This document shows positions 1 to 64,000 of a DNA stretch of 64,000 nt, one piece after another. Source of the stretch: Herpetosiphon giganteus (lineage in GTDB: Bacteria > Chloroflexota > Chloroflexia > Chloroflexales > Herpetosiphonaceae). Each line of letters begins with the position of its first letter. Position 1 is the stretch's first letter. Made by a program: the position numbers and the translations under genes. The notes under the pieces are model-generated. The model made no database searches and was not told where the DNA came from. It saw nothing but the letters and a program-made list of their open reading frames with translations. The stretch covers positions 1-64,000 of the forward strand of contig NZ_JAFBCZ010000033.1 of the NCBI RefSeq assembly GCF_016907925.1. Direction: 5' to 3'.

Positions 1-6
1 GCGAGG

Positions 7-44
7 ATGAACGGATTAATTCGGTGAGCAATTAATCCGTTCAT
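7..44 (+). terminator. Perfect 15-bp inverted repeat, possible terminator
   Basis: Arms at 7-21 and 30-44 are perfectly complementary around an 8-base loop and are followed by a short TTTA. The stem is AT-rich, so it is a weak candidate for a Rho-independent terminator of a gene lying to the left of the window. It could equally be an operator or a mobile-element end. Confidence 0.4.
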
Positions 45-90
45 TTAGTACTTCACATAGAAGATGGCAAAAATTGATTAGCGATAGGGG

Positions 91-115
91 CTGATATTGT
101 CTTTTGTATCAGAAC
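91..115 (+). promoter_or_regulatory. 25-bp palindromic element upstream of toxin-antitoxin pair 1 (copy A)
   Basis: CTGATA and TATCAG arms enclose a 10-base centre, followed by GAAC-type sequence. The same 25 bases, with one change in the centre, occur at 3501-3525. Each copy starts 163-164 bases before an antitoxin start codon, so the element looks tied to the toxin-antitoxin cassette. Role unknown: a distal regulator site or a cassette boundary are both possible. Confidence 0.5.
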
Positions 116-176
116 CGATAAAGAGGCTTGATACCGCTCAGGGAGCACGTGCAATTCGGTTGAAACGGTGATCTTC

Positions 177-219
177 TTGCGACGGTTGGGCAAGAATGCT
201 ACACTAGTCGTACACGACT
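177..219 (+). promoter_or_regulatory. Promoter and candidate operator of toxin-antitoxin pair 1
   Basis: TTGCGA (177-182) and TACACT (200-205) are separated by 17 bases, a good sigma-70 type match. Directly downstream, AGTCGT-AC-ACGACT (206-219) is a perfect palindrome covering the predicted transcription start. A palindrome at this place fits the autorepression known for VapBC operons, where the antitoxin-toxin complex binds the promoter. Confidence 0.55.
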
Positions 220-253
220 GCACCGTGGTCATCCATCACCAAGGAGGCGTGGT

Positions 254-589
254 ATGCCAACCATTACGGTTCCCGAAGCGCTGGCGTTGCGCTTACAACA
301 ACATGCCTTGGCCCAGCACCAATCCGTGGAAACGCTGGCGGTCACGTTATTGACCACGGCCTTAGATACCGTGGCTGATCCGCACGTCTTGGCCGTCGTC
401 CAGCGGATCCAGTCCACGCCAGCCAATCCTGCCCATATTCGTCCAGCCCACGGCGCACTCGCCGCCGCACTCGCGGATGATCACCCTGATCCTGCGGTCG
501 GGCAAGCGTGGGATGCAGCCTGGCAGGCGGTTGAAACCCAGATCCAGACCTTGAATGCGGATGATGCCGCCCGCGAGGAACCACGCTAA
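254..589 (+). CDS. Putative VapB-like antitoxin
   Basis: A 111-residue protein encoded directly upstream of a PIN-domain toxin, with one base between its stop codon and the toxin start. The N-terminal part (about residues 1-40) reads as a short strand followed by two helices (TITVPEALALRLQQHAL), as in ribbon-helix-helix type DNA-binding antitoxins. The acidic C-terminal part, rich in Asp, Ala and Pro, would be the region that wraps the toxin. The start is supported by AAGGAGG six bases before the ATG. The role follows from position and size; the family was not recognised with certainty. By analogy with VapBC it should neutralise the toxin and repress its own promoter through the palindrome at 206-219. 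Confidence 0.6.
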   Translation: MPTITVPEALALRLQQHALAQHQSVETLAVTLLTTALDTVADPHVLAVVQRIQSTPANPAHIRPAHGALAAALADDHPDPAVGQAWDAAWQAVETQIQTLNADDAAREEPR

Positions 590-590
590 C

Positions 591-995
591 ATGCCCATCT
601 ATCTGCTCGATACCAATCATGCCTCACCCTTAATCACGCCGGGGCATCCGCTGCGGCAGCGGGTCACGAACGCCATTGCTGACGGCGCAACGTTTGCGAT
701 CTGTGTCCCGATGGTCACGGAACTCATTTTTGGCATTGGCCTCTTGCCACGCGCGGTGGCCAATCGGGCGGCGTGGGCGCAGCTGCAAGCCCTCTTTCCC
801 TGCTACCTGCCTGACGAAACCGATGCTGTGCATGCTGCCGATCTCCAGATTGCCTTACGGCGGCAAGGCCGTCAATTGGCGACTGTGGATGCGCTGATTG
901 CCGCACTGGCGCTCCGCTATGGATTAATCCTCTTGACGACCGATCGTGATTTTGTTGCGGTTCCGAATCTCCAGCAGGAAAATTGGCTGCGCTAA
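591..995 (+). CDS. vapC: PIN-domain ribonuclease toxin, VapC-like
   Basis: A 134-residue protein, the usual VapC length. It opens with the PIN signature YLLDTNHAS, whose Asp is the first metal-binding acidic residue; a second acidic site is the Glu of VTELIFG near residue 44; the DALIAALA stretch and the C-terminal TTDRDF give the later conserved acids. PIN toxins cut structured RNA such as tRNA or the sarcin-ricin loop; the target here is unknown. The start at 591 is preferred over in-frame upstream ATGs because it restores the PIN N-terminus and sits one base after the antitoxin stop, which suggests translational coupling. A second, divergent PIN pair lies at 3665-4326. Confidence 0.85.
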   Translation: MPIYLLDTNHASPLITPGHPLRQRVTNAIADGATFAICVPMVTELIFGIGLLPRAVANRAAWAQLQALFPCYLPDETDAVHAADLQIALRRQGRQLATVDALIAALALRYGLILLTTDRDFVAVPNLQQENWLR

Positions 996-1084
996 CAGGG
1001 TCTCATTTTCGGACTAGCGTCCTGATCTATTGTCCCATGCAGACTTCACAATCGTTGAACATGAACATGGATCGTGGAGCACGG

Positions 1085-3148
1085 TCAGGCTCGTCGCTTG
1101 GCATAGCGTGCCTCAACCGCCTGCTGCCAATCACCCTCACTTGGCACGATGGGCAAGAGCACCTGTTCGAGTGCATCAAGCTGTGTTGGCGATGCGACAG
1201 TGACGCGAATCCCGTCGCCGACTGGCGTTACGACGGCATAATCGGCGAGCATCTGCGGGGATGGAAGCTGATCCAGCAACGTTGGGCCGATCCACATGCG
1301 TTCTGTAACGCTCCGCAGAAACCGCGCACACCACGCATAACGCATCGTGATTTGTCCATGAACCCCACAGACGAGTTCATAAGGGTTGCTGTCCAGACTG
1401 TATGGCACATTCCTCCAGCGCGCCAGATAGGCCTGAACCCCGTTGTATGTGGCAAATAATGCGTCAATAATGCCCGTGAGGTGTGCGATCAGGAACTCCT
1501 GGCGGTCTGGTGTGGCCCTACGCAGATCAACCCACAGGTTTAGTTGTGGTGCACTATCGTCGGGGGTATGCTGCAACAATATGGACATCCGCTCAACCAT
1601 ACCACCGGCACGTCCCATTCCATAGTTGGTATCCACAAGATTGTCCAGATCCAGCATCCGTGGTGGTGTGGGCGGAGCCTCAAGCGTGACCCGAATCATG
1701 GATGTTCCTTGGAGGGTTGATCGGAGTCGTTTCCATCGTTTTCCCGCTGACATCGTGCGTGACCGCATCTTGGTCGTGGTACTCCGTTGATCAAGTGCGG
1801 TGCGGGCATTAATGCGATAGTGCGCCCGCTGATCGGGATCAAGGGCTGTATGCCAACGCTCAAGACCATCCAAAAAGGCCGCGCTCGCATGCACGGTCGG
1901 CGGCAGCACCAGATGGGCCTGCAAAATCTGGGGGGTATTCAGCTGAAGCAAATAGCCCATCAGGGCCTCATCCGGTACGCGACGTTGCGCCATCGCCGAT
2001 CGTTCGGCCATCCGCAACGGGGAGCGTGCAGCAGGGTGCGTGACGCACGGCAGATCAAGCGTGGTCGTTGCCGCTGCCGTGGTCAGCAACCGTGTCTCTA
2101 GGCTGAGCCGCCCCGCGCCAGCAGCGAGCACGATGCCTGTTACCCGTACCGTCATGGTTGCATGGGCTTGATCGTGGAAAATAGCACGCCAATTCCATGC
2201 CTCTGGCCGCAGGTGTGAGCCAACGCGATCAGGCGGGAGCAGCAGATCGGGAAACTCGACGGTGACACGCTGATCGCGCTCGTCGTCCTGCAGCACGTGG
2301 TTAAAGTGTTGATGGCGTTCGGGATCGGCCACCCATGTGCTGATCGATTCGAGCCTGATTAATCCCATCGTCACGGCGGTTCCGTCTACACCCACCACTA
2401 ATCCATACCCAGGTCCACCTGCGGAACGCACCATCCATGTCACCGCAACGCGGTGGCCAACCATGCCCTCCACGGACATCGGATGTCCCCCCCGCAGTAA
2501 TTGCGGTTCGCCCTGAATCGGTGTTCGGTGATGGGGAACCTGCGTGGATTGGAAGCGGAGCTGGAGGACATCCGCAGCAGCCTCCAGACCACCACACCAA
2601 CGCGGATTGATGCCCAAGAGGGGGGCCATGGCATAGAACGTTGTTTCCGCAAAGATCGGACGACTGTCGAAGAGTTCCTGAAGCATCGGAGAGGATGCCG
2701 TTGGCATCAGCAGATCCTCCCAGCGTTTCGCATGACCAGCGACTTCTTTCCAGCGCCGCCGGGGCAAGCGTGGGCTGAGGGCATCCGGATCGCTGACATA
2801 GTGATCCACGAGGATGCCCTGCTGATATAACCAGAGTTGGAGGAGATCGCTATCAAAGGCGCTTGCAATGAGGACGGTTGTCCGCAACGTTGCGGACAGT
2901 TCCTGGGCGCATGTTTGCAACGCATCATCGCCAAAGTCGGCGGTAACGCCCCCATCGAGAGTAATCCATCCAGAGTCGCCAGTCGGACTGACGCAAATAA
3001 TGCGATCAACACTCGGCGCGTCGGTTGCTGCATCGACGAACCCTTCCGTCAGTACCCGCGCGCGCAGTGTCTCCACCAGACGATGACGGAGGGTAGTGGA
3101 TGTCGTCTGGTCGCCGAGGACGTGGAGTGTCGTGAATGTTGTTCCCAT
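1085..3148 (-). CDS. Large hypothetical protein of unknown function
   Basis: A 687-residue protein that I do not recognise. No signal peptide, membrane segment or clear nucleotide-binding motif is visible, so it is probably cytoplasmic. The sequence is mixed alpha/beta with several Trp- and Arg-rich stretches in the last 120 residues (for example around RWRNVPYSLDSNPYE). The start at 3148 is chosen because AAGGGAGA lies about five bases upstream; in-frame ATGs at 3163 and 3169 lack this spacing. It is convergent with toxin-antitoxin pair 1 and has its own promoter at 3306-3334 with a leader of about 150 bases. Sitting between two toxin-antitoxin pairs, it may be accessory cargo, but nothing in the sequence shows a role. 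Confidence 0.7.
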   Translation of the reverse strand: MGTTFTTLHVLGDQTTSTTLRHRLVETLRARVLTEGFVDAATDAPSVDRIICVSPTGDSGWITLDGGVTADFGDDALQTCAQELSATLRTTVLIASAFDSDLLQLWLYQQGILVDHYVSDPDALSPRLPRRRWKEVAGHAKRWEDLLMPTASSPMLQELFDSRPIFAETTFYAMAPLLGINPRWCGGLEAAADVLQLRFQSTQVPHHRTPIQGEPQLLRGGHPMSVEGMVGHRVAVTWMVRSAGGPGYGLVVGVDGTAVTMGLIRLESISTWVADPERHQHFNHVLQDDERDQRVTVEFPDLLLPPDRVGSHLRPEAWNWRAIFHDQAHATMTVRVTGIVLAAGAGRLSLETRLLTTAAATTTLDLPCVTHPAARSPLRMAERSAMAQRRVPDEALMGYLLQLNTPQILQAHLVLPPTVHASAAFLDGLERWHTALDPDQRAHYRINARTALDQRSTTTKMRSRTMSAGKRWKRLRSTLQGTSMIRVTLEAPPTPPRMLDLDNLVDTNYGMGRAGGMVERMSILLQHTPDDSAPQLNLWVDLRRATPDRQEFLIAHLTGIIDALFATYNGVQAYLARWRNVPYSLDSNPYELVCGVHGQITMRYAWCARFLRSVTERMWIGPTLLDQLPSPQMLADYAVVTPVGDGIRVTVASPTQLDALEQVLLPIVPSEGDWQQAVEARYAKRRA

Positions 3149-3305
3149 GGCTCTCCCTTTCATATGCATCAGCGAATGGTTTCTTCAACATCCGTGTTGC
3201 CGTGGGTGCACAGCATCGACGAACCCATTCGCCACCGCTGGCCGATCGCGTACCGAGCCGCTAGCGGGCTTTTTTCATGGCGGGCATGGGGCAAATGGAG
3301 TATCC
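3149..3305 (-). other. Leader region of the 687-residue gene with a GC hairpin
   Basis: The predicted transcript of the minus-strand gene begins near 3299 and has a 5' leader of about 150 bases. Around 3255-3275 lies a short GC stem (centre CCGCTAGCGG) flanked on the plus strand by six T residues, so on that strand it looks like a weak terminator. No known riboswitch or T-box motif was found. Confidence 0.25.
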
Positions 3306-3334
3306 ATTGTAATGGGAGGGCTAGCCCGTGTAAA
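3306..3334 (-). promoter_or_regulatory. Sigma-70 type promoter for the 687-residue gene
   Basis: On the minus strand TTTACA (3334-3329) and TACAAT (3311-3306) are exactly 17 bases apart, one mismatch from consensus in each box. The rest of the interval up to 3500 shows nothing recognisable. Confidence 0.6.
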
Positions 3335-3500
3335 GCTTGATGCACCCTCACGATTCACGCTCGGCCACTAAATCATTAGCCAAGGGAATGCGATCATTCG
3401 CGATGGCCTGCTAGGCGACATAGCGTCCCGGCGTGGCAAAATTTGCCCACCCGCCCGCATTGCGCAAGGCCTGAATCGGTTGGAAAGAGACGATTGAGGA

Positions 3501-3525
3501 CTGATATTGTCGTTTGTATCAGAAC
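3501..3525 (+). promoter_or_regulatory. 25-bp palindromic element upstream of toxin-antitoxin pair 2 (copy B)
   Basis: Repeats 91-115 with one base change (CTGATA and TATCAG arms, 10-base centre). It starts 164 bases before the antitoxin ATG at 3665, against 163 bases in pair 1, while the sequence between element and gene is otherwise mostly different. Confidence 0.5.
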
Positions 3526-3604
3526 CCATCATTCCCAGTGAGGCTGCTCAGACAGAAGAAAACCGTATCATTCCTGTGAAAAATCGAGAGGATGATAGAG
3601 CTGA

Positions 3605-3627
3605 TGCTAGCAGAATCATGCTAAAAT
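3605..3627 (+). promoter_or_regulatory. Probable promoter of toxin-antitoxin pair 2
   Basis: TAAAAT at 3622-3627 is a good -10 box, but no convincing -35 box stands 16-18 bases upstream. A TGCTAGCA palindrome (3605-3612) and a repeated ATGCTA (3604 and 3618) overlap this region and could be the antitoxin's operator. Confidence 0.35.
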
Positions 3628-3664
3628 AATACCATGACCAGCGTGCTACCAACGGAGGAACGCC

Positions 3665-3877
3665 ATGACCCAAAGTTCAAAAAAGTCACCGCAGCGCCTG
3701 CGGGTCTTGGATCAGAAAGCCGCGCGCCGTGCAGCGGCACCGACACCTCGTCCTTTGAAACCAGCACCCAGCACGGGACAGTCACTTGCCGCCTTTCGCG
3801 GTCGCTGGGCCGGAGATGATCAGCATGAGCGACTGGCAGAAGTGTACCAACTGCGTGGGCTGGCGGGCCTTGATTAA
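3665..3877 (+). CDS. Putative antitoxin of PIN-toxin pair 2
   Basis: A 70-residue basic protein. The first 45 residues are rich in Lys, Arg, Pro and Ala and look disordered; the C-terminal 25 residues (RWAGDDQHERLAEVYQLRGL) form a likely amphipathic helix that could bind the toxin. It has a strong ribosome binding site (GGAGG before the ATG), and its TAA stop overlaps the ATG of the PIN toxin by one base. It shows no resemblance to the antitoxin of pair 1 apart from context, so the role rests on position. DNA binding may come from the basic N-terminus. Confidence 0.6.
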   Translation: MTQSSKKSPQRLRVLDQKAARRAAAPTPRPLKPAPSTGQSLAAFRGRWAGDDQHERLAEVYQLRGLAGLD

Positions 3878-4326
3878 TGTTTCTGCTGGATACCAATCAT
3901 TGCAGCCTGATTCTCCAAGGCAATCCCATCGTGCTGGAGTACTTGGCCACCATTGGCCAAACACCCGTCATGACCTGTGTGATTGTGCAAGGAGAATTAA
4001 TTCTCATGGCCGAACGGTCAGCACGGCGTGCCGAAAACCGCCGCACCATCGATGCCTTCTTGCGTGAAATCACGATCTTTTCGATTGACCAGATCACGGC
4101 GCACACCTATGGCAGCCTCAAGGCCGCCGTCTTGCAGCACTTTGGCCCGAAGGAAAAAGCCAAACAACGGCATACCGCGCTCCACCAACTGGGCTTTTCG
4201 GAAAATGATCTCTGGATTGCCGCGATTGCCCTCCAATATCAGCTCACGCTGGTCTCGATGGATAGCGATTTTCAGCGGATGCAGGCGGTGGTCTCCCTGC
4301 CCACGGTGCGCTGGGATCAGGCTTAA
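3877..4326 (+). CDS. vapC: PIN-domain ribonuclease toxin, VapC-like
   Basis: A 149-residue PIN protein. FLLDTNHCS at the N-terminus supplies the first catalytic Asp, VIVQGELI near residue 35 the conserved Glu, ENDLWIAAIAL near residue 110 the third acid and SMDSDFQRM the C-terminal Asp pair. Its start overlaps the antitoxin stop (TAATG). It is only distantly similar to the PIN toxin at 591-995, so the two pairs are separate acquisitions or old paralogues that share the upstream 25-bp element. As in other VapC proteins, the activity is expected to be Mg-dependent RNA cleavage; the target is not predictable from the sequence. Confidence 0.85.
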   Translation: MFLLDTNHCSLILQGNPIVLEYLATIGQTPVMTCVIVQGELILMAERSARRAENRRTIDAFLREITIFSIDQITAHTYGSLKAAVLQHFGPKEKAKQRHTALHQLGFSENDLWIAAIALQYQLTLVSMDSDFQRMQAVVSLPTVRWDQA

Positions 4327-4434
4327 GCGGGAATCTCCATGAAGACACTCATCGATGCCAGCTTCAGTGCGGTCCGGGGTCAGCTGGATGCGACCCTATC
4401 GACTGCCGAGCCGGGTGAGGAATCAGACACAAGA

Positions 4435-4974
4435 ATGCGACAAACACTGCGACACCGATGCTGGATTATGCTCTGTATGCTCGCGCTGCTTGGCAGCTGT
4501 GGCCCCACCGCCACGGGTGGTATTCCTGAGCGCGATGATCGGTTTACATTTACGCCGCTGACGGATGACATGGCGCGGTCTGGAACATCACGCATGCCCA
4601 TTGATATGCTCCAACGAACGTTGCAGATACCCTATCGTGCCCGCTTTCGGGGATCGCTCTTGGCCCTGTTTGGCGAGCCGTTAAGCAGTTCCACCGATGC
4701 GGAAAGCGCCTTTTCCTATGTCCTTTCCGTCCAGAATGATCGCGGCGAGACGTGGGTTATGACGGCCTATGAAGGACCGACCGGGCCAGCATTTGGTGGA
4801 TTCATGCCCGCGACGACGGATGAACCGATACGCGGAGCAGAAGCACTTCTCGCCCTGATCGAGTCCACGCCACCCGCCGATTTTGATGCGGTTCTTGAGG
4901 CCGATGACTATGACAGCCGTATTTTCTATGGCTGTCGCGCAGGAGATTGTTACTGGCGCGAAGAACCCCAATAA
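4435..4974 (+). CDS. Putative secreted lipoprotein
   Basis: A 179-residue protein with a typical lipoprotein signal: a basic start (MRQTLRHR), a hydrophobic stretch and the lipobox LLGSC followed by GPT, so Cys about 20 residues in would be lipidated after signal peptidase II cleavage. The mature part has no recognised domain; it is acidic, with two Cys near the C-terminus (GCRAGDC) that might form a disulphide. An in-frame ATG at 4339 would add 32 residues in front of the signal and spoil it, so 4435 is preferred although its ribosome binding site is weak. It may be transcribed together with the toxin gene that ends 108 bases upstream. Confidence 0.65.
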   Translation: MRQTLRHRCWIMLCMLALLGSCGPTATGGIPERDDRFTFTPLTDDMARSGTSRMPIDMLQRTLQIPYRARFRGSLLALFGEPLSSSTDAESAFSYVLSVQNDRGETWVMTAYEGPTGPAFGGFMPATTDEPIRGAEALLALIESTPPADFDAVLEADDYDSRIFYGCRAGDCYWREEPQ

Positions 4975-5099
4975 CGGATAATCGCGACTGTATACGCGTT
5001 TGATGCTTGGAATCGGCAATTCTGACCACGCTCGGTACGCTACATCTGCGGTGTGAGCCGTGAACGGTTTTTCTATGCTCTGTTTTAGAGGAGGCACCA

Positions 5100-6044
5100 G
5101 TGAGTCTTGAGCAGCGTTGGGACCTGTACCAAGAGCATGGATACCGTGCCGATCAGCCAATTGGCGCAGATCCGCTGGATCAGTTCTATGCCGCACTGCT
5201 GGCGTTCGGCCACCAAGACCTCGCCCGTGCCGCCGAGTTGGCGCGTCAGGCGGCAGCAGGTGACCCAGACGACCGGGTGTTTACCGAGGCGGCGGCCTAC
5301 CTGAACCGCGTGGCTGGTCAGGGCAAGCACAGTGTCTATGTGAGCGGCGACGCGTTTGCGGCCTTCATCGGCGGCGGTGGCAACGTTCCGCTATACGCGG
5401 CAACGAGCGCGGCCCTGCGTGCCGCCTATGACGAGTACGAACGGCTGGATGTGCTGGATATCGGCGTTGGCAATGGCCACGCCCTGCTCCCGGCACTGAC
5501 CCCAACCATCAATCGCTTGGGGGTGGTCGAGCCATCGGCGGCGCTGCTGGCCGAACTCCACGCGCGCCTGGATGCCAGCGGACGATCCCGTGAGGCCTTT
5601 GCTGGCACCGCGCAGGAGTTCGCGCATCACGATAACGGTGGGTGGACAATCATGCAGGCCACCTATAGCCTGCACTCGATCCCGCCTGACGAACGACCGG
5701 GGCTGTTGCGTCGGCTCCGTGACCTGGGCCAGCGCCTGCTGATTGTCGAGTTTGATGTGCCAGAATTCACTGCCATGTACGACCCAGCGCGGGTGCGCGA
5801 TATTCTGGGCCGCTACGAGCGCGGACTGGCCGAGTACACTGACGACGGCGGCCTCGTTGCCCAAGGCTTTCTGATGCCCGTCCTTCTCGGATACTTCGAT
5901 CAGACGGCGGCCCGCACGACCTACGAGCAGCCGATCGCGGCATGGGCAGACCTGGTGCGCGCGGCTGGCTTCACAGCGGTCGAGGTACGCCCGTTGTATG
6001 ACTATTGGTGGGCGACTGCGTGTTTGGTGACCGGCAGCGGCTAG
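5100..6044 (+). CDS. SAM-dependent class I methyltransferase
   Basis: A 314-residue protein. After an N-terminal extension of about 110 residues containing a short helical-repeat-like stretch, the Rossmann methyltransferase core begins with motif I VLDIGVGNGHALL (about residues 116-128), which binds S-adenosylmethionine; VVEPSAALL follows as the acidic loop of strand 2. The later ERPGLLRRL and LLIVEFDVPEF match the post-catalytic strands of small-molecule methyltransferases. The start is GTG at 5100, supported by GAGGAGG five bases upstream. The substrate is unknown. It stands alone between a lipoprotein gene and the convergent conflict operon. Confidence 0.75.
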   Translation: MSLEQRWDLYQEHGYRADQPIGADPLDQFYAALLAFGHQDLARAAELARQAAAGDPDDRVFTEAAAYLNRVAGQGKHSVYVSGDAFAAFIGGGGNVPLYAATSAALRAAYDEYERLDVLDIGVGNGHALLPALTPTINRLGVVEPSAALLAELHARLDASGRSREAFAGTAQEFAHHDNGGWTIMQATYSLHSIPPDERPGLLRRLRDLGQRLLIVEFDVPEFTAMYDPARVRDILGRYERGLAEYTDDGGLVAQGFLMPVLLGYFDQTAARTTYEQPIAAWADLVRAAGFTAVEVRPLYDYWWATACLVTGSG

Positions 6045-6071
6045 CGGAGTGCGGCGGAAAACGCATGGTCG

Positions 6072-6121
6072 CCGCTTCAACTCAACAGTGCACCTATGCG
6101 TTCTCCACCCCGTTGAAGCGG
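6072..6121. repeat. 10-bp inverted repeat with a 30-base spacer
   Basis: CCGCTTCAAC (6072-6081) and its exact complement (6112-6121) lie just after the methyltransferase stop codon, between convergent genes. There is no T-tract, so it may be a transcript-end structure or chance. Confidence 0.3.
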
Positions 6122-6287
6122 AGGTGATGCAACAACGGGGGCAATATGCGAGCGCATCACCCTCCTCATCAGCGTTTCGGCGGTACATTCCCCAGCACGG
6201 ATAAGGGGGTATGGTACTGATTTAGGATACAAATACGTTCGCTGTCAGCCGAGACTATCACAACTCATCTCTCGTATGGTTTGTTGA

Positions 6288-9200
6288 TCATTTTTGCCTT
6301 TTCTTTTTGGTATCCTGATGCAGGCGTTGCACGCGCCCTACATCCTGTTGGAGAGATTGCGTATCGGGGTGGGTGAATCCCAAGATGCGTTTACTGATGG
6401 AGAATGCTTGTTCATAGAGGGATTGTGCTTTCGCATACTGTCGTTGCGTTTCAAGCACACGTGCCAAGTTGTTCATTGTTGCCATGGTATCGGGATGATC
6501 TACTCCTAACATTGCTTTCCTCACCACCAACGCCTGTTCGAACAACGCCTGCGCCTCGCCATACCGCCCTTGCTCATCTAAGACCATTGCCAAATTGTTA
6601 ATGCTTATCGCCGTATCCGGATGATCTACTCCCAACATTCTTTCCCGCACTGCTAATGCTCGTTCGAACAACGCCTGCGCCTCAACATATCGCTCTTGCC
6701 GCTCCAAGATAAATGCCAGATTGTTTAAGATCGCAGCAGCCGCCGGATGATCTACTCCCAGCACAGCCTCATTGATGGCCAACGCCCGTTCGAACAACGC
6801 CTGCGCCTCGCCATACTGCCCTTGCTGCGCCAAGACCGAAGCCAGATTATTTACACTCGTCGCTGTATCGGGATGATCTGCTCCCAACATTGCTTCCCGC
6901 ACCGCTAATGTTCGTTCGAACAACGCCTGCGCCTCGCCATACCGCCCTTGCCGCTCCAACACCAGTGCCAGATTGTTTAAGATCGCAGCCGTCGCCGGAT
7001 GATCTGTTCCCAGCACCGTTTCATTGATGGCCAACGCCCGTTCGAACAACTCCTGCGCCGCGCCATACTGCCCTTGCCGCTCTAACACAACCGCCAGATT
7101 GTCTACACTCTGAGCCGTCTCTGGATGGTCTACTCCCAACACCGCTTCCCGTACAGCCAATGCTCGTTCGAATAACTCTTTCGCCTTCGTATACTGCCCT
7201 TGCCGCTCCAACACCAACGCCAGATTGTTCACACTTTGAGCTGTCGCCGGATTATCGGCCCCCAACACTGCTTCATTGATGGCCAATGCCCGTTCGAACA
7301 ACCCCTGCGCCGCGCCATACTGCCCTTGCCGCTCCAATACCAATGCCAGATTGTTGATGATCATCGCCGTCTCCGGATGATCTACTCCCAACACCGCTTC
7401 ACTGATTATCAGCGCCCGTTCAAATAATGCCTGCGCCTCCCTGTATGCTCCCCGCTGTTCTTCAAAACCTCCAAGATTATTAGATAATCGTGCCGCACGT
7501 ACACCACCGCGCTCCAACGCCCGCATGGTTGCTTGACGCAGATGAGGTTCAAGGGACAGCATATTGCTTGGCACACCCGTAGCATGCGCACGAGATGCAG
7601 CAGTGCCAAGCCGATCCTCGACCATTAACAGTGCTTCTGGAGATCCTAATCGCGCGTGGACAACTTGCGCCATTAAGGGATGTAAGATCACTGTATCCGT
7701 GCCATCTAGCAATCCAAGCCGTTGTAAGAGCCGCAGTGCATCAACCGCATCATCGTTATCGGTACCATCAGGCACAAATGCCAACACTAGATAACGCGAC
7801 AATGGCACACCATGCGCACACCATGCTGCGCCATCGAGCATTTCCAATGCTAAGGCATCGATGGCATTGGTCGGATCAAGCTGGTTAAAGCTCAAGCTGA
7901 AGGTCGCTTCGACATCTAGTTCATGCCGCGTGGGCGAAGGCAATGCGCCATGGCCCTTGAGCGAACGATGGGCAATTGTTAAATCCTTGCGGTACTGGTC
8001 AACCGTATGATGGGGATAGGTGTTGAGATAACTGCCCGCAAGATGGAGGGCCAATGGCAAATGCCCAAGATCGGTGACAATCGCATCGGCTTCCATATCG
8101 TTCAATCGCGCACAGAGATTTTGCAATAACGTGCGACTATCTACTAACGAGAGCAGACCAAGGCGGATTTGGGTCACACGTGTCCAGTGATCGGATCGCG
8201 AGGTTACTAGCACCCGGCAACCGCCAATAGTGGGCTTCCATTGGTCTAGAATGTCCTGATTTTCACAATTATCAAAAATCAGCAAGCGCGGCATAGGGGA
8301 TTGCCACGCAATCATAACCCGTTGTGCCTGCTCATTAAGTGCCATTCCAGCAATATCAATGTTAAGTCCAACCGCACAGGACGCAATCTGAGTGGCTACT
8401 TGATCGGGGTCGGTACAGTTCAGCCAAAACACCCCACCATGAAAATACACACCATAGCGATAGGCAAATTCCGTCACCAAGCTCGTTTTACCAATGCCAC
8501 CCAATCCGGTGGCCACCGCTGGCATGACGACCGCTGGCCGAGCCGTGCCAATCGCCTGCGCGAGCGCTTTCAACTCAGCCTCGCGCCCAACAAAATGGGG
8601 ACTCGCTTCAAAGGGCAGGCGTGAGGCGTGAGGCAAATCCAAACGTGGAGCAGGAACATCGTTCAATGGTATAGAGGCTATCGCAGCAAGCGCTGCGGGC
8701 AGCGGGTCAATCGGCTGCGGAAGTTGCACGGTAATCGTATGATCTGCATAAACATCACCAACCGAGATCAAAGCATGAGAAGAATTGGGAGATTCAGGAA
8801 AAAACAGAGAAACAGCATGACCATTAATGAGTGCTGGATTGCCCATAAGTATTGATTCAAAAGCAGTAGTTACCTTTTTATTATCATAATTAGGGTAATT
8901 AGTAAGAAACGCATCTACCAGATACGGGATAGCAGGATTTATAGGTCGATCAAGATCCGTTATATTAAGGATCTCTATGCCGTTAAGTTCTTGTACCTTA
9001 ACAGGAATACCATGTTGATTGATTAAAGCTATCTCTAGCGAGGCATCATGTTCACTACTTTGTGGGGAGACCAGAAATTGTGCTGGGCCGTAACTTCCGC
9101 CGAATCGGTGCACTACGATCTGACGTTCAATGGTATCAACATCAAAAAGTTCATTTCCGTTAATTATGCAAGTAAACGGATATTCTTCGCCTATAGTATG

Positions 9201-9326
9201 CCATATATCTTCTTGAAGGGATGTATTAACAATATCAGCAGTAATAAGGTATGATTGATTGATATACATCCGCTGCGGATACACTACCTTCAATTGGATT
9301 TGAAATCCTAATCTATCTATAGTCAT
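6288..9326 (-). CDS. NB-ARC/TPR signalling ATPase with N-terminal beta-rich and adaptor-like domains
   Basis: A 1012-residue STAND-type protein and last gene of the five-gene operon. Residues 1-130 look like a beta sandwich. Residues about 145-230 form a domain shared with the small protein at 48744-49082 (both contain GDV-x-A-x-HTI-x-V then LPQP-DP). Then comes NB-ARC: Walker A GLGGIGKTS near residue 278, Walker B RLLIFDNCE, the GLPL-like GHLPLAL and an LHPL motif. The C-terminal 400 residues hold at least eight 42-residue TPR units of the bacterial kinesin-light-chain type (NNLALVLERQGQYGEAQALF). Such proteins switch from ADP- to ATP-bound oligomers when the repeats sense a ligand. It overlaps the CHAT gene by ATGA; the start has AGGAGA upstream. 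The first 570 bases of the gene are clearly more AT-rich than the rest. Confidence 0.9.
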   Translation of the reverse strand: MTIDRLGFQIQLKVVYPQRMYINQSYLITADIVNTSLQEDIWHTIGEEYPFTCIINGNELFDVDTIERQIVVHRFGGSYGPAQFLVSPQSSEHDASLEIALINQHGIPVKVQELNGIEILNITDLDRPINPAIPYLVDAFLTNYPNYDNKKVTTAFESILMGNPALINGHAVSLFFPESPNSSHALISVGDVYADHTITVQLPQPIDPLPAALAAIASIPLNDVPAPRLDLPHASRLPFEASPHFVGREAELKALAQAIGTARPAVVMPAVATGLGGIGKTSLVTEFAYRYGVYFHGGVFWLNCTDPDQVATQIASCAVGLNIDIAGMALNEQAQRVMIAWQSPMPRLLIFDNCENQDILDQWKPTIGGCRVLVTSRSDHWTRVTQIRLGLLSLVDSRTLLQNLCARLNDMEADAIVTDLGHLPLALHLAGSYLNTYPHHTVDQYRKDLTIAHRSLKGHGALPSPTRHELDVEATFSLSFNQLDPTNAIDALALEMLDGAAWCAHGVPLSRYLVLAFVPDGTDNDDAVDALRLLQRLGLLDGTDTVILHPLMAQVVHARLGSPEALLMVEDRLGTAASRAHATGVPSNMLSLEPHLRQATMRALERGGVRAARLSNNLGGFEEQRGAYREAQALFERALIISEAVLGVDHPETAMIINNLALVLERQGQYGAAQGLFERALAINEAVLGADNPATAQSVNNLALVLERQGQYTKAKELFERALAVREAVLGVDHPETAQSVDNLAVVLERQGQYGAAQELFERALAINETVLGTDHPATAAILNNLALVLERQGRYGEAQALFERTLAVREAMLGADHPDTATSVNNLASVLAQQGQYGEAQALFERALAINEAVLGVDHPAAAAILNNLAFILERQERYVEAQALFERALAVRERMLGVDHPDTAISINNLAMVLDEQGRYGEAQALFEQALVVRKAMLGVDHPDTMATMNNLARVLETQRQYAKAQSLYEQAFSISKRILGFTHPDTQSLQQDVGRVQRLHQDTKKKRQK
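6320..7500 (-). repeat. Tandem 126-bp DNA repeats encoding TPR units
   Basis: Eight or so near-identical 126-base units, each encoding a 42-residue TPR. Their DNA similarity to one another and to the array at 15300-16590 invites unequal crossing-over and change of repeat number. Confidence 0.8.
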
Positions 9327-10906
9327 ACGATCTCTCCTGATCGTGGTCTGATTTTAAGCCGACAGAGTGGATTTCCATAATAAATATACATATGACTATA
9401 TATTAATGCAAGTCCTACATTCCTCGGGCTATCAGATGCATGCTCATAATCATCAATGGCTCTGCGTCGCATAAAACGTAAAAATTCAGGAATGGTAATC
9501 CCAGTAGGATTCGTTGATGCTGTATCAAATAGTTGCTGTGCAAGCCTTTGTGCAAATTCACTCTGTACTTGTCCCGTTACCCCGATGTATCCATCTGCTT
9601 TTCGTGATAATATAACCTCAGCAAATCCTGTAGAAATCCCTTTTTTTGTCATCGTTCTTCCTGAATAACATGCATTAATAAAGACAATTGTTTGTTTAAG
9701 ATGATCTGGCTTGAGTCGTTCAAGATCAAGAACTGTCAAGTAATCTTCAGGGGACTTGGATATTCTTGGCCCAATACGATTTAACGTCGCATCATCCATA
9801 TTAAATTCACCATGACTAGCAAAATAAACCATTCCTATTAATTCTAGTTGTGAATAAACATCATTTATAAATAGTATAATATCTCTATAAGGATTATTAT
9901 ATTTTTCTATCATTTGAACTTCAATATTTCTTATATATTCATCTTCATGGTCAATATATGGCATTATGTATCCTATAACTTCTTTCTCATCAAATCTTAA
10001 ACGTATATATCTGTCAAAATCACTTACCTTAATCCAACGTGTTATCTTAGCAATATATCCAATATACTTTCCTGATTTTATTTTTATAAATTCCCATGGA
10101 ATATTCTTATTAGAATTATCAATAATAATAATATTAAGATCGTCATTAAAATATTCACATAAATCAATAAACCAACCTCCTATTTCAATAAAATCTCTTG
10201 AGAATTTTGATAAAGCACTAATTATATCATTAATACCTCTTTTATTCTTAATTAAATATTCAATTGATATATCATTTTCTATATCAATTGACTCAATATT
10301 AATATTAAATTTCCCATTAAATCCTTGAATTGATATTTCTTTATCTGATTGGCGGTTTACATAAATAATTACATATCCATATGGCAATTCATAATTCATA
10401 TCAACATCAACAATTTTTTCTAATTCTTTCATATTAACATCTTCTATTCGTGTTATTAATTCTGTATTAGAGTTATCTTCCATTAAATTTATGACACCTC
10501 CTAGTAATTTTATTGCATCATCATTAGTGGTTTTTACTAAAATTGAAATCTCGGCTGCAGGAATTTTATATCCTTTATTTACTTTTATGCTAAATTTATA
10601 TTCACTGCTTACACCATTCCAAATAAGATTATTTTGTTCAATAATCATATCAGGAACAGATGATAGTAGACTTATGGTTCTAATCTCTGCTATTTGAAAT
10701 TCCATCACTCCTGATGAAAGAGAATCACCGCGAACTGGACAAACATGTATCGCATAGGTTTTAGAAGGATCAATTATCCATTGATTTGGATTCATAGAAG
10801 ATGGGGTTACAACTCTGCTCTCCTCGCGTATTTCTAGTTTAAACCATACAAGGGGTTGCTTTTTTCGAGAATGAACAGAGGATACCAATTTTGGCCAGAA
10901 ACCCAT
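9323..10906 (-). CDS. CHAT-domain (caspase-like) protease, putative effector
   Basis: A 527-residue protein. The first 200 residues are beta-rich with no recognised family. The C-terminal half is a CHAT protease: the PWEFI stretch found in many CHAT domains near residue 270, the catalytic His in YFASHGEF near residue 362, and the catalytic Cys in FINACYSG near residue 411, followed by the usual GYIGVTG strand. Both active-site residues are present, so it should be an active Cys protease. It starts one base after the VWA gene stop (TAATATG) and overlaps the NB-ARC gene by four bases, so it is translated as part of that operon. The gene is strikingly AT-rich against its neighbours, which suggests recent exchange of the effector. 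The substrate is unknown. Confidence 0.85.
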   Translation of the reverse strand: MGFWPKLVSSVHSRKKQPLVWFKLEIREESRVVTPSSMNPNQWIIDPSKTYAIHVCPVRGDSLSSGVMEFQIAEIRTISLLSSVPDMIIEQNNLIWNGVSSEYKFSIKVNKGYKIPAAEISILVKTTNDDAIKLLGGVINLMEDNSNTELITRIEDVNMKELEKIVDVDMNYELPYGYVIIYVNRQSDKEISIQGFNGKFNINIESIDIENDISIEYLIKNKRGINDIISALSKFSRDFIEIGGWFIDLCEYFNDDLNIIIIDNSNKNIPWEFIKIKSGKYIGYIAKITRWIKVSDFDRYIRLRFDEKEVIGYIMPYIDHEDEYIRNIEVQMIEKYNNPYRDIILFINDVYSQLELIGMVYFASHGEFNMDDATLNRIGPRISKSPEDYLTVLDLERLKPDHLKQTIVFINACYSGRTMTKKGISTGFAEVILSRKADGYIGVTGQVQSEFAQRLAQQLFDTASTNPTGITIPEFLRFMRRRAIDDYEHASDSPRNVGLALIYSHMYIYYGNPLCRLKIRPRSGEIV

Positions 10907-10907
10907 A

Positions 10908-12680
10908 TTACTGTCCTCTTTCTATTCGGGGAAGAACAGTAATCAAATCCGCTCCAAGAGTTCGTGCAAGAAGCCTTGGTAATGTTCGTAGATATTTAGG
11001 TTGGGGATCAAGTACAATCATCGTTACGCCTTTTATTTGACGTAACATCTCAGCCTTAACAAAGGCATCATCAATTCCCTGGCGTTGCACTGCTTCGGTC
11101 GGGATCACTCCTTCCCTACTATTTTGGAGGGGAATATTTCCTCTCCCATCAGTTAATACAACCAAGGTAATATGCTGCGTGTATCGTCTATTATCAGATA
11201 GTTCACGAACGATCGTTGTATACGCGACATCAAGTCCATGCGCTAAGGGGGTTGCACGTCCTGATGGGGTTGTTAGGATTCTCCCTAGTTGTGGAACTAA
11301 GACATTTTTTAACTCAACTGATTGTGCTCTAATTGATTCTTCTGGTATGGGATTGTGTATTCCAATCTGAATAATATGAATGCGCGCACGGTGATGATAC
11401 GCTTGCTGTAAATAGGGATTTATGGCATCTTCCCATTGACAATAGGAAAAGCAGGTATAGTCTAAAGCTAGAATAAGTAAATAATCTGGATTCGGTTGGC
11501 GGATATAGGATTGAATATGTTCTCTGTTGATCACCATTGCTTGTCCGTTCTGCTGTTCTTCACGACGATGCCGAAAAGCAGTAAAAAGCGTTGGTATAAT
11601 TGCAATATCAGTTGTATCCCTTAAAGGACGATAGCCTATTGGATGCCCAAAACTTAATCCGGACAAAGGCGAGGGTCGTATAGAATACTTTAGTGCCGCT
11701 TGCTGATTGTTAGTAAAAGAAAAATTATCTTCTAGATACATCATTTCTTCGGTAAATGAAATATCTTCGGACAATGTTGTCATGACTTCCGAATTTGCAG
11801 AATCGGCCAAAAAGTTACTCGTCAAATCTGGTACATTTTGAGGGAATGTCCGATCTTGTGGTACGATGAATGAAGTTTCCTGTGTAGGCTCCTGTGATAT
11901 CTGATTGCGATATGAAGTACCTACAATTTTCGGTTTTTCTTTCACATTCCGACCAAGCAATCTAGCAGCGGTCTGAACATGGAGGAGCCGAACATGCGGT
12001 TCGCCTTGTAACCGTGCCAATGTATAACTTAACATAGTCAATGTAATATCTCGTCTCATTCCCAAACCCGACATTGGATAGGTACAAAGATACTCAAGTA
12101 ACGATTTATCAAATGTTGGATGTATAGCGATAGCACGTTTTAATTGGTGTCTTAATCCAGACTGTTGCCACAACACATGTATCCTTTTAGGCTCAAGTGT
12201 TCTTGGTCGTATACGAACAGAAAATCGATCAAGAATATGGGGTGATACAAGTGTAATATCTTGCTCCATAGCCTGTGCAATCCACCACATATTAGGTTCC
12301 CACAAATCTTTCTGCCCATAACGTTCAATTGCTATATGTGACTGATTAATGCACACTATACATGTACGCTTTGCCATAAGATTGATACGTGCAAGATCGG
12401 GTATTTTAATGATTCGAGGATTAAGCTTATCGGAGTATAATATACCCTCACTGTTAAAGGGGAACCCAGGAATTTCTGGAAACCCCCATAATTCATCTTC
12501 GGTTGAATAAGGAAGAATAACGCCTTGACGTGGTGTATAAGAGGTCAAACAAATCATTTCTGAAAGTATCGATACAATGCTTTCAAGAATCTGTGCAGAC
12601 CCATCCAATATGAGAATATTCCGAAGATAAGAACTTAAACTCGCACTGGCCAATAAATGAAGAATATCGTCTTCAATCAT
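10908..12680 (-). CDS. VWA-domain protein resembling magnesium chelatase subunit D
   Basis: A 590-residue protein. The C-terminal 190 residues have the fold order of chelatase D-type VWA domains: YLLILALDYT at about residue 405, then RIHIIQIG, LVVLTDGRGN near 510 and a final TMIVLDPQPKY-like strand. The metal-binding MIDAS motif is degenerate: DYTCF stands where D-x-S-x-S is expected, while the later TDG is kept. The N-terminal 250 residues resemble a weak AAA-type module without a clear P-loop. It overlaps the AAA+ gene by eight bases. In MoxR-VWA pairs the ATPase remodels a target presented by the VWA partner; no bacteriochlorophyll gene is nearby, so a role in pigment synthesis is unlikely. 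Confidence 0.75.
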   Translation of the reverse strand: MIEDDILHLLASASLSSYLRNILILDGSAQILESIVSILSEMICLTSYTPRQGVILPYSTEDELWGFPEIPGFPFNSEGILYSDKLNPRIIKIPDLARINLMAKRTCIVCINQSHIAIERYGQKDLWEPNMWWIAQAMEQDITLVSPHILDRFSVRIRPRTLEPKRIHVLWQQSGLRHQLKRAIAIHPTFDKSLLEYLCTYPMSGLGMRRDITLTMLSYTLARLQGEPHVRLLHVQTAARLLGRNVKEKPKIVGTSYRNQISQEPTQETSFIVPQDRTFPQNVPDLTSNFLADSANSEVMTTLSEDISFTEEMMYLEDNFSFTNNQQAALKYSIRPSPLSGLSFGHPIGYRPLRDTTDIAIIPTLFTAFRHRREEQQNGQAMVINREHIQSYIRQPNPDYLLILALDYTCFSYCQWEDAINPYLQQAYHHRARIHIIQIGIHNPIPEESIRAQSVELKNVLVPQLGRILTTPSGRATPLAHGLDVAYTTIVRELSDNRRYTQHITLVVLTDGRGNIPLQNSREGVIPTEAVQRQGIDDAFVKAEMLRQIKGVTMIVLDPQPKYLRTLPRLLARTLGADLITVLPRIERGQ

Positions 12681-13644
12681 GATAAATCAATTCTGCTAAA
12701 CGCTCTTCCTCCTCCTCTGTCCATCCATAGTGCATACTTTCCATACGCCGATGATAAATTGCAAGTGGAGCTATCTGCTTAAGATGGTCTCTTGGATCAT
12801 CAATATGTGATTGAAGAGCCTTCGATGCCTTGAGGGCTAGTGCCATCATCTGATCGCCCCGATGACCCTCAAGATTGAAGCCCTGCGCAATTCGCGCACA
12901 TCGACGAAGATCATCATCACTTAATACTATAGTAGTCGCATCTATCCGTGCACGATTAAGGATGTCTCTTCGGGTATGATCATTGGCAAGTATGTCTTGG
13001 AGCCATGGAGTGATGTCATGGTCGCGATTATAGCTCTCCACTGCCGCATTAAAATTAAGTAATGTACGAAGGATATCAACACGTATTTCAATATCATCTT
13101 CGGTAGACGGCATAACCATCAAGCCAAACCGATCCAATAATTGAGGGCGTAATAATCCTTCCTCAGGATTCATGGTTCCAACGAAGGTGAAATTTAACTT
13201 TTTCGATTGTTCATTTCGTCCTTCACGCTGAATCGTTAATAAACCGGTGGCAGTTACATCAAGGATAATGTTAACAATATGATCATCTAATAAATTTACT
13301 TCATCGATATAGAGTAATTTTTTATTCGCCTCTTCTAATAATCCTTGTTCTGTTTGGGCCTGACTTTGAAGTAGGGAGGGAATATTCCACCCTCCAATTA
13401 CCCGATCAGTGGTTGCATTAATAGGGATTGTTACGGGAACATGTCCGTCCATCATCATAGAGAATGCTCGTACAGCCGTGGATTTTCCCGAACCTCGATG
13501 ACCACTAATTAAGACGCCTAAAAGCCCTGGTTCTACATAGGCTAGTTCCAAAGCCAACTTCAGGGTATTTTGTCCAACAATGGCACTATAGGGCAAGATG
13601 GCCGGATGAAACGGTGAAGGAATAGACATTACTGGTGTTTCCAT
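12673..13644 (-). CDS. AAA+ ATPase of the magnesium chelatase I / MoxR type
   Basis: A 323-residue ATPase, about the normal length of ChlI/BchI. Walker A GHRGSGKST is near residue 51, Walker B LLYIDEVNLLD near 113, sensor 1 in FVGTMNPEEG near 160 and DRFGL shortly after; the C-terminal helical lid keeps the RRxMESMHYGW-like end. It should form a hexamer that works with the VWA partner encoded next. Start is ambiguous: ATG at 13644 overlaps the upstream gene by 16 bases, while ATG at 13629 gives a TAATG junction; both are in frame and only five residues apart. It is the second gene of the operon whose promoter is at 14018-14046. Confidence 0.85.
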   Translation of the reverse strand: METPVMSIPSPFHPAILPYSAIVGQNTLKLALELAYVEPGLLGVLISGHRGSGKSTAVRAFSMMMDGHVPVTIPINATTDRVIGGWNIPSLLQSQAQTEQGLLEEANKKLLYIDEVNLLDDHIVNIILDVTATGLLTIQREGRNEQSKKLNFTFVGTMNPEEGLLRPQLLDRFGLMVMPSTEDDIEIRVDILRTLLNFNAAVESYNRDHDITPWLQDILANDHTRRDILNRARIDATTIVLSDDDLRRCARIAQGFNLEGHRGDQMMALALKASKALQSHIDDPRDHLKQIAPLAIYHRRMESMHYGWTEEEEERLAELIYHD

Positions 13645-13985
13645 AATAACTTTACCTGTAATTGTGCTTCTGCACCAACTTTAGCTAAAATTGCACCCGT
13701 TTCTGTACTTAATTTAATAGCCAATTGAATTTCAAATTCATTAGGACGAATGGACTGATCAAATGCCTTAATATGAGTGATGGCAGCCTTGGCACAATTT
13801 CGCACTAAGGTGAAGCCTTCTCCCATTAAATCCGCTGTTGAACGAATAACTTTTTGGGGGCTTCGAAAATGCTGATCAGAGAAATCATCATGAACCCCGC
13901 TTCCATCGGCTGTTACATCACTTGTCTCAATCAAAAATGTAATTGGCTCTCCATCAACATACTCGGTTGTCTCAATAATAGTCAT
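13629..13985 (-). CDS. Trypco1-like small protein (CU044_2847 family)
   Basis: A 118-residue protein and first gene of the five-gene operon. The C-terminal third has the pattern of the trypsin-co-occurring domain 1 family: EFEIQLAIKLSTETGAI, then KVGAEAQLQVKLLWK, a strand-helix-strand module. Family members are known as fixed small components next to trypsin- or caspase-like effectors in bacterial conflict systems, probably as adaptors; the molecular role is unknown. The start at 13985 is chosen over the in-frame 14027 because TGAGG stands about seven bases upstream and MTIIETTEYVDG fits the family N-terminus. The predicted mRNA begins near 14011. Confidence 0.75.
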   Translation of the reverse strand: MTIIETTEYVDGEPITFLIETSDVTADGSGVHDDFSDQHFRSPQKVIRSTADLMGEGFTLVRNCAKAAITHIKAFDQSIRPNEFEIQLAIKLSTETGAILAKVGAEAQLQVKLLWKHQ

Positions 13986-14017
13986 AATGTATACCTCATC
14001 TAGAATGGAGTAAAAGT

Positions 14018-14046
14018 ATCCTAGCAAACAAATATGGTCTTGACAA
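14018..14046 (-). promoter_or_regulatory. Promoter of the five-gene conflict operon
   Basis: On the minus strand TTGTCA (14046-14041) and TAGGAT (14023-14018) are 17 bases apart. The segment TTTGCTAGGATA is identical to that of the promoter of the six-gene operon at 47767-47795. The leader to the first start codon is about 26 bases. Confidence 0.6.
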
Positions 14047-14172
14047 TAGGATCATTAATCTTACAGGGATATACGATGGAACTAGTTAAAATGATGCTAC
14101 AAAATTCAATCCCCTTTTCCATCATCTCCACACGCGGGATGGACACGCCACCATGCTCATTCCACGCCAAAT

Positions 14173-17100
14173 CTATTCAGCCCGATTGGCGGCTATCGCC
14201 TGAAGCTGACCAATCATAGGCTGATAGATCTCCCCCAACCCCGTCATATCAACTGTCTCCCCTTGAAGGATTGCCCGTGCTGCTCGTAACGCGCGAGCAG
14301 CATCCATCCAGGGCGAGTCCTCTGATCCACCCGCAGCGGTTTGGTCACTCATGGTGCTCAGGCGTACGACAAGCTGACTGATGATGGCAGGATCATTCTG
14401 TTGGAGCGCATCGGCAGTGGTCTGCAATAGGGGCATGACGTGGCGGTAGATTGGATGGATGGCAATCCGCATCTGCGCAATAGTAAACTGGAAATGGTCG
14501 CTCAGTTGCGGGAGTAACATTTGCCATAGGGTTTCATCGTCACGCAGCCAGGCTTGAAGCGTCTGCATAAAGCGTGCAGCGCCCTCCATCGGCAGCGCAT
14601 CGTTCGTTGCGAGTGGCTCAAGCTGTGTCGCAACCTGTTGGCGGGCAGCAAGGTCATCCGTTTTGAGTGCTGTAACTACTGCCTGACAGACCTGTTCTAG
14701 CACGGCCTCACATCTGGCGGTCTCACGCGCACTGCTGAGCCACTGGTCAATCAGGTCGGTCATGCTGCGTGGTGGTTCAATCGCGGCACGCATCTGACGT
14801 AGAAGATCGGCAAACAGAGGTGACAACTGTGGTGCCAGCCGTACCATCCGCTCCCCATCATTCCGCAACCATGCTTGCAGAAATCCCAAAAATGTATGCG
14901 CACCATCAAGCGGCAGAGGGGGTCGGCGACGAAGGATCACCAGTTGCTCGGCGAGCCATGAACGCAGCGCCGCACTATCTAGCTGGATCGATTGCACTAC
15001 CCGTTGACACAAGGCTTGGATGAGGATTGCCAGCGTATCGTGATCCTGAGAATGTTCCGTCCACAGCAGCAATTGCTCACGCAACGGCAACATCGCCTGC
15101 CAAACCAATGATACATGAGCGATTCCTTGAGCCGCCGCCTTCATTCCGGCAGTCATTGCCTGTTCCTGTGCCTGCGCAAATTGGGCAAACCCCTCCACAT
15201 GAGCATTCTGCGCAAGGAGCATTTCCCCCAGCAAATATTGCGTGGTGACCGCTGCCAACACATTGCCACGTCGTTCGGCGATTATCAATGCTCGTTCATA
15301 TAACCCCTGCGCCTCTCCATACCGGCCTTGCTGTGCCAAGAATCCCGCCAGATTGTTCATGCTCGAAGCCGTATACTGATGATCTTCCCCCAAAACCGCT
15401 TCAATGATGACCAAGGCCCGTTCGGACAACGACAGTGCCTCGGCATACCGCCCTTGTTGCGCCAAGACCCCCGCCAGATTGTTCATACTCGAAGCCGTAT
15501 GCGGATGTTCGGCACCCAATACCGATTCTCGCACCACCAACGCTCGTTCATATAATCTCTGTGCCTCGGCATACCGCCCTTGCCACGCCAAGACTGAAGC
15601 CAAATTGTTCACACTCTGCGCCGTATCCGGATGATCTTCCCCCAACGCCGCTTTCGTCACCGTCAATGCCTGTTCATATAATCGCTGTGCCTCGGCATAC
15701 TGTCCTTGCTGTGCCAAAACTCCCGCCAGATTGTTCATACTTGAAGCTGTATCCGGATGCTCCATGCCGAACACTGTTTCCCGCACTGCCAACGCTCGTT
15801 CATACAAGCCCTGTGCTTCCCCATAACGCCCTTGCTGCTCCAAGACCGAAGCCAGTCCGTTCATACTCGCAGCCGTATGTGGATGTTCAGCCCCCAACAT
15901 TGCTTTATTGATGGCCAACGCTCGTTCTAACAAGACCTGCGCCTCGGCATACTGCCCTTGCTCCGCCAAGACTCCCGCCAGATTGTTCAGACTCGCAGCC
16001 GTATGCGGATGTGCGTCCCCCAACACTGCTTCATTGATGGCCAAGGCCCGTTCATACAACCCCCGCGCCTCGGCATACCGCCCTTGCTGTGCTAAAAATC
16101 CCGCCAGATTATTTATACTCGCAGCCGTATCCGGATGATCATCCCCCAACACCGCTTCTCGTACTGCCAAGGCCCGTTCATACAACCCTCGCGCCTCGGC
16201 ATACTGTCCTTGTTGCTCCAAGACCCCCGCCAGATTGTTCATACTCGAAGCAGTATCCGGATGATCATCCCCCAACACCGCTTCATTGATGGCCAACGCC
16301 TGTTCACACAACGCCTGCGCCTCGGCATACTGTCCTTGTCGCTCCAAGACCCCCGCCAGATTGTTCACACTTGTCGCCGTATTGGGATGCTCATCCCCCA
16401 AGACCGCTTCATAGATGGCCAACGCCCGTTCATACAACCTCTGGGCCTCCCCATACCGCCCTTGATTATCCAAGACTGAAGCCAAATTATTGACACTCGT
16501 CGCCGTCTCCAAATGCTCGACCCCCAACACCGATTCATGGATGGCCAACGCCCGTTCATACAAAGGTTGCGCCTCTCCATACGCTCCCCGCAGTTGTTCA
16601 AAAAAACCAAGGCTATTCGTGAGACGGGCGGCGCTTTCATCTTCACGATCTAGCGCTCGTATAGTTGCATAGCGCAGGTGTGGTTCAAGGGATAACATGT
16701 GGCTCGGTATCCCATGCTTATTAATATGGACTGCTCCTGCCTTAATCCGATCTTCGACCACGGCCAGCATTTCCACTGATGCTAATCGCGACTGGACAAA
16801 TTGCGTGAGCAAGCGATGTAACACCACCGTGTCTATGCCATCCAGCAAGCCTAAATGCTGCAAGCGCCGTAACGCATCAACGGCATCATCGGCATCGGTA
16901 TCATCGGGTACAAACGCCAGCACCAAATCACGCGGCAGCGGCACGCCGGGCGCACACCACGCCGCCCCATCGAGTATGCTCAACGCCAAGGCATCAAGCG
17001 CATTGGTTGCATCAAGCTGGTTGAAACTGAGCAGAAACGTGGCTTCCACATCCTGTTCATGCCGTGTGGGTGAGGGCAACGCTCCCTTGCCCTTAAGCGA

Positions 17101-18630
17101 CTGGTGGGCAATCGTCAAATCCTTGCGATATTGTTCACCCGTGTGATGATCATAGATGTTGAGATAACTTCCTGCGAGATGTAACGCGAGCGGCAAATGC
17201 CCCAGATCCTCCGCAATCGCATCCGCTTCCTTATCAGTCAACCGTGCACACAGTCGCTGCAAAAGTGCTCGACTTTCTGCTGGTGAAAGCACCCCAAGCC
17301 GAATCTGGGTCAAGGTTGGCCACTGATCCGACCGCGCCGTCACCAGCACCCGACAGCCGCCGACCGTGGGCTTCCATTGCTCCAGAATCATATAGTCTTC
17401 GCAGTTGTCGAAAATCAGCAAGCGCGGCATCGGGGATTGCCATGCCACCACCACCCGTTGCACCTGTTCATCAAGCGGCATGTCTCGCGTATCGATCTCC
17501 AATACCGAAGCGCATGCCGCAATTTGACTGGCCATCTGACTAGGATCTGCACAGTTCAGCCAAAATACCCCACCCCGAAAATACCAGCCATAGCGATACA
17601 CAAATTCCGTCATCAGACTCGTTTTGCCAATCCCTCCTAGCCCACTCGCCACCGCCGGAATTACCACCGCTGGCTCGGCATTCCCGACGGCTGCCGCCAA
17701 TGCTTTTAATTCCGGTTCCCGTCCCACAAATGAGCGAATCGCTTCGAACGGCACACGGGAGGTTTGCGGCAAATCTGCACGTGGTAAGGGAATCTGATGT
17801 AATGGCAACTCGGCCAATACGGCAAGCGCATGCGGTACTAGGTCATACCACGCCAGAAACCAACGACTTGTCACATCCCAGCCACTGAACTGTGGTTCCG
17901 GTGCACCCGTCCATTGGGGCGATTGTTGGCTTTCCTTCAGCCGCTCTGTCAGATAGCCATGCAACAAACGCAGGGTCACATAGCCATCACGATCATGCCG
18001 CGCACCCTTCAACCCATCGATCAGGTGGTACGTATAGACACTCATCCGAGCCGATTCTCGGGCAACCGTCAGTCCATGGGTCGATACCAGCATCTGCCGA
18101 TGGGTAGGGGCATTAACCCGGGGTTGATTGAGCGTACCCAACGTCGTTCCAAGCAGACCGCTATAACAACAATCTACAATCAGAATCACATGCCCCACCG
18201 CATAGCGTCCATCCCGCAAGATCTCCTTTAACCAGTACAGACTCAGACAGGTGTCGGGCTGCTGCGCAATGATGGTCGTAGCAGCATCGGGAGTCACTAA
18301 CACCACATCATTATCACCACTGGGGGTCGTTGCCAGATAGCCATGGCCACTGAAATAGATGAGCAACGTATCCGCCACGGTTAATGTGGTCATGGCCTGC
18401 ACAATGGTGGCGCGAAGTATTTCCCGTTGCGCTTGCGCCCCACACCATTCCTCAACGGTAAACCGGCATGCGGGACTGTGGAGTACAGCAGCGAGTTGGG
18501 GGACATCTCCGTGTTCGGGAGCGGTCAAGGATTCCAATGCCAAACTTGGATGTCCCACATTGACCCCAATCAGGATCGCGTGGCGGGTACTCGGATGGGA
18601 ATCCAAGGGATGTGGACGAATCACGTTCAT
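14173..18630 (-). CDS. Caspase-NB-ARC-TPR protein
   Basis: A 1485-residue effector-switch-sensor protein. Residues 15-270 form a caspase (peptidase C14) domain with catalytic His in YFSGHGY near 96 and Cys in VDCCYSG near 153, both intact. NB-ARC follows after a PRADLP linker: Walker A GLGGIGKTS near 337, RLLIFDNCED, VTARSD, GHLPLALHL, and the LHRLL motif in the winged helix. Residues about 680-1125 are ten or more 42-residue TPR units. The last 350 residues are helical with repeated LEPLA- and RMVRLAPQL-like segments and no known domain. GAGGAATAGC before the ATG supports the start. It lies 13 bases after an upstream small gene. Expected role: ligand sensing by TPRs, oligomerisation and proteolysis. 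The paralogue at 20123-23176 is nearly the same up to the repeats. Confidence 0.92.
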   Translation of the reverse strand: MNVIRPHPLDSHPSTRHAILIGVNVGHPSLALESLTAPEHGDVPQLAAVLHSPACRFTVEEWCGAQAQREILRATIVQAMTTLTVADTLLIYFSGHGYLATTPSGDNDVVLVTPDAATTIIAQQPDTCLSLYWLKEILRDGRYAVGHVILIVDCCYSGLLGTTLGTLNQPRVNAPTHRQMLVSTHGLTVARESARMSVYTYHLIDGLKGARHDRDGYVTLRLLHGYLTERLKESQQSPQWTGAPEPQFSGWDVTSRWFLAWYDLVPHALAVLAELPLHQIPLPRADLPQTSRVPFEAIRSFVGREPELKALAAAVGNAEPAVVIPAVASGLGGIGKTSLMTEFVYRYGWYFRGGVFWLNCADPSQMASQIAACASVLEIDTRDMPLDEQVQRVVVAWQSPMPRLLIFDNCEDYMILEQWKPTVGGCRVLVTARSDQWPTLTQIRLGVLSPAESRALLQRLCARLTDKEADAIAEDLGHLPLALHLAGSYLNIYDHHTGEQYRKDLTIAHQSLKGKGALPSPTRHEQDVEATFLLSFNQLDATNALDALALSILDGAAWCAPGVPLPRDLVLAFVPDDTDADDAVDALRRLQHLGLLDGIDTVVLHRLLTQFVQSRLASVEMLAVVEDRIKAGAVHINKHGIPSHMLSLEPHLRYATIRALDREDESAARLTNSLGFFEQLRGAYGEAQPLYERALAIHESVLGVEHLETATSVNNLASVLDNQGRYGEAQRLYERALAIYEAVLGDEHPNTATSVNNLAGVLERQGQYAEAQALCEQALAINEAVLGDDHPDTASSMNNLAGVLEQQGQYAEARGLYERALAVREAVLGDDHPDTAASINNLAGFLAQQGRYAEARGLYERALAINEAVLGDAHPHTAASLNNLAGVLAEQGQYAEAQVLLERALAINKAMLGAEHPHTAASMNGLASVLEQQGRYGEAQGLYERALAVRETVFGMEHPDTASSMNNLAGVLAQQGQYAEAQRLYEQALTVTKAALGEDHPDTAQSVNNLASVLAWQGRYAEAQRLYERALVVRESVLGAEHPHTASSMNNLAGVLAQQGRYAEALSLSERALVIIEAVLGEDHQYTASSMNNLAGFLAQQGRYGEAQGLYERALIIAERRGNVLAAVTTQYLLGEMLLAQNAHVEGFAQFAQAQEQAMTAGMKAAAQGIAHVSLVWQAMLPLREQLLLWTEHSQDHDTLAILIQALCQRVVQSIQLDSAALRSWLAEQLVILRRRPPLPLDGAHTFLGFLQAWLRNDGERMVRLAPQLSPLFADLLRQMRAAIEPPRSMTDLIDQWLSSARETARCEAVLEQVCQAVVTALKTDDLAARQQVATQLEPLATNDALPMEGAARFMQTLQAWLRDDETLWQMLLPQLSDHFQFTIAQMRIAIHPIYRHVMPLLQTTADALQQNDPAIISQLVVRLSTMSDQTAAGGSEDSPWMDAARALRAARAILQGETVDMTGLGEIYQPMIGQLQAIAANRAE
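15300..16590 (-). repeat. Tandem 126-bp DNA repeats encoding TPR units
   Basis: About ten consecutive units of 126 bases coding for LYERALAI...NNLAGVL-type TPRs. Several neighbours differ by only a few bases, as expected from recent duplication or gene conversion. Confidence 0.85.
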
Positions 18631-18643
18631 GCTATTCCTCTAT

Positions 18644-19072
18644 TTACTCAGCCTGCCGAAGCTCTAGGAGGATCGGTTCATCGGGATTCGCTGCCAATAA
18701 GGTGGCTAAGAGTGCGTCCTGCGATGCTTGGTCGATGGTCATTGTACCGGTTGCGGTCGGTGCATCTGCCGGAATCACATAGCCGACTTCTAACGATGTA
18801 TCTGGATGTGTTTCAGCCAATCGACTCAATAGCGCAACGATTCTGGTAATAAGGTACGTACAAAATGGGAGAGAGAGGTAGGGAAGTACATCACCAAGAG
18901 ATTGGATTGCATACTGCGATCCTCCTTTCATTCCGGTTCCCGCCCCACTTAGATAAAGCGGGGAAGTAATACACTCTCTAAGCGCCGCGCCAACAGTTTG
19001 CTCCAAGCGCACCGATGCGATGGTTGCATCGCCACCCTTGGTCATCATCACGTGCACATATACTCGACTCAT
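18644..19072 (-). CDS. Small hypothetical protein between caspase and membrane protein genes
   Basis: A 142-residue protein that I do not recognise with certainty. It starts with a beta strand (VYVHVMM), has a hydrophobic central stretch (about residues 60-85, SLGDVLPYLSLPFCTYLITRIVALL) that could be a buried or membrane-touching helix, and ends in an acidic helix (LLATLLAANPDEP). Size, order of elements and position next to a caspase effector recall the EACC1-type constant components of conflict systems, but I could not verify this. GGAGG precedes the ATG by nine bases. The caspase gene follows 13 bases after its stop, so the two are very likely co-translated from one mRNA. Confidence 0.6.
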   Translation of the reverse strand: MSRVYVHVMMTKGGDATIASVRLEQTVGAALRECITSPLYLSGAGTGMKGGSQYAIQSLGDVLPYLSLPFCTYLITRIVALLSRLAETHPDTSLEVGYVIPADAPTATGTMTIDQASQDALLATLLAANPDEPILLELRQAE

Positions 19073-19118
19073 AGACTCTATCCTCCACGTCTAGAACTAC
19101 CATTAGGGCACATTGTTG

Positions 19119-20015
19119 TTAAGGACTACGTGATAGTGGAACGGTTATGGACAGCGGACTCGTTGGCATGAGAGGGATGGTGGATGTGAGTGGGGCATTA
19201 CCCTGACCACAAGGAAGAGTTGCCAACGATACCTGCTGATATGCGATACTTTGCACATCTGCCAGTTTGACCATGCGCACTGTCTGCGGCAGGCAATCAC
19301 GAGTGAGTGCGGTTGCAACAAAATATTGGTCGCTATTAACAGTCACTACGACCACTTGGGGATAGGCATACAGACCAAGGGTGGGAGATAACGGCACCAC
19401 AGGGATACTCCCAAACAATGGTTTGTTTAGGATGATATCCGCCACGAGCGGTGTATCTCGAAAATCTTTGTAGGCTTGCTGTTGAGCGTTATGAAAAGCC
19501 ATATCTGCCGTTCCTAAGAGAATCAATAGTGCTACCATGAGGATACTTATCTCGTCAAAGAGGGGCAGGCGCAGCGTGTTCGGCAAACGTTGTGTTGTCG
19601 CATAGGTGGTACGACTAATACCAAGAATACCCGTTGTTATGCCAATCACCAGAGGCCAACTATCCTTCAAGCCGATAAAAAAGGCAATTATCCCAATGCC
19701 TATCCCTGCAACGAGACCCATGATACTGGCCATCGTCCAGGATCGTGGTGATACGATCATGCCTAACCACGTGATCAAACTGAGCGCCAGTAACAGAAAT
19801 GCCTTGGCCAAAGCGGGCCAGCCAAATTCGCCATATTCCCACAGGGTCCATGTTAATTCACTGCGTGGAATTGCCAAGGCTTCGTAGTACCCAAAACTAG
19901 CTTGACGACCAAGAAACCAGAGCGGGGCAACAAGGAATGCTGTTGTACTAGTCACACCAAGCAGCAGGTTTTTTAGCGTCGTTAGCGATGATTGAGGATC
20001 ATTCGGTGCTGTCAT
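19119..20015 (-). CDS. Putative integral membrane protein
   Basis: A 298-residue protein with about five predicted membrane segments: one near residue 20-40 (NLLLGVTSTTAFLVAPLWF), then AFLLLALSLITWLGMIV, IMGLVAGIGIGIIAFFIGL, PLVIGITTGILGI and ILMVALLILLG. The last 110 residues form a soluble tail with strand-like hydrophobic stretches and two Cys. No family was recognised. The start at 20015 is chosen because GGAGG lies four bases upstream; an in-frame ATG directly before it is too close to the site, and 20081 lacks one. It sits between two caspase-NB-ARC genes, so it could be a membrane target, a channel or an anchor for the neighbouring effectors. Confidence 0.6.
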   Translation of the reverse strand: MTAPNDPQSSLTTLKNLLLGVTSTTAFLVAPLWFLGRQASFGYYEALAIPRSELTWTLWEYGEFGWPALAKAFLLLALSLITWLGMIVSPRSWTMASIMGLVAGIGIGIIAFFIGLKDSWPLVIGITTGILGISRTTYATTQRLPNTLRLPLFDEISILMVALLILLGTADMAFHNAQQQAYKDFRDTPLVADIILNKPLFGSIPVVPLSPTLGLYAYPQVVVVTVNSDQYFVATALTRDCLPQTVRMVKLADVQSIAYQQVSLATLPCGQGNAPLTSTIPLMPTSPLSITVPLSRSP

Positions 20016-20122
20016 CATCCCTCCACGTTCATGTATCTTAAGGCTAGTGAGATCTGAGTAGTAGGTATACGCTGGAAGCATCTATACTCATCACTATAAT
20101 CAAACTTAATGCTTCATACTGC

Positions 20123-23100
20123 TTAATGATTTAAGGCTTTCACTCTTTCTCGATGACTACGAGTAATTTGTGTATCAGGATGATTCATGCCCAGCACTAC
20201 TTCAAATATGGCAAGCGCCCGCTCATAGTATTCTTGAGCTTTTTCATATTGCTGTTGGGATTCTACTACTAATCCCAAATTGTTCAGGGTTTTGGCTGTT
20301 TCGGAATGCTGTATCCCCAACATACGTTCTTGAATTGCTAAGGCTCGTTCTAATAATTGTTCGGCTTCTATATCTTGCCCTTGATAATACAACGCCATTC
20401 CTAAATTTTGCATGCTCGCCGCCATATCAGGATGAAACTGACCTAAGGTTGCTTCAGTCACTTCTAAAACTCGTTCCAAGATTGATTGTGCCTCTGCATA
20501 TCGTTCTTGACTGCTTAAAACCAGTGCTAAATTACTCATAATAGTGATCGTTGTTGGATGCGACTCTCCAAGAGATTGTTGATGGATATTTTTCGCTTGT
20601 TCCAATAATTGATATGCCTGGGGGTAGCATTCTTGTTCATCTAAGAGCAATGCCAAATTGCTTAAGCTTTCCGCAATTACAGGGTGGAAACTACCAAAGT
20701 TTGTTTTTCTAATCCGCAAGGCACGCTCATACAATTCTTGAGCTTCGCTATATGCTCCTTGATGAAACAGAGCAAGCCCTAAATTATTTAATCTGGTTGC
20801 CGTCTCTGAATCTTCTGCGCCTAATACCTGTTCACTGATTGATAATGACTGTTCAAATAACGCTTGTGCCTCTGTATACTGGCCTCGTTTTAAGGATATC
20901 ATGGCCAAATTATTATAACTTTGGGAGGTTAAATCATGGAGGAATCCAAACACTTTCTCCCGTATAAACAAGGCGCGTTCATGTAATGGTTGTGCTTCGG
21001 CATATTTTCCTTGATAGACAAAAATCTCTGCAAGATTATTGAGACTGTTTGCCGTCTCTGGATGTTCTACCCCAAATACGCGTTCATTTATTGCCAGCGT
21101 TCGTTCAAATAATACCTGGGCTTTATGATAGGCTCCTTGTAATTGTTCACAAATCCCAAGACTAGTCGCTAGCATAGCAGCATGTTCATCGTCACGATCG
21201 AGCGCTCGTATAGTCACATGGCGCAAATGCGGTTCAAGCGCCAGCATGTGGCTTGGTATTCCACCATCATTGATATACGATGCCCTAGTATTAATCCGCT
21301 CCTCCACCACGGCCAATATTGCTGACGAACCAAGCCGCGCGTGCACAACCTGGGCGAGCAATCGGTGCAGCACCACCGCATCCGTCCCATCAAGCAACCC
21401 AAGCTGCTGTAAGCGCCGTAACGCATCAACCCTATCATCGTTATCGGTTTCATCGGGAACAAACGCTAATACCAAATCACGAGGAATTGGCACGCCTGGC
21501 GCACACCACGCCGCGCCATCGAGCATGCCCAACGCCAAGGCATCAAGAGCATCGTTTGGATCGAGCTGGTTGAAACTCAGCATGAAGGTGGCTTCCACAT
21601 CTTGTTCATGGCGTGTGGGTGAGGGCAACGCGCCCCGACCCTTGAGTGAGCGATGGGTAATCGTTAACTCCGTGCAGTATTGTTCGACCGTATGATGGGG
21701 ATAAGTCGCAAGATAACTGCCCGCCAAATGCAAGGCCAGCGGCAAATGTCCCACAGCCTCGGCAATCGCATCAGCCTCGGCATCGGTCAGCCGCCCACAG
21801 AGGCGCTGCAATAACGATCGGCTTTCACCAGAAGAGAGCAACCCTAACCGAATCTGCGTCACGGTTGGCCACTGGTCCGATCGTGCTGTCACCACCACCC
21901 GACAGCCGCCGACCGTGGGTTTCCATTGATCCAGAATGGCATAGTCTTCACAGTTGTCGAAAATCAGTAAGCGGGGGATGGCCGATTGCCATGCCATCAC
22001 CACCCGTTGCACCTGTTCATCGAGTGGCATGTCCGTCGTATTAATATCTAATCTCGAGGCAAACCCAGCAATTTGACTATCTATCTGACTAGGATCAGCA
22101 CAGTTTAGCCAAAACACCCCACCCCGAAAATACCAGCCGTACCGATACACAAATTCCGTCACCAGACTCGTTTTCCCAATCCCCCCCAATCCGGTCGCCA
22201 CTGCCGGAACTACCACCGCTGGCTGCGCATTCCCGACCGCCGCCGCCAATGCCTTCAATTCCGGTTCTCGTCCCACAAACGAGGGACTTGCGGTGAAGGG
22301 CACACGGGATGTTTCCGGTAAATCCGCACGCGGCGGGGGAAGCTGATTCAATGGTAAGTCAGCCAACACGGCAAGGGCATTCGGTATCGGGTCATACCAT
22401 GCCAAAAACCAACGACTTGTCATGTCCCAGCCACTGATCTGCGGTTCCGGTGCACCCGTCCATTGCGGCGATTGTTGGCTATCCTTCAACCGATCCGTCA
22501 GATAGCTATGCAACAACCTGAGGGTCACATAGCCATCGCGATCATACCGCGCACCTTTCAGCCCATTGATCAGGTGATAGGTGTACAAGCTCACCTGATT
22601 CCATTCCCGTGCCACCGTTATGCCCGATGTCGATACCAGCATCTGCCGATGGGCAGGTGCTTCGACACGCGGTTCCTCAAGGTTCCCCAGGGTCGTCCCC
22701 AAGAGGCCGCTATAACAACAATCCACAATCAGAATCACATGGCCCACTGCATAGCGACCGCTTCGCAACATGCCCTTTAACCAGTGCAGACTCAGACAGG
22801 TGTCGGGCTGCTGCGTAATGATGGTCGTATCAGCATCGGGAGTCACCAACACCACATCATTATCACCACTGGGGGTGGTGATCACATAGCCGTGGCCACT
22901 GAAATAGATCAGCAGCGTATCCGCTGCGGTTAATGTGGTCATGGATTGCTCAATCGTGGCGCGGAGTGCATCCCGTTGCGCTTGTACCCCACACCATTCC
23001 TCAACGGTAAACTGGCATGCTGGACTCCGCAATACGGCAGCGAGTTGGGGGACATCTCCGTGTTCGGGGGCGGTCAAGGAGTCCAACACCAAGCTGGGAT

Positions 23101-23176
23101 GGCCCGCATTGACCCCAATCAGGATCGCATGGCGGATGCTTGGATGCGCTATGAACGGTGACGTGTTATCCTGCAT
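20123..23176 (-). CDS. Caspase-NB-ARC-TPR protein, paralogue
   Basis: A 1017-residue protein built like the one at 14173-18630 but with a shorter, more diverged TPR region and no helical C-terminal extension. Caspase domain: His in YFSGHGY near residue 93, Cys in VDCCYSG near 153. NB-ARC: Walker A GLGGIGKTS near 333, RLLIFDNCED, VTARSD, GHLPLALHL. TPR units run from about 682 to 1010 and differ more from each other than in the paralogue, so the sensor end seems to recognise something else. TGAGGAAAT before the ATG supports the start. Its first 2.3 kb are very similar in DNA to the paralogue, a clear local duplication with changed sensor. Confidence 0.92.
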   Translation of the reverse strand: MQDNTSPFIAHPSIRHAILIGVNAGHPSLVLDSLTAPEHGDVPQLAAVLRSPACQFTVEEWCGVQAQRDALRATIEQSMTTLTAADTLLIYFSGHGYVITTPSGDNDVVLVTPDADTTIITQQPDTCLSLHWLKGMLRSGRYAVGHVILIVDCCYSGLLGTTLGNLEEPRVEAPAHRQMLVSTSGITVAREWNQVSLYTYHLINGLKGARYDRDGYVTLRLLHSYLTDRLKDSQQSPQWTGAPEPQISGWDMTSRWFLAWYDPIPNALAVLADLPLNQLPPPRADLPETSRVPFTASPSFVGREPELKALAAAVGNAQPAVVVPAVATGLGGIGKTSLVTEFVYRYGWYFRGGVFWLNCADPSQIDSQIAGFASRLDINTTDMPLDEQVQRVVMAWQSAIPRLLIFDNCEDYAILDQWKPTVGGCRVVVTARSDQWPTVTQIRLGLLSSGESRSLLQRLCGRLTDAEADAIAEAVGHLPLALHLAGSYLATYPHHTVEQYCTELTITHRSLKGRGALPSPTRHEQDVEATFMLSFNQLDPNDALDALALGMLDGAAWCAPGVPIPRDLVLAFVPDETDNDDRVDALRRLQQLGLLDGTDAVVLHRLLAQVVHARLGSSAILAVVEERINTRASYINDGGIPSHMLALEPHLRHVTIRALDRDDEHAAMLATSLGICEQLQGAYHKAQVLFERTLAINERVFGVEHPETANSLNNLAEIFVYQGKYAEAQPLHERALFIREKVFGFLHDLTSQSYNNLAMISLKRGQYTEAQALFEQSLSISEQVLGAEDSETATRLNNLGLALFHQGAYSEAQELYERALRIRKTNFGSFHPVIAESLSNLALLLDEQECYPQAYQLLEQAKNIHQQSLGESHPTTITIMSNLALVLSSQERYAEAQSILERVLEVTEATLGQFHPDMAASMQNLGMALYYQGQDIEAEQLLERALAIQERMLGIQHSETAKTLNNLGLVVESQQQYEKAQEYYERALAIFEVVLGMNHPDTQITRSHRERVKALNH

Positions 23177-23228
23177 ATTTCCTCAATTACCCGAGATGAC
23201 TGAAGCATTGCAAAATGATGTAGCCATC

Positions 23229-23251
23229 ATTGAATAAACCATCTATTCAAT
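23229..23251. repeat. AT-rich hairpin between the helicase unit and the caspase gene
   Basis: ATTGAATA and TATTCAAT flank a 7-base loop in the 85-base gap after the 773-residue gene. It could be a weak terminator or an operator for the caspase gene downstream. Confidence 0.3.
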
Positions 23252-23261
23252 CGTAACCTCA

Positions 23262-25583
23262 TCATTCCTCGCCCACACGCCCATACTTCAGAATAGCCTC
23301 AACATAGAGATCAATCAGATGAAAGAAATAAGGATAGGCTGTATATTGCTTATGCCGCACAAATTTTACTGCCATCATTTCCAGAAATTGCTTGATCTCT
23401 ATGTGGCGTGCATTTTGATAGATGTCAAATTTTCGAATGCGTTGGGCGCGTACTTGCACGTCCTGTAATCCTGTTGGACTTCCCACCATGAAACACTGTT
23501 CATCATCAAACCAGATTCCTTGCGAGGATTGGACATCAACCCCTTTCGCACTCAAAAAATGGCCTTGGTGCCGATACCGATCAATAAATTTCTTTCGGTT
23601 ATACTTGCCACGATCATCAGGGAGAATATTAAAAATCTGCGCAATAGTGTGCATCAACGGTTCCGACGTCAGTTCATTGAGTGACACTGACATCCGTGAC
23701 TGGGCCAGCTCATCTAGGAAACGGTTATACTGTTGATGTTGCTCTTGCACGGTTGGTAGACTATCAGTATCTTCGATCTCATCTATATCGTCATCAAAAA
23801 CCTGTTGGGACTGCGTGAGCGGGCGTGGATCAATGGGTAACTTGAAGCTCTCAATCGCCATAGGCATATTAAAGGCTTCTTGGCGCTGGATGATTGTGGG
23901 ATAGTCATACAACACTTGTTCTTCAATATCTTCTAATTCGATGATCACCTGTGGTGCCAGAATAAAATCATAGCGTTTAATATCCTCTTCCTCTCGGTCT
24001 GGTTTCCACTGTTTCTTATTAAACGGCTCAATAATATCCTCATCCCAATCAAGCTCATAGTCATCAAGCAGGGCATAGAGATGTTGTCGGGCCACCGGGT
24101 CACGAAGATCAACAAAATTAAGCGTTGATCCCTTTAAGAATAACAAGGTATGAAAGGAGGTACCATCATAAGTCTTTTTTCGGATAAACGCGACGGATGG
24201 CATCATATTGGTGTCCATATCAAACATCGTAATTTGGCGTTGCATTGGTTCTGGAAATCCCGGCAAACGGCTACTCGGTGATTTTTGATGGACAACCAAG
24301 TTTTTAAGATACAACTGATTGAGACACACATCAAAGCGCAGATCATAACGTCTTTTCTTATCTTTAAGATTAAGCATGCCATAGTTCAAGTAGTCTGTTG
24401 CAGAATTCGTATCGACAGGATTTTGGGGGTTGATATTGATCGATTGCTTCGGAATATGCGAATAGTGCTGGTAGAGGTGCTTATAGGGATCTTCATAGGC
24501 TTCTAATCTACCTGCAAGCTCGAAATCCTCTGCTTCGTAGTCTTGTAGAATTAACACTGGAAGTATCTCATCTTGGGGCATCGATGTTGTCCTATGAAAG
24601 GTGTAGTCTGGATAGGTATCCTGTAACAGTGTCTGATATGCTGTTGTAGGAATGGTCTCTTGGTTAAGGCGATTATCAAAGATGAGGATCGTCCCAAACG
24701 CGTGTTTCGGCAACACAGTGTGCTTGCTTTTTACCGAATATTTTTTGAACGTGCGCACCTTTGGGGTTGCGCTAATCCCATAGGTTGCTAAATACGCAGT
24801 AAAACTATCAATAAAGGTATATAACAAATAGCCACGCGTATATTCTGGTTGGTCTTGTTCATGAAAATTAAGACTGGCTGGGCTTGAACGACTATGATAA
24901 ATCCGATAGATGACGCCTTCAAAACTGCTGATTTCTGCAGGAGTTAATCGTCGAAAAAAGGATTGGCCATCTTTTGGGGACATTTTACAAAAGTAGGGAA
25001 ACAGTGATGGCCAATCTACTTTAATATCCTCTTTTTTTATCGGAAGGAATCGTGTCGCGTGGCCAATGATTTTAAATTCCTGACATACACCTTCCACGCG
25101 TTCGGGATTTTTTCGATCCCCTTTGATTTCAATCTCTAGGCAGATGATGGCATTTTTTTCTGGTTTGGCTTGGATATAATATTTATTCTGGCTTACAAAG
25201 GCGGCGCTCCGGACGCTTTTAAAGTAGGATGCCTGTAAGAGTTTGATGACAAGATGGATCGGTAGATTACTCCATTGTCCTTCACTCCAAGGGAGGGGAT
25301 CTTTACTCAGAAACGGAACGGTTATCGTATGGGGTGTACTCTCCAATGGATAGAGCGCATAAATACTGGGCGTTGGCCTATCATAACTAAAGAAGTGATA
25401 TGGTTCCGGTAATTGATCTTTCAATGTGGTATGAAACCGCTCAAATTTATATTTATTTTTCATAAATCGAAAATCTGCCGGAACAGCGTACTTAACTAAC
25501 CGAAATTTTTGCTGAAGCATGTGAAAATCGATCGGTGTATCAATGCACAACGTTGTCGTTCGCATCGGCATACTCTTGTTCAT
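23262..25583 (-). CDS. Unknown 773-residue partner of the helicase-nuclease
   Basis: A 773-residue cytoplasmic protein that I do not recognise by motif. Middle part: several strand-rich segments (FGTILIFDNRL near 310, LPVLILQDYEAEDFEL near 360, RRYDLRFDVCLNQLYLKN near 430, SFHTLLFLKGSTLNFVDL near 480), followed by an acidic linker (DDDIDEIEDTD near 630) and a helical end. It is translated with the helicase: the start at 25583 has AAGGAG six bases upstream, and that site overlaps the helicase stop codon. An in-frame ATG at 25613 lacks a site. By analogy with ddmD-ddmE and pPIWI-RE operons, where a large Argonaute/PIWI-related protein follows a helicase, it could be a divergent PIWI/MID-type protein. 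That is a hypothesis from layout and secondary-structure impression only. Confidence 0.6.
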   Translation of the reverse strand: MNKSMPMRTTTLCIDTPIDFHMLQQKFRLVKYAVPADFRFMKNKYKFERFHTTLKDQLPEPYHFFSYDRPTPSIYALYPLESTPHTITVPFLSKDPLPWSEGQWSNLPIHLVIKLLQASYFKSVRSAAFVSQNKYYIQAKPEKNAIICLEIEIKGDRKNPERVEGVCQEFKIIGHATRFLPIKKEDIKVDWPSLFPYFCKMSPKDGQSFFRRLTPAEISSFEGVIYRIYHSRSSPASLNFHEQDQPEYTRGYLLYTFIDSFTAYLATYGISATPKVRTFKKYSVKSKHTVLPKHAFGTILIFDNRLNQETIPTTAYQTLLQDTYPDYTFHRTTSMPQDEILPVLILQDYEAEDFELAGRLEAYEDPYKHLYQHYSHIPKQSININPQNPVDTNSATDYLNYGMLNLKDKKRRYDLRFDVCLNQLYLKNLVVHQKSPSSRLPGFPEPMQRQITMFDMDTNMMPSVAFIRKKTYDGTSFHTLLFLKGSTLNFVDLRDPVARQHLYALLDDYELDWDEDIIEPFNKKQWKPDREEEDIKRYDFILAPQVIIELEDIEEQVLYDYPTIIQRQEAFNMPMAIESFKLPIDPRPLTQSQQVFDDDIDEIEDTDSLPTVQEQHQQYNRFLDELAQSRMSVSLNELTSEPLMHTIAQIFNILPDDRGKYNRKKFIDRYRHQGHFLSAKGVDVQSSQGIWFDDEQCFMVGSPTGLQDVQVRAQRIRKFDIYQNARHIEIKQFLEMMAVKFVRHKQYTAYPYFFHLIDLYVEAILKYGRVGEE

Positions 25584-25593
25584 CTTAAGCTCC

Positions 25594-28500
25594 TTAGTTA
25601 CCACGGGCTTCATGAATCTCTTTGATCACATGATCCATCTCGACACTAAGTGTATCGGGACGTGTCGCATTAATGACACTTGGAACGAAAATGATCGATG
25701 CCGCGTCCATCGTTTGGACAGGTTTAAATGCGGCATCAAAGTATTGATTTCCTCGCTCTTCCCGACTGCTTAGATTAATATAGATAAGCTTGCAGTTCTC
25801 GGGATGATTATGATGAAAAGCACGCAGTGTCATCAACTTTTGGACGGCTTTGCGCGTAAAATCGGCATTATTCAGATTTGGTCGCCATGCGGGATCATCC
25901 GAAGACAAGGTAAACTGTTCGAGTGTGCGCTCGCTATAATTCTTACAGTCGATATACCACGGTAGTCCAGCCAATTTAAGATCAACGATTTCAAACAAGC
26001 TATTCGGCATAGTATCAAGATGAATCAACTCGTCTTGGAAAATCGCCGCCACGGCTTCTTCACCAATGGCACCTAAAAGGATTGCTTGATAACAGAAGGG
26101 TGTTAACATGCGGTTCAGTGTTGGACTAAACGCTAATTCATAGCCCTTCCGTTCAAAATGCTGCCGAATAACGGGATGTTTCACAATTAAATCATAGGGA
26201 CTATTGAGTGGCCATGGACTGACCGTTGCATGCCATATTCTATGGGGATATAGGGTGAGGGTATCCCAATCAATAAACACATATCCATCGGCAATATAGG
26301 ATGTTGAGAACCAACACCCATAGCGATCAAGAAGCGGGCTATGGATCGTATGTTGGAGCACATCATGCCGTAGCTGAAGCCATATATTCCGTATATCCTC
26401 ATTACGCTGACCGCGTCGGAAAGCACCGAGGTCATCGAGAAGTGTATTAATCGCTGCCTCACAGGCATTGTTCTGGGCATGGAGTCGTTCTTCCGCTTTA
26501 CGGCGCATCTCTTTGACCATGCGCTTCGTTTGATTCGTTATCTGGGCAAATACCTGGCGAAGATTATTAGATAGCGTTGGCAATCGCTGCTCACGGAGCG
26601 ATGCATATGCATCGCTCGTACTAAAGAGCTCAAAAACTTCATACACATCACGACTCATGTGGATGGTTTGATCAGGCATCACACTCCAAACGCGTTCAAC
26701 ACGCCCGATGGCCTGAATAAAGGTTGCAAGCTGGTTTAGGGTTGCATCATGACGCATGGTCATATCCGTATGATACCGACTATTAAGACTTGCATTATGA
26801 ATATTTGTCAGTTGGATTTTGAACTCTTGCTCGCTAATGACTTTCCCCTCATATAATTTTGCGAGATACCAGATATTCTGTTTGACAATTGCATTGCGTT
26901 CTTGTTGTGAGTGCTGTGGGTCTGGCACGCCAAAATAGAAATAGGGACTTTCGAGCAGATGGACATGCTGAATATCTTTCTCTTCCTGTTGGTGGTCATC
27001 AGGGTAATATTGGAGATTAATTCCATTGCCTGCTGACGGGTAGGTTGTGATAATCAGGACGGGTTTTCCACGCCAAAAGAGGCTTTGATAATACGCCTTA
27101 AGTTGCTGTTCAGCATTGATCCGTTGACCTTGTTTCGCATCATAGAAAACGACAAGATAGTCTCGGCCTGCAAATGCCAACTCATAACTCGCGAGCAGAC
27201 GATCATGCGGCTTAGGGATGTCGTCAAGCAGCGTAACGCGAAAGAGATCATCTTCTGGATACGGATGGGTAACAAACATATGCTGAATTTGGCGATACGA
27301 ATTAAAAAAGAGCAAGTGCGTATCGCTGCGCTCAGCCGAGGGCTGATCCGCTATCCATAGTAGGGTCGCAAAGAAGCGTTCTACGCGCTTCCGCCGATAT
27401 CCTTGCGGATCATTGCCGCCAAATCCGTCATCATCGGCAATTCCCTTGGTAAACTGCATCAGTTGCTTGTGAACTTGATTTGTCGAATCAAGATCGGTCG
27501 TGGGGATCACGGTAACCCTATTGCCTCGTTTTATTTGCTTGTCGGCATTCAAATGCTGCACAATCGCAATATCGTTCTCGGTTACAGGATGATAGTGTAA
27601 GCCTTCTTGCTGTTGAAGCCAGGTATCGTTGAATCCGCGCAGATAGCGAGGAATATCAGCGGTTGCCGAAAGTCCAAAAACGAGATTATGAGTTGCGAGA
27701 TTAAGGAGCAACTTTTCAGGCGTAGTATAGATCCCATAATAGGCTAAATCAACCACATCCGGGTCACTCGTATGTTTGAGCCGATGCACTTCATACACAC
27801 CATACCCACGATCAAGTAAGGTATTAAAGCGCGTGCGTTGGACAAGCGGCAGGTGCGGTGGTTGACGAATCTGCTCTAATTGGCGTTTAAAAACGGTTGT
27901 GTCAAAACATTGCTGGACTAATTCACGATACAACGCTGGATCAGCAGACTCAAGGTCTTTTAATACGCGAAGAATATCAGTGGTTACCTGATGCACGACA
28001 CGAAATAGTGTATCAACATCAATCGTCGTTCCTTGCCGAGCAGCAGTAACAAGCTCAAATGATCGTGTGGTTGGCTGCACATAGAGGTCGTTGGTAAGGA
28101 GTGTTCGACTCGTTTCAAAAATTGTGATTGGTTGTTGCATCTCGTTCGAATAGGTAAATTGATTAATTTGGGGATAGTCTAATCCTGCCAGGTGCAATTG
28201 GTCAATTTGCTCAACAATATCCTCAATGGCCGTTCGGACGGGAGTAGTGCTTAAATACAGCGTGGATGGTAATTTATGCCGTTTCATCGCCCGATAGAAG
28301 GCTTCAACAAAGTGAAGTGGGGCATCAATTTGTCCATCATTGCAAATCAAGTCGATTAAGTTGTTCTCTAAAAAATCAAACTCATCAAGAAAGATAATGT
28401 GCTGTCCATGGTCACCCATCAAGGTACTGAGATTGACATGCGTTTTTCCGTCAAAGAATCCATAGAATGCCTTCTGAATCGTGAGGAGCAGGATTCGTTT

Positions 28501-29085
28501 CGTCGCATCATGGCGAAACTTAATATACGGAAAAAGCTGCTGAATAACGGGATGTTTCAGGAGGGTCTGATGATCGTGAGTTCGTTTGCGCGTAGCGGCA
28601 TCAATCAGAAGGCGTTTCACAAAGTTTAGGATGCGATGAACTTGACGGCCAAGATGATCTTCAAGAAAGGGAAACTGGCGTATGTGTGCGAGATGCGAGC
28701 CAACGTCATGACAGAGTTTCTCAATACCTGCTATCCCACCACGAAGGGTAGTGCTTTCTGCATACTTCACGACGAGGGGATGGCGTAAAAACTCGTAGAA
28801 GCGCTCGCGATGGTCATCATGGAGGAGGCTATAGACGGTATCCGTGTCATTTTGAAGATGGACATAGCCAATCCCATCAGCGTCCAGTCGTTCAGCCATC
28901 TCTTGCAGCAATTGAATGCGATTAGCGCAATACATATATTTTCTATCGGTTTGCGTGTGCTTAATGGTTGCCGCAATCCCACTTGTTTTCCCCAGACCCG
29001 TTCCACCAAGAACCTGTTTAATCCCAGTAGTATGGGCGGTAATAATAGGATGGTAATAGTCAAAGTATGGGTGAACGAATGACAT
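25594..29085 (-). CDS. SF2 helicase with C-terminal PD-(D/E)xK-like nuclease domain
   Basis: A 1163-residue protein. Walker A GGTGLGKTS is at residues 27-35, the DEAD-box position reads FLDEFDF near 232, LYLSTTPVRT looks like motif III, TYPSAGNGINLQ motif V and QAIGRVERVW motif VI near 792. A long insertion of mainly helices separates motif I from motif II. The last 150 residues resemble a restriction-type nuclease: EEAVAAIFQDE, then VDLKLAGLPWYIDCKNYSE near 1045, where Asp and the D-x-K pair would bind metal. It should move on nucleic acid and cut it. Length and order with the next gene match DdmD (about 1190 residues, helicase plus nuclease). ATGAGG before the ATG supports the start; promoter and putative operator are at 29137-29177. 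Confidence 0.8.
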   Translation of the reverse strand: MSFVHPYFDYYHPIITAHTTGIKQVLGGTGLGKTSGIAATIKHTQTDRKYMYCANRIQLLQEMAERLDADGIGYVHLQNDTDTVYSLLHDDHRERFYEFLRHPLVVKYAESTTLRGGIAGIEKLCHDVGSHLAHIRQFPFLEDHLGRQVHRILNFVKRLLIDAATRKRTHDHQTLLKHPVIQQLFPYIKFRHDATKRILLLTIQKAFYGFFDGKTHVNLSTLMGDHGQHIIFLDEFDFLENNLIDLICNDGQIDAPLHFVEAFYRAMKRHKLPSTLYLSTTPVRTAIEDIVEQIDQLHLAGLDYPQINQFTYSNEMQQPITIFETSRTLLTNDLYVQPTTRSFELVTAARQGTTIDVDTLFRVVHQVTTDILRVLKDLESADPALYRELVQQCFDTTVFKRQLEQIRQPPHLPLVQRTRFNTLLDRGYGVYEVHRLKHTSDPDVVDLAYYGIYTTPEKLLLNLATHNLVFGLSATADIPRYLRGFNDTWLQQQEGLHYHPVTENDIAIVQHLNADKQIKRGNRVTVIPTTDLDSTNQVHKQLMQFTKGIADDDGFGGNDPQGYRRKRVERFFATLLWIADQPSAERSDTHLLFFNSYRQIQHMFVTHPYPEDDLFRVTLLDDIPKPHDRLLASYELAFAGRDYLVVFYDAKQGQRINAEQQLKAYYQSLFWRGKPVLIITTYPSAGNGINLQYYPDDHQQEEKDIQHVHLLESPYFYFGVPDPQHSQQERNAIVKQNIWYLAKLYEGKVISEQEFKIQLTNIHNASLNSRYHTDMTMRHDATLNQLATFIQAIGRVERVWSVMPDQTIHMSRDVYEVFELFSTSDAYASLREQRLPTLSNNLRQVFAQITNQTKRMVKEMRRKAEERLHAQNNACEAAINTLLDDLGAFRRGQRNEDIRNIWLQLRHDVLQHTIHSPLLDRYGCWFSTSYIADGYVFIDWDTLTLYPHRIWHATVSPWPLNSPYDLIVKHPVIRQHFERKGYELAFSPTLNRMLTPFCYQAILLGAIGEEAVAAIFQDELIHLDTMPNSLFEIVDLKLAGLPWYIDCKNYSERTLEQFTLSSDDPAWRPNLNNADFTRKAVQKLMTLRAFHHNHPENCKLIYINLSSREERGNQYFDAAFKPVQTMDAASIIFVPSVINATRPDTLSVEMDHVIKEIHEARGN

Positions 29086-29136
29086 AACACCTCATCTCAA
29101 GATAATTCAAAAGATATCCTAGTGTAGGGAGACAAT

Positions 29137-29177
29137 GTGACATCCGGTGACATAGAGCTATGCTTCATCCAAACCAA
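29137..29177 (-). promoter_or_regulatory. Candidate promoter and operator of the helicase-nuclease unit
   Basis: On the minus strand TTGGTT (29177-29172) and TATGTC (29154-29149) are 17 bases apart. Two GTGACAT repeats (29137-29143 and 29147-29153, plus strand) are spaced by exactly one helical turn and overlap the -10 box and the predicted start, which fits a repressor site. Confidence 0.4.
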
Positions 29178-29209
29178 TATGATAGTCGACATAGAGAAGG
29201 AGAGATTGT

Positions 29210-29341
29210 ATGGAAAAATTACTATCATTCCTAGATACGCTTGATGGCTTAAGCGAAACAGCGAGTGCGTCAAAGGACCTTTACAATCCGCTCATACCGA
29301 TAGATACGCCTGATATAATGACTGGGAGACGCATAAAATAA
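29210..29341 (+). CDS. Small ORF of 43 residues
   Basis: A 43-codon frame (starting MEKLLSFLDTLDG) with a good ribosome binding site, AAGGAG seven bases before the ATG. The product is neutral, has no Cys and no membrane segment. No family was recognised. It is divergent from the helicase unit. It may be a real short protein, a leader peptide or the 5' remnant of a lost gene. Confidence 0.35.
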   Translation: MEKLLSFLDTLDGLSETASASKDLYNPLIPIDTPDIMTGRRIK

Positions 29342-29654
29342 TCCGTATGGTCTATCAAGCGAAGCTTACCCCATATATTATATAGATACAATTCATCGCA
29401 ATTTCTAGCATGAATGGCGCAAAAATCACCTCCATGGGTGAGACTTACGCCCTCGTATACCATGGATCATCCGCGCAAAACGCCGCTAATAGGAGAGCGC
29501 TAAAAACTCGGGAGCAGCGGTCTCAGTGGCTAACGGCTCCCGCTATGGGTACTTCGGCTTCGAAATCTCAACCAGTCGGCTGATCGGCACCACCGTGTGC
29601 TGCTGTTCGCCATCGCGTTGCATGCACCCGACTTTTTTCTCTACCCCGCTCAAC
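29342..29654. other. Non-coding stretch with gene debris
   Basis: No intact gene was seen. There is a GC hairpin at 29509-29542 (CGGGAGC and its complement). On the minus strand, about 32 sense-looking codons end at a stop at 29545-29543 (containing MQRDGEQQHTVVPISRL); they may be the 3' remnant of a lost gene. Confidence 0.3.
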
Positions 29655-29764
29655 ATGATTGATAAGACGCATTATCAATCACGTTATCCCTCCCTACCCC
29701 ATTAACGTGATTGATAATGCGATCATATTCTGCTACACTGATGCCAGTATATCGTGATTGATAA
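29655..29764 (+). other. Putative recombination site: inverted core plus two direct repeats
   Basis: The core is ATGATTGATAA (29655-29665), a 6-base centre and the complementary arm TTATCAATCA (29672-29681). Two further copies of TGATTGATAA follow in direct orientation at 29708-29717 and 29755-29764. Inverted pair plus two direct repeats just upstream of the recombinase gene is the plan of the TnpI/IRS resolution site of Tn4430 and, more loosely, of integron attI. The third repeat lies within the leader of the recombinase gene, so binding may also control its expression. Confidence 0.55.
29711..29739 (+). promoter_or_regulatory. Promoter of the tyrosine recombinase
   Basis: TTGATA (29711-29716) and TACACT (29734-29739) are separated by 17 bases. 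The -35 box lies inside the second repeat of the recombination site, so recombinase bound there would block its own transcription. Confidence 0.6.
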
Positions 29765-29777
29765 TACGGAGCGCTCT

Positions 29778-30779
29778 ATGCACGAATCGTTTGGTCGCTA
29801 TATTGAAACCTTCAGCGTTGGAAAATCGATCCATACGCTCCGAGCTATCCGATCGGATCTCCAGCGATTTGCAACGTGGTGGGAAGAGCGGATGCAGCAG
29901 CCTTTTACACCAGAGCTCGTGCGTGATCGTGATATGACTGCGTGGCAGATCTATCGCCAAGTCGAAAGCGGCGCGAAGCCCACGACGATTAATCGCGAAT
30001 TATCGTCGTTGCGGGGGTATTGTGCTTGGGCAGTGAAGCATGGATGCATGCCAACCAACCCTCTGGCGGATATGCGGGTTCTTCCGCCTGATCCCTTGGC
30101 ACCCCGTTCGCTTCCGATTCTCGCCATCGATATGCTGCTCCGCGAAGTTGGCAAAGATGCAACGAATATATTTCGCCAGCGTGATGAAGCACTGATCGCC
30201 CTGCTTGCCTATGCTGGTCTGCGGGTACAGGAAGTTTGCGACCTGCAACTGCGCGATATTGATCTCGCCGGCGAAACGATTACGGTTCGCCGAGGCAAGG
30301 GCGGAAAAGCGCGGCGCGTCCCGCTCCACCAATCGTGTCTTAAGACGCTCGCTGCGTATCTCGTACTCCGGTGTCCACCCGGTATTCCTCCGATTGGTGA
30401 TCCCGCAGAGCGAAGAGCCGTCTTTCTGGGAATGGATATTACCCAGCCTGGCCAGCCGATCGAAAACCCCATTAGTCCACAGGTTATTCAACGGCTGTTC
30501 CGACGCGTGGCCCAGCAAACCCAACAACGACTCTTGGCCGATGCCCATCGAACATCCATCGCAACGCGCAAACAGAGCCTGATCCAGGCTGCACAGAGTT
30601 TGACCGAGGCCTCACCACATAGTTTACGCCACAGCCTCGCCCGGAGAATGTTGCATAATGGTGCCACGATCGTCGAAGTACAAAAAGTTCTTGGCCACAG
30701 CCGTCTCGAAACAACCGCCCGCTATCTGATGCCCAATGAGGATGAGATCCGCGATGCAATCAATCGCTCTGGTCTCTAA
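29778..30779 (+). CDS. Tyrosine recombinase / integrase
   Basis: A 333-residue phage-integrase family protein with the N-terminal SAM-like core-binding domain (residues 1-90) and the catalytic domain. Active-site residues are in place: Arg in AGLRVQEV near 148, Lys in RGKGGKARR near 175, His and Arg in HSLRHSLA near 280, His in LGHSRLETTARY near 304 and the nucleophile Tyr about ten residues later. Insertion of about 40 residues between the Lys and the H-x-x-R box contains a Gln-rich helix. The start at 29778 has GGAG seven bases upstream; an earlier in-frame ATG at 29754 falls within the repeat. Strand exchange at the core site at 29655-29681 is the likely job. No transposase of the Tn3 kind is in the window. 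Confidence 0.88.
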   Translation: MHESFGRYIETFSVGKSIHTLRAIRSDLQRFATWWEERMQQPFTPELVRDRDMTAWQIYRQVESGAKPTTINRELSSLRGYCAWAVKHGCMPTNPLADMRVLPPDPLAPRSLPILAIDMLLREVGKDATNIFRQRDEALIALLAYAGLRVQEVCDLQLRDIDLAGETITVRRGKGGKARRVPLHQSCLKTLAAYLVLRCPPGIPPIGDPAERRAVFLGMDITQPGQPIENPISPQVIQRLFRRVAQQTQQRLLADAHRTSIATRKQSLIQAAQSLTEASPHSLRHSLARRMLHNGATIVEVQKVLGHSRLETTARYLMPNEDEIRDAINRSGL

Positions 30780-30870
30780 TACTATTTTTGCAACCAGATG
30801 CGCCTGATCCGTGCCTCGTGCCCCCTAGAACAAGAGAAGAGCCATTGAGTCGTTACGCTGAATTGTAATG

Positions 30871-30906
30871 GCATCAATCATCTCAGCATGGCGAGATGAT
30901 TGATGC
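30871..30906. repeat. Perfect 14-bp inverted repeat downstream of the recombinase
   Basis: Arms 30871-30884 and 30893-30906 around an 8-base loop, about 90 bases after the recombinase stop. The arm sequence GATTGATGC resembles the recombinase repeats. There is no T-tract; it may be a terminator-like stem or another binding site. The rest of 30780-31049 shows nothing recognisable. Confidence 0.4.
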
Positions 30907-31049
30907 GGAGGCGCTCCTGTATAGTTCACTATTGTCGTATACGCATGGCGTACCGAATGGGACATGCGCTATCCATGAGCATGAACGAATGGATGATTTA
31001 AAACCCTAGGTTTCTGTTCAAATGCTCTCACTCGTCTAGACATGGTCGC

Positions 31050-31077
31050 TTGAAGTGGCGCTGTGGAGGCATATTAT
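31050..31077 (+). promoter_or_regulatory. Promoter of the Phd-type antitoxin gene
   Basis: TTGAAG (31050-31055) and TATTAT (31072-31077) are 16 bases apart, giving a leader of about 55 bases before the ATG at 31139. Confidence 0.5.
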
Positions 31078-31138
31078 CAGCACACGACAGAATGACCATG
31101 AATAATGGCCAATTCCAACGATGCTCAAGGAGAATTGA

Positions 31139-31360
31139 ATGACGATTATTGACATAACCAAAGCGCAACACGATCTTGCTGCCTTGATCGAGGCCGCCAC
31201 CCAAGGTAACGAGGTGATTATTACCCGCCCCGATGGCAGCGCGGTGCAACTCATTCCCGTGGCGAAGGGCACGCCCCAGTTTGGCAGCGCCCGTGGCAAA
31301 ATTCGCCTGAGCGCTGATTTTGATGATCCGCTTGAAAATGGGATGGAGGATGCGGCATGA
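31139..31360 (+). CDS. Phd/YefM-family antitoxin
   Basis: A 73-residue protein with the Phd/YefM N-terminal fold: DITKAQHDLAALIEAATQGNEVIITR, then DGSAVQLIPV as the dimerisation strands. The C-terminal tail (residues 45-73, basic then acidic) would bind a PIN toxin. AAGGAG six bases before ATG supports the start. The stop codon overlaps the toxin start (ATGA), the normal coupling, but that toxin is cut off after 34 codons, so this antitoxin is now an orphan. It could still repress its own promoter or neutralise a related toxin elsewhere. Confidence 0.85.
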   Translation: MTIIDITKAQHDLAALIEAATQGNEVIITRPDGSAVQLIPVAKGTPQFGSARGKIRLSADFDDPLENGMEDAA

Positions 31361-31461
31361 GGTTTCTGCTGGATACGCACACGCTGTTGTGGTTTTTGGC
31401 AGGCGATCCCCAGCTGCCCGCAGCGGTGCGCGAGCGGATTGAGCAGCCCAACGCACGCTAA
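31357..31461 (+). pseudogene. Truncated PIN-domain toxin (VapC) remnant
   Basis: Only the first 34 codons remain. RFLLDTHTLLWFLAGDPQLP is a clear VapC start of the kind usually paired with Phd antitoxins, with the first catalytic Asp. The frame then enters the IS-derived palindrome at 31452-31495 and stops at a TAA supplied by it. No continuation of the PIN domain is visible on the far side, so the 3' part was lost, not just interrupted. Confidence 0.8.
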
Positions 31462-31495
31462 GCCACGACATGATCATGTCGTGGCTTAGCGTGCG
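31452..31495. repeat. 44-bp perfect palindrome made of ISL3-like element tips
   Basis: Each half contains the outer 20 bases of the terminal inverted repeat of the element at 50300-52109 (starting CACGCTAAGCC), joined head to head with TGATCA at the centre. It looks like a scar left after the whole interior of such an element was deleted, inside the toxin gene. Confidence 0.8.
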
Positions 31496-31535
31496 ACGCT
31501 CCTTAGATTCATGGGCCAGAACCAAATGGAGCGTT

Positions 31536-31636
31536 TTTATGTCTGATAACTCCATTTATCAGACATAAATGGCCTATTTGAGCGCTGATGATGTCTGATA
31601 ATCCTGCAAATACGTCCGCTATTCAATATCTGATAA
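31536..31636 (+). other. Second putative recombination site, same plan as 29655-29764
   Basis: Core: TTTATGTCTGATAA (31536-31549), 6-base centre CTCCAT, and the exact complement (31556-31569). Two more direct copies of the half-site follow, ATGTCTGATAA at 31591-31601 and ATATCTGATAA at 31626-31636. The first direct copy ends 52 bases after the left arm, the same offset as at 29655. The half-site sequence differs (GTCTGATAA against GATTGATAA), so it may belong to a related recombinase. Nothing recognisable is seen from 31637 to 31815. Confidence 0.5.
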
Positions 31637-31815
31637 TCATCAGCATATGAAAAAATAGCCCATCAAAATGCGCTAAAACCCCTATGTTGCCGCTCGCCGC
31701 ATCAACGTTGGGTTTACCCCATTCATGGTGTGTAGCAATTCAATGATGCCATAGGAGCGTCTTTTATCAAAGATGGCGATAAGGTTGATGCCTATGGGCT
31801 AGCTGGATTAATCCC

Positions 31816-34800
31816 CTATATGACTCCATTTGGGATCATCGATTCTAGGCTAACTTGTGTTGAAAAATATGTTAGGTGGTCGCATGGAACTTCGATAAAT
31901 CTTATGGGCTCTTTAGAACGGGGAGAAATGTTCCGGACACTGCTTACAGCCACCGCGATATCGTTGGGTTGATCGTCAAAAGCCAGACTTGCCAAGCGAT
32001 GCAGCGTTTCTTGAGAAAAGGCTTGTGTAAGACGTTGTATCAGCCGATGAAACCTCTTGTGTGCCTCAGGGCTTTGCAGTCGCGGAATCAAACTGGTGTT
32101 ACCAGCAATAACAGTGTAGGGGATTTTGGGATCAGCATTCTCTGCCATACCAGATAGAAATGTTGAGGTAGGATGCATCTGATCAAGCGTTACATCAACA
32201 TGCTCGATCAACGACACCAAACCAGATAAAATTTGGGCCGTCCATCCAAGTTCTGGAGCCATATTTAATCCCAGTCCAAGTAATATTGTGCCCAGATCCT
32301 GGTATACCGGCCAAGGAGATCCACCGTTGGGTGTGCCAAGTAATACAAGGTGCTGTACAACATCCTTGCCACCCAATTGCTCAATAAACCATCGTGAGAC
32401 AAGGCCACCCATTGAGTGAGCGATGATATGAAATTGCGTATGATGGCCAGGTTTTAGGCCCACTGCAGCGAGTCGTTCTCTAAGTTTAGTTGCGGTAGTT
32501 TCGATTGAGGTTTGGAGATTCTCGTAGTCGAAGGCCAAGATAAGGTCATAGTGATCCACAACAGATTTCAGAGCACCAGTCTCTGGAAAATTAATAGGGC
32601 GGCTGCTCGCAACCATACCTGTTGTATCTCCAATAATGCCGTGGATATAGAGCACAATTCTTTGTGCCGCAGCGACTTGCTCTGCGATTACCTTGGTATT
32701 ATCCTCATAGCTGACGATACCATCGTCACTGACCGTTGCGGAACGCAGCAACGGATAACGCTCTGGCTTGCCCAAACGCCGGCGAATGACGGTTTGTAAG
32801 AGAATCCGGATAGAACCTGTTAGGCTACGGTCACCGATCTCCAGATCGCTAGAGTCATTAGCTAGAATGGGTGGAGGCAGATGACGAAGCACGACTTGGA
32901 AACCGTCTGCTGTACGGACGCTATGACCGAGGGGCAGGAAAAACTCGCCATCAAAAGCATAGGGCAACAACGCTGTATCGCTTCTCAATACTGTATCGCG
33001 AGATTCTATGGTGATGATATTTAGCAGTAATGGTGCTTCTGGCGTAACTGCTTGATAATTAACTACATCTAGTAGTTCAATCACGCTCAGACCAGGATCG
33101 TTACTACGGCTAGTTGTGAACTGATATAAAAATGTATCCTGTGGCATATCTCGTAGCAGTGCTGGTTGAGCTTGAGTTCCTAAATCACGGCTCATATGCG
33201 GTAGGGTTGTAAGCCGAACACGGCCCTCCAACGCTGGATGTGACGCTAAGCTAACGATTACCGCACCATTGTTTAGAAGCTCGCGAGGCTCATCACCAGG
33301 TTTGGGAAGAGCTACGCTCATGCCCGGATGGACAATAGTTATTGATGCTTCACTTGTGGCCCAATCGACATATTCATCGCACAGGCCCGCCTTTATCGGC
33401 TTGCGAGCCCGCACATTGCTGAGCAGTTTGTCGAGCGATGTGGGAAAGTTAGTTCTTATATCACGCAACGCGAGCGGAATATCAAGCTCATCCTGTTCTA
33501 ACAGCGTGGCATCGAATGGCTCTGTACTAATAATCAGCTTGTACTGATCTTGATATTCAGTCATACCTTGTTTCAGCAGGTCAGCAGGGATTTCTGATGG
33601 GATTGGCATTCCTTCATTAGCCCATACCTCTCCTTGGCTCTCAACAGTTGTTTTTGGCTCAATCCGCACAGTACCACCACGAAAGTAGGAATTTGTATCA
33701 ATGCCAAACTCTTCGGATAGGAATGCTAGCGTGCAGAACATGGTTCTTGATGTAGTATTAACCAGGCGGATTTTGTATGCTGGTGGTTCCCAACGCTGGC
33801 GGGTTTGATTGTAACGATACTCAAGCCGAATATTCGCATTATCTGGAAATACCTCAGTTTGTTGTGATTGATCAGACTGCGAACGTACCCCTGGAGCGCC
33901 AGTAACACCATAGATCTCCAGACGCACTGCACCATCCAATGAACTCCCTGGATTCTCTAATTCGGCAACAGTGGACCAGCGCGCTATGTGTTCTAAGCGT
34001 CGAACGACGATTAGCGCCTGCTCACTATCGTAACCGCTTACATCTATAGTCAGTGGTCGTGAACTATAGGGGTGGGTAATAGCGTAGCTATTGGTACGGG
34101 CTAAAACACGCAACTGGGCGAGTGATGGCTCCGTAACAAGCTGAAGATAAAGCGATGGCTGACCTCCGCCGCCCGACTGCGCCAATGCATCTTCGACCAA
34201 TGCCAGACCGGCTCGATCACCCTCAAGAACCACACCTAGTCGTTGGATAGGAATGCTAATGACTATCGCCTTATATGTTTCATCATTGACAAGCGAACCT
34301 TCATCGGCAGCCTTGATACTAACAACACTCGCCTGCGGTAGAACCATACTGATCTCTGCCATTGCCAGTGCCTTATCCAGCTTACTCAGTTCGTCGGCAG
34401 TGCTTGTGAGAGGAAATATTGCCAATCGAGTTGTCTCAGGTGTTGTGGTAAGAGGAATACCATGTACGGAGCCACCGTCAATTGTCCAATTTCCTTTATC
34501 ACCGCTGTAAGCAAGCGTAAAATATGAACTTCTGTTGATTGCGCCACCCAGGAATGGCCGATCGAGATCGTTGCTAGCAGTTGCCTCGACTTGCGGTGTC
34601 TGATTCTGAACCCGATTTTTAACCAGCATCTCAACTTTCTTGAATAGGTCTCGATATGTCAGGCTATGTCCAGATTGACGCAATGTTTTCAGTAGGGCGT
34701 AAGAAAAGATGCCGCGGGATTGTCCATCAATGGACAGTTCCTTGGCAGTCTCGGAATCATAGCAAGCAGATAACACTATATGTTTCCCAGCTGGCAGAGC

Positions 34801-35409
34801 TACCCAATTCTGTTCAGAAGTACCAGTACTGGCAGTAAAGGTGTCGAGTTCGGCGGCAGTAAAGGTAGTATAGGTGTCTAATGGACGTTCGCGTTGATCT
34901 GTTATAGCACGGCGAATACTAACAGTACTTGTTACGTCATCACGGGTTGCCGTACCTGAATGGCAGGAATCGAGGATCACCACAATGTGTGGGTCTTTGG
35001 CGGCAACCTCAGCAATAAGTTTACCCAGTTCTTTATCAGACAGATCATAGTGATTAGGAGTGCGGCTGTCGTAGCATACTAACGTCTCGTTTAATCTGTC
35101 CGGCTCAAGATGCCAGAAAATCTCTGGAGCTGGCTCTTGCGATCCGTGTCCACAGTAGTAGAAAAGCGCTACGTCGGTAGCATTAGCCTTACTAAGATGT
35201 GAACGAAAACCATTTATGATGCCTTTGTATGTTGCCTGTTCATTAGTGAGCGGAAGTACATCAAGGTGATAGCTAGTGCCAGCGACGCGTTCATACAAAA
35301 AATTTTCAAAGGAACTAATATCGTTAACACAGCCATGGAGTGATCGGATCTGAGGCGCAGCGTACTCATCAATACCAACTAAGAGCGCATAGATCGTGGG
35401 AGTACTCAT
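31816..35409 (-). CDS. Caspase fused to alpha/beta hydrolase (lipase-like), last gene of six-gene operon
   Basis: A 1197-residue protein. Residues 1-290 form a caspase/metacaspase domain: LLVGIDEY start, catalytic His in YYCGHGSQ near 86, Cys in LDSCHSG near 147. Residues about 300-900 are beta-rich with repeated strand pairs and no recognised family; the section near 520-640 mentions tidy immunoglobulin-like spacing. The last 290 residues are an alpha/beta hydrolase: LYIHGIIGD oxyanion region near 921, nucleophile elbow HSMGG near 997 and a candidate catalytic His in PCDHLTYF near 1176. So one chain carries a protease and a likely lipase or esterase. A plausible reading is that proteolysis frees the hydrolase. 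AGGAGC before the ATG supports the start; the Hsp70 gene ends 89 bases upstream. Confidence 0.85.
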   Translation of the reverse strand: MSTPTIYALLVGIDEYAAPQIRSLHGCVNDISSFENFLYERVAGTSYHLDVLPLTNEQATYKGIINGFRSHLSKANATDVALFYYCGHGSQEPAPEIFWHLEPDRLNETLVCYDSRTPNHYDLSDKELGKLIAEVAAKDPHIVVILDSCHSGTATRDDVTSTVSIRRAITDQRERPLDTYTTFTAAELDTFTASTGTSEQNWVALPAGKHIVLSACYDSETAKELSIDGQSRGIFSYALLKTLRQSGHSLTYRDLFKKVEMLVKNRVQNQTPQVEATASNDLDRPFLGGAINRSSYFTLAYSGDKGNWTIDGGSVHGIPLTTTPETTRLAIFPLTSTADELSKLDKALAMAEISMVLPQASVVSIKAADEGSLVNDETYKAIVISIPIQRLGVVLEGDRAGLALVEDALAQSGGGGQPSLYLQLVTEPSLAQLRVLARTNSYAITHPYSSRPLTIDVSGYDSEQALIVVRRLEHIARWSTVAELENPGSSLDGAVRLEIYGVTGAPGVRSQSDQSQQTEVFPDNANIRLEYRYNQTRQRWEPPAYKIRLVNTTSRTMFCTLAFLSEEFGIDTNSYFRGGTVRIEPKTTVESQGEVWANEGMPIPSEIPADLLKQGMTEYQDQYKLIISTEPFDATLLEQDELDIPLALRDIRTNFPTSLDKLLSNVRARKPIKAGLCDEYVDWATSEASITIVHPGMSVALPKPGDEPRELLNNGAVIVSLASHPALEGRVRLTTLPHMSRDLGTQAQPALLRDMPQDTFLYQFTTSRSNDPGLSVIELLDVVNYQAVTPEAPLLLNIITIESRDTVLRSDTALLPYAFDGEFFLPLGHSVRTADGFQVVLRHLPPPILANDSSDLEIGDRSLTGSIRILLQTVIRRRLGKPERYPLLRSATVSDDGIVSYEDNTKVIAEQVAAAQRIVLYIHGIIGDTTGMVASSRPINFPETGALKSVVDHYDLILAFDYENLQTSIETTATKLRERLAAVGLKPGHHTQFHIIAHSMGGLVSRWFIEQLGGKDVVQHLVLLGTPNGGSPWPVYQDLGTILLGLGLNMAPELGWTAQILSGLVSLIEHVDVTLDQMHPTSTFLSGMAENADPKIPYTVIAGNTSLIPRLQSPEAHKRFHRLIQRLTQAFSQETLHRLASLAFDDQPNDIAVAVSSVRNISPRSKEPIRFIEVPCDHLTYFSTQVSLESMIPNGVI

Positions 35410-35498
35410 ACAGTATGCTCCTTCTAATGTTTCACGTCTTATTCAGCTGTCCAGTATAGCTTCTCCAACACGACAATCTGCAGCAACTGGTTATCCGA

Positions 35499-37082
35499 TT
35501 AAATCGCATAATCTTCGGCTTCGCGAATCATTGCATTAATATCGTTTTCACTTAATCCAAGCGTCCCAATAATGGTAAGCTGTTTAGAATTTCCAGTGCG
35601 ACTATTCTGCCCTGATACATGAATAATCCCATCGGAGTCAACCCGAAAGACTACCTCGATAATAGGTTGACCAGCAGGTGCTGGCTCGATACCTCTTAGC
35701 ACAAATTGCCCTAGTGGTTCGTTCTCAGCAACTTTAGCTTTTTCGCCTTGAAATATTTCAACCTCGACCTCTTCTTGACCATCAGCAACTGTTGAGAATT
35801 CCATCGAAACTTCCACGGGTACAGGAGTATTACGTGCAATCAATGGTTGCATAAACCCACCTTTTTTGCGTACGCCTAGGGTAAGTGGTACAACATCAGC
35901 CAACTTTATCCCTGTATCCTCACCTGCCAGCATAGCCCCTTGCACCGCTGCACCTAATGCGACCACCTCCTCCGGTGGAAGATCGGTGTTGGGAACACGG
36001 TTAAAGAACTTCTCCACAGCACTGCGGATCAGGGGCATACGAGTCTGCCCTCCTACTAGTAGAACCTCTTCAACATCTGATGGCTGTAGTTTGGCATCGG
36101 CCAATGCCTTGCGGCAAGGCTCCAGAGTGCGCTGAATAAGTGGTTCGGCGAGTATTTCTAGCTGTTGGCGGGTTAATTTCACATCCAAATCGTCCATCTT
36201 GATAGAAGAGCTAAGAGGTCCGACAACCTGAATGCGGGTTGTAAGTTCAGTAGAAAGCTCTGTCTTGGCACGCTTTACTGCTGCTCGCAAGAGGGACAGG
36301 GCATGAACATCGTTACGCAAGGCAGTGGACTGCGATCCGTCTATCTGATCCAACACCCACTGAACAATTACCCTATCAATATCATCACCACCAAGGAGCG
36401 TGTCCCCGTTAATAGCCCGTACTCGAAATGGCCTGCGTCCGAATGCCTCTAAAAGTGAAATATCAAAGGTACCACCGCCTAGATCATAGACCGCGATAAC
36501 ACGACGATCTTCAGAAGATTTTTTGTACCCATATGCTAGGCAGGCTGCTGTTGGTTCGTTAAGTACCCTTGGTATATTTAGGTGAGCAATCTGCCCAGCA
36601 TCAAGAGTTGCTTGACGCTGCGAGACATGAAAGTAGGCAGGCACAGTTACTACCGCTTGGTTGATTGAGTGGCCGAGTTTATACTCCGCGTTACGCTTCA
36701 AATGTTTTAAGATCTCCGCTGAGACTTGGTGGGGTGTTAGGTGGTAGCTACCAATTACCGCCGCGATTCCGCCTCTCCGCCGTTTTGCAGCTTGCACCTC
36801 ATACGATACATATGACTTATGAAGAGCTTCTTGCACAATTTCATCATCATATCGCCTACCCATAAACCGTTTGATAGATCGAATTGCGGCGGTCGGTTCC
36901 CTTGCCGCAATAGATTCTGCCTTGTAGCCAACCTCAAGTTGCTGGATTTCAGTATTAAGGGCAACTATGGAGGGAATAATAGGATTGCCCTCAGGGTCGG
37001 GGATAATTCTAGGCTCGCCATCTTTCCAGATAGCGATAGCTGACTTGGTTGTTCCGAGGTCAATTCCAACAATTATGGTCAT
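35499..37082 (-). CDS. Hsp70 / DnaK-family chaperone, short form
   Basis: A 527-residue Hsp70. The ATPase domain is complete: phosphate loop [12 protein letters not shown] at the N-terminus, VTVPAYF near 145, [10 protein letters not shown] near 200 and [11 protein letters not shown] near 335. The substrate-binding beta domain follows ([19 protein letters not shown]), but the helical lid is reduced to about 30 residues, against more than 100 in DnaK (about 610-640 residues). Residues around 110 contain a basic insertion (AKRRRGG). No DnaJ or GrpE gene is near, so it is not the housekeeping chaperone. In this operon it could keep the protease effectors inactive or help assemble the giant sensor. 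AGGAGA four bases before ATG supports the start. Confidence 0.9.
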
Positions 37083-37130
37083 AAACTCTCCTTTACGTTA
37101 GATCCGAGAGGATTAAGGATTCAGATCGAG

Positions 37131-39059
37131 TTAGGAGTGTTGGTAACGGTAGCAACTTACGCCAGCAGATGTGCCAACCCATAGTTCACAAGTGCTTCCT
37201 ACGACACGCACTGAGAGGGCGGTAATCCAGTCATCAGCCAGGCCCGAGTTTTCGCTTGTAAAGTGCGATGGCTCAATGCTGGTAGTTAGTGAACTGTCTA
37301 GCAGAGGATGTCGCTCAAGGCCATTTTTGGTGCCCAGCCAGAGTCCGCCTTCAGATCCGGGATTGAAGGCTAGAGCGTAAATTGATGAGGTACCAAAGCG
37401 ATGCCAGTCAGGGCTACTAAACAATCCTTCATCTGTGCCAACCCACAACTCATTGGTGTGTGGATCAAAGGCCAATGCCTGTATAGAACGGTGCTCGAGT
37501 TCGCCCCGGACCAACTCAAGCTGATCAATATCTGGGCGATATGCGAATAATCCGGCGGCTGTACCGATCCAGATAATGGCGTTGCTTGTGCCTTTTGTAG
37601 TGGGAGGCTGGTAGCACATAACCTGAATAGCTGGATTTGGGGCAAGATATCCCTTCCACGTGGAGTTGCCGTAGCTACGTCCATACAGTGCATCGGGTGT
37701 GCCCATCCATAAACCTCCACTCCTATCCGCCGCCACTGCCAGTACATGGGTAGTGGGTGAGAATATTGGGAGATCAAAACACTGCTTGATATAACGTAGC
37801 CCGCTCTGTCCCGCAGCGACCCACAACTCATCAGGGTTGGTACCAGGAACTAGTGACCGGATATTCCAGGGGAGTGGCTCGTTCCCATTGCTGCTATTGA
37901 CTTTATGCCATTGACCTGCATTAAAATAGAATAATCCTCGGGCTGTGCCAGCCCAGACCGAATCTGCGTCAGAATAGAGGCATTGGATACTATTGCTCAG
38001 CTCATCTTCGGGATCTTGTCTAAAGGCTGGAGTGAGGCCATTCGTTTCCACCCGATAGACTCCCTCAGATGCGATGGCCCAGATTGAGTTCATTCCATTC
38101 AATATGCCGCTACCAAGTAGTTGTGGGAGGACTGTCGCAGATGGCCCGCTTTCCCAGACACCATTAACAATTCGACCTACTCCACTGACCGTTGATATCC
38201 ACATTGTGTGGTTATTTCGATCGAGCGTCAGGCTGAGAACTTCGGATATCATACCTTGAACAGCAGTCTCATACGAAAAGCAGGTGGGATCGAGGCGATA
38301 CAATCCCCAGTTTGTACCGATCCATAACATCATATCAGGACCGTAAGATAATGCTCGGATTTGTATCCTCAGTCCACGATTACCCTCCTTGTCAATCGAG
38401 AGATCAACAAAACGGGGCTTACTAACACCAGTATTATAGTACAAACCCCAGTCTGTTCCCAACCATATAGAACCATCAGCATCGGCCAAAATTGCTGATA
38501 CATCGCCTTCTACACCATCCAATATCCTTGCTGGCTGTAAGTCAAGTTTATCGACTAATGGGTCGGTTTCAGCTATCGCTATACCCCCATTAACATGCCG
38601 TAATACGGCAACGATGCCACCACTAGGGCGCGCAATAACGTGCTGTGCTCTCCAGTCTAGCCCGGTTTGATAACACTGCCAGCCATCTTTCGAATTAAGA
38701 GTAAGTTTACAAATCGCACCGCTTTGCGTTACGGCCCATACATGTCCCGCTTGCTCCACCGCAATGCTTTGAATCGGATTACCAACCAATCCGTGTTCGC
38801 TGTTGTGCCGGATTACTTGCCGCAAGGCGGGTGACCAGCAGAGTATCCCCCCCCACGTGGCAATCCAAAGATTTGTTTGTGAATGATCCAAAACAAGGTC
38901 ACGCATTTGAGATTGACTAGAGAAGGTTGTCCAGTTGGGATACGGTGGTACTGAAGGAGCAAATTGGAAATGGCTATTGATTTGCACATATGAGGCATCA
39001 ATGGGTTGTATCTCTCGTAGTTGCCTGGGCTCTATTGCGCGGGCTTCTGGATCAGCCAT
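37131..39059 (-). CDS. Reg_prop-type beta-propeller protein
   Basis: A 642-residue protein made almost entirely of repeats of the two-component-regulator propeller kind: LWIATWGGI, IWLGTDWGLYYN, LWIGTNWGLYRLD, VWAGTARGLFYFN, IWIGTAAGLFAY, LWVGTDEGLF, LWLGTKNGLER and LWVGTSAGV, enough for one or two seven-bladed propellers. No signal peptide, membrane segment or kinase domain is present, unlike the usual hybrid sensor kinases with this domain, so it is a free cytoplasmic propeller. It overlaps the coiled-coil gene upstream by eight bases. Binding of a ligand or partner protein is the likely role. Slight truncation is not apparent. Confidence 0.85.
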   Translation of the reverse strand: MADPEARAIEPRQLREIQPIDASYVQINSHFQFAPSVPPYPNWTTFSSQSQMRDLVLDHSQTNLWIATWGGILCWSPALRQVIRHNSEHGLVGNPIQSIAVEQAGHVWAVTQSGAICKLTLNSKDGWQCYQTGLDWRAQHVIARPSGGIVAVLRHVNGGIAIAETDPLVDKLDLQPARILDGVEGDVSAILADADGSIWLGTDWGLYYNTGVSKPRFVDLSIDKEGNRGLRIQIRALSYGPDMMLWIGTNWGLYRLDPTCFSYETAVQGMISEVLSLTLDRNNHTMWISTVSGVGRIVNGVWESGPSATVLPQLLGSGILNGMNSIWAIASEGVYRVETNGLTPAFRQDPEDELSNSIQCLYSDADSVWAGTARGLFYFNAGQWHKVNSSNGNEPLPWNIRSLVPGTNPDELWVAAGQSGLRYIKQCFDLPIFSPTTHVLAVAADRSGGLWMGTPDALYGRSYGNSTWKGYLAPNPAIQVMCYQPPTTKGTSNAIIWIGTAAGLFAYRPDIDQLELVRGELEHRSIQALAFDPHTNELWVGTDEGLFSSPDWHRFGTSSIYALAFNPGSEGGLWLGTKNGLERHPLLDSSLTTSIEPSHFTSENSGLADDWITALSVRVVGSTCELWVGTSAGVSCYRYQHS

Positions 39060-39819
39060 GGGTCACCTCTCCGCCAATTTTGGCTTTCAGTTGCTCTTGT
39101 AGAACGTCGATCTTCTTTTGTAAGCTTTGATTTGCAGTTAGCTGCTCAACGGCAAGATTATCGAGAAATTGTTCCCATTGATCGGTGGTTAGGAGCTGAC
39201 GGTCTTGCCACAAAGCGTAGGTTGAATCTTTTTCAAGCCGCCGTACCTTGATCTTCCAGAAACCCAATCGATCGTTTAGTGCTTGTTGCCAGGTATTAAG
39301 GCGGCTAAGTTGATCATCCAACGTTTCATATGGAGTGCGTTGCAACCAGATTGCACCCCAAGTTAACAATTCTAAGATATTCCCTATATCCTGCTGATCG
39401 TCAACTACACAGGCATTGATCTGTTGCATAATCATTTCGTGATCCTCAAGCGAGACAATCTCCTCCAGATAATCAGCCAAGTCGCGTTTACGTTTATCGC
39501 GCAGGTCTGCCGTTAGATTCTGAGCAGGGACTTGTGTACTGGCGATAGGGATATTGACAACAGTTGATGCTGTTGTCGAGGTCTGATTATGCGCCTTTGG
39601 TGGAGTAACTATAGGTTTGAGTTGTATTCGCAGATCTTCAAGCCGTTGATTGAGTTCAACGGCTATGCTGTTGAGAGTCTGGAGGCGAGTTGCATACTCC
39701 CTACTTACTGTAAACAGTCCGGCCTCAATTTGCACGGCACGTTCTCGAACAGCAATGATCTCTTCCAAAATGTGCTTAAGGTTTTCGAACATTGCATTAA
39801 TCTGATCCTGAACTGTCAT
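39052..39819 (-). CDS. Coiled-coil protein of unknown function
   Basis: A 255-residue protein, mostly helical. Residues 1-70 (QINAMFENLKHILEEIIAVRER onward) and the end (LQKKIDVLQEQLKAKIGG) show heptad spacing of coiled coils. A low-complexity Thr/Ser/Pro linker lies near 75-105, then a central helical domain with a conserved-looking WGAIWLQRTPYETLDDQL stretch. No enzyme motif. Excellent ribosome binding site (GGAGG six bases before ATG). Placed between the active CHAT protease and the propeller and overlapping the latter, it may be an adaptor that links the two. Not recognised as a known family. Confidence 0.7.
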   Translation of the reverse strand: MTVQDQINAMFENLKHILEEIIAVRERAVQIEAGLFTVSREYATRLQTLNSIAVELNQRLEDLRIQLKPIVTPPKAHNQTSTTASTVVNIPIASTQVPAQNLTADLRDKRKRDLADYLEEIVSLEDHEMIMQQINACVVDDQQDIGNILELLTWGAIWLQRTPYETLDDQLSRLNTWQQALNDRLGFWKIKVRRLEKDSTYALWQDRQLLTTDQWEQFLDNLAVEQLTANQSLQKKIDVLQEQLKAKIGGEVTHG

Positions 39820-39834
39820 TGCATTCCTCCGAAC

Positions 39835-41052
39835 TTACCACAGTTGAATTTTTTGATCTGAGACGGCATATAGTCCATATGCCAATCCTAAGGGATTATT
39901 ATAGTGTTTTAAGAAATAGAGGCGCGTTGCTAACAAGACCTCAGCAAGATACTCCAGACGATAAATCTCTACATTTAGCTCTGCGGCATCTAAGATCGCG
40001 TGAACTTCCCGCGAGGGATTTGGACCAGCCAAAAGCAGTTGATAAAACACACGGGCGAACTCACTAGCGAATACATCGGGCATCGTACATGCTGTCGCAA
40101 TCACACTGCCAGCTCGAAAGTTAAGAAAGGCACTTGGTAAACTAATTGTCTGCAGCAGATGCCCCAGATTTTGAGTCTCACACGCATTCACAAAAATAAA
40201 AGGATTATGGCGAAAGCCCTTCTTTTTATAGTTCAGGAGGTCAAGGATCGAGATTTCCAAGTCTTTGTTATGCACGGTAAGATTAAGCGAAGCCTTTGTT
40301 GCTCCAGCATAGGCTGGATTATTACAGTGGCATGCAAAATGAATGATTCCATAGGGGAAATTTTGGTCGATAAATAGCTCCATCAATGTATCTGAGGTTA
40401 GTGTGTCAGCAGATAAAGCCTGATCAAGCAGAGTCATTTTTAATGCTATGTCTAGAGCTGTTAGATTGGTACGAAGATGCTCTACCTCTTTAGACGATGC
40501 AATTAGTTCACTATGAATGCCTGCTAGAATACCTTCACGAAGATTGATGAGCTGAATCATAACAGTATCCCAAAAATAGCGACCCAGTGGATAGCGAAAA
40601 CCCCAGAAACATTCAGGATCAACCTTTCCGGAAGGATCACCGCTGTACAGAACCTCCCATATTAAATTCAATTCCATTGGTATTTCTAATGTAAGTCTGG
40701 GCGGTAAATTAGGGTTCTTATGATCTTCATTGAGGAAATGGGTCTGCGTTATCTCATCAGATAGGATTGTATTATAGGCTGCGAGGCCAATTTTTCGCAG
40801 CTCGGTAAGGTAATTCGACTGCCCTGTTAAATCAACCCCTTTTCTTTGGACATCCTTACGCAGTTTATCCAAGACATTAATGATTTCATTGTTTAGGTTT
40901 AAAATATCTCCAGCAGCAAAGCCAAGCGAAAACCTCTGCCCATTAATTCGTCCATGCGATGCACCAGGTTCGATAGTCATGCCGATTCGCATGCGATCTC
41001 GGGTGGGATCTTTTCTTGGTCCAAACGAATCAGATGCTTTGAGATTACTCAT
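39835..41052 (-). CDS. CHAT-domain protease with intact active site
   Basis: A 405-residue protein. The N-terminal 120 residues are helical (EIINVLDKLRKDVQRKG). The CHAT domain carries LIWEVLYSG near 155, catalytic His in IIHFACHCNN near 241 and catalytic Cys in FVNACETQN near 290, followed by GSVIATACTMPD. Both active residues are present, in contrast to the two CHAT-like regions of the giant protein encoded just upstream. The start at 41052 is chosen because it overlaps the giant gene's stop by eight bases with GGGGGA eight bases upstream; a TTG at 41082 and ATG at 41070 are alternatives. It is probably the proteolytic output of the system, held or activated by the giant scaffold. Confidence 0.85.
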   Translation of the reverse strand: MSNLKASDSFGPRKDPTRDRMRIGMTIEPGASHGRINGQRFSLGFAAGDILNLNNEIINVLDKLRKDVQRKGVDLTGQSNYLTELRKIGLAAYNTILSDEITQTHFLNEDHKNPNLPPRLTLEIPMELNLIWEVLYSGDPSGKVDPECFWGFRYPLGRYFWDTVMIQLINLREGILAGIHSELIASSKEVEHLRTNLTALDIALKMTLLDQALSADTLTSDTLMELFIDQNFPYGIIHFACHCNNPAYAGATKASLNLTVHNKDLEISILDLLNYKKKGFRHNPFIFVNACETQNLGHLLQTISLPSAFLNFRAGSVIATACTMPDVFASEFARVFYQLLLAGPNPSREVHAILDAAELNVEIYRLEYLAEVLLATRLYFLKHYNNPLGLAYGLYAVSDQKIQLW

Positions 41053-44000
41053 ACGCGGTGTCCCCCGCATCTTTATCGGCAACAGTAAAAGAGATCTGCA
41101 TAGTCTTTAGATACTCATTATCCTGAAAAAATTGAGCATTGAGTCGATATATTCCTTGCTTGGGTGCCATCAGCCTGATTGTTGCTGCAAGCATCTGCTG
41201 GCTAACCATCTCCATCGCTATTGGATCCGAAAAAGCTGGCTCCAAATTTGGTGCCATAAACAGGACTGTCATGTTGTCCGGCAGTTTCTGGACTCGTACT
41301 AGACGTTGATGATGCCACTCTGGTGGTGCAAGTCGAACGCTAGCTCGGAAGGTATAGGCTTTATGAGACTGCAAGGGATCATCGTCATCAAGGCATTCCA
41401 GGACAGTGTAGCCATCACTCACTTCCGGCTGATAGGGTCTCGCTTGGGGATTTCCAAAAGATGTATAGGCGAGAGCATCGGGATTTCCTGGCAGTGCTTG
41501 AACTACCGCATGCCGCGCCCTATGTAAGGCTACACCTAACGTCACATTTTGGAAACCGAGTAAATCGTAGAATGTGGACCAGAAGATTCTGTCTGCAGCA
41601 GCACATGTCGACCACCAAGGACCTACTACTGCGCTTGCCCCTGCCCGAAGGAAAGGTAGTACCCGTTCCGGTAACAGCCATTCGTCATCATCAGATGTCA
41701 TCGTAGTGCTACGAAGCATGCTGAGGGTAATTAATGGCCGTTTCCGTTGGAGATCCAGTCGTGCGCGAAAGGTCTGTTCGTGTAGTTGAGATTCCTCCTG
41801 TGCCAGCGATACTCCTCGGGGCATAATCTCACGCCCGGTGGTGGTATCAATAGCACGCAGCACATGTAATCCATAGAATCCCTGGTCTGGGTCGGCCACA
41901 GTACCAATATCATTAGTCAATTTCGCACCCAGCAGCTGTGCCCAGCGAGCCGGATTCGCGTGGGCAGTAGCAGTATTTTGGTAAGTTGCAAGGGCTAGAT
42001 CACCAATGACTATCTCGGGATACATGATTGAGCCTAATCCATGAATCCAGCGGCTTAGTTCGTAGCGCTCGCCCAGAAAGCGTGGTGCTTGGTCATCCTG
42101 GTAGGGTGCCACCAATTCCCAAGGTAGCCAAATATTTCCTTGCTCGACAATCAGCCAATTGGTAATGGACTCCGCATTTAACCAGAAGTGCTCACGAAAG
42201 GCGGCGGCTGTATTCAGTGGGAAGAGGAGATCGTAGAGGTAGGTGCCAAAACCCAGTAGAATGGCCTGTGCATCCTTTGGCGCAGCACTAGAGGCATGAT
42301 GTCGTGCAGTAACAAGCATGGATTGAAGGCGGGAAATCGCGCCTGATGGCAGCAGGCATGTACCGACATCAGCAAGCCAAAGTGACTTGCCCCTCAGGCG
42401 ACTGCTAAGACGATAGGTCAACATGCAAGAGCCATTCGCTCCATCAGGTAGGTGAGTGTCAACCTGAAGGAGAAAAGGTGGCAACATACCGACCTGCACA
42501 TCAAGCCTTGGCAAAGGTGTTGGAAACTCGGTATAGGCTGGTGCATCAACACTGATGGTATATTCATTACTCTGATAGCGGGTACGCTGACCTGTCTGTG
42601 GGTCCTCTATATAGAGATCGATCGTAAAGGTATGCTCTCCCGGAAGTTTGGCTTGAAGCTCAAACTTCTGCGTTATAAAGGTACCATCGATGCGGCGAGT
42701 CATGGTGGCAAGATTGGGGCTGCAAAGGTGCATTAGAGTGTCAGTAGGGCTGATAGCGCAATATACCTCATCAAGATTGACTGGTAGGGTAATCGGACCC
42801 TCCATCGCTATTAGTACTGCAGATACCTGCACAGTTTGGCCAACTGTGCTGCGTAACGGTAGATTAAGATTCAAGCCATAAGTAAGTGGAACAGAGCGAA
42901 CGGATAACACCAAACTATCTAATACAAACACTTTGCCGCTCGATCCGGTGATCTCAATACTGCTGACTCCCTCAACCATATTGTGGTCGTCGTTGTTAAT
43001 CCACTCGTGCCATATACCACCACGCGGGAACGGCACATCAAGGTACTCGGTGTTGATCCCAAAATTCAGCACTACCACAACGTGGCTGCTCTGATCATCG
43101 CTCCAGCGATAGTAGGCCAGTAGCTTACGATCATCATCCATTATGAGTGGAGCAATATTGTTGCCAAACAGTGCTCTGCACTTGGCATGCAACTGGCTCA
43201 TCCTGCGATAGAACGAATGCAGGTCGTTGCCCTGAGCATCCTGAAGCAACTCCCACTGCAGCTTGTTTTGCTCAACAATGCGCTCAGTTTTCATGCCGAA
43301 CTCTTGGCCGTGGTAGAGCATTGGCACACCGACAGCGGTAAATAGGGTAATCGCGCCCAACTTGGATTTGTGGTACATGATGTCTGGCTGAATGTTGGGG
43401 TTATTCATAACTTCATAGAATAGTCGCTGCTCATCATGCATCTCGATGAAGTTAATCATCTGGGGGTCGCCAGTATAACCAATGGCTCGAAAATGACGCA
43501 TGGTTTCATATAAGTCGGCGTATTGTTTGCCATTAAACTCGCTCTCTCGTAAGTTAGCAATCATTTGGTTGCGGAAGGGGATACTCCACGAAGCATCGGC
43601 ATCGGTATTGCGTACCATTGAGGTGTAGTCGTCGGTGTTCTCGACGATCAGATACACGTGCGATTTAACCTGGCGGGCCTGCCAGGTTAAAAACGAGATG
43701 CCGTTCTCGCCGTGATCCCCGATCCCGATCGCGTAGTAGTAGCGCAAACCATCGACGTGCATATCCACCAGCCAGTAGGTCTGCACATCGCTCAGCAACT
43801 GCTTGACTATCTCACTCTGATGATTGAGCGTGGGGAATCCCCATGGGCTAGCATCGCTGCTAAAGTAGGGATTTTCATCGTAAGGATAGAGATAATTAAT
43901 TGGACTTGAGCTATCAATAAGACTAAATACCACATCAAGAAATATCCCAATGCCGTGCTGATGAGCCAGATCGATTAGATCGCGTAGATCATTGAGTGTA

Positions 44001-47000
44001 CCGTAGCTGGTCTTGGGCGCAAAGTAATAGGATGGATTGTATCCCCATGAATTATCACCGGGAAATTCAAAGATCGGCATCAGTTGAATAGCAGTTACCC
44101 CAAGGTCTTGTAGATAGGAAAGTCGCTCAATAATGCCTTTGAAGGTGCCTTCAGGACTAAAGTCACCGACGTGAATTTCGTAGATCAACAGCTGATTAAG
44201 AGGCTTGATAAGAAATCCATCGTCATTCCACTGATAGGTGCTGGTACCGACACGGATGATCGTGGCCGGCTGGGAACCGCCAATCCAGCGGACCTCGCGG
44301 GCGTAGGGGTCGCCAATGATGGTTTTGCCATCGATCACAAACTGATACGCGTGCTCGCCGGCCGGCAAATTCTTGACAATCCACCAGATGCCCTGCTTGG
44401 ATACGGCCAGTGGGTCGGCGGTGCGATCCCAGCCGTTGAATGAGCCGATCAGGTGGATGCTTTTTTTCCCCGGTGCGTACAGCGCGAAGCTGACCTTACC
44501 CTCGCTGCGGTCGTAGGCTCCCATCCAAACACCTTCAGGAAGATTTGCCTTAATAGGCGGGATTGGAAGCGTCCAGAAGCGTGCTGTAGTATCGCGTGAT
44601 GCAGAGATTGCTGTGCGACTGTCAGGTGTTACAGCGATGCGGTACACAGCATCGCTGTGTCCAGTAAATGTTTCTAAGACGGCACCAGTGGTTGCATCCC
44701 AAACAATCACATTTCCATTCTGCGACCCTGCTAAAATCATCTGGCCATCTGGTGTGATTGCAACGCCCGTGAATCCATCTCTATCAGTAGCTATAGTGCG
44801 TTCCTGAACACCTGTCACAATATTCCATAGCCTTAATGTGCCATCTTCCGACGAAGAGATGACCAATCGACCATCGGGTGTAACCACAATATGTCGGATT
44901 GCGCCAGTATGTCCAGTTAATGTACGCTGTGCTTGACCTGTGTACAAATCCCAGATTCTTAATGTACGATCTTCAGATCCAGATATTGCTAAGTCTCCAC
45001 GGGGCGTAACCGCTACAGTCCATACACCTGCTGTATGTCCAGCGAATGAGAATATTAACGCTCCCGATTCACTATCCCACACTCGTACCGTTTGATCGTC
45101 TGATCCTGAAACGATACGCCTATCAGAAGTCATTGCAACTGCAAATACGGCTGCACTATGACCAATACACATCGACACAGTAGTTCCAGTTTCTATATCC
45201 CAAACCCTTATCGTTCGGTCACTGGATGCTGATGCAACTCTACTACCATCAGCGTTAATAACTGCCCCCCATACCGCCGCAGTATGGCCTATGAATGTTC
45301 GTACCAACTCACAGCTTTCTGCATCCCATACTTTGATTGTTGTATCTATTGAACCAGTAATGATCAAGCGACCATCTGGTGTTACAGCAACTGATTCTAG
45401 ACTCGATGTATGACCAAATAGTATTGTTGCTTGATCTGCTGCCAGCGCAAGATGTGTGCTATAGTGATTCCTCGCATAGACACGCCGTGCCTGCTCGATG
45501 GGGTCACGATCATCAGTCCAAATCGCATCCCCATCCTTCGCACACCAGTCAGCCAGTCGTTGGTGCCAACGTTTGACTTCGCGGGGATTGAACACCGATG
45601 CCGTCAAATAATCGCGAAAGAGCAGGTGATGCAGCGCAACCCGTTGATCGATCCCTTGACTGACCAAGCCCCCCAAGACCCACACGGCATCCTGCATGGT
45701 ATCGTAGTCATGTCCCAGTAAATTACCGAGCACAGCCAGCCGGAGTGGTTCTTGGGCCACGAGCAATAGCGCCAGCATCGGTTTCCAGACCGTATCCCAT
45801 TGTGTCTGTGATCGACTCTTCATCCGCTCTAAGGTAATCCCAAAGAGATTGCTGGGATTGTGATCAATCTGCCGAGTCAAACTGATCGCATTGACCACCA
45901 ACGCGCCCTGCATCGTATCCGCCGCCAGATGGACAAACAACGCATTGCCCTTCAGCGCGGTATAGAGATCATGCAACAGTTCATTCTCCACATCAGGCTG
46001 GACGGATCGCCACAGTGCCAAGGCATCTGGCTCGCTGAGTGGTGGCAGATCATAATCGACGCGATGCAGAATCTCCAGCGGTTTCAAGGTCTCATCGGGC
46101 CGTGAGCCAAGCACGATCACGATGCCTGGTGGCGGCTGCGGTGGGAGAAAGGATAAATCGCGCGAGCCGTCACTCTCAGGCTGTAATTGATCGAGGTCAT
46201 CCAGATAGATTGTCTCGTGAATTCCTTGCTTGGAAAGATCATCCAGAATCCGCACAAATTCGCCCTTCATCGCCGGATAGCTTTCTTCGGGGAAGTAGGA
46301 AACGGTGAGATTGTGTTTCAGAATCAATTGGGCCACCACGGCCCGCAACAAGCCCAATTGATACTCGCGGCCTGTCGTGAGGGCAATAAAGTGGTGGGGT
46401 GTTTGCGCAATTCCCGCTTCCTGAACCATTTTTGCAATGATACTGCTCTTGCCTTCGCCTGCCGCCGCCTTGATCAGCACATAGCCACCCGTGGAGCGCA
46501 TCGCTTCGATGAGCCCGCGAATCGCCGCCAGTTCGTTGACCCGACCAACGAAGCCCTGAAGGCGCAGCGTCAGGAGGCGATCACTCTCGATTTGCTGCGC
46601 CGCTTTCGTGATGCGTTCGCGGTCGCGTTGGGCAAGTGGATCAACGGGCTGTGGCGTTTGATCTCCCCACAGCTGGCCGTGCGGAACCCGACTATACAGA
46701 GTTGGAAATCCCCATGCTCCATGCTTATGGCCATCGGCCAAAATCGCCTTGCGAGCCGCAATCAATGCCTGATCAATTGATCCGCTCGTGCCCAAGGTGG
46801 CATAGAAGGCGTTGGCAAAGCAGTGTCCCGTCCGATTCAGGATCACGGCCTGCATGCCAATCACGGCGGGAATGCGATCGGTCATAAAAATAGGAGCAAA
46901 GCTGGTGAGGAGGTTCTCGCCAGCGCTGAAGACCACCAGTTGCACCCCTGACTGATGGATCATGGTGCTGAACTCGCGGGCCGAGAGGCGATCACGCGAC

Positions 47001-47716
47001 TGGTCGGCGCGTTCGATGTCGAGGTAGCCCATGCCCCGTTGGATGTTGCCATGGCCGATGTGGTGCACGATATGGGGTCGCTGGTTGGTGAGCAGATCGG
47101 TCAAGCGGTCGCGCGTGAGATGGGGGATTTCGATCAGATCAATTGGTCGTGAGCTATGCGTGATGGCAGCACGGATGATTTCAACTTCGGCTTCCGCCGC
47201 AATCGGGAGGTTTGCCAACTCCATAGGCAAGGCCGAGGTCACGGCGAGGCGGATACGCTCACCCGAGGAAATACCCAACGTGGGAATCGGATCATTCCAC
47301 GGAAAGGTACGCACGAGCGCATGTTCCAGCATCAGGGGACGGCCCGCCTCAGTCGCCATCAATTCCCAAGGCAGGGCGGCGGCTGCGCTCAGGCGGGTAT
47401 CGGTATCAATCGCCAGCTGGATGCGCAACGCCGCGTTGTGCTGGTCGGCGTGGGTGCGAGCCGTGGCAAAGGCTTCGGCAATCGTTCCTTGAAACAGGGT
47501 TTGGTACAGGAGTTGGCCAACCGCGATGACCACTGATTCATCAATCGGTGTGTGATAATCCAGCGCTGTCTGGTAGACGGTCAGCGTCGGATCATCAAGC
47601 GGCAGCAGCAGCGGTTCGCTGACCTCATGCCCTGCTTGGGTACGGGCAGTCACGGGATAGCGATCCCCGTGGGGGGCGGCAATCGTGAGATGGAAGGATT
47701 CAAAGGCGCTGCTCAT
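41045..47716 (-). CDS. Giant sensor: CHAT-like / P-loop NTPase / WD40 / CBM48-GH13-like / CHAT-like
   Basis: A 2223-residue protein. Domains with approximate residues: CHAT-like 20-370, with His kept (HHIGHG near 219) but the Cys box reading FSAGE instead of NACE; NACHT/AAA-type NTPase 400-700 (Walker A AAAGEGKSS near 421, Walker B IYLDDLDQL near 505); seven WD40 blades 770-1055; CBM48 1058-1130 (LIGSFNGW); GH13-like barrel 1170-1540; beta-rich linker; second CHAT-like domain 1850-2110 (WLPWELV, AGASAVVGPWWS) lacking both His and Cys. In the GH13 part the nucleophile Asp is replaced (GLRYYYA near 1325) and DVVFSL lacks the usual His, while the acid Glu (LIVEN) and MHD remain. Hence both protease parts and the glycosidase look inactive. 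Start 47716 is ATG with GAGGG upstream. First gene of the six-gene operon. Confidence 0.88.
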   Translation of the reverse strand: MSSAFESFHLTIAAPHGDRYPVTARTQAGHEVSEPLLLPLDDPTLTVYQTALDYHTPIDESVVIAVGQLLYQTLFQGTIAEAFATARTHADQHNAALRIQLAIDTDTRLSAAAALPWELMATEAGRPLMLEHALVRTFPWNDPIPTLGISSGERIRLAVTSALPMELANLPIAAEAEVEIIRAAITHSSRPIDLIEIPHLTRDRLTDLLTNQRPHIVHHIGHGNIQRGMGYLDIERADQSRDRLSAREFSTMIHQSGVQLVVFSAGENLLTSFAPIFMTDRIPAVIGMQAVILNRTGHCFANAFYATLGTSGSIDQALIAARKAILADGHKHGAWGFPTLYSRVPHGQLWGDQTPQPVDPLAQRDRERITKAAQQIESDRLLTLRLQGFVGRVNELAAIRGLIEAMRSTGGYVLIKAAAGEGKSSIIAKMVQEAGIAQTPHHFIALTTGREYQLGLLRAVVAQLILKHNLTVSYFPEESYPAMKGEFVRILDDLSKQGIHETIYLDDLDQLQPESDGSRDLSFLPPQPPPGIVIVLGSRPDETLKPLEILHRVDYDLPPLSEPDALALWRSVQPDVENELLHDLYTALKGNALFVHLAADTMQGALVVNAISLTRQIDHNPSNLFGITLERMKSRSQTQWDTVWKPMLALLLVAQEPLRLAVLGNLLGHDYDTMQDAVWVLGGLVSQGIDQRVALHHLLFRDYLTASVFNPREVKRWHQRLADWCAKDGDAIWTDDRDPIEQARRVYARNHYSTHLALAADQATILFGHTSSLESVAVTPDGRLIITGSIDTTIKVWDAESCELVRTFIGHTAAVWGAVINADGSRVASASSDRTIRVWDIETGTTVSMCIGHSAAVFAVAMTSDRRIVSGSDDQTVRVWDSESGALIFSFAGHTAGVWTVAVTPRGDLAISGSEDRTLRIWDLYTGQAQRTLTGHTGAIRHIVVTPDGRLVISSSEDGTLRLWNIVTGVQERTIATDRDGFTGVAITPDGQMILAGSQNGNVIVWDATTGAVLETFTGHSDAVYRIAVTPDSRTAISASRDTTARFWTLPIPPIKANLPEGVWMGAYDRSEGKVSFALYAPGKKSIHLIGSFNGWDRTADPLAVSKQGIWWIVKNLPAGEHAYQFVIDGKTIIGDPYAREVRWIGGSQPATIIRVGTSTYQWNDDGFLIKPLNQLLIYEIHVGDFSPEGTFKGIIERLSYLQDLGVTAIQLMPIFEFPGDNSWGYNPSYYFAPKTSYGTLNDLRDLIDLAHQHGIGIFLDVVFSLIDSSSPINYLYPYDENPYFSSDASPWGFPTLNHQSEIVKQLLSDVQTYWLVDMHVDGLRYYYAIGIGDHGENGISFLTWQARQVKSHVYLIVENTDDYTSMVRNTDADASWSIPFRNQMIANLRESEFNGKQYADLYETMRHFRAIGYTGDPQMINFIEMHDEQRLFYEVMNNPNIQPDIMYHKSKLGAITLFTAVGVPMLYHGQEFGMKTERIVEQNKLQWELLQDAQGNDLHSFYRRMSQLHAKCRALFGNNIAPLIMDDDRKLLAYYRWSDDQSSHVVVVLNFGINTEYLDVPFPRGGIWHEWINNDDHNMVEGVSSIEITGSSGKVFVLDSLVLSVRSVPLTYGLNLNLPLRSTVGQTVQVSAVLIAMEGPITLPVNLDEVYCAISPTDTLMHLCSPNLATMTRRIDGTFITQKFELQAKLPGEHTFTIDLYIEDPQTGQRTRYQSNEYTISVDAPAYTEFPTPLPRLDVQVGMLPPFLLQVDTHLPDGANGSCMLTYRLSSRLRGKSLWLADVGTCLLPSGAISRLQSMLVTARHHASSAAPKDAQAILLGFGTYLYDLLFPLNTAAAFREHFWLNAESITNWLIVEQGNIWLPWELVAPYQDDQAPRFLGERYELSRWIHGLGSIMYPEIVIGDLALATYQNTATAHANPARWAQLLGAKLTNDIGTVADPDQGFYGLHVLRAIDTTTGREIMPRGVSLAQEESQLHEQTFRARLDLQRKRPLITLSMLRSTTMTSDDDEWLLPERVLPFLRAGASAVVGPWWSTCAAADRIFWSTFYDLLGFQNVTLGVALHRARHAVVQALPGNPDALAYTSFGNPQARPYQPEVSDGYTVLECLDDDDPLQSHKAYTFRASVRLAPPEWHHQRLVRVQKLPDNMTVLFMAPNLEPAFSDPIAMEMVSQQMLAATIRLMAPKQGIYRLNAQFFQDNEYLKTMQISFTVADKDAGDTAYE

Positions 47717-47766
47717 CGTGACAAACCCTCGGCCTGCTGGCACTGTGTGGTTAGCGGTGGTGTCTT

Positions 47767-47795
47767 ATCCTAGCAAAACAATGGTCACGATGCAA
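47767..47795 (-). promoter_or_regulatory. Promoter of the six-gene operon
   Basis: On the minus strand TTGCAT (47795-47790) and TAGGAT (47772-47767) are 17 bases apart; predicted leader about 44 bases. The run TTTGCTAGGATA is shared with the promoter at 14018-14046. Between here and 48104 I see no further feature. Confidence 0.6.
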
Positions 47796-48104
47796 GCGAT
47801 TGCTGACGGTTTTGTGGCTATGGATGATGCCTATTCTATCCGATGCCCCATACCTTGGTATCAGAGCGCGATTCCGCAACCCAAAACTTTCGCGTCATCA
47901 CAAACGTTCGATATAAGAAACGGGGGGAATCTGCGTTGGTGAGCGCACATTGCATGTCCATGCAGCGAAAACGGCCCCACCATTAAATAATCTTAATGGC
48001 GTGGCGTTCGGTAGCACGAATCTTGGGCTTGTGATGAAAATTGAAAGCGTTGTTATGCAAAAAAACGCTTATGTTCAGTCTGCGGCTCGCTGCACGAATG
48101 TTGG

Positions 48105-48133
48105 TTGACATGGCGCGGTCGCTTCTCTATGAT
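48105..48133 (+). promoter_or_regulatory. Consensus sigma-70 promoter
   Basis: TTGACA (48105-48110), 17 bases, TATGAT (48128-48133): the best promoter match in the window. It reads into the 114-residue gene at 48169 with a leader of about 30 bases. Confidence 0.75.
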
Positions 48134-48168
48134 AAATTATTGATTGTTACAAAGTATAGGGGTTAGGA

Positions 48169-48513
48169 ATGGGACCACATTCAGAAACCGTCAATGCGTA
48201 CAATACATTAATGACCCAAACAGAAGATAGACTTCGCGAATTATATCCTGATGTTATTTGGATGACAGGCCGCTATAGTGATCTCAAAAACGTGGATGGG
48301 ATTGGTCATGGCCTAGATGGATACGAGAAACCAATAGTTATTTTCCTTATAGGTGAAATCGACAAGGGAAATAACCAAACAGAAAGCAGAAACACCGTTA
48401 TTCCTTGGGATGTTGAACAAAGGATGTCGCCTTATTATGACGATGTATATGGCCTCACTATCGTAGATGCCGCCAAAAAATTACGCAATGAACTATTAGA
48501 AGCAACGAAATAA
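48169..48513 (+). CDS. Small hypothetical protein with a strong promoter
   Basis: A 114-residue soluble alpha/beta protein, not recognised. It has a hydrophobic core strand (KPIVIFLIGEID near residue 60) and charged flanks; no Cys, no membrane segment. GGGG and TAGG lie 5-11 bases upstream of the ATG. The near-perfect promoter and the hairpin right after its stop (48527-48579) make it a self-contained one-gene unit, clearly more AT-rich than its neighbours. Such isolated, well-expressed small genes beside conflict operons may be immunity or anti-effector genes, but that is conjecture. Confidence 0.65.
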   Translation: MGPHSETVNAYNTLMTQTEDRLRELYPDVIWMTGRYSDLKNVDGIGHGLDGYEKPIVIFLIGEIDKGNNQTESRNTVIPWDVEQRMSPYYDDVYGLTIVDAAKKLRNELLEATK

Positions 48514-48526
48514 CTTAAAACAACAG

Positions 48527-48579
48527 AACCCTTTTCGCGATACAACATATATTGTTTAATCTGCTGTATCGAAAAGGTT
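48527..48579 (+). terminator. Imperfect long hairpin after the 114-residue gene
   Basis: A stem of about 15 pairs (AACC-TTTTCG-GATACA type arms, two bulges) with a 20-base loop begins 13 bases after the stop codon. There is no T-tract after it, so it may be a processed 3' end or a weak terminator. Confidence 0.4.
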
Positions 48580-48743
48580 TGGGCTATTCCACTTGGCAAA
48601 TCCTAACGCGATTCAATCACGACATCATGCACGCGAGTCGTCCCCCATGGGGGTGATGTTTGTGCCATCCATGCCAGAACTGTGCGACAATAAGCTCTCT
48701 CTAAAGAAGAAGTCCCACTTAAGCGCTGTGTGAGGATTTGCCC

Positions 48744-49082
48744 ATGGATTTCCCCGCGTTCATGACCATCGTGGCTGATGCCATTCTTGCCCACTGCCCG
48801 CAGTATGATCGTGCGAGTGTTATGGTGGCACTCAAATCGGTGTTTGCTGGCCATCCTGCGCTGCTTGGTGGAAATACGATCTCCATGCTGTTTGGCCAGA
48901 ACAATGATTTTACCAATGCCACGGTGACGATTGGGGATGTGCATGCAGGCCACACGATAAACGTCCACCTCCCGCAGCCGCTTGATCCGACCCTCGCCGC
49001 GTTCATTAGCCGCTTGATCCGACCCTCGCCGCGCTCATTGCCCGTGCCTCGTTACCTGCCACCATCCACCATGGGGATATGA
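48744..49082 (+). CDS. Adaptor-like domain protein, 5' part of a split adaptor-NB-ARC gene
   Basis: A 112-residue protein. Residues 5-90 match a domain inside the NB-ARC/TPR protein at 6288-9326 (its residues 145-230): both have a helical start (ADAILAHCPQYD), GHPALLGGNTISMLF, then GDVHAGHTINVHLPQPLDP. The last 25 residues are out of the original frame because of a 32-bp tandem duplication at 48978-49041; without it the frame would run straight into the NB-ARC gene. The stop overlaps the next start (ATGA), so the two halves can still be translated in sequence. GAGG eight bases before the ATG at 48744 supports this start over a TTG at 48738. Probable function: homotypic contact with effector-associated domains. 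Confidence 0.6.
   Translation: MDFPAFMTIVADAILAHCPQYDRASVMVALKSVFAGHPALLGGNTISMLFGQNNDFTNATVTIGDVHAGHTINVHLPQPLDPTLAAFISRLIRPSPRSLPVPRYLPPSTMGI
48978..49041 (+). repeat. 32-bp tandem duplication causing a frameshift
   Basis: Two copies of a 32-base unit beginning CCGCTTGATCCGACC start at 48978 and 49010 and differ at only three or so positions near the end. As 32 is not a multiple of three, the reading frame after the second copy is shifted; the second copy is in the frame of the NB-ARC gene. Confidence 0.85.
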
Positions 49083-50362
49083 CGATCAACGAGAGTAGTG
49101 TTTCAGGGATTGCCGTCCGCGACAATTATGGGCCAATTCATCAGACGATTCACCAGCATCAGCCGCATGATCCGCTACCTGCTGCCTTCGCTGCGCTCGC
49201 CTCACTTCCGCTCGACCATGTGCCCCAACCCCGTGCGGATTTGCCTCACGCCTCGCGCCTGCCCTTTGAATCGAGTCCGCACTTTGTCGGTCGTGAGGAT
49301 GAATTGAAACAGTTAGCGGCGGCGATTGGCACGGCGCAGCCAACGGTCATCATGCCAGCAGTGGCTACGGGCCTTGGTGGGATTGGCAAAACGAGCCTCG
49401 TGACGGAATTTGCCTATCGCTATGGGGTCTATTTTCATGGCGGGGTGTTTTGGCTGAACTGTGCCAACCCTGATCAGGTGGCGAGTCAGGTTGCGGCCTG
49501 TGCGCTTGGCTTGAAGATTGATACCACGGGTTTGTCGCTCGATGAGCAGGTACAGCGGGTGCTGAACGCGTGGAAATCCCCGATGCCGCGCTTGCTGATT
49601 TTTGATAACTGCGAGGATCGTGCGGTTCTCAAACGGTGGAAGCCCACCGTCGGCGGGTGTCGGGTGCTAGTGACGTCACGATCCAATCAGTGGCCAATGC
49701 TGACGCAGATCCAGCTTGGGCTGCTCTCACCCGCCGAAAGTCGATCACTTTTGCAGGCGCTCTATGCTGACCTCACGGATGCTGAAGCTGATCTGATTGC
49801 CACTGATCTTGGGCATTTGCCGCTCGCTTTGCATTTGGCAGGAAGCTATCTCCATACCTATCGTCCTGCCATCTCGGTGTATCGTGTTGCCTTGGGTATT
49901 GCCCATGAATCGTTGCACGGGCATGGGGCGTTTGACTCGCCAACCGCGCATGAACAAAATGTCGAAGCGACGTTTATGCTCAGTTTTAATAAGCTTGATC
50001 CAGCCAACGCGATTGATGGATTAGCCTTGCGCATACTCGATGGGGCGGGGTGGTGTGCGCCCGGCGTGCCAATACCACACGATTTGGTGCGGACATTCGT
50101 GCCGAATGAGACGACCCAGACTGCGAGGATTGATGCGGTACGGCGCTTGCAGCAATTGGGATTGCTCGATGACACCGAAGCCGTGGTGCTACATCGCTTG
50201 CTTGCCCAAGTTGTTCAAGCACGATTAGGCTCGCCTGAAACGTTGGGAGTGGTAGAAGATAGTATTTATGCTGCGGCATACAATGCGAATGGGACAGGTC
50301 ACGCTAAGCCACGACATGATGGCTCTGGAACATTCTTGGTGCAACGGCTATGCTATGCTTGA
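49079..50362 (+). pseudogene. NB-ARC protein truncated by the ISL3-like element
   Basis: 427 codons remain, of which the last 20 or so come from the element. Visible: a short linker with DNYGPIHQTIHQHQ, then the NB-ARC chassis shared with the three other NB-ARC proteins here (PRADLPHASRLPF, GLGGIGKTS near 105, RLLIFDNCED near 175, GHLPLALHL, LHRLLAQVV). The TPR sensor that follows in the paralogues is missing, because the element starts at 50300 inside the region just before the repeats. The gene is also separated from its adaptor domain by the 32-bp duplication. Sequence is closest to the gene at 6288-9326. A truncated NB-ARC without sensor is unlikely to be regulated normally, so it is called a pseudogene. 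Confidence 0.8.
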
Positions 50363-52109
50363 GGTATGCATGAACTCCAAACCACGCTTCAAGCACTCGT
50401 CGTCGGCGATGATGGGATAACCATTGATACGATCACGACGCAGGCGCAGCACTGCCAGATCGCAGCGCATTGCACGACCAGCGTCGCGGCGTGTCCGACC
50501 TGTGCCACCCCATCGTCGTCGGTGCATAGTCGCTATCGCCGCCGCCTTGCCGATCGCACCGTCGGCACGACATCGATCACCCTTCAGCTCACGGTGCGGC
50601 GCTTTCGCTGTCGCCATCACGGCTGTCCCCAGCAGATTTTTACCGAACGCCTTCCAACCCTCGCCGCTCCTCGCCAGCGCAGCACCATTCGGCTCACCCA
50701 CGCCGTTCAAACCATCGGCCTTGCCCTTGGCGGACGGCCAGGAGCGCGGGTTGCCCAGTCACTCGGCATCCCAACCAGCCACACCACCATGCTGCGTCGT
50801 ATCCATCACCTGCCCATCCCGCCCATCACCACCCCAACCGCCATCGGCATTGACGAATGGGCGTGGCGCAAACGCACCGCCTATGGCTGCATTGTCGTCG
50901 ATTTGCAGACGAATCGCGTCCTCGATCTCCTCCCAGACCAAGCGCAAAGCACGATTGTCGCATGGCTCCGCCAGTATCCATCCATTCAGATTGTCAGTCG
51001 TGATCGCGGTGGTGGGTTTGCTGCTGCCATTACCGCTGCGCTGCCGACCGCAACCCAGGTGGTTGATCGCTGGCATCTCATCAAGAATTATGGCGAAGCC
51101 CTCGAAGCCGCCTTGCTGAGCAAACGGGCGGTACTGCGGGCGGCTTGTGCTCCGCCTGAAGCACCTGCGGCTGTGCCCTTGGTCGATCCCTTCGTGGGGG
51201 CACTGACCCGCACGGGTCGCCATGGGCCGGATGCCCCGATGCTGGAGGCCGCGATCGCGGTGCGACGCGAGCGCCATGCGGTGCTGTGTGCCCTGCATGC
51301 GCAGATTCATGCGCTGCGTGCCACTGGGGCCGATATTGTGACGATTGCCAAGATGGTCGCAACCAACCGCTCGACCGTCTATCGCTATTTGGCCATGGAC
51401 AGCCCCCTGATTGGGTTCAGCCCCTACGGCGGACCACCCTTGACCCGTACAAGGAATTCCTCTTGCAGCAATGGAGTGCGGGATGCGAGAGTCCGCGCCA
51501 GTTGTGGCGCATGATTCGCGCCCAAGGCTTCACCGGAGCTGAGGTCGCGGTGCGGCGGTATCTGGCGTTGATGGGCTGTCAAAAAACCAAACCACGGACG
51601 ATCATCCATCCAACCCACGCCTTGAGTAATGGACGGATTCCCTCAGCTGGACAAACCGCCCAATGGGTGCTGCTCGCGCCCGCACGCCGCACGGCCAGCC
51701 AACAGGCATTTTTGGATGCGGTTGCGGCGGCAGATCCCGACTGTGCCACGCTGATCAGGCTCAGCGAGCAGTTTCTGGCCATGATTCGCGCCCATGAAGC
51801 GGCGGCGCTCACAGCATGGATCACGGCGGCGGTCACCACAACGGGGCATATCCAGCGCTTTGCGCAGCGGTTGCGCCACGATGAAGCAGCGGTTCGCGCC
51901 GGGATTGCGGGGCCATGGAGCAATGGGCCAGTCGAAGGGCAAATTCATCGGTTGAAGCTGCTGAAACGGCAGGCCTATGGTCGTGCTAGCCTCGCACTGC
52001 TGCGCATCCGCCTGATCGCTCAGCCCCCAGCGGCATCACCTCCATAGCCTGCCGTCAAGCGCCGTTGCACCGAGAATGTTCCAGAACCACCATGTCGTGG
52101 CTTAGCGTG
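50300..52109 (+). mobile_element. ISL3-family insertion sequence
   Basis: An element of 1810 bases with terminal inverted repeats of about 49 bases that agree at 46 positions (left end CACGCTAAGCCACGACATG, right end its complement). It carries one transposase reading frame with a frameshift. The 8-base flanks do not match, so no target duplication is seen and the right flank is not the continuation of the NB-ARC gene; deletion or rearrangement after insertion is likely. The outer 20 bases of its ends make up the palindrome at 31452-31495. Confidence 0.85.
50366..52047 (+). pseudogene. ISL3-type transposase with a frameshift
   Basis: Frame one (50366-51514) gives the zinc-ribbon (CPTCATP near residue 45, CRHHGC near 85) and the DDE_Tnp_ISL3 core (IGIDEWAWRK near 165, the first Asp; VSRDRGGGF near 210, the second Asp; VVDRWHLIKN near 235). 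Frame two (up to 52047) continues with LDPYKEFLLQQW, a helical part and the final Glu region (NGPVEGQIHRLKLLKRQAYGRA). The switch needs a -1 step at the run of five C at 51403-51407. Family members normally have one frame of about 500-550 residues, so loss of one C is the simplest explanation; a programmed slip or a sequencing error cannot be excluded. Confidence 0.75.
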
Positions 52110-52340
52110 GTGGCACAGTGTCGTCGCGATGCCCTCGGATGCAGTGATACCAGCTACCATAACCCTTATTTGAGTGGTTTTGCGTTTAACCCCATGCTCA
52201 AGCATGGGACGGCCTATGTGGATACGGGTCACGATGCGTACGAACAACGCTACCGTGATCGCGTTGTCCGAAACCTCACCCAACGCGCAAAAGCCTTGGG
52301 CTTGGAGTTGGTTCCTGCGACGATCACGCCAGTTACTTAG
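52110..52340 (+). pseudogene. C-terminal remnant of another transposase
   Basis: About 65 sense codons in frame to a TAG at 52338-52340. The end HGTAYVDTGHDAYEQRYRDR, followed by LTQRAKALGLELVPA, recalls the C-terminal tail of transposases common in cyanobacteria and Chloroflexota; the exact family was not identified. The 5' part is missing and the segment abuts the ISL3-like element, so this is a nested insertion site with loss of sequence. Confidence 0.5.
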
Positions 52341-52472
52341 GAGAGTCAATTTTGGGTTTAACCCAATCATCACGGTATCTCTCCAAATCATGAAGTCTCA
52401 CCATAAACAATACTGAGCCCACTGCGTAATTCATGGCACTGCATTTAATATAAATTTACTGCTGCTTGTTGA

Positions 52473-53636
52473 TTATTCCAGAACCAGCCGAATGGCTTCG
52501 CCGAAGGGAAATGCTTCGCTATCAAGGCCGCCAGCAACCACCACCCACAATAAAGGATAATCGGGGGGCATCTGCGGAAAGCTGCCATAGCCATCAGTCA
52601 GATAGACGGCAACTACTGGCATATGGGGGCGAATTAAGCCCTCAAGTGCTTGAAAGAAGGGTCGGAAATCGGTGCCGCCACCACCGATTGGCTCAGGAAT
52701 CGGGCTATGGGCGGTTAGTTGAAATGGCCCATGAGCCTCGGCATCAACATAAAAAAGATCACAGTTGATATGCGGATACGAGCGCAAAATCCCCTGCACC
52801 TCATCCATAAATAAGTGTAAATGGCGCTCATCGATTGAGCCGCTGGTATCCACCGCCACAAAGACTTGGAGACTCTCGCCAGCTAAGGCATCTAAGTAGA
52901 GACCCCGACTAATAAAACGCCGATCAAAGCCCACAAAATCGGTAGGGGTTTGGACTAAATAGCGCCATAAATAGGTACGCCAATCGAGTTTCTCTGGGTC
53001 GGTGCTGCTCAACTCACGGCGCATGCTGCTTGGCAAACTACCTTGAGCCACCATGAGCGCAATCAGATCAGCTTGGTGGCGAGCATTTCGCCAGTGAGCT
53101 TCAAGCACTGCATTGCGTTTTGTACCGCGGGTTTCCTGTTCAAAACCGCCTTGGCCACTCAGCCCTGAGCGATCAGCCTCGGTTGCTTCGAGCAAATCGA
53201 GCGAGTCGGTCAGGGGGTAGCGGCTGGGGTCGCGCACTAGTAATTCGTAGACTTCTTCGACACTTAATGCTTCAAGTTCAGGGTCGCGCAGTGTCATAGG
53301 GTCGCAGCCAATACCCTCAATTGTGCTGACAATGCCATTCAGCACAATATCGCAGGCAGTGTTCCAAATGCGTGGGTTGCGACTGCCACGGCGTGGAATG
53401 TGCAACAGCGCTGCATGCAACACCTGATGCAAGATCAAGCGATCTTGATCTTGCTGGCGCAGGGTGGCGAAATAGTCTGGGTTGACGTATACCCGTTCGC
53501 CATCGGTTGCTGTCTGATTCACATTGGTTGCAGCCACCACTGGCGCAAACAACACCAGCGTTGCAAAGTAGGCCGAACGGGTGCGCAGCCGCAGCACCGA
53601 CGCACTAATCATGCTGTCAAGTTGGCTGGCACTCAT
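52473..53636 (-). CDS. VWA-like / DUF2201-type protein partner of MoxR
   Basis: A 387-residue protein. The N-terminal 200 residues resemble the putative metallopeptidase half of the DUF2201 family, but the zinc motif reads HQVLH (near residue 70) where H-E-x-x-H is expected, so catalysis is doubtful. The C-terminal 140 residues form a VWA-like domain with an intact MIDAS start VAVDTSGSI near 255 and YLTDGYG near 345. The start at 53636 overlaps the MoxR stop by four bases (ATGA) with AAAGGA upstream; an in-frame ATG at 53768 lies within the MoxR gene and is rejected. MoxR-VWA pairs act as protein-remodelling machines. This is the last gene of a three-gene set. Confidence 0.8.
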   Translation of the reverse strand: MSASQLDSMISASVLRLRTRSAYFATLVLFAPVVAATNVNQTATDGERVYVNPDYFATLRQQDQDRLILHQVLHAALLHIPRRGSRNPRIWNTACDIVLNGIVSTIEGIGCDPMTLRDPELEALSVEEVYELLVRDPSRYPLTDSLDLLEATEADRSGLSGQGGFEQETRGTKRNAVLEAHWRNARHQADLIALMVAQGSLPSSMRRELSSTDPEKLDWRTYLWRYLVQTPTDFVGFDRRFISRGLYLDALAGESLQVFVAVDTSGSIDERHLHLFMDEVQGILRSYPHINCDLFYVDAEAHGPFQLTAHSPIPEPIGGGGTDFRPFFQALEGLIRPHMPVVAVYLTDGYGSFPQMPPDYPLLWVVVAGGLDSEAFPFGEAIRLVLE

Positions 53637-54631
53637 GCCAACATCCTTTGATATTGCTGGAAGAAGGCTTGTAATTGTGCATCGCCTTGAACATAGGCAG
53701 CAAAGGCTCCAATTTGGCCCTTGAGCCGTAATTGACGCATAATATCGGCAATAAAGACCTGTACCCATTCAGTTGGGGCTTGAGCAGCCATCCAACAAAA
53801 GGCTTGATAGGCGCTATCGGCGGTTGAAGCCCGTAAGGTCAAGCCGATTGTATTGGCATAGCGTGCGCCTGGCTCGCTTGGAAAGGCAAGGCTTGAGCCT
53901 TCACCACTGAGAATCGCATCAAAATCAGGTAGCGTTTGATAGAGTTCAGTATAGGAGTAAAATTCAGCCGCTGCATCAATGCCCACCACTGGAGCAAGAT
54001 CAAGCTCGGCTTGGTAAAGTTGACTTGCCATAACCCACGAGCGTGGTGATGGCCAAGCTGGATGCTGTGGATTAAGTTTGTGCAACAGGGTTGGCCGGAA
54101 TGAGAGAAAGGCAATTACCTGCTCGGCAACATTGGCATTTAGGGCATAGGCTTTGAAACTATCAAAATCAGGTGCGACTTCGAGGTGAACAAAGCGATTT
54201 GCCAAGGGTGCTGGCATATCGAATACCGAGGCGCGATCCTCTTTGCGATTGCCTGCCGCCCAGACAAACCAGCCCTCAGGCAGGGTGTACGAGCCAACCC
54301 GCCGATCAAGAATCAATTGTTGGGCAACCCCTTGCATGGCAGGTGGTGCCATGTTTAATTCATCAAGAAACAAGATGCCTTGCCCAGTTTGGGGCAGGAA
54401 TTCTGGTGGGAACCAGCGGGCAATGCCGTTATCGGGCACTGGTAAGCCTCGCAGATCGGTTGGTGCAAGCTGCGATAAGCGCACATCAATAAACTCAATG
54501 CCACTATGCTGGGCAATTTGCGCCACGATACTCGATTTACCAATCCCTGGCGGCCCCCAAATCATGGTGCTGAGATAAATCTTTTTTTGCACCAGGGTAT
54601 CGAGGTAGTGTTGTAATTCTAACGGATTCAT
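53633..54631 (-). CDS. MoxR-family AAA+ ATPase
   Basis: A 332-residue ATPase: Walker A GPPGIGKSS at residues 26-34, Walker B ILFLDELNMAP near 88, sensor 1 VWAAGNRKED near 130, and the arginine-finger region PLANRFVHLE near 150. The helical lid follows, ending in a long C-terminal helix. It should form hexamers and work with the VWA-like protein encoded next (ATGA overlap) and with the repeat protein encoded before it (also ATGA overlap), so the three subunits are made in series. Its sequence is of the MoxR type proper, distinct from the chelatase-I-type ATPase at 12673-13644. Confidence 0.88.
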   Translation of the reverse strand: MNPLELQHYLDTLVQKKIYLSTMIWGPPGIGKSSIVAQIAQHSGIEFIDVRLSQLAPTDLRGLPVPDNGIARWFPPEFLPQTGQGILFLDELNMAPPAMQGVAQQLILDRRVGSYTLPEGWFVWAAGNRKEDRASVFDMPAPLANRFVHLEVAPDFDSFKAYALNANVAEQVIAFLSFRPTLLHKLNPQHPAWPSPRSWVMASQLYQAELDLAPVVGIDAAAEFYSYTELYQTLPDFDAILSGEGSSLAFPSEPGARYANTIGLTLRASTADSAYQAFCWMAAQAPTEWVQVFIADIMRQLRLKGQIGAFAAYVQGDAQLQAFFQQYQRMLA

Positions 54632-56013
54632 GCCTGCTCCTTCAATCGTTGCTCAAGGGCAGCTTGGGCTGCACGGCGGACAAAACAATTACTATCGGTG
54701 GTTAGTAAACTGACAATTTCTACCGGAACTGCCGGATTGAGCGCCAACCCATAGCGGGCATACCAATACGGTGAGCGTACCCCTTTGCTCAAATGTTGCG
54801 GATCGGTGTATTGATTGGCCATGGCGATAAAGTGAAATAGTGGATGCGCCGAATAGAGCGCAGCGGTTAATGCCCGATCAAGCAATTGTTGGCGGGCGCT
54901 AACCGATGTTTGAGGATTGCGCACAACTTCATTGCGAACCTGAATCGATTCATCGGTGGCCAACCGTACTAAAATATCGGGGGTCACATTGGGATGACGG
55001 GCAATTGCTTTGCGCATCCGTAACGCCGACCAGCTATAATCGCGAGCCATTGTCGCCAACAACTCAGCCGGAACATTTGGGTTTAGTGCAAGGGCATTGC
55101 GCACCGGCTGCACGTCGTCAAGCTCTAAACGGGGCAATACATCAAGCGGTGTATTAATATTGAAGGCGACACGAGCACGCACACTTGGATCATCATCATC
55201 AGCCAGCAATCTGAGGAGTTCAGGGTCGCTTGATTCAGCGGCAAGCTTGCGTTGTTCACGATCTGCCGTGGCAATGCTAGCGAGATCAAAGCTCTGATTG
55301 TTGACCGTATAGCTCATCGCCGCAAAAACTTCTTCTTCCAAGACCGTTACCGTTTGCACCAAGGCTTGTTGAATATGTTCTTCGTTTGATTCGCGAATGC
55401 GTTGCTCAAGCCATGGTGGCAGCGTCTGCAGCGCTAGGTGCTCAATCAAAAACTCTTGGCCATCGACTGGTGGCAGCGGGATATGCGCCAAAAGTGCTTC
55501 GGCCTGCTGTTGCCAATCAGCGCCAGCCTCACCATAAATATTAATATGATAGGCAATCGCCTGGGCAACATTTGGCGAAGCATAGCCACGAATCGTATTT
55601 AGCAGATTAGCAGGGATCGATGCATGGCGCAGAAACACTAATAAGCGTAACTCATCCATCTGCCGAAATAAATCGGGATGCTCAAGCAACAATAGCAGCA
55701 GCGCCGGATTGTTGAGAAAGGCTTCGGGAAAGTCGGCGGCGAAATGCAAGAGCGTTTTTTGCGGCGTATTGGGATTCGCCACCAATGCTGCAACGATTGG
55801 TGAGCGCGAATTACGCTCTAAAACGACTGATAATGGCCCTTGGCGACCAACAAACCGCAGGAAGTCGGTTCCTGAAGCAGGGCGCTCAAAGTCAGGGTCA
55901 GAAACCAGATCGAGATAGTTCGCAATCCGGACAAGTTCCTCTGGCTGCGTTTTAGGATCACACGCAGCTTGTAACAGTGCTTGTTCATCAAGCGATAATT
56001 CATAATTCGTCAC
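54628..56013 (-). CDS. Leucine-rich-repeat-variant (LRV) protein
   Basis: A 461-residue helical repeat protein. LRV-type units with the pattern NPNxPxxxLxxLA occur several times: VANPNTPQKTLLHFA, SSDPELLRLLADD, ALNPNVPAELLATMA, ARHPNVTPDILVRLA, VRNPQTSVSARQQLL and ALNPAVPVEIVSLL. LRV and HEAT-like solenoids bind proteins or nucleic acids. The start is GTG at 56013 with GAGGG six bases upstream. As first gene of a coupled set with a MoxR ATPase and a VWA protein it may deliver the substrate to the ATPase. No Cys cluster of the iron-sulphur type known from some LRV proteins is visible. Confidence 0.75.
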   Translation of the reverse strand: MTNYELSLDEQALLQAACDPKTQPEELVRIANYLDLVSDPDFERPASGTDFLRFVGRQGPLSVVLERNSRSPIVAALVANPNTPQKTLLHFAADFPEAFLNNPALLLLLLEHPDLFRQMDELRLLVFLRHASIPANLLNTIRGYASPNVAQAIAYHINIYGEAGADWQQQAEALLAHIPLPPVDGQEFLIEHLALQTLPPWLEQRIRESNEEHIQQALVQTVTVLEEEVFAAMSYTVNNQSFDLASIATADREQRKLAAESSDPELLRLLADDDDPSVRARVAFNINTPLDVLPRLELDDVQPVRNALALNPNVPAELLATMARDYSWSALRMRKAIARHPNVTPDILVRLATDESIQVRNEVVRNPQTSVSARQQLLDRALTAALYSAHPLFHFIAMANQYTDPQHLSKGVRSPYWYARYGLALNPAVPVEIVSLLTTDSNCFVRRAAQAALEQRLKEQA

Positions 56014-56134
56014 AGGAGACCCTCACTCACTACCATAAAGCGAATTGCTTTAGCCGAACATTCTAAAGTTGTTCGGGTATGTTTAGCTGCCAACCTAGCT
56101 TCGCAGCCTAGGCTAACAAACGTGGTTTGGCTGG

Positions 56135-56899
56135 TTACTCTAATTGATTGAATGTGGTTAAGAGATTAAGTTCCTCATTGATGATTTGGAGCAGCAGATC
56201 AGGTTGGTTGCGCACAAAAAAATGATCGCCTGGAACCTGACGCAGATTAAAGCGCTTGCTTGTCTGTTGTCGCCAAGGGCTCAAATGTGCCATCGTCATG
56301 GTTGGGTCATCGATACCACCAATAACGGTTAGTGGGCAATCTAATGCTGGCTGATCAGCATAGGCATAGGTTTCAACCATCTGAATATCGGCATGCATAA
56401 TTGGCACAAACAGGTTCATCAACTCAGGCTCTCGTGCCACTTCGGGCGGAATTCCTTGATAATGTTGAATCATATGTTCGGTGAATGCCTGCTTGCTTAA
56501 GTGGGCTATGCGAGGGCTAGTATCGAGTAGTTGCGGGGCACGGCGGGCTGAGAGCCATAACCACGAAGGCTGAGCCACTTGCAGGCGGCGCAATTCGCGG
56601 GCCAATTCAAAACTAATCATTGCCCCTAAACTATGCCCAAAAAACGCAAATGGCTGATTAAGCTCAGGCGCGAGCACTTGGCCAAGATCGTTGACTAAGC
56701 TCATCAAATCGGTATAAAGTGGTTCGCGCAGGCGACTTTCGCGACCAGGCAATTGAACCGCGACAACCTCAACCCAATCTGGCAGCTTTAAAGGCCAAGT
56801 TCGAAAGAGCGAAGCAGCCCCGCCTGCAAAAGCGAAACAAAAGAGTTTTAGTTGCGGGTTCTGGCGAGCAGCCCGATATGGAAACCAAGGATTTGTCAT
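56135..56899 (-). CDS. Type II thioesterase of a PKS/NRPS cluster
   Basis: A 254-residue alpha/beta hydrolase of the GrsT/RifR kind. FCFAFAGGAASLFRTW gives the oxyanion part at the N-terminus; the nucleophile elbow is FGHSLGA near residue 95; the acid is in GGIDDPT near 200 and the His in PGDHFFVRN near 228. Such proofreading enzymes remove wrong acyl groups from carrier domains. The neighbouring polyketide genes are on the same strand, 35 bases upstream, so it ends the biosynthetic operon. GAGG lies 11 bases before the ATG. Full family length. Confidence 0.9.
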   Translation of the reverse strand: MTNPWFPYRAARQNPQLKLFCFAFAGGAASLFRTWPLKLPDWVEVVAVQLPGRESRLREPLYTDLMSLVNDLGQVLAPELNQPFAFFGHSLGAMISFELARELRRLQVAQPSWLWLSARRAPQLLDTSPRIAHLSKQAFTEHMIQHYQGIPPEVAREPELMNLFVPIMHADIQMVETYAYADQPALDCPLTVIGGIDDPTMTMAHLSPWRQQTSKRFNLRQVPGDHFFVRNQPDLLLQIINEELNLLTTFNQLE

Positions 56900-56934
56900 C
56901 GCGAGTTCAACCTCTGTTTGTTGATGTTGATGAA

Positions 56935-59280
56935 TTAGATTGAAATTGATTTACTAACACTGCCCAAATCCTGCTTCCATGTGCCACGTAGGCCCAACAG
57001 TGAGGCTCCGACCACAATTCCAAAACAAAGTGTTACGAGGATACCATAGGATATTGGCAATAGCGAGGGCGAAAATTGCTGATAATCATTGGTATATACA
57101 CCAAAGAGTGATGCAAGATATTGTTTGCCCCCAAATGACCCAATGATCAACCCTAAACTTGTGGTTATCAGCAATTCTAAAATAATGATGCTGGTAATTT
57201 CTTTGCGCTGAGTGCCAAGTGACCGCATAATTGCCAACTCTTCTTGCCGTTCACGCAGATTGATGGTTACGGTATTAAAGAGCACTGCCAGCACCAGCGT
57301 TCCCCCAGACATCAGGTAAATGTAGGATAAATTCAGGGTCAGCGCAAAAAACGAGCGCAGATCGGTGTTGATTACCGCGACTGGCTCGATGCCTGCAACG
57401 CCCGGCAGTTGTTTCAATGCAGTTTGCGTCTGATTAATATTACTAGAGTTGATAAAGAGGGCATTCGCCAGATCGCTGCCGGCGATTGCCTGGGCCAGTT
57501 TGCTGCGTTCAACAATCATGGTTTGGCCCATGAGCGATTTATAAACGCCACCGATTGTCACATTTAAGTGTTTGTCTTGGAGTTCAAGCGTTACTTGATC
57601 GCCCGGTTTGAGCTTCCAGGCAGTTGCCATCACCTGTGAGATCCACGCCTGATCGGGGTTGCTGAACAGGTTACTCCCATCGATAATCGTATGCTTATAC
57701 CAAGCATAATCGGGATCAATGCCGGTAACAACCACATCGCTGGTTTTATCTGCGCCAACTAGTTGCATTGGGATGCGTAAAACGAGGCCAACTTGGCTGG
57801 TTGCTGGCACGCTGCTGCTTAGGCTCCGCAGTTGCTCGGCAGGCATTGGCTGGGCAAACTGAGCACTGAGATCATATTGAGGAGTATTGACATAGGTATC
57901 AACGTTATCATTGATTGTAACGCCCATGCCTAAAGCTAAGAGCATAATTACGCTGCCCAAACCTACCCCAACAATGGTTGCCAAACTGCGTAATGGCACC
58001 CTGATGATATTGCGCAAGGCTTGGCGAATTGATAGCGGAAACATCTTGCCAAGCGCTAGCAACCCTGAGACGCGAACTGTTTTCGGCACAGCAGGCCGCA
58101 AAGCGATGCCAGGCTCGATGCTAGCGGCTCGCCAAGCAGCCCACGCTCCGGCTAGTGTGGCAATGCCTGCGGCGATCCCCATCCCCACGGCAATAACTCC
58201 CCACTTTGGCGAATTTAAGAATGGTGGAAAGCTACCTTGGAGAATCATTTTGATATAAAATAGGCCAATGCCATAGGACATTCCATAGCCAACAATTGCT
58301 CCAACAATTGCCCCGCTAACACCCAACAAGGCACCATACTTAAGATAATGTAAGCCTACCCGAATTCGCGATAGCCCCAACGCTCGCATCGTGCCAATTT
58401 GGCGTTGTTCGGCCTCAACAATCCGCGCCAATAAGATGGCTGTGGCTAGGGCTGAAACCAACTCGAAAAGCAGAGCAAATTGAATTGAGGCTTTACTATT
58501 GGCCTTCGATTGGGTATCCCACCATGCAGCACTGGGCGTTTCTAAGCGATCTTGAATTAAGGCTAAACCACCAACAATCGCTTGGATTTGTGAGCGAACT
58601 GCGTCGGTCGTAATCCCATCGTTGAGGGTTAGTACAATACTATTGATTTGACCAGCAGGGATGCCACTCTGAGCAATCAGATCATCGTAGCGCATATAGC
58701 CAAAGCCAATTAATGATGGCAATGGTAGCGGTTGAGCGCGATCTTTAGCTCCAATTAAATATTCATTACTGTAAACTAATCCAGCCACTTTAAGCTTAAT
58801 TGGCTGTGCTCCGGGGAAGCTTACGCTAATCGTATCACCTGGGGCAATTTTATTAATCGTGGCAAAGGCTTCAAGCAGCAACACTTCATCGGCAGCTTGA
58901 ATTTCGCGGCCTTGATGAATCCGCAGGCTGTTAACCGGGGCATTACTTGCTTGGGAAAGGCTATGCAAGCGTAATTCGAGTTGTTGATCGTTAAGTTGTA
59001 AACTTGTATCAACAATGAGTCGCCCATCAACCTGCTTTACCCCAGCAACCGCCGCAACTTGATCAGCAATCTGGCGATCAGTTAATCCACCTAGGCTAAT
59101 ACTGGTATCCATAAAATTATGGTTGCGGTAGCTGGCGTTCATGGTTTCGTCGCCCGATAGCACCGCTGCATAATTTCCTTCGTAGAAGGCGACACCAATG
59201 ATAATCGTCAGCCATACAGCCAAAAAGATCCCACGATGAGCACGGAGATCCGCCAGAATTTTGCGGTTGAGACTTCGCAT
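56935..59280 (-). CDS. FtsX-type ABC transporter permease
   Basis: A 781-residue permease with the double FtsX/MacB-like arrangement: an N-terminal membrane helix (IFLAVWLTIIIGVAFYEG), a large extracytoplasmic domain, three helices near 265-390 (FALLFELVSALATAILLA; GALLGVSGAIVGAIVG), a further helix near 440, a second extracytoplasmic domain and three final helices near 650-770. With the ATPase encoded directly upstream (overlapping or adjoining by a few bases) it would export a hydrophobic compound or lipid. ATG at 59280 with GGAG upstream is preferred over GTG at 59289. In this setting it probably exports or gives self-resistance to the polyketide product. Confidence 0.88.
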   Translation of the reverse strand: MRSLNRKILADLRAHRGIFLAVWLTIIIGVAFYEGNYAAVLSGDETMNASYRNHNFMDTSISLGGLTDRQIADQVAAVAGVKQVDGRLIVDTSLQLNDQQLELRLHSLSQASNAPVNSLRIHQGREIQAADEVLLLEAFATINKIAPGDTISVSFPGAQPIKLKVAGLVYSNEYLIGAKDRAQPLPLPSLIGFGYMRYDDLIAQSGIPAGQINSIVLTLNDGITTDAVRSQIQAIVGGLALIQDRLETPSAAWWDTQSKANSKASIQFALLFELVSALATAILLARIVEAEQRQIGTMRALGLSRIRVGLHYLKYGALLGVSGAIVGAIVGYGMSYGIGLFYIKMILQGSFPPFLNSPKWGVIAVGMGIAAGIATLAGAWAAWRAASIEPGIALRPAVPKTVRVSGLLALGKMFPLSIRQALRNIIRVPLRSLATIVGVGLGSVIMLLALGMGVTINDNVDTYVNTPQYDLSAQFAQPMPAEQLRSLSSSVPATSQVGLVLRIPMQLVGADKTSDVVVTGIDPDYAWYKHTIIDGSNLFSNPDQAWISQVMATAWKLKPGDQVTLELQDKHLNVTIGGVYKSLMGQTMIVERSKLAQAIAGSDLANALFINSSNINQTQTALKQLPGVAGIEPVAVINTDLRSFFALTLNLSYIYLMSGGTLVLAVLFNTVTINLRERQEELAIMRSLGTQRKEITSIIILELLITTSLGLIIGSFGGKQYLASLFGVYTNDYQQFSPSLLPISYGILVTLCFGIVVGASLLGLRGTWKQDLGSVSKSISI

Positions 59281-59282
59281 GA

Positions 59283-59987
59283 TCACCACTCCAATTCTTC
59301 AACCAGTTTCGGGGTTGGGTTGATCACCGAGTTGTGAACTTGACCGTCGCCCACGTGAATCACCCGATCGGCCATGCCAGCGATGGTTGCATTATGGGTA
59401 ACAATAATACAGGTTTGGCCAGTGCTGGTATTGAAATCGCGCATGGTTTTAAGCACATCGATGCCAGTTTTATAGTCAAGGCTACCGGTTGGCTCATCGG
59501 CCAAAATTAACTTAGGATTTTTCACTAATGCACGCGCAATTGCCACCCGTTGTTGCTGCCCGCCCGAAAGTTGGCCTGGGTAATGGTTGAGTCGGCTACC
59601 AAGCCCAACCGCCTCAAGCATTTCAACCGGCTTGCGAGCTTGTTTGCCCACCAATTCGGCGGCAAAATTAACATTTTCAAGCGCTGAAAGCGTGGGAAAG
59701 AGGTTGAAAAATTGGAAAATTAAGCCCACATTGGTGCGGCGATAGTCGGATAACTTGGTTTCGCCCAGTGCGGCAATATCCTGCCCATCGACCAAAATCT
59801 TGCCAGTATCAGGTTTTTCTAGGCCGCCAAGCAAATTAAGCAGGGTTGTTTTACCTGAGCCACTTGGCCCCAAAATGACCACAAATTCGCCTTGTTCTAT
59901 CGTTAGATTGATGCCCTTTGCAGCGCGAACAGTTTCGCCGCCCAGGGTATACGCTTTTTCAACAGCTTGCAATTCGATCAATGCCAT
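59283..59987 (-). CDS. ABC transporter ATP-binding protein, LolD/MacB type
   Basis: A 234-residue ATPase with all motifs: Walker [10 protein letters not shown] near residue 37, Q-loop in IFQFFNLF near 88, signature LSGGQQQR near 140, Walker [13 protein letters not shown] near 160 and the switch His in IIVTHNATI near 195. Length and GSLD are typical of the MacB/LolD group that energises FtsX-type permeases. The stop lies within a few bases of the permease start, so the two are co-translated. GAGGAG eight bases before ATG supports the start. Confidence 0.93.
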
Positions 59988-60001
59988 TGTTGCTCCTCAT
60001 C

Positions 60002-61294
60002 CTATGCTAAATCAGCGGGTTTTGCTAAAAAACCACTTTGAAAGAAATACTTAAAATAGCTTGCAACTAACGTTTTATCCATTGCTGGACAGACAATTGC
60101 TGTGCCAAGTAATGCACTTGCGGTATTGCTGGAGTCAACTTCTTGCTCCATGAGCCGAAAGGGTACAATTTCAGCAGGCGTTTTCGCACCTTCAAAAAAG
60201 GCTAATAATGGATAAAATGCATGCTCTGGTTGGGTGCTCACCCTGCTGTGAAGTCGTTGCAGCCACGCATCAAAGGCTAATGGCGTTAGCTGAAACCCAC
60301 ACTCAAGCGCATATTCAAACAGCAGCCGATTATCTTGTGGGTTGGGATTGGTAAGGTGAAATACCTGATTAACAGTTGTTGCTTTTTGACTAATAGCGAC
60401 GATTGCCGCAGCAACATAGTTCGCAGGAGCAAGCCCCATCCCATGTGCAGATAGCCCTTGGGGAAACGCCCCAAGCTCAATACAACCTTTGAGCATTCGG
60501 CCAAGGAAATCGTCAAGATTTGCAACACCTGTCCGGCTATCGCCGCCAATTAAGCCAGGCCGATAGATGGCTATCGGCACGCCGCGGGTTGCTGCCAGTT
60601 GTAAAATTCGCTCAGCCACCCATTTGGTCTGAGGATAGCCAAGCGCCAAAACTTCGCTGCCAGTAATCACCAGATCCTCGTTTAGCCGTGGAGTTTGTGC
60701 TTGGCTTGAAAATTGGGCGACAATGCTTGAAACATATTGGATTGGCTTGAGTTTGGTGGTACAGGCCAACGCGATGATGCTGCGAACCCCAGCGACATTG
60801 GTCGGGTACAGTGCAGCATAAGCATGGCTCCAATTAACATTCGCCCCATTGTGATAGATTAGCTCAACCTGCTCGGCCAGCCGATTCCATTCGTCGGGAG
60901 TAAGCCCTAACTGTGGTTTGGCGAGATCACCGATAACCACCTCGATACGGCTCCAATCAATTTCTGCTTCGGGCAGGTAGTATTGAATATTTTGGGCAAG
61001 GCGGTTTTTAGCGGCCTGATGGTCGCTGGCTCGAACCAAACAAATAAGCTTGGCAGTTGTTTGTTGCAATAGGCTTATCAGCAAATGGCTGCCTAAAAAA
61101 CCAGTTGCCCCCGTCAATAACACCGTCGCTGGATGTTCAGGGTAGATCCATGGCTGAGTTGGTGGGCAAATTGCTGGATCTAGATTAACTTCTGCGGCGA
61201 GATCAAACAATTCAAGTGCCTGCCCTAAGCGCTCGCGTAGCAACTTGGTTAGCAGCACACGCTTTTCAGCTAGGTGCATAAATGAGTTAGGCAT
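60002..61294 (-). CDS. Thioester reductase (NAD(P)H-dependent), stand-alone
   Basis: A 430-residue protein of the R-domain kind known from the ends of NRPS/PKS and from carboxylic acid reductases. Rossmann motif LLTGATGFLGSHLL near residue 58, the catalytic Tyr-Lys pair in GYPQTKWVAER near 230, and IYRPGLIGG near 255, the usual order in NAD_binding_4 proteins. The N-terminal 45 residues may be a docking helix. It would release the chain from the ACP of the upstream PKS module as an aldehyde or alcohol. The stop of the PKS gene and this ATG are one base apart (TAATATG), so coupling is likely. A fused R domain is more usual; here it is separate. Confidence 0.85.
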   Translation of the reverse strand: MPNSFMHLAEKRVLLTKLLRERLGQALELFDLAAEVNLDPAICPPTQPWIYPEHPATVLLTGATGFLGSHLLISLLQQTTAKLICLVRASDHQAAKNRLAQNIQYYLPEAEIDWSRIEVVIGDLAKPQLGLTPDEWNRLAEQVELIYHNGANVNWSHAYAALYPTNVAGVRSIIALACTTKLKPIQYVSSIVAQFSSQAQTPRLNEDLVITGSEVLALGYPQTKWVAERILQLAATRGVPIAIYRPGLIGGDSRTGVANLDDFLGRMLKGCIELGAFPQGLSAHGMGLAPANYVAAAIVAISQKATTVNQVFHLTNPNPQDNRLLFEYALECGFQLTPLAFDAWLQRLHSRVSTQPEHAFYPLLAFFEGAKTPAEIVPFRLMEQEVDSSNTASALLGTAIVCPAMDKTLVASYFKYFFQSGFLAKPADLA

Positions 61295-61295
61295 A

Positions 61296-64000
61296 TTAGG
61301 CTAATTCCTTGCTGATGCTCGATGGCAATAGGATGGCAAGTAAGTAATCAATATCATCTTCACTCAAGCGATCAATCTGATCGAGATGAAACTGGTGGTA
61401 TGTTAGCCAAACAAGTTGCTGGAGATTACTACCCTCAATAATCTTCATAATTGGCACATTGATGCTATAGCTGGTTGCAATAAATTGTTTTATTTCAACG
61501 GCCATCAACGAATCTAAGCCCAGATTGGGCAAAGGCTCATTGTCATCAAGTTGCTCAAGTGGTAAGCGTAAACTATGCGCAACCTGCTCACGCAAGGGGG
61601 TGTACAACCGCTCCCACCGCTGACGAATGTCAATATCGAGCAGTTGGCTAGAGGATGCTGGTGCATGCTGCCGATATGGTGTGGATTGTAACACACGTTC
61701 CAAGAGTGGCTGCACATTTGTACCTGGCCAGCGTGACCAATCGGCTGCCAATACGGCAATTTGTGAGCGCTGCTGCCCTAGTAAGCGGTTAAGCAAGCCT
61801 ACGCCTTGCTCGGGGTAGATCGGGCGTAAGAACTGATCGGACTGGCCTGTTTGTAAGTGAGCAGCCATACCAATCTCAGCCCAAGGTCCCCAATTGATAC
61901 TTAGTCCTGTTAGGCCATGGCTACGGCGGTAGCTTGCAAGCGCATCAAGAAAGGCATTGGCTGCTGCATAATTGCTCTGGCCTGGTGAGCCAATCGCCGC
62001 CGCTACCGAGGAGTACAGCACAAAGAAATCAAGCTGATTGCTCCCTGTTAACTCGTGGAGATTCCAACTACCTTGAACTTTGGCGCGGGCAACATGTTGA
62101 AAACGCTCAGCATGTTGATGGGCGATAATTCCATCATCAATAATGCCCGCCGCATGAATTACCCCGGCGATAGCTGGAAGTTTGGCGACGACCTCAGCCC
62201 ATAGCCGATTAAGCATTTCCCGATCGGCAACATCGACAGCAACCGTGGTTACAACTGTGCCTTGTTGCTCCATCGCTGCGATGATCGCTTGTGCTGCTTG
62301 GGTTGGTGCACTCCGGCCTAAAAGGATGATAAACCGTGCACCTTGCTGTGATAACCACTGCGCACTAGCCAACCCCAAACCGCTTAATCCGCCACTAATT
62401 AAATAGGAGTGATCTGGACGAATGCTTAGCGGTGCGCTGGCCAATTTGATTGGTAAGAGTCTTTCGGTTAATAGCCGATCTGCTTGCAGCCGATAAAATT
62501 CGCCAGTTGCTGGAGCTTCTAGCAAGCGACAACACGTTGCCCAATCCTTGTCGGTAGTTGTTTCAAGCTCAATCCTTGCGCCAAATAAGCCTGGTTGCTC
62601 TAGGTGGAGCGTCTTAATCAAGCCGCGGCTGGCGCTTTGAGCTAACCCTTCGGCTGCTTGCAGATTGGCGTGGCTAATAACCCATAACTGGGTTGTTGGA
62701 TTGCTAATCAGGACTTGAGCTAGTTGTAACAAGCCAAATTGCTGGCGTTGATAGGCTTGCTCGATTGTTTGCAGGGTTGGCGCATGGTTCGACGCTTGAT
62801 CAGAGGCGATAAAGATAATCCCCTCGCATGGTAAGCGACTATGCTGCTGCCAATGACTGATTGCTTGAAGCATGCTCTGATGTGTTACTGCGGGATTGAG
62901 TTCAGCGTGATGGCACTCATGCCCACGTTCTTGGAGCATATGAGTTAAGGCTTGACGATTGTGAGCATCCTCTGCATAAATCAGCCATGAACATTCGTGT
63001 TTGGTTGATACAGGAATAGTGCTGGTTTGCCAATCGAGTGTATAGAACCAGTTTTCAGCAGCATCAAGCGCCGTTTGGGTTGCCCGCCGACCGCTAGCTC
63101 CATGAAATTCAACCAATGGCAAGCCATTGTCATCAACAAGCAAAATTGCGCCGCTGGTCTGGCCATGATCATATTTTTGGGCAATGCACCAAAGTTGATC
63201 AGCAGGCCGTCGATGCACAATAATGCGCTCGATAGCAAACGGAATAACCACCGATGGCTCACGATCGCTATCGGTCTTGAAATCTAAGCAGTTACTGAAA
63301 ACCTGAAAACAACTATCGATCAAACCTGGATAGATTGGATAAGCCGTACGTGCATCAGGTAAATTTGGCTCAACTAACTTACCAACACTCTCTCCAGCGC
63401 CCTGCCAAAGATCACGCATCCATTGAAATGCACTACCTAAATCAAAGCCAATCGCTTGAATATCGCGATAAATGGTTGCGCCATCCTGATGTTGCTGACA
63501 GCGTTCAAGGCTTTCGCGATAATTAATTGGGCTTGCTGGACTGGTCTGATGATGAGCTTTGATGACCGCTGTGGTATGGGTGACCCAATCGTCAAGCGTA
63601 TCAGCCAAGGCGCTCATAATTGTTGCATTCCACCCACCAGCTTGGCGGGGAACCAAAATAACTTGGACAGTGCGGATTTCAGTTTCTGCGAGGGTGAGTG
63701 GCTGAGGGAAAAGAATATCCTCAAGCAGACACGTTTCGCTATTGGTTACCTGTTCTGCGGCTGCGATCAACATGGCGATATGGGATGCGCCTGGAATAAC
63801 CACCGTATTAAAAATTCGATGATGGCTTAAATAGCTAGGGAATGTTTGGCTAAAGGTAGTGCTGTAGCGAATTTCTTGGCTATTTGGTAACGGCAGGCGT
63901 TGCCCAAGAAATGGATAAGCCTGATTATGCACTGGCATGACCGAATGCTTGACTGGGCGCACCCAATGCCGTTCACGCTGAAAAGGATAGGTTGGTAGAT
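61296..64000 (-). CDS. Type I polyketide synthase, C-terminal part (partial)
   Basis: The gene runs off the right edge. The frame is open to the end of the window: before a GTG at 63962 it reads LPTYPFQRERHW, the classic linker after an acyltransferase domain, so the GTG is not the start and KS and AT lie outside. Visible order: dehydratase-like hot-dog domain (HRIFNTVVIPGA; the second half has YPIYPGLIDSCFQ with the Asp), ketoreductase (ISGGLSGLGL Rossmann motif, then VLYSSVAAAIGSPGQSNYAAANAF with Ser, Tyr and Asn of the active site), and an acyl-carrier domain with GLDSLMAVE, whose Ser takes the phosphopantetheine. The DH His box reads LSHHRIF, slightly unusual. The module would deliver a reduced chain to the thioester reductase. 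Confidence 0.92.
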   Translation of the reverse strand, partial: LPTYPFQRERHWVRPVKHSVMPVHNQAYPFLGQRLPLPNSQEIRYSTTFSQTFPSYLSHHRIFNTVVIPGASHIAMLIAAAEQVTNSETCLLEDILFPQPLTLAETEIRTVQVILVPRQAGGWNATIMSALADTLDDWVTHTTAVIKAHHQTSPASPINYRESLERCQQHQDGATIYRDIQAIGFDLGSAFQWMRDLWQGAGESVGKLVEPNLPDARTAYPIYPGLIDSCFQVFSNCLDFKTDSDREPSVVIPFAIERIIVHRRPADQLWCIAQKYDHGQTSGAILLVDDNGLPLVEFHGASGRRATQTALDAAENWFYTLDWQTSTIPVSTKHECSWLIYAEDAHNRQALTHMLQERGHECHHAELNPAVTHQSMLQAISHWQQHSRLPCEGIIFIASDQASNHAPTLQTIEQAYQRQQFGLLQLAQVLISNPTTQLWVISHANLQAAEGLAQSASRGLIKTLHLEQPGLFGARIELETTTDKDWATCCRLLEAPATGEFYRLQADRLLTERLLPIKLASAPLSIRPDHSYLISGGLSGLGLASAQWLSQQGARFIILLGRSAPTQAAQAIIAAMEQQGTVVTTVAVDVADREMLNRLWAEVVAKLPAIAGVIHAAGIIDDGIIAHQHAERFQHVARAKVQGSWNLHELTGSNQLDFFVLYSSVAAAIGSPGQSNYAAANAFLDALASYRRSHGLTGLSINWGPWAEIGMAAHLQTGQSDQFLRPIYPEQGVGLLNRLLGQQRSQIAVLAADWSRWPGTNVQPLLERVLQSTPYRQHAPASSSQLLDIDIRQRWERLYTPLREQVAHSLRLPLEQLDDNEPLPNLGLDSLMAVEIKQFIATSYSINVPIMKIIEGSNLQQLVWLTYHQFHLDQIDRLSEDDIDYLLAILLPSSISKELA

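Follow-up and report, generated by a model that had tools for sequence, protein, structure and literature searches.

The closest described counterparts of the locus analysed here are of several kinds. In plant NLRs with integrated decoys, an NLR-type receptor has incorporated a host protein as a dead or altered copy, and in the pairing of cFLIP with caspase-8 a pseudo-protease scaffold is joined to a live relative. Within the conflict systems of multicellular bacteria, inactive enzyme copies that have active counterparts have been proposed as decoys (Kaur et al. 2020, PMC7159879), and in Craspase the CHAT protease, TPR-CHAT, is controlled by a large partner (PMC9729208).

The window, a stretch of 64,000 nucleotides of the filamentous bacterium Herpetosiphon giganteus (assembly size 6.16 Mb), contains an operon that shares features with each of these. 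Its first gene (41045–47716, minus strand) encodes a protein of 2223 aa, here called the scaffold, with the domain order CHAT1, STAND-type NTPase, WD40, CBM48-GH13 and CHAT2. These parts are of known kinds; their combination seems to be undescribed, and the library searched yielded no publication that deals with a GH13 decoy or with the scaffold operon. A preliminary description of this DNA had read the protein as a chain of pseudoenzymes. That reading is supported, as residues Asp1327 and His1266 of the GH13 domain are lost in the fused copy only and neither CHAT domain has its dyad.

Domains of the scaffold and loss of the CHAT dyads

The scaffold reading frame (41045–47743, minus strand, as are all of its domains) is unbroken, with the ATG at 47716 as the probable start. 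CHAT1 occupies residues 1–360 (46637–47716), with the Pfam match itself at residues 66–332 (E 5e-18). Residues 361–765 (45422–46636) form a STAND-type P-loop NTPase with the motifs AAAGEGKSS, which is P-loop-like, and YLDDLDQL, and are 67–86% identical to Herpetosiphon paralogues. Together with an effector-type N-terminus and C-terminal repeats this NTPase gives the scaffold the build of STAND/NLR-like proteins, its AAA_16-like match (E 5.5e-7) lying slightly under the curated Pfam cut-off. Next come a WD40 beta-propeller of seven repeats recognised by Pfam (44561–45421) and the CBM48-GH13 region (42917–44560), with matches to CBM48 (E 4e-10), GH13 (E 1e-29) and Alpha-amylase_C (E 3.5e-6). The degenerate CHAT2 (41447–42361, Pfam E 5e-4) is followed by a C-terminal tail (41048–41446), which is beta-strand-rich in the model with a local pLDDT of 65–84. 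AlphaFold models of the GH13 domain, built from one sequence (pLDDT 34), and of CHAT2, built from two (pLDDT 42), had no usable fold.

The His of CHAT1 is present (HHIGHG), while its Cys box reads VVFSAGEN, in agreement with the FSAGE noted earlier. DNA alignment to a paralogue (L047) places here the junction (VVF|SAGEN, 46925–46936, minus strand) of an 18-nt in-frame deletion, by which the Cys box was lost relative to paralogues with VVLNACHTSSAGES. Five paralogues whose CHAT1 is 83–90% identical (L047, L049, L052, L053 and L054) all retain VVLNACH. Behind the NTPase these five have different sequence, several with TPR-like repeats and none with GH13, from which it follows that the N-terminal modules have been shuffled. 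Judged from the alignments, the N-terminal modules of the scaffold are part of a shuffled Herpetosiphon family in which other putative sensors stand behind the NTPase.

In CHAT2 the motif HFACHG is replaced by HVLRAID and FLNAC by TLSML, and the catalytic His and Cys are therefore missing. The preliminary description had found neither His nor Cys left in this domain, which is accurate for the catalytic pair; an invariant upstream His is still present. Both catalytic residues are likewise absent from the sole close relative, in Chloroflexales bacterium ZM16-3. The two CHAT domains thus differ in their histories: the loss in CHAT2, common to ZM16-3, is the older event, and that in CHAT1 is recent and local.

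The fused GH13 domain and its stand-alone counterpart

A stand-alone CBM48-GH13 enzyme of 565 aa is encoded in the same genome, and the CBM48-GH13 region of the scaffold is a copy of almost all of it, 65% identical over 549 residues. The matched stretch runs from residue 16 of the enzyme to the second-last, is almost gap-free and contains no stops. An assembly chimera with the stand-alone gene was ruled out by the 35% divergence and by the frame being open throughout. The stand-alone gene is present in every genus member searched and in two further genomes of the family (G025 and G101), and among 158 genomes of the class the window's GH13 copy is the only one in a long frame.

The Tyr, Asp, His, Arg, Asp, Glu, His and Asp of the catalytic site are retained in 20/20 stand-alone homologues, and a leave-one-out control found changes in these canonical residues in none of the 20. 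The fused copy has lost two of the eight. Region I reads DVVFSL, with His1266 replaced by Leu (43919–43921, minus strand) and an Asn by Ser, and region II reads GLRYYYA, with the nucleophile Asp1327 replaced by Tyr (43736–43738, minus strand). Tyr1226, Asp1261, Arg1325, the acid/base Glu1359, His1427 and the transition-state Asp1428 are kept. Over the whole domain 43 of 48 invariant columns are retained, and the two catalytic-site replacements are among the five changes. Among structure entries, the position of the nucleophile holds Asp in 8xx9 and Ala in 8xxa. The domain therefore combines a clear CBM48/GH13 sequence signature with an incomplete triad. The replacements at the nucleophile and the region I His and the persistence of CBM48 had all been recognised beforehand, yet the wording that the barrel is without catalytic residues is too strong, because the acid/base Glu and the transition-state Asp remain. 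A comparison of active-site columns across homologues, which the preliminary description had proposed, singled out the fused copy as the only one changed at the two positions. The preliminary description had also named homologues of the same architecture with an intact triad as evidence against its reading, a case that did not arise: no other protein with the scaffold architecture was found, and it is the single-domain homologues that retain the triad.

The protein branch leading to the fused GH13 is longer (0.32) than that of the sister enzyme from G025 (0.24). Non-synonymous divergence is 0.26, and synonymous sites are saturated, too much so for a YN00 dN/dS. Changes on the fused branch number 4 in CBM48 and 44 in the barrel, against 10 and 21 in the G025 lineage (p = 0.013). 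Against the pooled lineages, however, the same comparison gives p = 0.11, so that a deficit of CBM48 changes is unproven; the counts give a weak hint that CBM48 may be constrained while the barrel is relaxed. No overall enrichment of changes was found in the active-site or conserved regions of GH13 (p = 0.6 and 0.8).

The operon and its occurrence

The scaffold stop and the start of the next gene (39835–41052, minus strand) share 8 nt (ATGAGTAA). That gene encodes an apparently live CHAT protease whose His-Cys dyad is intact (IIHFACH ... VNACET), with HFACH and VNACET conserved in ZM16-3. Further genes on the same strand encode a coiled-coil-like protein of 255 aa with a syntenic homologue in ZM16-3 (39052–39819), a Reg_prop beta-propeller protein (37131–39059), an Hsp70-family protein (35499–37082, E 3e-169) and a C14 caspase with an alpha/beta-hydrolase domain, in which the GHG and DSCHSG motifs are present (31816–35409). 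PADLOC gave a clear match for the caspase and weak matches for most other operon proteins. The preliminary description had missed the operon, and its conclusion that the protein serves purposes other than catalysis can be kept for the scaffold polypeptide but not for the system as a whole, which also includes the adjacent CHAT with both dyad residues and, farther downstream, the caspase/hydrolase gene.

A phage-type integrase gene (29754–30779) lies beside the caspase/hydrolase gene, and this part of the DNA could be a mobile island. On the other side of the operon an IS element (50300–52109) contains two transposase-like ORFs and has inverted ends of 49 nt that are 94% complementary; a STAND-type ORF on the plus strand (49079–50362) extends into it and looks truncated. 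Elsewhere in the window are further TPR proteins that carry an AAA_16-like domain, a caspase domain or both (6288–9326, 14173–18630 and 20123–23176), an ORF at 25594–29085 with a weak DdmD-like match over its C-terminal part (E 5e-9), and polyketide-synthase-type genes at the window end (60002–63962).

In ZM16-3 (G022) the scaffold, live CHAT, coil, propeller and Hsp70 genes occur in identical order, followed beyond Hsp70 by a clostripain-type protease, a hydrolase and a caspase-like protein. The ZM16-3 scaffold (contig L029, 11085–16445) contains no GH13, but also has dead protease domains. Its N-terminus differs, and one end of it resembles the caspase-like protein of its own operon (score 83 versus a shuffled maximum of 58). 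By eye there is no Cys at the expected place, the middle part not being reliably aligned, and this N-terminus seems to be inactive. The comparison of the two scaffolds and operons suggests that dead protease domains beside a live CHAT recur even where the N-termini are unrelated. The C-terminal module and its paired CHAT reached strong scores in only two of 400 Chloroflexota genomes, and a scan of genome contigs with the C-terminal module found ZM16-3 alone. No relative of the fused GH13 was found in the genome-contig scan, nor were GH13 relatives found in scans of viral contigs.

Possible functions and comparison with known systems

Rather than an enzyme, the scaffold seems to be a molecular sensor or bait. 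The explanation that we favour, although we hold it with no more than even confidence, is that the fused GH13 is a captured copy of the cytoplasmic CBM48-GH13 enzyme that has lost its nucleophile, and that a STAND scaffold senses through this integrated dead enzyme and controls the live CHAT in trans. The scaffold would then be an NLR-like protein with its own enzymatic domains dead and with a C-terminal half that serves as sensor or bait. Its dead CHAT domains would act as docking and regulatory partners of the CHAT from the overlapping gene, following the logic of cFLIP and caspase-8. The GH13/CBM48 region, together with the propeller, would bind either an alpha-glucan or a protein with which an invader attacks the enzyme; on contact the NTPase would oligomerise and the live CHAT and caspase-type proteases would be released on cell targets, with cell death or defence as the presumed output. 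Hsp70, the propeller protein and the coil protein may be assembly factors. We favour this explanation because a paralogue with intact residues stands alone in the same genome and in relatives, because all 20 homologues keep the two lost residues with a clean leave-one-out control, and because the gap-poor, stop-free alignment points to fold constraint. It also draws on the in-frame loss of the Cys box inside an otherwise conserved CHAT1, on the live CHAT directly downstream in both genomes with the order kept through Hsp70, and on a CHAT2 that is dead in both, with N-terminal modules from a shuffled family. Counted against it are the remaining Glu and Asp of the triad, the lack of enrichment at the active site, and the rarity of the system, the full architecture having been found once and the operon module in two genomes.

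A narrower form of this explanation, which is that of the preliminary description, makes the scaffold a sensor of alpha-glucan (glycogen): CBM48 and the dead barrel would bind storage glucan and so signal metabolic state or damage to the glucan, with no invader protein involved. A glycogen-like ligand is possible, and the comparison of CBM48 and barrel changes with the G025 lineage favours it, as does the precedent of plant Isoamylase 2, a GH13 protein that serves as a non-catalytic partner (PMC12510319). We nevertheless regard it only as a tentative alternative, given the pooled comparison, an operon that contains no glycogen genes, and a Tyr at the nucleophile and a Leu for His that alter subsite -1, the seat of a glucose. 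Somewhat more doubtful is a full integrated decoy, in which the inactivated near-whole enzyme copy would be bait for the enzyme's attacker and would switch on the live CHAT in trans; both the inactivated copy and a same-cell counterpart with all predicted catalytic residues are at hand. An accidental fusion in a hypervariable island, with the GH13 part drifting as a functionless relic, would fit its occurrence in one genome, the IS, integrase and shuffled STAND modules nearby, and a barrel that changes faster than in sister lineages. It is unlikely in view of 553 open codons at 65% identity with almost no gaps, a non-synonymous divergence of 0.26 beside a saturated synonymous one, and the 43 invariant columns retained. 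Continued GH13 catalysis with another acid as nucleophile, for example the new Asp1334 (Phe in the alignment) in the same loop region, would fit the retained Glu1359 and Asp1428, but the nucleophile position is invariant in the homologues, position 1334 lies seven residues further on and the region I His is lost too, making this highly improbable.

With STAND/NLR-like conflict proteins and the MoxR-vWA (VMAP) systems (PMC7159879) the operon shares large modular proteins, protease domains, an NTPase switch and propellers. It differs from the latter in having neither VMAP nor a MoxR/vWA pair: an AAA_5 (MoxR-like) ATPase and a DUF2201 metallopeptidase/VWA protein are encoded at 52473–54631 (minus strand), separated from it by the IS element and plus-strand ORFs, and the ORFs listed near the ZM16-3 operon include no such pair. 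The words amylase and CHAT are absent from the text of that publication. Unlike in Craspase, there is no gRAMP or CRISPR component and the partner is another one; PADLOC gave no Cas-type match among eight operon-region queries, and the CHAT gene has no TPR. The fused GH13 shares domain order and sequence with TreZ (the GH13 malto-oligosyltrehalose trehalohydrolase), branching enzyme and the alpha-amylase 8xx9, but differs in the missing nucleophile and region I His and scores far under the equivalog cut-offs.

The locus is a clear natural example of a putative dead sensor domain with an ancestor that can be named. The stand-alone GH13, predicted to be active, persists in the genome that carries the fused copy, so that the two can be compared pair by pair for what was lost, which surfaces were retained and what they bind. 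The operon also lets one ask if pseudo-proteases act in trans as regulators of a live CHAT, a likeness to cFLIP and caspase-8 that here concerns the CHAT family instead of caspases, with the putative pairing suggested by gene order. As in plant NLRs with integrated decoys, a dead copy of a host protein stands in an NLR-type receptor, but here the receptor is bacterial and what it has captured is a carbohydrate enzyme; should the decoy interpretation be true, the principle known from plants would hold in bacteria too, the bait there being a metabolic enzyme.
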